From Sulfuritalea sp. (GTDB taxonomy: Bacteria > Pseudomonadota > Gammaproteobacteria > Burkholderiales > Rhodocyclaceae), in contig JAIPCS010000074.1 in assembly GCA_021738105.1 (NCBI GenBank), positions 1 through 14,438 of the forward strand: a stretch of 14,438 nucleotides of DNA, in the 5' to 3' direction. A model generated the notes under the pieces. That model worked only from the letters and a program-made list of their open reading frames with translations. It did no database searches and had not been told where the DNA came from. The translations under genes and the position numbers were made by a program. Shown one piece after another: positions 1 to 14,438 of this stretch (its first letter is position 1; every line of letters starts with the position of its first letter).

Positions 1-1
1 C

Positions 2-34
2 TGCCATGAGGGCAAGAGACTGTGGTTTAGTTAA
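2..34 (+). CDS. Possible 3' end of a haem protein gene (partial)
   Basis: The first bases read in frame as C-H-E-G-K-R-L-W-F-S followed by TAA at 32-34. A Cys-His pair followed by Glu-Gly-Lys is how the last haem site (CxxCH) of many multihaem c-type cytochromes ends, and the next gene is also a haem-c protein. The two residues that would complete CxxCH lie upstream of the window, so this rests on one Cys-His and the context. It may be a chance reading frame. Confidence 0.3.
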   Translation, partial: CHEGKRLWFS

Positions 35-97
35 CCAATGATTCTGCAAATTGTTGGGTAACCAATTCGGCAACTCGCAAGGCCCAGTCACGTTGTC

Positions 98-252
98 CGG
101 AGGGAATCGAAATGTTCGAAACAAAACCGAACCCGACCCCTGATCGTTGTTGATTGACTTTCGACTGCTATGCAGCTTACATTTGCGCTTGGTTCCTTTG
201 ATCGCTTGGTTCCTTTGATTTTGAAATCAGAAATCACCCTGACCCCTTTAGC
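98..252. repeat. Intergenic composite repeat fragments (blocks D and A)
   Basis: Positions 98-146 match block D, seen also at 3298-3340 and 6343-6380: GGGAATCGAAATGTTCGAAA followed by CCGAACC-like sequence. Positions 221-252 are the right half of block A in reverse orientation (TTGAAATCAGAAATCACCCT, then GACCCC and TTTAG). Between them, 187-202 and 204-219 are a 16-base direct repeat, GCTTGGTTCCTTTGAT. The left GGGTCAG arm of block A is missing. This occupies most of the space before the cytochrome gene. Confidence 0.75.
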
Positions 253-304
253 TCCTCTCGTTTACGGATGTTCGTCGACTGATCAGTACAGAATGGAAAT
301 GCTC

Positions 305-754
305 ATGAAAAGACTCATCGCCGGAATTGTGCTTCTTACAATCTCCTTGCTGGCCTCCGCTCAGGAAGTTACTTATCGCAAGCACATTCGCCCACTATGG
401 GAGGACAGGTGCGAACGCTGTCACGGCAGTTCCGCTCCCTACCTGGGAACTTTCGAGGAAGACAAGAAGGCTTACGAGGCTGATGACAAAGGGCCGCGCA
501 TGGACAGTTATGCGGACCTGATTTTCTTCATTGGCTGGCCGGATACCGGCGCGATCATGCGTCGCCTGGACGATGGCAAGAACACGAAAGACGGCAAGGC
601 CGGAAACATGTACAAAAATCTGGGAAAGACTGAGGACGAGCGGCAGGCGAATCTCAAGCTCTTCAAGCTATGGGTCGGTGAAGCTTCCTGGATCATGAAG
701 AAGTCCGGAGAGATCACCAAGGAAGAACTGATGAGAATCAAGACGCCCTACTGA
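305..754 (+). CDS. Exported monohaem c-type cytochrome
   Basis: A 149-residue protein that probably carries electrons in the periplasm. Residues 1-19 are a signal peptide (MKRLIAGIVLLTISLLASA, cleaved before QEV). C36-E-R-C39-H40 is the single covalent haem c site, preceded by YRKHIRPLWEDR. That arrangement resembles the start of planctomycete-type and related small cytochrome domains (family resemblance only). Candidate axial Met ligands are M102 and M131; I cannot choose between them. The rest is charged and contains no second CxxCH. The frame stays open back to 170, but 170-290 is repeat DNA, so the start is placed at 305, where the signal peptide begins and a weak GGAA lies 6 bases upstream. 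ATGs at 293 and 299 are alternatives. It stands alone between repeat blocks. The electron partner is unknown. Confidence 0.8.
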   Translation: MKRLIAGIVLLTISLLASAQEVTYRKHIRPLWEDRCERCHGSSAPYLGTFEEDKKAYEADDKGPRMDSYADLIFFIGWPDTGAIMRRLDDGKNTKDGKAGNMYKNLGKTEDERQANLKLFKLWVGEASWIMKKSGEITKEELMRIKTPY

Positions 755-770
755 GCAGAATAATCCATAA

Positions 771-794
771 CGCATGGTCTATGCCGGCCATGCG
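771..794. terminator. Hairpin after the cytochrome gene, possible terminator
   Basis: CGCATGG (771-777) and CCATGCG (788-794) are perfect 7-base complementary arms, 17 bases after the cytochrome stop codon. No T-tract follows, so it could be a Rho-independent terminator only in a weak sense. It may instead protect the 3' end of the mRNA. Confidence 0.3.
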
Positions 795-820
795 TGCAAT
801 CGTTCCAGCGTTCGCGAGCG

Positions 821-957
821 GCAACCAAAAGCGCAACCAAAAGGGGCAACAAAAAGGGGCAGAATGACCCCTCCTGTTCTTCCGGCAGCGCACCAACAAC
901 CGGGGTCGGCAACTCGGGCCGGCAATTTGAGTCAACCCGACCCCGTAACGCTTAAAT
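821..957. repeat. Short tandem repeat and degenerate block A
   Basis: GCAACCAAAA occurs at 821-830 and 833-842, followed by a related GCAACAAAAAGGGG at 846-859, giving about a 13-base period. It runs into GGGGCAGAATGACCCC, a shrunken relative of block A whose GGGTCAG/CTGACCC arms lie much closer together. A further CCCGACCCCGTAACGCTTA-like piece sits at about 936-956. I see no gene in 755-962. Confidence 0.5.
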
Positions 958-962
958 GCGGA

Positions 963-2777
963 TTACATTAAATCATTGCCGCAGGTGTTCAACTTCCTGA
1001 TCTTCAGCGGTTTGCCTGTGCTCCAGTCGCCTTTGTTGGGGCCGCCCGTGATCTCGTATTCGGGCATCTGGTCGCAGCGGAACGGCCATTCATATCCAGC
1101 GTACTCGCCAGCTTCGGAGGTTTCCCGGATATTTTGCGATTTCTCCCAGGCGATGTTCGCCTGCTTTTCGTAATATGCTTTTGCCGCCAGCGCATTCAAG
1201 CCCGGAGGCGCTGTCGCCGCCGTGCCGAGCAAAAATACGTTTTCGCCAAAATCCATTTTGTCCTCGGATTGCGTGGCGGCCATCGCGCCCCGTTTGCCCA
1301 GTGCGATCGCTGTTTCCTTGGCGGCTTCCTTGCCAAGTTCCTTGGCTGTTCTTTGTCCGACGTTGGAAGCGATTTTTTTGCCGCCCGCTTTCAAACCGGC
1401 TTTGGCGCCCGATTTGACAGCCTGCTTCACACCAATCTTGATGCCCTGTTTGGCCGCTGTTTTCGCTGCAGTCAGTGCGGCGCCCCCGGCCCCTCCGGTG
1501 GCCACGCCAATACCGATGTCGATCACCAATTCAGCCACCGGCTCGACGCAATCCCAATCGGAGGTTTCATCGGCGCCAAAAGGCACGGTCTTCGCGGTGA
1601 TGGTGAACCAGACAGCGCCCGTGTTGCGAACAAAGGGTTTGCCTCCCGTGCTCTCCGGCTGGACAATGCCGTGATACAGGCAGCCGAGTTGCTCCAGCCC
1701 GATATTCACCGGATAGTTGGTCTTGTTATGAATTTTGAATCCGGGACTTTTTGTACTGCTCTGGCGCGCCAGTTCCGTCTTGAATTCTTCTTCGGAGAAC
1801 ACGCGATGTGCGCCCGCATACGGCTGGATTCTGAACTTGCTGTAGGACGTTCCTGTCGAGGTATAGGCGGTAATTGTCTGCAGATTCGCCGGCACCTTGC
1901 CGCCCGTCGCATCCGCCGTGATTTTTCCGACCAGACACACGCCTCTGGATGCAGCACGCCACGTACCCGGAATAACCTGGTCGGGCTGCGTTTTGTTCAC
2001 GGTTGCCGCCGGGATGAGATAGTTGTCGTCCTTGCAAAACGCGCTCAAGTATTCCACCTTGCCCTTGATCGGGAACAAGGTCCTGTTGGTCAGCTGTACC
2101 AGTGGATAGCCTGATCCGGTATCCATCGGCACGCCATTATTGTCCACCCGGTGTACGCGCATGCCGTCCTGAACGGGGATGACGCCGAAGGTGCTGTAGC
2201 TGGTGCCGGATGAACTGTAGTCCGTTCCGTTATAGCCTTTGGAACCCTTGATGGTGATGGCGGTCACCAGACAAATTCCTCGCCCGCGTCCCGTCCAGGT
2301 TTTACCTGCCGAGACACTGTAATCATCGTTTTTACAAAATGCGCTGGCATACTTGACCGTGCCGCTGACGGTTCTCGTTGTGTAGTTCCTGATATTGACA
2401 ACCGGGTAGCCAGAGCCTGTATCCAGAGGCGTGCCGGAAGAGTCCACCCGATGAACCCGGATTCCGCCCTCGATGGGCAACACCCCAAAGGTGCTGTAGC
2501 TGGTGCCGGATGAGGAGTACGACGAGCCGCCTGCCACTGTGATTCCGGTAATCAAACAACTTCCACGGCTTTTGGCCGTCCACTTTTTGCCTGCAGCAAC
2601 TGCGTAACTGTCGTTTTTGCAAAGTGCGCTGGCGTATTTCACCATGCCGCTGACCGTCTTGTTGGTGTAATTCGTTATCTTTGCGACCGGGTAGGCTGCA
2701 TAGGCATTCCCGGTAAATAGCACCGAAGCAACAAATACAGTTTTTACAAATAGTGTGTTGGACCGCCTGCTTATCAT
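963..2777 (-). CDS. Secreted protein with three tandem Cys-containing modules and a Gly/Ala/Lys-rich segment
   Basis: Not assigned to a known family. The 604-residue reading starts at 2777, where AAGGGAG lies 5 bases upstream and a signal peptide begins (residues 1-27, ending GNAYA). The frame stays open to 2843, but that start has no such support. Module 1 (29-123), module 2 (124-223) and module 3 (224-about 330) share an N-Y/R-T start, K-Y-A-S-A, C-K-N-D, RG-x-CL and SSSGTSYSTFG, and modules 1 and 2 share RVHRVD and DTGSG. Each has two conserved cysteines, likely one disulfide. A shorter fourth unit (347-412) keeps NKTNYPVNI and two cysteines. Residues 416-500 are rich in Gly, Ala and Lys (IGIGVATGGAGGAALTAAKT and onward), like a glycine-zipper or membrane-inserting helix. 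The tail ends with cysteines C568 and C599. The shape (beta-rich binding modules plus an amphipathic segment) could suit a surface adhesin or pore former. That is inference. Confidence 0.8.
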   Translation of the reverse strand: MISRRSNTLFVKTVFVASVLFTGNAYAAYPVAKITNYTNKTVSGMVKYASALCKNDSYAVAAGKKWTAKSRGSCLITGITVAGGSSYSSSGTSYSTFGVLPIEGGIRVHRVDSSGTPLDTGSGYPVVNIRNYTTRTVSGTVKYASAFCKNDDYSVSAGKTWTGRGRGICLVTAITIKGSKGYNGTDYSSSGTSYSTFGVIPVQDGMRVHRVDNNGVPMDTGSGYPLVQLTNRTLFPIKGKVEYLSAFCKDDNYLIPAATVNKTQPDQVIPGTWRAASRGVCLVGKITADATGGKVPANLQTITAYTSTGTSYSKFRIQPYAGAHRVFSEEEFKTELARQSSTKSPGFKIHNKTNYPVNIGLEQLGCLYHGIVQPESTGGKPFVRNTGAVWFTITAKTVPFGADETSDWDCVEPVAELVIDIGIGVATGGAGGAALTAAKTAAKQGIKIGVKQAVKSGAKAGLKAGGKKIASNVGQRTAKELGKEAAKETAIALGKRGAMAATQSEDKMDFGENVFLLGTAATAPPGLNALAAKAYYEKQANIAWEKSQNIRETSEAGEYAGYEWPFRCDQMPEYEITGGPNKGDWSTGKPLKIRKLNTCGNDLM

Positions 2778-2910
2778 TGGACTCCCTTGTGTTTTAGTTG
2801 ATGGTGCGGGGTGCAGTAAGGTCGCTATTCGTTTGGATGTCAATGAATATTTCCATTCGGATGAATCCAGGGCAGTAAAAGAACAGTGAAATCAAAAGTG
2901 AGTTCGTAAG

Positions 2911-3036
2911 AATCGCCGTCTCGCCGGCGCCGAGTTTTATGCGGCAGCGAGGGTGTTCCGCGCAAACCTGCTATCGGTAAAAGGATCAAAACGATTTGAA
3001 TTCCTGAATCACTCCGACCCGTTTAGTTTCGTACCG
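2911..3036 (-). repeat. Composite repeat, reverse orientation (blocks C and A)
   Basis: GCCGTCTCGCCGGCGCCGAG with following TTTTATGCGGC at 2917-2943 is block C on the minus strand, with a few changes. GAATCACTCCGACCC and GTTTAGTT (3006-3030) are the right half of a reverse block A. Same block order as the copy at 8489-8577. Confidence 0.65.
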
Positions 3037-3088
3037 CATCAGCCTGCTCGGCGAAGTGAGTTAGCGATAAGGGGCGCCCGGTGTCCGA

Positions 3089-3134
3089 GAGGTATTGGGA
3101 AGAGGTATTGAAGAGGTATTGGGAAGAGGTATTG
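3089..3134. repeat. Four-copy GAGGTATTGGGAA tandem array
   Basis: GAGGTATTG begins at 3089, 3102, 3113 and 3126 (spacing 13, 11, 13), mostly continued by GGAA. The last unit runs directly into the GGGGTCAG arm of the following block A. The array is short, non-coding, and probably a replication-slippage product at the repeat edge. Confidence 0.75.
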
Positions 3135-3340
3135 GGGTCAGAGTGATTTCAGATTTCAAATCGTTCTGACCCGGTTGATCCACCCGGCTGATCCGATTCG
3201 TTTTGCCCGTCAATCTGACTGGCCGAACGATGCGCGGCTGAAAAGTCGGTGATGGCGAGACGGCACTCCACAGTGCCGTGCTGCCAGCGCCGACTTTGCG
3301 GGAATCGAATGCTTCGAAACCGAATCGAACCGAATCCGCC
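3134..3340 (+). repeat. Most complete composite repeat copy (A-B-C, C inverted, D)
   Basis: Block A (3134-3181) has GGGTCAGA and TCTGACCC arms around GTGATTTCAGATTTCAAATC. Block B includes TTTTGCCCGTCAA (3200-3212). Block C starts with GCGGCTG at 3234. AAAGTCGG (3242-3249) pairs with CCGACTTT (3290-3297), enclosing a perfect inner stem, CGGCACT (3261-3267) with AGTGCCG (3272-3278) and a 4-base loop. Block D follows (3298-3340). This is the reference against which the other fragments are recognised. It is non-coding, and the open frames across it are shadows. Confidence 0.85.
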
Positions 3341-3415
3341 TCCATATCTCAAGCGGCGGGATGTGCGATGGAGTTCAACAAGCCGTGCGGGTGGTTCAAT
3401 GGCCGCTTGGCGCGT

Positions 3416-3793
3416 TCAGCCTGGCGAGCCGACCATGCGAGTAAGCATCCGGGAGATATCGGTGAAAAGTTTGAGTTTCGCGGAGAACTTGCGCTCGCCG
3501 AGCAGTTGCCGGTCAAGCTGGTCTGCAAGCTGTTGAGTTCTGGCAATCAGTTCGGCATCCGGAGGATTGAGGGTGATTCTCCCGCCAGCACCTTCCAGCA
3601 GCATGCGCTTGACCCTGTTCAGGGCGCCTTCGCATTCGAAAAGAACCTGCTGGCGTCGCTGTTTGTCGTCGGCGTCGGTTTCATTGCTGTGCAGGATATC
3701 AAGCGCGATTTGCGCATCTTCCAGTTGGCTCTTCTTTGCGAAAAGCCAGGCCGTCGGCGTGACACCCGGCGGGAGTGTGATTTGAGTAGCCAT
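3416..3793 (-). CDS. Small cytosolic protein, third gene of lipoprotein operon
   Basis: A 125-residue protein I do not recognise. It has no signal peptide or membrane segment. The first 20 residues (MATQITLPPGVTPTAWLFAK) are followed by helical, charged sequence with a Q/R/E-rich stretch (residues 40-66) and a K/R-rich C-terminus. It begins 18 bases after the stop of the upstream lipoprotein gene on the same strand and lacks a clear Shine-Dalgarno sequence (GGACC is too far upstream), so it is probably translated by coupling or read-through of the same mRNA. A cytosolic partner encoded behind two lipoproteins is unusual, and its role is unknown. Confidence 0.65.
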   Translation of the reverse strand: MATQITLPPGVTPTAWLFAKKSQLEDAQIALDILHSNETDADDKQRRQQVLFECEGALNRVKRMLLEGAGGRITLNPPDAELIARTQQLADQLDRQLLGERKFSAKLKLFTDISRMLTRMVGSPG

Positions 3794-3811
3794 GGTTGCA
3801 GGTCCGGTTGA

Positions 3812-4363
3812 TTACTTGGGCGGCGCCGCTTCCGCGGCTTCCTTGTTGCTTTTGACTTCCGCTTGCACTTCCTTAATGAATTTGGTCACCAGTTTCAAGC
3901 GGTCCGCGAAAGGCAGTTCATCCCCCAACTCAGCCAATTGTTTTTGTGTGGCTGCAATCTTCGGCAAAGGTGGCGCGGCGGGCTTCATGAGCGAATCCAT
4001 CGCGCTCTGGACTTCTTTCTCGTCGGCCGCCTTGTCGGCAAGCAACTTCGCGCGCAGCTCCGCCGCCTGCCGCATCTTGGTATATATGGCGAATTTCGCC
4101 GTGTCGTCTGTGAGCGATGCCGTTGCGTCATCGAACTCGTTGTCGCGCAGATAGCGTTTGGCCTGGAGCGTCTCGTCAATGACCACTTGCCGGCGCAAAG
4201 TGTCAATGGTTTTTTGCTGTTGATCGTAGCTTGCTAGCTCACGTTGCAGGCCGGCCGTGAGGGCGACGCCATTGTTTGCATGATCAAGGGCGATCTTCGG
4301 AGTGGCGCATGCAGTTAAGCAGATTGTGGCCAGGCAGACCAGGTTGGTGCGGGAGGCTCTCAT
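3812..4363 (-). CDS. Small helical lipoprotein
   Basis: A 183-residue putative lipoprotein. Residues 1-18 form a short signal peptide with lipobox L16-T17-A18-C19, so the mature protein starts at Cys19 with Ala next, which favours outer-membrane sorting. The rest is predicted helical (QQQKTIDTLRRQVVIDETLQ and similar), with a Pro-rich break at residues 127-135 (KPAAPPLPK) and an Ala/Glu/Lys tail ending AAEAAPPK. Its start overlaps the stop of the upstream gene as ATGA (4360-4363), which indicates translational coupling and probably a physical partnership with that lipoprotein. No family was recognised. Confidence 0.75.
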   Translation of the reverse strand: MRASRTNLVCLATICLTACATPKIALDHANNGVALTAGLQRELASYDQQQKTIDTLRRQVVIDETLQAKRYLRDNEFDDATASLTDDTAKFAIYTKMRQAAELRAKLLADKAADEKEVQSAMDSLMKPAAPPLPKIAATQKQLAELGDELPFADRLKLVTKFIKEVQAEVKSNKEAAEAAPPK

Positions 4364-5838
4364 TTGTTCACTCCACCACCGATCCAGAGCAGTGCAATAC
4401 TCTGGATCAGGTCTTTGTATTCGGAGAATTTCTGTCCGCCGGCGGCATACTCAGAAGCCTGCCCGACCACGGATCCGATCAGCGAAGACCATTGGCCGGC
4501 ACTGTTCTCCGCGTAACCGATCGAGCGTTCGTGCGCGATGGTCATCTTCATCGTTTCAAGCCGCTGGGTGTGCGATCGCTGCCGTCCGATCGCATCGAGA
4601 TAGTCACCGGCCGCCCCGATTAGCGAGGTCTTGATTTTCTCGCCGGCCTCCGAATATGCTGCCGTAAAAGTCTTTGTAGCGAGCGAGGGTTCCATGACAG
4701 ACGCAAGTTTTTTCTGGGCGGACCTGATCAGCAAAGCTTCCTCGAAGCGGGAAGCAAGAATCAATTTCGACAGGGCCACCCGCTGCTCGGCATACGAGAC
4801 TTCCAGGGCGGCCGCATCCGCGCGGCCCTTCTCGATGTCTCGGCGAATGATCAGCGCCGTTTTTGGCGTCGTCTTGTTCAGCGCATCGATCGCATGCAAA
4901 TCGTCGGCAATTTTCGGAAGCATCAAGGCCTGGATTTCCGCGTGCCCGGCATCCTTGCCCGGTTCCACGGCAGACTCGACCTTCTCAAGCAATTCGTCCA
5001 GCGTGTTGACTTTTTCCTTTGCGATGGCTTCCTTGGCGAATCCGAACTTGTCTTGGAGCTTGAGCAATGCGTCCAGAGCCGTGCGCAGTTTGCCAGCCAG
5101 TTCAGCAATTTTCTCCGATGGCTTGGCTCCCTCTGCAGAATCGCTTTTGACGGCGTCTTCGTAGGCTTTCAGAGCCGCCTTGTACTCGCTGGTTTTTTCA
5201 GTAGCATTTTCCTTCGCCTCGCTGACCCGCTTTGCCTCTTTCTCGAAGGCCAGCCAATACGTGCCTCCAATTGTCTTCTCGAGTTCAGCGACCTTTCCGG
5301 AAGCTTCTTTTTCTTTGGCGCAGGAACTCTTGAAATCCTCCAAGGCGCGGTTCGCCCTGTCTGGCAAGATGGCGCTCGACTTCAACGCGGCGGCACAGTT
5401 GGAAAGGCCGGGGGCATGCAACGATAAAAGGTCGCGCGAGAACGCCAAGTTCTTTCGCCTGAGGGTCAATGCCCTGTTAGCGTTGTCCCATTTGTCCAAT
5501 TGGCTGATCTTGCCATCAAGCAGGTTGGACAATTCATCACCGAGCGTGTCACTGAACTCCGTGACCGTTCCACCGGCGACAACTCGCATAGAATTCTCGC
5601 GGCGAGTCATGGTGTGCAAGGTGATAGATTCCAATTCCGCTTGCAGCAGCTTCTTCCGCTCGTCCCGTTGCGACTGGAAGTATGTTTTCAGGTCCACTTC
5701 CGACCACGCCTTTTTGGCGGCTTCACCCTGTTTGTCACGTGTTTCGTCGTAGAGCCGCATGCCGGAGCACCCGGAAAGAAGAACGCTGCAGGCGAGTATC
5801 AGGAGGGCGGCTGGGCGCATTCGGTTCAACGGTTTCAC
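4360..5838 (-). CDS. Large coiled-coil lipoprotein, first gene of operon
   Basis: A 492-residue protein starting with GTG at 5838; AGAGGT lies 8 bases upstream and supports this over the ATG at codon 7. The signal peptide carries lipobox L21-S22-G23-C24, and mature Cys24 is followed by Ser-Gly, which suggests the outer membrane. Nearly all the remaining sequence is Lys/Glu/Ala/Leu-rich, with heptad-like stretches at about 50-75, 160-275 and 330-385, so an elongated coiled-coil periplasmic protein is likely. The C-terminus (450-492) is more hydrophobic and glycine-rich (SSLIGSVVGQ, ALLWIGGGVNK) and could touch a membrane or partner. Additional Cys residues at 148 and 173 could form a disulfide. 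The family is not recognised. It heads the set 5838 to 3416 and overlaps the next gene by 4 bases. Confidence 0.8.
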   Translation of the reverse strand: MKPLNRMRPAALLILACSVLLSGCSGMRLYDETRDKQGEAAKKAWSEVDLKTYFQSQRDERKKLLQAELESITLHTMTRRENSMRVVAGGTVTEFSDTLGDELSNLLDGKISQLDKWDNANRALTLRRKNLAFSRDLLSLHAPGLSNCAAALKSSAILPDRANRALEDFKSSCAKEKEASGKVAELEKTIGGTYWLAFEKEAKRVSEAKENATEKTSEYKAALKAYEDAVKSDSAEGAKPSEKIAELAGKLRTALDALLKLQDKFGFAKEAIAKEKVNTLDELLEKVESAVEPGKDAGHAEIQALMLPKIADDLHAIDALNKTTPKTALIIRRDIEKGRADAAALEVSYAEQRVALSKLILASRFEEALLIRSAQKKLASVMEPSLATKTFTAAYSEAGEKIKTSLIGAAGDYLDAIGRQRSHTQRLETMKMTIAHERSIGYAENSAGQWSSLIGSVVGQASEYAAGGQKFSEYKDLIQSIALLWIGGGVNK

Positions 5839-5859
5839 TGGTGCATACCTCTGGCGTGC

Positions 5860-6300
5860 TGTTTGCGCGAATCAGATTAGCAACGCTACGCGCCGTGCAT
5901 TGATAAGGAGAAAACATGCATAGACGCCCAGCCAAATGCGGAATTGAGTTGGTAAAGGGTGATCAGCCAAGGTCGCGCATTCTCCTTCGTTCCTGGATTA
6001 GCGTATGGCATCGGTCGTTGCTGTCTTGCGCATTTCGACCTCAAGCAATGGGTTTGGGGCGTTTATATACCCAGTAATGTAGTCAACGCAATCCCAACTT
6101 TGCCGCAATGGAACGCTCAGTATGCCGAAGGCAATATCGATATCGCGATGCAGCACGAATCCCCTATTGGATGCTTCGGCGTAGAGAAGAAGATTTGCTG
6201 CAATGCGGCATATCAATATGAAATGTTTCTATTTAACTGCCGCACGCCACTGATACTGTCAGATTACGAATCACTAGACTAAACAGATCAGCTTCGCAAT
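5860..6300. other. Gene-poor, unresolved stretch upstream of the lipoprotein operon
   Basis: About 440 bases without a recognisable gene, more AT-rich than its neighbours. It must contain the promoter of the minus-strand operon, but I see no convincing -35/-10 pair. Two overlapping open frames have plausible codons: a plus-strand frame from GTG 5959 to 6282 (107 residues, containing VWGVYIPSNVVNAIP) and a minus-strand frame 6216-5998 (72 residues, containing RDIDIAFGILSVPLRQ). Neither shows a domain I know, and neither has a good ribosome binding site. One could be a remnant of an older gene. A small frame at 5916 is listed separately. Confidence 0.4.
5916..6077 (+). CDS. Possible 53-residue small protein with strong ribosome binding site
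   Basis: ATG at 5916 is preceded by TAAGGAG, 5 bases away, one of the best Shine-Dalgarno sequences in the window. The frame encodes 53 residues starting MHRRPAKCGIELVKGDQ and ending GRLYTQ before TAA. It is basic, with two cysteines, and has no signal peptide or recognised family. The overlapping frame from 5959 continues much further, so this may be the head of a longer gene broken by a frameshift around 5960-6000. It could equally be a chance match. It diverges from the lipoprotein operon, so a shared promoter region is possible. Confidence 0.22.
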   Translation: MHRRPAKCGIELVKGDQPRSRILLRSWISVWHRSLLSCAFRPQAMGLGRLYTQ

Positions 6301-6308
6301 AGTTTTGG

Positions 6309-6380
6309 CGTCACTCCACAGTGCCGTGGTGTCAGCGCCTACTTTGGGTGAATCGGATGCTTCGGAACCAAACCGAACCT
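6309..6380. repeat. Composite repeat right part (inverted C and D)
   Basis: TCACTCCACAGTGCCG followed by TGTCAGCGCCTACTTT (6311-6344) matches the right half of the 3241-3300 hairpin. TGAATCGGATGCTTCGGAAC and CAAACCGAACC (6348-6379) match block D. It ends exactly where the IS-like TGAGG begins, which suggests that an insertion targeted the repeat edge. Confidence 0.7.
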
Positions 6381-6527
6381 GAGGTAGACCGGCTTTTCCG
6401 GACACATTTGAAGGTAGACAATATCTTTGGAGGTGTCGAATGGGAAAGACAGTCAGCAAGGAAATCAATCGGGGCAACCCGGGAGGCAAACGCGTTCGGT
6501 TCAGCAAGGAGTTCAAACTGGAAGCCG
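6380..6527 (+). mobile_element. Left-end fragment of an IS3-family element (5' end of orfA)
   Basis: From 6440 the reading frame encodes MGKTVSKEINRGNPGGKRVR then FSKEFKLEAV. The K-R-x-R-F-S-K-E-F-K-L-E-A-V string is the characteristic start of OrfA helix-turn-helix transposase subunits of IS3-family elements. Just upstream are the ribosome site GGAGGT (6430-6435) and a 5' region starting TGAGGTAGACCGGC at 6380. TG at the end is typical of IS3 termini, so 6380 may be the element's left end. The homology to the second gene copy begins at about 6528, so everything of the IS downstream of codon 30 of orfA is lost. No right end or orfB is present in the window. Confidence 0.65.
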
Positions 6528-7036
6528 TTTTGTCGCTTTTTCTGCTTTCGTCACTTGCGATTGCAAGCCCAGATCAAATTGACGTTATCGGGATCGTCCC
6601 CGGCGTGTCATCGGAGAGTGACGTAAAAGCGGCCTGGTCGTCCCCCGTCGGGGAAAACGCGGGCTACCTTGAAGTGGGTGGTTACAGGATGCTCTGTACG
6701 GCGCTTTTCGAGGATGGCAAGTTGGCAGACATGAAGTGCGCAACCGGGAAGAAGTTTTCCAGCGCATCGAATATGGAGATTCACCGGGCTCTGCGCCTGG
6801 GTTTCGAAGGGAAATTTGGCCGTGCCGACGAAGTCAGGAATAGTCCGGTACGAAACCGCATAGGCATTGTGAAGCAATCCATCGTGGTGATTTGGCGCGA
6901 CAATCAGGGCAATCGTCTTACGCTTGTTTCCATGAACAACGAGTTTGACGAGGGCCTGCTGCAACTTTCTTCATCGGCATATCTTCAAATGCTGGATGAA
7001 AAGGCCAGGCAAGCGGGAAAAACGAAAAAATTCTGA
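6440..7036 (+). CDS. Exported-protein paralogue fused to an OrfA transposase N-terminus
   Basis: A 198-residue chimera. Residues 1-30 are the N-terminus of an IS3-type OrfA (FSKEFKLEAV at 21-30). Residues 31-198 match residues 8-175 of the protein at 8604-9131, with 149 of 168 positions identical by my alignment. The join removes the first seven residues of the native signal peptide but keeps its hydrophobic core and cleavage region (LSLFLLSSLAIAS). The body begins DVIGIVPGVSSESDVKAAW, like the small BamE/SmpA-type fold found in many outer-membrane lipoproteins (weak resemblance, no lipobox here). GGAGGT sits 4 bases before the ATG, so translation from the IS-derived start is likely efficient. 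Whether a basic 30-residue extension still allows Sec export is unclear. It precedes the cytochrome gene by about 100 bases. Confidence 0.75.
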   Translation: MGKTVSKEINRGNPGGKRVRFSKEFKLEAVLSLFLLSSLAIASPDQIDVIGIVPGVSSESDVKAAWSSPVGENAGYLEVGGYRMLCTALFEDGKLADMKCATGKKFSSASNMEIHRALRLGFEGKFGRADEVRNSPVRNRIGIVKQSIVVIWRDNQGNRLTLVSMNNEFDEGLLQLSSSAYLQMLDEKARQAGKTKKF

Positions 7037-7135
7037 TGCCGGTGCGCACCGGTTTCTTCGGGGCGGCATGAGCCAAGTCTGCGTGACTGAATGAATTGCC
7101 GCCCCACCATTTTTTACCCTTGACGGAGCATCGCC

Positions 7136-7585
7136 ATGAACCTAGCCAGCAAATCCCTTTCCATTTCACTTGCCGTGATCGTCGCTGTCGCCCTGACAGG
7201 CTGCGGCAAGGAAGCACCGCCCCCGCCGCCGGTCCAGGCAGCGCCGGCTCCTGCGCCAGCCGTAGCGGCGCCTTCCGCCACCGCGGCTGCTGCGCCCGGC
7301 GCTGCACCAACAGCAACTCCAACTGCGGCTCCGGCAATATCCAACAAAGCCCTCGCCGCCAAGAACGGCTGCCTGGCCTGCCACGCTATCGACAAGAAAA
7401 TGGTCGGCCCCGCCTATCAGGACATCGCCAAAAAATACACGGCCAGTGACGAAGCCAAGCTGATTGCCAATGTCAAGTCCGGTAGCAAGGGTGTTTGGGG
7501 TTCGATTCCAATGCCGCCGAACGCCAGGGTCAGTGATGAAGACATCAAAACCCTGGTCAATTGGATACTCGCCGGCGCCAAGTAA
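7136..7585 (+). CDS. Lipoprotein cytochrome c-551-type (class I) cytochrome
   Basis: A 149-residue membrane-tethered electron carrier. Signal peptide 1-22 ends in lipobox L20-T21-G22-C23. Residues 28-68 are a Pro/Ala/Thr-rich flexible linker. The haem domain runs from about 69: C79-L-A-C82-H83 binds haem c, and M126 in IPMPPN is the expected axial ligand. KNGCLACHAIDKKMVGPAY and GVWGSIPMPPN are near-identical to the short cytochrome c-551/c8 family (NirM-like), whose members donate electrons to cytochrome cd1 nitrite reductase, peroxidases or oxidases. The family assignment is firm; the partner is not visible here. ACGGAG lies 7 bases before ATG. A terminator follows at 7609. Most family members are soluble, so the lipid anchor plus linker is a variation. 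Confidence 0.92.
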   Translation: MNLASKSLSISLAVIVAVALTGCGKEAPPPPPVQAAPAPAPAVAAPSATAAAAPGAAPTATPTAAPAISNKALAAKNGCLACHAIDKKMVGPAYQDIAKKYTASDEAKLIANVKSGSKGVWGSIPMPPNARVSDEDIKTLVNWILAGAK

Positions 7586-7608
7586 ACCCGGTTGCAGTGT
7601 CAAGAAAG

Positions 7609-7645
7609 GCCAGACCCACTCACGGTGGGCTGGCTTTTTATTTTC
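7609..7645 (+). terminator. Rho-independent terminator after cytochrome c-551 gene
   Basis: GCCAG (7609-7613), a bulged A, and CCCAC (7615-7619) pair with GTGGG (7625-7629) and CTGGC (7630-7634) around a 5-base loop, followed by TTTTTATTTT. It lies 24 bases past the stop codon, and the G/C stem with T-tract is classical. Confidence 0.88.
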
Positions 7646-7673
7646 TCGCGGGCGCAGCAAAGCGAGTAAGGCG

Positions 7674-7789
7674 CATCAGAGTGTTTTCAGATTTCAAATC
7701 GTTCTGACCCATTTGATCCGATTCGTTAAACCCGTCAAGTAAGCCGAGCGAGAGATGCGAGGCATAAAAGTCGGCGCTGGCGAGACGGC
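7674..7789 (+). repeat. Composite repeat, forward (A-B-C)
   Basis: Block A here reads ATCAGAGTGTTTTCAGATTT, then CAAATCGTTCTGACCC (left arm decayed to ATCAG). Block B reads GATCCGATTCGTTAAACCC, then GTCAAG. Block C is AAAAGTCGGCGCTGGCGAGA, then CGGC (7766-7789). It fills the gap between the cytochrome terminator and the toxin-antitoxin operator and ends 5 bases before that operator. Confidence 0.85.
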
Positions 7790-7794
7790 GGGCA

Positions 7795-7812
7795 GTAGCA
7801 CCAATGTGCTAC
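7795..7812. promoter_or_regulatory. Palindromic operator of the RHH/RelE toxin-antitoxin operon
   Basis: GTAGCACCAATGTGCTAC is a perfect 7-base inverted repeat with a 4-base spacer, 53 bases before the antitoxin start. TACATT (7810-7815) overlapping its right arm could be the -10 box, so bound antitoxin would block the polymerase. A nearby GTGC/GCAC pair (7806-7823) may extend the site. Autorepression by ribbon-helix-helix antitoxins at such palindromes is well established; binding here is inferred. Confidence 0.65.
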
Positions 7813-7865
7813 ATTAGATGCACGCATTTCACCCTGTCCACCCATTCCACCCTCGGGAGCCCGCC

Positions 7866-8150
7866 ATGAGCACCACGACCATTCGCCTGCCGGAAGACCT
7901 GAAAGCCCGTGTTGCGAAGGCAGCAAAACGCGCCGGCACGACCGCCCACGGATACATTCTTGAGGCTATCGCAGAGAAGGCGGCGCAGGATGAATTGCGC
8001 GCCGATTTCGATGCCGTCGCCGAAGAACGCTACGCCGGTATCGTCGCTTCCGGCAAGACAATCCCGTGGCAGGAAATGCGCGGCTATCTGGAGGATCGCC
8101 TTGCCGGCAAGGCAACACGACGCCCGACGGCACGAAAACTCGCGCGCTGA
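7866..8150 (+). CDS. Ribbon-helix-helix antitoxin (type II TA)
   Basis: A 94-residue antitoxin. MSTTTIRLPEDLKARVAKAA is the beta strand and first helix of a ribbon-helix-helix DNA-binding domain (CopG/ParD/RelB-like); residues 1-50 bind DNA as a dimer and represses the operon. The C-terminal part (PWQEMRGYLEDRLAG) should wrap and block the toxin encoded next. GGGAG at 7855-7859, 6 bases before ATG 7866, supports this start over the in-frame ATG at 7818, which lies inside the promoter region. The stop is two bases before the toxin start, typical of a coupled TA operon. Confidence 0.88.
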   Translation: MSTTTIRLPEDLKARVAKAAKRAGTTAHGYILEAIAEKAAQDELRADFDAVAEERYAGIVASGKTIPWQEMRGYLEDRLAGKATRRPTARKLAR

Positions 8151-8152
8151 AC

Positions 8153-8461
8153 ATGTCGCGCATAGAACTGGCGCCGGAGGTCATGGGCGACTTTGATCGC
8201 ATCCTAGACCACATCGCCCACTACCAAGTCGAGCACCCGGAGTTGCGCATCCGCGAGATCATCGCGGCGCTCGATGTCCTCGAACACAACCCTCTGATCG
8301 GGCGCCCTGCAAGCAAGGGCAAGCGCGAACTGGTCATCGGCCGCCGTTCGCACGGTTATCTGGCCTTGTACCGTTACGTCGCGGAAATCGACACCGTTTT
8401 CATCCTCGCCGTGCGCAGCCAGCGGGAAGCCGGGTATGGCCCGGCGGCGCAGGAACGATGA
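8153..8461 (+). CDS. RelE/ParE-superfamily toxin
   Basis: A 102-residue toxin starting at ATG 8153, two bases after the antitoxin stop. The sequence MSRIELAPEVMGDFDRILDH, central NPLIGRPASKGKRELVIG, YLALYRYV and the C-terminal TVFILAVRSQREAGY follow the RelE/ParE fold: N-terminal helices, then a beta sheet carrying basic residues. The R-x-L-x-x-GRRSHGYLALYRY arrangement is closer to ParE-like (gyrase-poisoning) members than to RelE ribonucleases, but which activity applies cannot be told from this. The partner antitoxin is directly upstream. The open frame extends upstream to 8066 inside the antitoxin, which is not used. Confidence 0.85.
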   Translation: MSRIELAPEVMGDFDRILDHIAHYQVEHPELRIREIIAALDVLEHNPLIGRPASKGKRELVIGRRSHGYLALYRYVAEIDTVFILAVRSQREAGYGPAAQER

Positions 8462-8488
8462 TGGCAGCCAGGGTCGTCGGCGAAGCAC

Positions 8489-8577
8489 GCCGTCTCGCCA
8501 GCGCCGACTTTTCAGCCGCGAAACTACCAGGGTCAGCTTGATTTGAATTCTGAAATCACTTTGACCCTTTTAGTTCA
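8489..8577 (-). repeat. Composite repeat, reverse (C then A)
   Basis: GCCGTCTCGCCAGCGCCGAC, then TTTTCAGCCGCG (8489-8520), is block C on the minus strand. GGGTCAG (8530-8536) and TTTGACCC (8560-8567) bracket GATTTGAATTCTGAAATCAC, a full block A in reverse, followed by TTTTAGTT. Block B is missing between them (only about 10 bases). It separates the TA pair from the second paralogue. Confidence 0.85.
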
Positions 8578-8603
8578 GAGCCTAACTTTTTTGGAAAACC
8601 GTC

Positions 8604-9131
8604 ATGCCTAAGTTCATTTGTATTTTGTCGCTTATTCTGCTTTCGTCACTTGCGATTGCAAGCCCCGATCAACTTGACGTTATCGGGATAGTCCCCGGCG
8701 TGTCGTCGGAGAGTGAGGTAAATGCGGCGTGGTCGTCCCCAACCGGGGAGAACGCGGGCTACCTTGAAGTGGGTGGCTACAAGATGCTCTGTACGGCGCT
8801 TTTCGAGGATGGCAAGTTGGCAGACATGAAGTGCGCAACCGGGAAGCAGTTTTCCAACGCATCGAATATGGAGATTCACCGGACTCTGCGCCTGGGTTTC
8901 GAAGGAAAATTTGGCCGTGCCAACGAAGTCAAGAATAGTCCGGTACGAAACCGCGTCGGCATTGTGAATCAAGCCATCGTGGTGATTTGGCGCGACAAGC
9001 AGGGCAATCGTCTCACGCTTGTTTCCATGAACAACGAGTTTGACGAGGGCCTGCTTCAACTGTCTTCAGCGGCCCACCTTCAAATGGTGGATGAAAAGGC
9101 CCGGCAAGCGGGGAAAGCAAAAAAATTCTGA
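8604..9131 (+). CDS. Exported small protein, intact paralogue of the 6440 gene
   Basis: A 175-residue protein with an intact signal peptide (MPKFICILSLILLSSLAIAS, cleaved before PDQ). The mature part begins DVIGIVPGVSSESEVNAAWS, resembling the start of BamE/SmpA-like small envelope domains (G-x-x-x-G-x-S-x-x-E-V). That is a weak, motif-level resemblance. Two cysteines (LCTALFEDGKLADMKCATG) may form a disulfide in the periplasm. The second half has VVIWRDKQGNRLTLVSMNNE and a Lys-rich C-terminus. Only a weak GGAA precedes the ATG. It lies alone between repeats and is the native form of the chimeric copy at 6440. Identity continues past the stop to about 9213, matching 7036-7122. Confidence 0.78.
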   Translation: MPKFICILSLILLSSLAIASPDQLDVIGIVPGVSSESEVNAAWSSPTGENAGYLEVGGYKMLCTALFEDGKLADMKCATGKQFSNASNMEIHRTLRLGFEGKFGRANEVKNSPVRNRVGIVNQAIVVIWRDKQGNRLTLVSMNNEFDEGLLQLSSAAHLQMVDEKARQAGKAKKF

Positions 9132-9218
9132 TGCCAGCGCGCACCCGCCTCATCGGGGCGGCATGAGCCAGGTCTGCATGGCCGGAAGAATTGCGGCCCC
9201 GCCATTGTTTACCCCTGG

Positions 9219-9302
9219 AACCGCTTGATCCGAATCGTTTCGCCCGTCAAGCAGGCCGACCGCGAATTGCGCGGCTGAAAAGTCGGCGCTGGCGAGACGG
9301 TG
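9219..9302 (+). repeat. Composite repeat, forward (B-C)
   Basis: TTGATCCGAATCGTTTCGCC and CGTCAAGCAGGCCGA (9224-9259) are block B. GCGGCTGAAAAGTCGGCGCT, then GGCGAGACGG (9271-9300), is block C. Block A is absent: the duplicated tail of the 8604 gene joins block B directly. Confidence 0.8.
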
Positions 9303-9305
9303 GGG

Positions 9306-9428
9306 CGGCTGATTCTCGGGGGCGATGACGCGTGTGCGCTGATCGCGGAGCTGGAAGCCAAGCAGGCGAAGCTTTTCGCCGGGCTATCGGTGGGGCGAAG
9401 TGGTGGGCAGCTAAACGGGTGCGATTGA
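9306..9428 (+). pseudogene. Possible remnant of a coding sequence tail
   Basis: Positions 9306-9428 read without stops as 40 residues, RLILGGDDACALIAELEAKQ then AKLFAGLSVGRSGGQLNGCD, ending in TGA. The first 30 residues have normal amphipathic helix composition and look like the end of a lost gene. The last ten lie in sequence shared with 10302-10325 (GTGGGCAGCTAAACG), i.e. repeat. There is no start codon, and the family is not recognised. The region sits between two repeat fragments, consistent with decay or deletion of cargo. Confidence 0.3.
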
Positions 9429-9458
9429 TTTGAAATCCGAAATCACTCTGACCCCAAT
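9403..9458 (-). repeat. Repeat fragment: GTGGGCAGCTAAACG motif and half block A
   Basis: GTGGGCAGCTAAACGGGTGC (9403-9422), then GATTGATTTGAAATCCGAAA and TCACTCTGACCCC (to 9455). The same order, with a few changes, occurs at 10302-10352. This is a reverse block A whose left arm has changed from GGGTCAG to GGGTGCG. Confidence 0.8.
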
Positions 9459-9525
9459 AATTCCAAAATAGCCCCAAGCCCGACACAACCCTGCACTGGC
9501 ACCATCACTACGGTGACGCTGATCC

Positions 9526-9564
9526 GTACTACAATCAGTACCATTATGCTCAAAACAGGTACTG
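9526..9564. promoter_or_regulatory. GTACT-repeat operator and -10 box of the Phd/PIN TA operon
   Basis: GTACT occurs at 9526-9530, inverted as AGTAC at 9537-9541, and again as GTACT at 9559-9563. CAGTACC (9536-9542) and GGTACTG (9558-9564) form a 7-base inverted repeat. TACAAT at 9530-9535 is a good -10 box lying between the first two half-sites; I see no clear -35. Antitoxin binding to several half-sites would give autorepression, as known for Phd/YefM operons. Confidence 0.6.
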
Positions 9565-9566
9565 AT

Positions 9567-9833
9567 ATGAATACCCTCACCGTCTCGGAACTGAAACGTC
9601 GCGGCATGGCGGCCATCGAGGATGGCCTGCGCGATGGCCCGGTACATATCGTCAAGCGCAACAAGCCTGCGGCAGTGGTCCTGACCGAGGCGGACTACCA
9701 GCGTCTTGCGCATGGCCGGGCAGTCACCCCAAGCGGCGTGACTGCCGTGCAGTGGCTGCTGAACCAGCGTACCGCCGGCAAGCGCAGCAAGGCGAAGATC
9801 GACGCCGCACTCAAGGCCGAGCGCGACTGGTGA
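9567..9833 (+). CDS. Phd/YefM-family antitoxin
   Basis: An 88-residue antitoxin. MNTLTVSELKRRGMAAIEDG followed by GPVHIVKRNKPAAVVLTEAD and YQRL is the conserved N-terminal DNA-binding and dimerisation domain of the Phd/YefM family (residues 1-50). The C-terminal 38 residues (WLLNQRTAGKRSKAKIDAAL) are the toxin-binding part. The start at 9567 is preceded by AGG, 7 bases away; ATG 9546 and the open frame from 9513 lie in the operator/promoter. Its stop overlaps the toxin's GTG (GTGA, 9830-9833), so the two are translationally coupled. Confidence 0.88.
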   Translation: MNTLTVSELKRRGMAAIEDGLRDGPVHIVKRNKPAAVVLTEADYQRLAHGRAVTPSGVTAVQWLLNQRTAGKRSKAKIDAALKAERDW

Positions 9834-10240
9834 TTGCCTTCTTCGACGCCAGTGCCCTGATCTACCTGATCGAAGGCGCGGAGCCATTCGCCACCAAGGT
9901 GCGCAAGGAATTGGCAACGGTGGCGAAGAAGCATCCTGATCTGGGCGCCGCGGTGAGCCGCCTGTCGTGGCTGGAATGTCGGGTAGGGCCGATGAAGGGC
10001 AACGACAGCGCGACACTGGCGGCATTCGACGCCTTCTTTGCGCGGACCGATCTGGTCTGGGTGGAACTGACCAGGGATGTTATCGAACTCGCGGCGGCAA
10101 TCCGCGTTCAGACCGGCCTGAAGACGCCCGACGCGCTGCAGGCGGCGTCGTGCCTCCAGCTTGGCGGCGAGCACCTGTTTTTGACCGGAGACAGCGCGTT
10201 CAGGCGAGTTGCCGGGCTGAATGTGAAGGTGCTGACATGA
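9830..10240 (+). CDS. PIN-domain toxin (VapC-like ribonuclease)
   Basis: A 136-residue PIN-domain protein, a Mg-dependent RNA endonuclease by family. The acidic site is complete: D6 (AFFDASALIYLIEG), E49 (SWLECRVG), D101 (KTPDALQAAS) and D121 (LTGDSAFRR). It starts with GTG at 9830, overlapping the antitoxin stop. The in-frame ATG at 9752 lies within the antitoxin gene and would add residues foreign to the fold. VapC toxins typically cleave tRNA anticodon loops or the sarcin-ricin loop; the target here is unknown. The pairing with a Phd/YefM rather than a VapB antitoxin is a common mix-and-match. Confidence 0.9.
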   Translation: MIAFFDASALIYLIEGAEPFATKVRKELATVAKKHPDLGAAVSRLSWLECRVGPMKGNDSATLAAFDAFFARTDLVWVELTRDVIELAAAIRVQTGLKTPDALQAASCLQLGGEHLFLTGDSAFRRVAGLNVKVLT

Positions 10241-10253
10241 GCTGAGTCATGGG

Positions 10254-10365
10254 GGGGTAGAGTGATTTCGGATCTCAAATTATCCTGACCCGTATGGTCC
10301 TGTGGGCAGCTAAACGAGCGCGATTGACATGAATCCGAAATCATTCTGACCCTTTTGGTTCTGCT
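10254..10365. repeat. Two facing block A copies
   Basis: The first, forward, is GGGTAGAGTGATTTCGGATC, then TCAAATTATCCTGACCCGTA (10254-10294). GTGGGCAGCTAAACGAGCGC links to the second, reverse, GATTGACATGAATCCGAAAT, then CATTCTGACCCTTTTGGTT (10322-10360). The two palindromes could pair with each other into one long hairpin. I see no gene in 10241-10473. Confidence 0.8.
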
Positions 10366-10473
10366 CTGAGCCTTTAGCTTCTATTTAGTTTTACCGGAGC
10401 CCCCGCAGCTTCGATCGTGCGCTGCATGTAGAATCACATTGTCATTCTCGACAAGAAAGATCAGGAATTCCAA

Positions 10474-12267
10474 GTGGCGACACTGATTCCAAGTTACGGG
10501 ACCTGCGCGGGGCGCATGACGCCGGGCGAACGACGCTTTGCGCAACGCCTCGAAGCCAAGCTTGAGGCGGATTATCTGTGTTGGTATGACGTTCCTGTCG
10601 GTCCCACGAACAGTCATCCTGATTTCATTGTCCTGCATCCCCAGCGAGGCCTGCTGATCCTGGAAGTAAAAGACTGGAAGCCGGATACCATCCACTCGAT
10701 CACCAAGTCTGACGCGGCAATTCTCACTCCCCAGGGACTCAAGCATGTCCTCAATCCGCTCGAACAGGCCCGCCAATACGCCCATGCCGTAGTCGGCGTT
10801 TTGGCGCGCGATAAGCAGCTGACGCTTTCCAGCGGCAAGATGGAAGGACGGCTGACCTTTCCATGGACCTATGGCGTGGTGCTTGCCAATATCTCGCGAC
10901 GCACTTTCGAAAGCTCCGGTCTGGCGGAAGTAATCGAGCCGCAGCGGGTGCTCTGCCAGGACGAAATGACCGAGTCCGTCGATATGGAGGCATTTCAGCA
11001 GCGGCTTTGGGAAATGTTCTCGGTTCGTTTTCGCGGCAACCTGACCCTGCCGCAACTTGATCGCGTTCGGTGGCATTTGTTCCCTGAAATTCGTTTGCCA
11101 AATACACAGGAAGGACTCTTCAAGAAGGAAGAGTTGGCGGAGGTCGAAATCCCGGACTTGATGAGGGTGATGGATCTTCAGCAAGAGCAATTGGCACGGA
11201 GCCTCGGTGAGGGTCACCGGGTTATCCACGGCGTAGCGGGCTCGGGGAAGACTCTGATTCTCGGGTACCGCGCCGAACAACTCGCCAAGGTGTGCGCCAA
11301 ACCGATCCTGGTGCTGTGCTACAACAAGACGCTTGCCGGGCGACTGGTTCACTGGATGTCGAGCAAGGGTGTTGCGGACAAGGTGCATGTCCGGACATTT
11401 CATAGCTGGTGCCGCAGCCAGCTGAGTGCTTACAACGTCAGCTTCGCCAAGCATCAGGAAGACAAGAACGCCCTCATGGCCGAGATGGTTCAGGCGGTCA
11501 TCCGCGCGGTCGAGCGTAAGCAGATTCCCTCGGCGCAATATGAGGCCGTGCTGATCGATGAAGGCCACGACTTCAGGCCTGAATGGCTGAAGCTCGTCGT
11601 TCAAATGGTCGACCCACACAGCAACTCGCTGCTCGTCCTCTACGACGATGCGCAGTCTATCTACGAGGCGGAGCGCAAGAAAAACTTCAGCTTCAAGAGC
11701 GTCGGCATACAGGCGGCGGGGCGCACGACGATCCTGAAAGTCAATTACCGCAACACGCAGGAAATTCTGGAGTTCGCCGCACAGTTAGCTAGCGAGCTAC
11801 TCAAGGCAAACGATGCCGAGGAAGACGGCATCCCGCGCCTCGTTCCAATATCTGCCGGTCGTCACGGCAAGGCACCAATGGTGGTGAAGCTGCCGACGCT
11901 GCAAGCGGAAGGGGAATGGATAGCAGAGCGCTTGAAGGAAGAGCATGCCAAAGGCACGCCGTGGTGCGACATGGCAATCCTGTACCGGCACTATGAGCCG
12001 ATATGTACAACCGTCCGCAAGGAATTGCGGAAGGAAGGTATTCCCAACACCTGGAAGAACGACATCACGTTTGGCGAAAGCCAGGACACCGTCAAGCTGT
12101 TGCCATTCCATAGCAGCAAAGGTCTCGAGTACCCAATCATCGTTATACCCGGCGCGGGCCTGCTGCCAACCCCGGACAAGGCAACCGAAGAGGACGCGCG
12201 TCTGCTCTACGTGGCGATGACACGCGCAACATCGCAGCTGATTGTGACCGGGGCCCAGAACACTTGA
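10474..12267 (+). CDS. NERD-domain nuclease fused to UvrD-type SF1 helicase
   Basis: A 597-residue two-domain enzyme. Residues about 17-125 form a NERD (nuclease-related) domain with the PD-(D/E)xK-like set D50 and E64-V-K66 (HPDFIVLHPQRG, LLILEVKDWKP). The rest is a superfamily 1 helicase: Q-motif region near 234-240, Walker A GVAGSGKT (253-260), Walker B VLIDEGHDF (D362, E363), motif III LLVLYDDAQSIY (386-397), motif IV VNYRNTQEI (423-431), motif V HSSKGLEYP (546-554) and motif VI LLYVAMTRA (577-585). All ATPase motifs are intact. It starts with GTG at 10474, with AGGA 7 bases upstream. Fusions of this kind occur in DNA processing and in phage defence, and the neighbours (PIN toxin-antitoxin, DUF262, HEPN) favour defence. 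That role is inferred. It stands alone between repeats. Confidence 0.9.
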   Translation: MATLIPSYGTCAGRMTPGERRFAQRLEAKLEADYLCWYDVPVGPTNSHPDFIVLHPQRGLLILEVKDWKPDTIHSITKSDAAILTPQGLKHVLNPLEQARQYAHAVVGVLARDKQLTLSSGKMEGRLTFPWTYGVVLANISRRTFESSGLAEVIEPQRVLCQDEMTESVDMEAFQQRLWEMFSVRFRGNLTLPQLDRVRWHLFPEIRLPNTQEGLFKKEELAEVEIPDLMRVMDLQQEQLARSLGEGHRVIHGVAGSGKTLILGYRAEQLAKVCAKPILVLCYNKTLAGRLVHWMSSKGVADKVHVRTFHSWCRSQLSAYNVSFAKHQEDKNALMAEMVQAVIRAVERKQIPSAQYEAVLIDEGHDFRPEWLKLVVQMVDPHSNSLLVLYDDAQSIYEAERKKNFSFKSVGIQAAGRTTILKVNYRNTQEILEFAAQLASELLKANDAEEDGIPRLVPISAGRHGKAPMVVKLPTLQAEGEWIAERLKEEHAKGTPWCDMAILYRHYEPICTTVRKELRKEGIPNTWKNDITFGESQDTVKLLPFHSSKGLEYPIIVIPGAGLLPTPDKATEEDARLLYVAMTRATSQLIVTGAQNT

Positions 12268-12301
12268 GGGGCTGGCATCACGGCTGGTCGCGCGGACCGT
12301 G

Positions 12302-12371
12302 CGAAAAGTCGGCGCTGGCGACACGGCAATTCGAAGCGTCGGAGAAAGAAATCACTCTGACCCCTTTAGCT
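12302..12371. repeat. Composite repeat fragments (forward C, reverse half A)
   Basis: GAAAAGTCGGCGCTGGCGAC and ACGGC (12303-12327) are block C, followed by AATTCGAAGC, reminiscent of block D. AAAGAAATCACTCTGACCCC with TTTAGCT (12345-12371) is the right half of a reverse block A. It lies between the helicase stop and the DUF262 gene. The remaining stretch, 12372-12484, is AT-rich and presumably holds that operon's promoter; I could not fix its boxes. Confidence 0.75.
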
Positions 12372-12484
12372 TTTAATTTAGACTTCGCCAGTAAGATGAT
12401 ATGTGTCATTCAGTTTTTCCGTTCGCGCGAATTTGTTGAGCCGAATGGACTTAGAAATGGACGAATTTTGAAGAGAGGCAATCA

Positions 12485-13564
12485 ATGGCAATAGATTTTT
12501 CTGAAGATGATCTGGACATCGAAGAGGAGCAAGAGGAATCTTCAGTCGTAATTGATTACGACATCGCAAGCTACCCGTCAGACTTTACCCTGGCCGGAAT
12601 CGATCAGATGTGGAGAGACAAAGACATTGTTATCCCGGACTACCAAAGAGAATTCGTTTGGTCAATACGGCAGTCGTCGCTGCTGATTGATTCATTTTTG
12701 AGCGGGCTACCAGTGCCACCTGTTTTTTTCTATATCGATGAGAACAACAAGAACCTAGTGATTGATGGTCAGCAAAGAATTCTCAGTGTTGTGTTTTTTC
12801 TTGATGGATATTTCGGACGAGAAAGCACTCACGGAAAACGACAAGTTTTTCGACTGTCGGGCCTAGACGAAAGTAGTCCGTACCACAACCACAGGTTTGA
12901 AGATCTAGGTGAGGGAGCGCAACGAAAGCTGAAACAAGCTGTATTGCGAGCTGTAAATATTCGCCAATTGAGTCCGACTGGCGAAAGTACAAGCGCGTAC
13001 CACATTTTTGAACGACTAAATACCGGAGGGACGCCGCTCACCCCTCAGGAAATTCGCAATTGTGTTTTTAGAGGCGGTTTTAATAAATTGCTCCGCAAAG
13101 CGAATGAAGATCCGAATTGGAGAAAGATTCTCGGCAATCGCTATCTCGACAAACATCAAAAAGATATCGAATTGCTTCTCAGGATATTTTCCCTCGTGGG
13201 AGCAGGGAAAGACTACGAGAAACCAATGAAAGAATTTCTAAACAAAGCCATGAAAAAGCATGACAGCGCCGACACTAAAAAGGCAAAGAATTTTTTTGAA
13301 GTATTTCCAGTGATTACTGAAACTGTCGTCAAATCAATGGGACAAAAACCTTTTCATTTGCGAGGCCCTCTGAACGTATCAGCGCTTGATTCTGTGATGA
13401 GTACATTGATTGAGAACTATCGACAGATAGACTCAATTAACCTTAAGGGTCGTTACAAAGATCTTGTTGATGACGAATATTTTGATGAATTCACACGAAT
13501 CAATACCACCGACACAAAGACAGTAAGGGCTCGTATCGAAAAGGTTAAGGAATACCTGCTATAA
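12485..13564 (+). CDS. DUF262 (ParB-like/GmrS-like) domain protein
   Basis: A 359-residue protein. After an acidic N-terminus (residues 6-20, DLDIEEEQEE) comes a DUF262 domain: IPDYQREFVW (50-59), VIDGQQR (92-98, the ParB/sulfiredoxin-like nucleotide-handling motif) and FERLNTGGTPL (175-185) with PQEIRN (187-192). DUF262 is the N-terminal part of GmrSD-type modification-dependent restriction enzymes and of BrxU, where DGQQR is needed for NTP hydrolysis. There is no DUF1524/HNH domain here; the C-terminal 160 residues are Lys-rich and helical, so another protein must supply any nuclease. GAGAGG at 12473-12478, 6 bases before ATG, supports the start. The gene is far more AT-rich than the helicase upstream (22 of 60 G/C at 13201-13260, against 37 of 60 at 11281-11340), a sign of separate transfer. 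The HEPN gene follows after 6 bases. Confidence 0.88.
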   Translation: MAIDFSEDDLDIEEEQEESSVVIDYDIASYPSDFTLAGIDQMWRDKDIVIPDYQREFVWSIRQSSLLIDSFLSGLPVPPVFFYIDENNKNLVIDGQQRILSVVFFLDGYFGRESTHGKRQVFRLSGLDESSPYHNHRFEDLGEGAQRKLKQAVLRAVNIRQLSPTGESTSAYHIFERLNTGGTPLTPQEIRNCVFRGGFNKLLRKANEDPNWRKILGNRYLDKHQKDIELLLRIFSLVGAGKDYEKPMKEFLNKAMKKHDSADTKKAKNFFEVFPVITETVVKSMGQKPFHLRGPLNVSALDSVMSTLIENYRQIDSINLKGRYKDLVDDEYFDEFTRINTTDTKTVRARIEKVKEYLL

Positions 13565-13570
13565 ATAGCT

Positions 13571-14077
13571 ATGACATATCACGAAAACTTCAAACACGCC
13601 GATGACTTGGTTGCGCACTTGAATGGTGTCGTGCCTTCAATCGCTGATCCACTCCTGCAAGCCAAATACATTGGATTCGTGTCTGTAGCTGCAGTTACGG
13701 TGTACGAGTTGGCGGTAAAAGAAATCTTTATTACTTTTGCTGCAAAAAAACATATGGTGCTGCGAAATTTTGCAGAAGCCTACTTTGATCGCATTAATGG
13801 CCGAATACGCATTCAAGAAATACGCAAAGAATACATCCCAAAATTTGGGGCAAAGTATGAGAAGAAATTTCAGCAGAAGATTGAGAAACGAGCACAAGAG
13901 TTCCTTAGAGTGGAGCGTCGCGACATTCGTTCGTCGTATGGGAATCTTGTCACTTGGCGTAATGACTTTGCACACGAAGGAAGGCTAAATGCGACTGCGA
14001 CCTATACGGAAGTTATTCAGGCCTACGAGGATGGAAAGGAGGTTATTCATTGCCTCGCAGACGCGATGAATAGGTAA
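13571..14077 (+). CDS. HEPN-family putative ribonuclease (MAE_28990/MAE_18760-like)
   Basis: A 168-residue, almost entirely helical protein. R130-N-D-F-A-H135 in VTWRNDFAHEGR is the HEPN catalytic Rx4-6H motif with the usual polar residue after Arg. The long helix AVTVYELAVKEIFITFAAKK (41-60) and the Lys-rich stretch at 82-108 fit the HEPN four-helix bundle and RNA binding. The overall pattern matches the MAE_28990/MAE_18760 group described among HEPN proteins of defence and toxin systems (named from memory of the family; a profile search would settle it). It starts 6 bases after the DUF262 stop without its own good ribosome site (AGGAA lies 18 bases upstream), so it is coupled to that gene. 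Likely activity: metal-independent RNA cleavage controlled by the DUF262 partner (inferred). Confidence 0.82.
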   Translation: MTYHENFKHADDLVAHLNGVVPSIADPLLQAKYIGFVSVAAVTVYELAVKEIFITFAAKKHMVLRNFAEAYFDRINGRIRIQEIRKEYIPKFGAKYEKKFQQKIEKRAQEFLRVERRDIRSSYGNLVTWRNDFAHEGRLNATATYTEVIQAYEDGKEVIHCLADAMNR

Positions 14078-14081
14078 TCAG

Positions 14082-14137
14082 CTAAACGGGTCAGAGTGAT
14101 TACAGATTTCAATTCAACCTGACCCGTTTGATCCTCC
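14082..14137 (+). repeat. Block A with the longest perfect arms
   Basis: AAACGGGTCAG (14084-14094) and CTGACCCGTTT (14119-14129) are perfect 11-base inverted arms around a 24-base centre (AGTGATTACAGATTTCAATT onward), followed by GATCC. It sits 5 bases after the HEPN stop. With the TTT at its right edge it may also terminate transcription. Confidence 0.88.
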
Positions 14138-14223
14138 TGATTTTCAAACGGCCTGAGCCAATGCCATGCGAATCTCGACGGCATTAGCGATAGGGGGTCA
14201 GCATCGAATTGAATCTGCATAGC

Positions 14224-14340
14224 CGCAGAAAGTCGGCGCTGATGAAGCCCCTGCGCTACAAGGCGGTCGTAAAACTATTGGGGTCGGGTTCGATATTGCT
14301 TTGAGCGAGCGCCAATAGTCGGCGCTGGCGGTACGGCAAC
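14224..14340 (+). repeat. Two block C fragments
   Basis: GCAGAAAGTCGGCGCTGATG (14225-14244) and AATAGTCGGCGCTGGCGGTA with CGGC (14314-14337) are two block C copies in the same direction, about 88 bases apart, with GGGGTCGGGTTCG between. I see no gene in 14138-14355. Confidence 0.7.
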
Positions 14341-14355
14341 AAACGAGCCGTCTGT

Positions 14356-14438
14356 TCAGGCGACAACTTCCAGCCCGCGCTTCTGCACCAAGTGAAGCAA
14401 TTTCAGGGCGGTCCCCGTCGGCTTCTTCTGGCCGATCT
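14356..14438 (-). CDS. 3' end of a possible XRE-type regulator or antitoxin (partial)
   Basis: On the minus strand, 26 codons run into the window edge and end in TGA at 14356-14358: IGQKKPTGTALKLLHLVQKR followed by GLEVVA. The string K-x-P-x-G-x-A-L-K-L-L-x-L-V is characteristic of the C-terminal end of helix-turn-helix (XRE) antitoxins and regulators paired with RelE/HigB-type toxins, where it follows the HTH. Only the tail is visible, so the assignment is tentative; other HTH proteins end similarly. Confidence 0.5.
   Translation of the reverse strand, partial: IGQKKPTGTALKLLHLVQKRGLEVVA

Follow-up and report, generated by a model that had tools for sequence, protein, structure and literature searches.

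A DUF262 gene followed closely by a HEPN gene in a contig of Sulfuritalea sp. (JAIPCS010000074.1, assembly GCA_021738105.1, positions 1 to 14,438; this whole stretch of 14,438 nt is referred to here as the window) constitutes a real, conserved two-gene module. Both genes are intact and adjacent, and the motifs of the NTP pocket and of the HEPN domain are conserved together. The pair probably defends against phages by means of a sensor that binds nucleotides and turns on a partner that cuts RNA. The fuller reading, which we favour with some reservation, is of a horizontally acquired PD-T4-2-like module with an NTP-switched DUF262 protein and an RNA-cutting HEPN protein. The general type of the pair has already been described, and the window copy lies in an unstudied branch of it.

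The layout of the pair and of its surroundings is given in Table 1. Pfam places GmrSD_N (PF03235) at residues 46-194 of the DUF262 protein (E 9e-30, 104.7 bits, cut-off 33.2) and HEPN_RiboL-PSP (PF18735) at residues 11-167 of the HEPN protein (E 5.2e-19, 69.3 bits, cut-off 28.4). The latter carries the conserved R-x4-H of PF18735, and the broader description of a helical HEPN fold with R-x4-6-H applies to it as well. The coordinates, the spacing and the four motifs (YQREFVW, DGQQR, FERLNTGG and RNDFAH) reported in the initial annotation were found exactly so in the ORFs and translations. It had also described the DUF262 protein as lacking a DUF1524 or HNH nuclease, and none was detected by Pfam at E<=1. 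Its assignment of the HEPN protein to the MAE_28990 family did not stand; this family is ruled out, the Pfam match being PF18735 instead. The HEPN protein of a phage relative (L014) matches MAE_28990 best.

Table 1. Positions in the window of the DUF262-HEPN pair, its flanking repeats and its upstream neighbours.
Feature	Position	Strand	Remarks
ParE toxin	8150-8461		Upstream of the DUF262-HEPN pair
Phd/PIN pair	9561-10240		Upstream of the DUF262-HEPN pair; Phd 27.9 bits, under the Pfam cut-off of 29.8
NERD-UvrD helicase	10474-12267		Directly upstream of the pair; near full-length match to PADLOC candidate C3a187, E 4.3e-175
Left boundary of the pair	12297..12363	.	One S repeat (12297-12327) and half an R repeat (12348-12363); nhmmer
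DUF262 / GmrSD_N protein, 359 aa	12485..13564	+	NTP-binding subunit of ParB/sulfiredoxin-like type that lacks a nuclease domain; putative sensor and switch
6-base gap, DUF262 stop codon to HEPN start	13565..13570	+	Both genes in one reading frame
HEPN protein, 168 aa, RiboL-PSP-HEPN family	13571..14077	+	Proposed RNase effector
Right boundary of the pair	14088..14337	.	R repeat, a 38-bp imperfect palindrome (14088-14125); S copies at 14229-14241 (weak) and 14305-14337

For each protein, residues were checked in the best 120 of the homologues found (381 and 3271), with the window copy counted in. R130 and H135 of the HEPN protein were unchanged in 120/120 homologues, so the HEPN motif, whose lack of conservation would have refuted the proposal of the initial annotation, is in fact conserved. 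The residues of the DGQQR motif in the DUF262 protein (D94, G95, Q96, Q97 and R98) were likewise unchanged in 120/120. In a diverse set of 15 rows, R130 and H135 of the HEPN protein and D94, G95, Q97 and R98 of the DUF262 protein were invariant, and Q96 varied. Among the 22 HEPN partners found at the best 30 loci (see below), the catalytic arginine was aligned in 22/22 and the histidine in 21/22; the only partner without an aligned histidine is L044, whose frame stops early. Both frames of the window pair are intact, and wherever the 120-row alignments are invariant the window proteins agree with them.

The proposed kinship of the DUF262 protein to NTP-dependent restriction subunits was borne out by the structure comparisons. 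A Foldseek search with a one-chain model of both proteins returned BrxU (E 9.7e-4) and SspE as the best matches, followed by ParB/Noc CTPases at E 0.04 and above, and BrxU was the sole match of the DUF262 protein when the PDB was searched by sequence (E 0.011). The one-chain model had a pTM of 0.64 and therefore gives no confident DUF262-HEPN interface. With the HEPN protein, Foldseek found nothing at E<=0.001; its best structural matches include MntA-HepT and MNT-HEPN toxin-antitoxin structures. Nothing in the PDB was taken as its kin by sequence, the best match being RadA at E 0.0029.

The pair recurs in distant genomes and is therefore not a product of chance. A HEPN gene was found directly downstream of DUF262 in 6/6 genome loci with DUF262 proteins 58-79% identical. 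Matches to the DUF262 protein were also present in 734 plasmid and 24 phage records; eight of these were examined, representing distinct lineages among the best-ranked, and a HEPN gene was next to DUF262 in 8/8 (Pfam above cut-off). On one of them, a Hymenobacter plasmid, the DUF262 protein adjoining HEPN (L008, 2443-4008, 521 aa) has an N-terminal extension of ~150 residues that is absent from the other 14 aligned rows. Moreover, clusters 83% (HEPN) and 84% (DUF262) identical both have as their longest contig one of 3,041,484 bases, presumably one and the same, so that a close intact relative of the pair exists elsewhere.

A wider survey covered 398 genomes of one phylum, 65 of them with a DUF262 match. 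The downstream gene was examined at 57 loci, made up of the 30 best and 27 more (rows with E above about 1e-12 were left out; L016 and L003 are one locus). A HEPN gene followed DUF262 at 28 of these loci (22 in the first set and 6 in the second) and a Menshen-type ATPase at 23 (7 and 16); one had a fused HNH, identified by eye, and five had neither. In the second set, HEPN was called six times with a profile built from the first (E 1e-22 to 3e-5, L058 and L059 being the weakest), and the 16 ATPase calls had E<=6e-59. All seven ATPases among the best 30 loci were matched by NsnB, and of the 22 HEPN partners there 18 matched PF18735 and 7 matched MAE_28990 (E<=0.01, overlap possible). With 6/6 genome loci, 8/8 plasmid or phage relatives and 28/57 wider loci, the adjacency that the initial annotation had made a test of its proposal is conserved. 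The other 29/57 loci are without a HEPN partner, and DUF262 therefore does not imply an RNase. In addition to the 57 loci, a place in genome G001 was read as ATPase-type; this genome carries a HEPN pair as well as an ATPase-type one.

At L050, L060, L062, L070 and L072 neither a HEPN protein nor a Menshen-type ATPase was recognised downstream of DUF262; in L060 a 455-aa protein of unknown kind follows 111 bases on. In L021 (1441-2778) the DUF262 relative continues at its C-terminus into an HNH-like extension, recognised by eye, and there is no separate partner gene. Such a protein may connect the DUF262 proteins of GmrSD type with those of partner type.

The 398 genomes were also searched with the HEPN alignment. 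Nine of the 12 matches (E<=2.2e-26) lie directly behind DUF262. All nine are rows of the query itself, two of them as the identical proteins P0059 and P0110, and the reciprocal search is therefore circular and brings no independent confirmation. In these genomes the search gave no further strong HEPN of the window's clade away from DUF262; of the three weak matches, one begins at the end of a contig and the other two lack DUF262 in the stretch examined around them. Viral contigs yielded six pattern matches, with no relative confirmed among them. A tblastn search of plasmids with the HEPN protein gave no match at 1e-5, and must be regarded as too weak because HEPN genes do adjoin the plasmid DUF262 genes examined.

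Both proteins were compared with the PADLOC families. The DUF262 protein scored 211.8 bits against NsnA and 168.1 bits against PD-T4-2_A (E 7.1e-50); NsnA and NsnB are labels that we take to denote Menshen. The HEPN protein matched 0 families at E<=1, all PD-T4-2_B models included. Two NsnA subunits with an ATPase partner reached 453 and 454.9 bits. Three loci are clear PD-T4-2 (L024, L028 and L036), with 448.5-556.6 bits for the A subunit, E 3.7e-40 to 9.3e-59 for the B subunit and DUF262-HEPN gaps of 3, 3 and -1. An hhalign comparison of the window HEPN profile with their three B proteins gave a probability of 6, and a second profile comparison of HEPN clades gave 12.

In a 45-row DUF262 tree, the window falls in a HEPN-paired group of 20 rows (96/91). 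The three PD-T4-2 rows form a separate clade (100/100) adjoining this group (together 95/93), and eight Menshen-type rows form one clade (100/99), 16 further ATPase loci having been left out. Three changes, the fewest possible, account for the four partner labels on this tree, so that a single change between HEPN and ATPase suffices, read without a direction as the root is not fixed. Two HEPN proteins of the 20-row group match PD-T4-2_B weakly (L013, E 4e-4; L010, E 0.008), as distant kinship would lead one to expect. Judged by sequence, the window pair is PD-T4-2-like and not PD-T4-2, because its HEPN protein has no PD-T4-2_B match and its DUF262 protein lies outside the PD-T4-2 clade. Of the 22 HEPN partners at the best 30 loci, the PD-T4-2_B models of PADLOC 2.0.0 match only three (E<=0.01), and this, together with their miss of the window HEPN protein, suggests that DUF262-HEPN pairs are undercounted in surveys.

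There is no support for regarding the pairing as new. It was tabulated in a 2013 census (Anantharaman et al., PMC3710099), the available part of which lists Ribo L-PSP-HEPN as 'operon with ParB' and has a separate entry for HEPN fused to ParB (DUF262) with HNH. The former shares with the window PF18735, the conserved R/H motif and a ParB-fold gene in the operon, DUF262 being upstream of HEPN and ParB/Noc among its fold matches; however, it names ParB and not DUF262, and comes with no function test. PD-T4-2, which acts against T4, is of the same design. Excerpts of PMC10952713 give its domains as DUF262 and a PF18735 HEPN, describe DUF262 without DUF1524 in PD-T4-2, Menshen and Dazbog, and fit the Menshen reading of the PADLOC labels. 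In the sections of PMC9519451 (Vassallo et al. 2022) available to us, ECOR65 minus PD-T4-2 shows strongly increased T4 plaquing, and the system, obtained in a phage selection, is absent from the five named as toxin-antitoxin-like. The available portions of PMC12839542, PMC11090510 and PMC11291487 contain nothing on a DUF262-HEPN pair, and a literature search at title and abstract level found nothing on the mechanism of one.

Like the window pair, PD-T4-2 consists of two adjoining genes, DUF262 and then, directly downstream, a PF18735 HEPN of about 165-170 aa, without DUF1524 (PMC10952713, in part), and the window DUF262 protein matches its A subunit. Unlike in the window, its B subunit is matched by PD-T4-2_B, its A subunit scores 448-557 bits against 168, and its DUF262 sits in the three-row clade and not in the separate group of 20. 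Menshen begins with a DUF262 gene of the same family as that of the window, whereas its second gene encodes an OLD-like ATPase (NsnB) and not a HEPN protein. The type IV restriction enzymes GmrSD, BrxU and SspE have in common with the window a DUF262 domain with DGQQR, BrxU and SspE being the best folds, but contain a DUF1524/HNH nuclease, the place of which is taken in the window by a separate HEPN protein.

The pair differs in base composition from its surroundings. GC3 is 0.422 in the DUF262 gene and 0.450 in the HEPN gene, against 0.608-0.781 in 13 other ORFs of the window, in agreement with the AT-richness noted at the outset. Such low GC3 is consistent with recent acquisition. Repeats were mapped by nhmmer with models made from the window's own copies. 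Repeat R is a 38-bp imperfect palindrome of about GGGTCAGAGTGATTT...CTGACCC, found in ten places at E<0.05, and repeat S is about 33 bp with the core AAAAGTCGGCGCTGGCGAGACGGC, with eight copies at E<0.001 and a further two that are weaker; both range over window positions 220-14337. They stand between many gene modules of the window, which are small and several of them toxin-antitoxin or defence-like, and are therefore not special ends of the DUF262-HEPN pair. Repeats are indeed present on both sides of the pair, as the initial annotation had it, but the weight placed on them was wrong, since the families recur across the window. Neither R nor S was found in 45 related loci at E<=0.01 or had a match in Rfam, and on all these grounds a role as the mobile ends of a cassette is not supported.

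The likeliest mechanism, as suggested by the two protein families, is NTP-gated RNA cleavage. The DUF262 and HEPN proteins would act together, with DUF262 binding a signal of infection, which may be DNA, either from the phage or modified, or altered nucleotides. Binding or hydrolysis of NTP by DUF262 would then release or activate the HEPN partner, which would cut host or phage RNA (tRNA or mRNA) and so stop the infection. The mechanism of SspE is described as 'recognize-hydrolyze-activate' in the available part of PMC13251355; by analogy, the window pair may follow the same logic with an RNase in place of the DNA nuclease, a design that we infer to be 'sense DNA, cut RNA'. Because the HEPN protein has no PADLOC B match and an hhalign probability of 6, protection against T4 would carry over to the window pair through its architecture, again by analogy. 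More speculatively, and with rather less confidence than we attach to the module itself, nuclease-free DUF262 proteins might serve as a common switch that senses infection and whose killing partner can be exchanged (HEPN RNases of several subfamilies at 28/57 loci, OLD-like ATPase at 23/57). The window clade would then be an RNase-armed, NTP-gated 'sense DNA, cut RNA' branch, distinct from PD-T4-2 and Menshen. If this mechanism is true, one NTP-switch domain governs DNA cutting in GmrSD, BrxU and SspE, RNA cutting in the HEPN pairs and the ATPase effectors in Menshen, and the DUF262 step becomes a single testable question common to several defence systems.

The strongest rival to this reading is a plain toxin-antitoxin pair, in which a DUF262 antitoxin silences a toxic HEPN RNase, the main role is one of maintenance or stress response, and any phage defence is incidental. 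The antitoxin gene comes first in toxin-antitoxin modules as a rule, and the order and close spacing of DUF262 and HEPN agree with this. The toxin-antitoxin structures that the HEPN protein resembles most closely, among others, the two other such modules in the window (ParE-type and Phd-PIN-type) and the carriage of the pair on plasmids and phages point in the same direction. However, simple neutralisation would have no obvious need for a conserved NTP pocket, and the same DUF262 family precedes an ATPase in 23/57 loci. PD-T4-2, moreover, came from a phage selection and lies outside the five toxin-antitoxin-like systems (PMC9519451, in part). On balance we regard a plain toxin-antitoxin role as unlikely, while giving it more credence than either of the other alternatives.

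It is improbable that DUF262 is itself the effector, as a ParB-type nickase or an NTP-depleting enzyme, with HEPN as an accessory or binding subunit. A single-strand nicking activity switched by ATP is described for ParB/Srx proteins in the excerpted PMC12839542, and the DUF262 core stays constant while its partners differ. Against this, R130 and H135 in 120/120 homologues, and the arginine in 22/22 and the histidine in 21/22 diverse partners, amount to a strong constraint on the catalytic pair of HEPN. Least probable is that the module is an insertion among genomic repeats that has decayed or does not function and now plays no part; the pair does sit in an array of small repeat-separated modules, but its frames are intact, all positions invariant in the 120-row alignments are kept, and the 83% HEPN and 84% DUF262 clusters point to a close intact relative elsewhere. 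The preferred reading remains that of an anti-phage module with an RNA-cutting HEPN protein.

Elsewhere in the window, a gene is duplicated at 6440-7036 and 8604-9131, the copies sharing 300 bp at 94% identity and the first being without a Pfam match. Between them lie the ParE-type toxin-antitoxin module and an ORF at 7136-7585 that contains a CxxCH motif. An ORF at 963-2843 on the minus strand, without a Pfam match, contains internal repeats (2104-2213/2404-2513 and 2254-2409/2539-2694), and a PccH-type cytochrome c is encoded at 302-754 (Pfam PF22297, E 1.5e-52).
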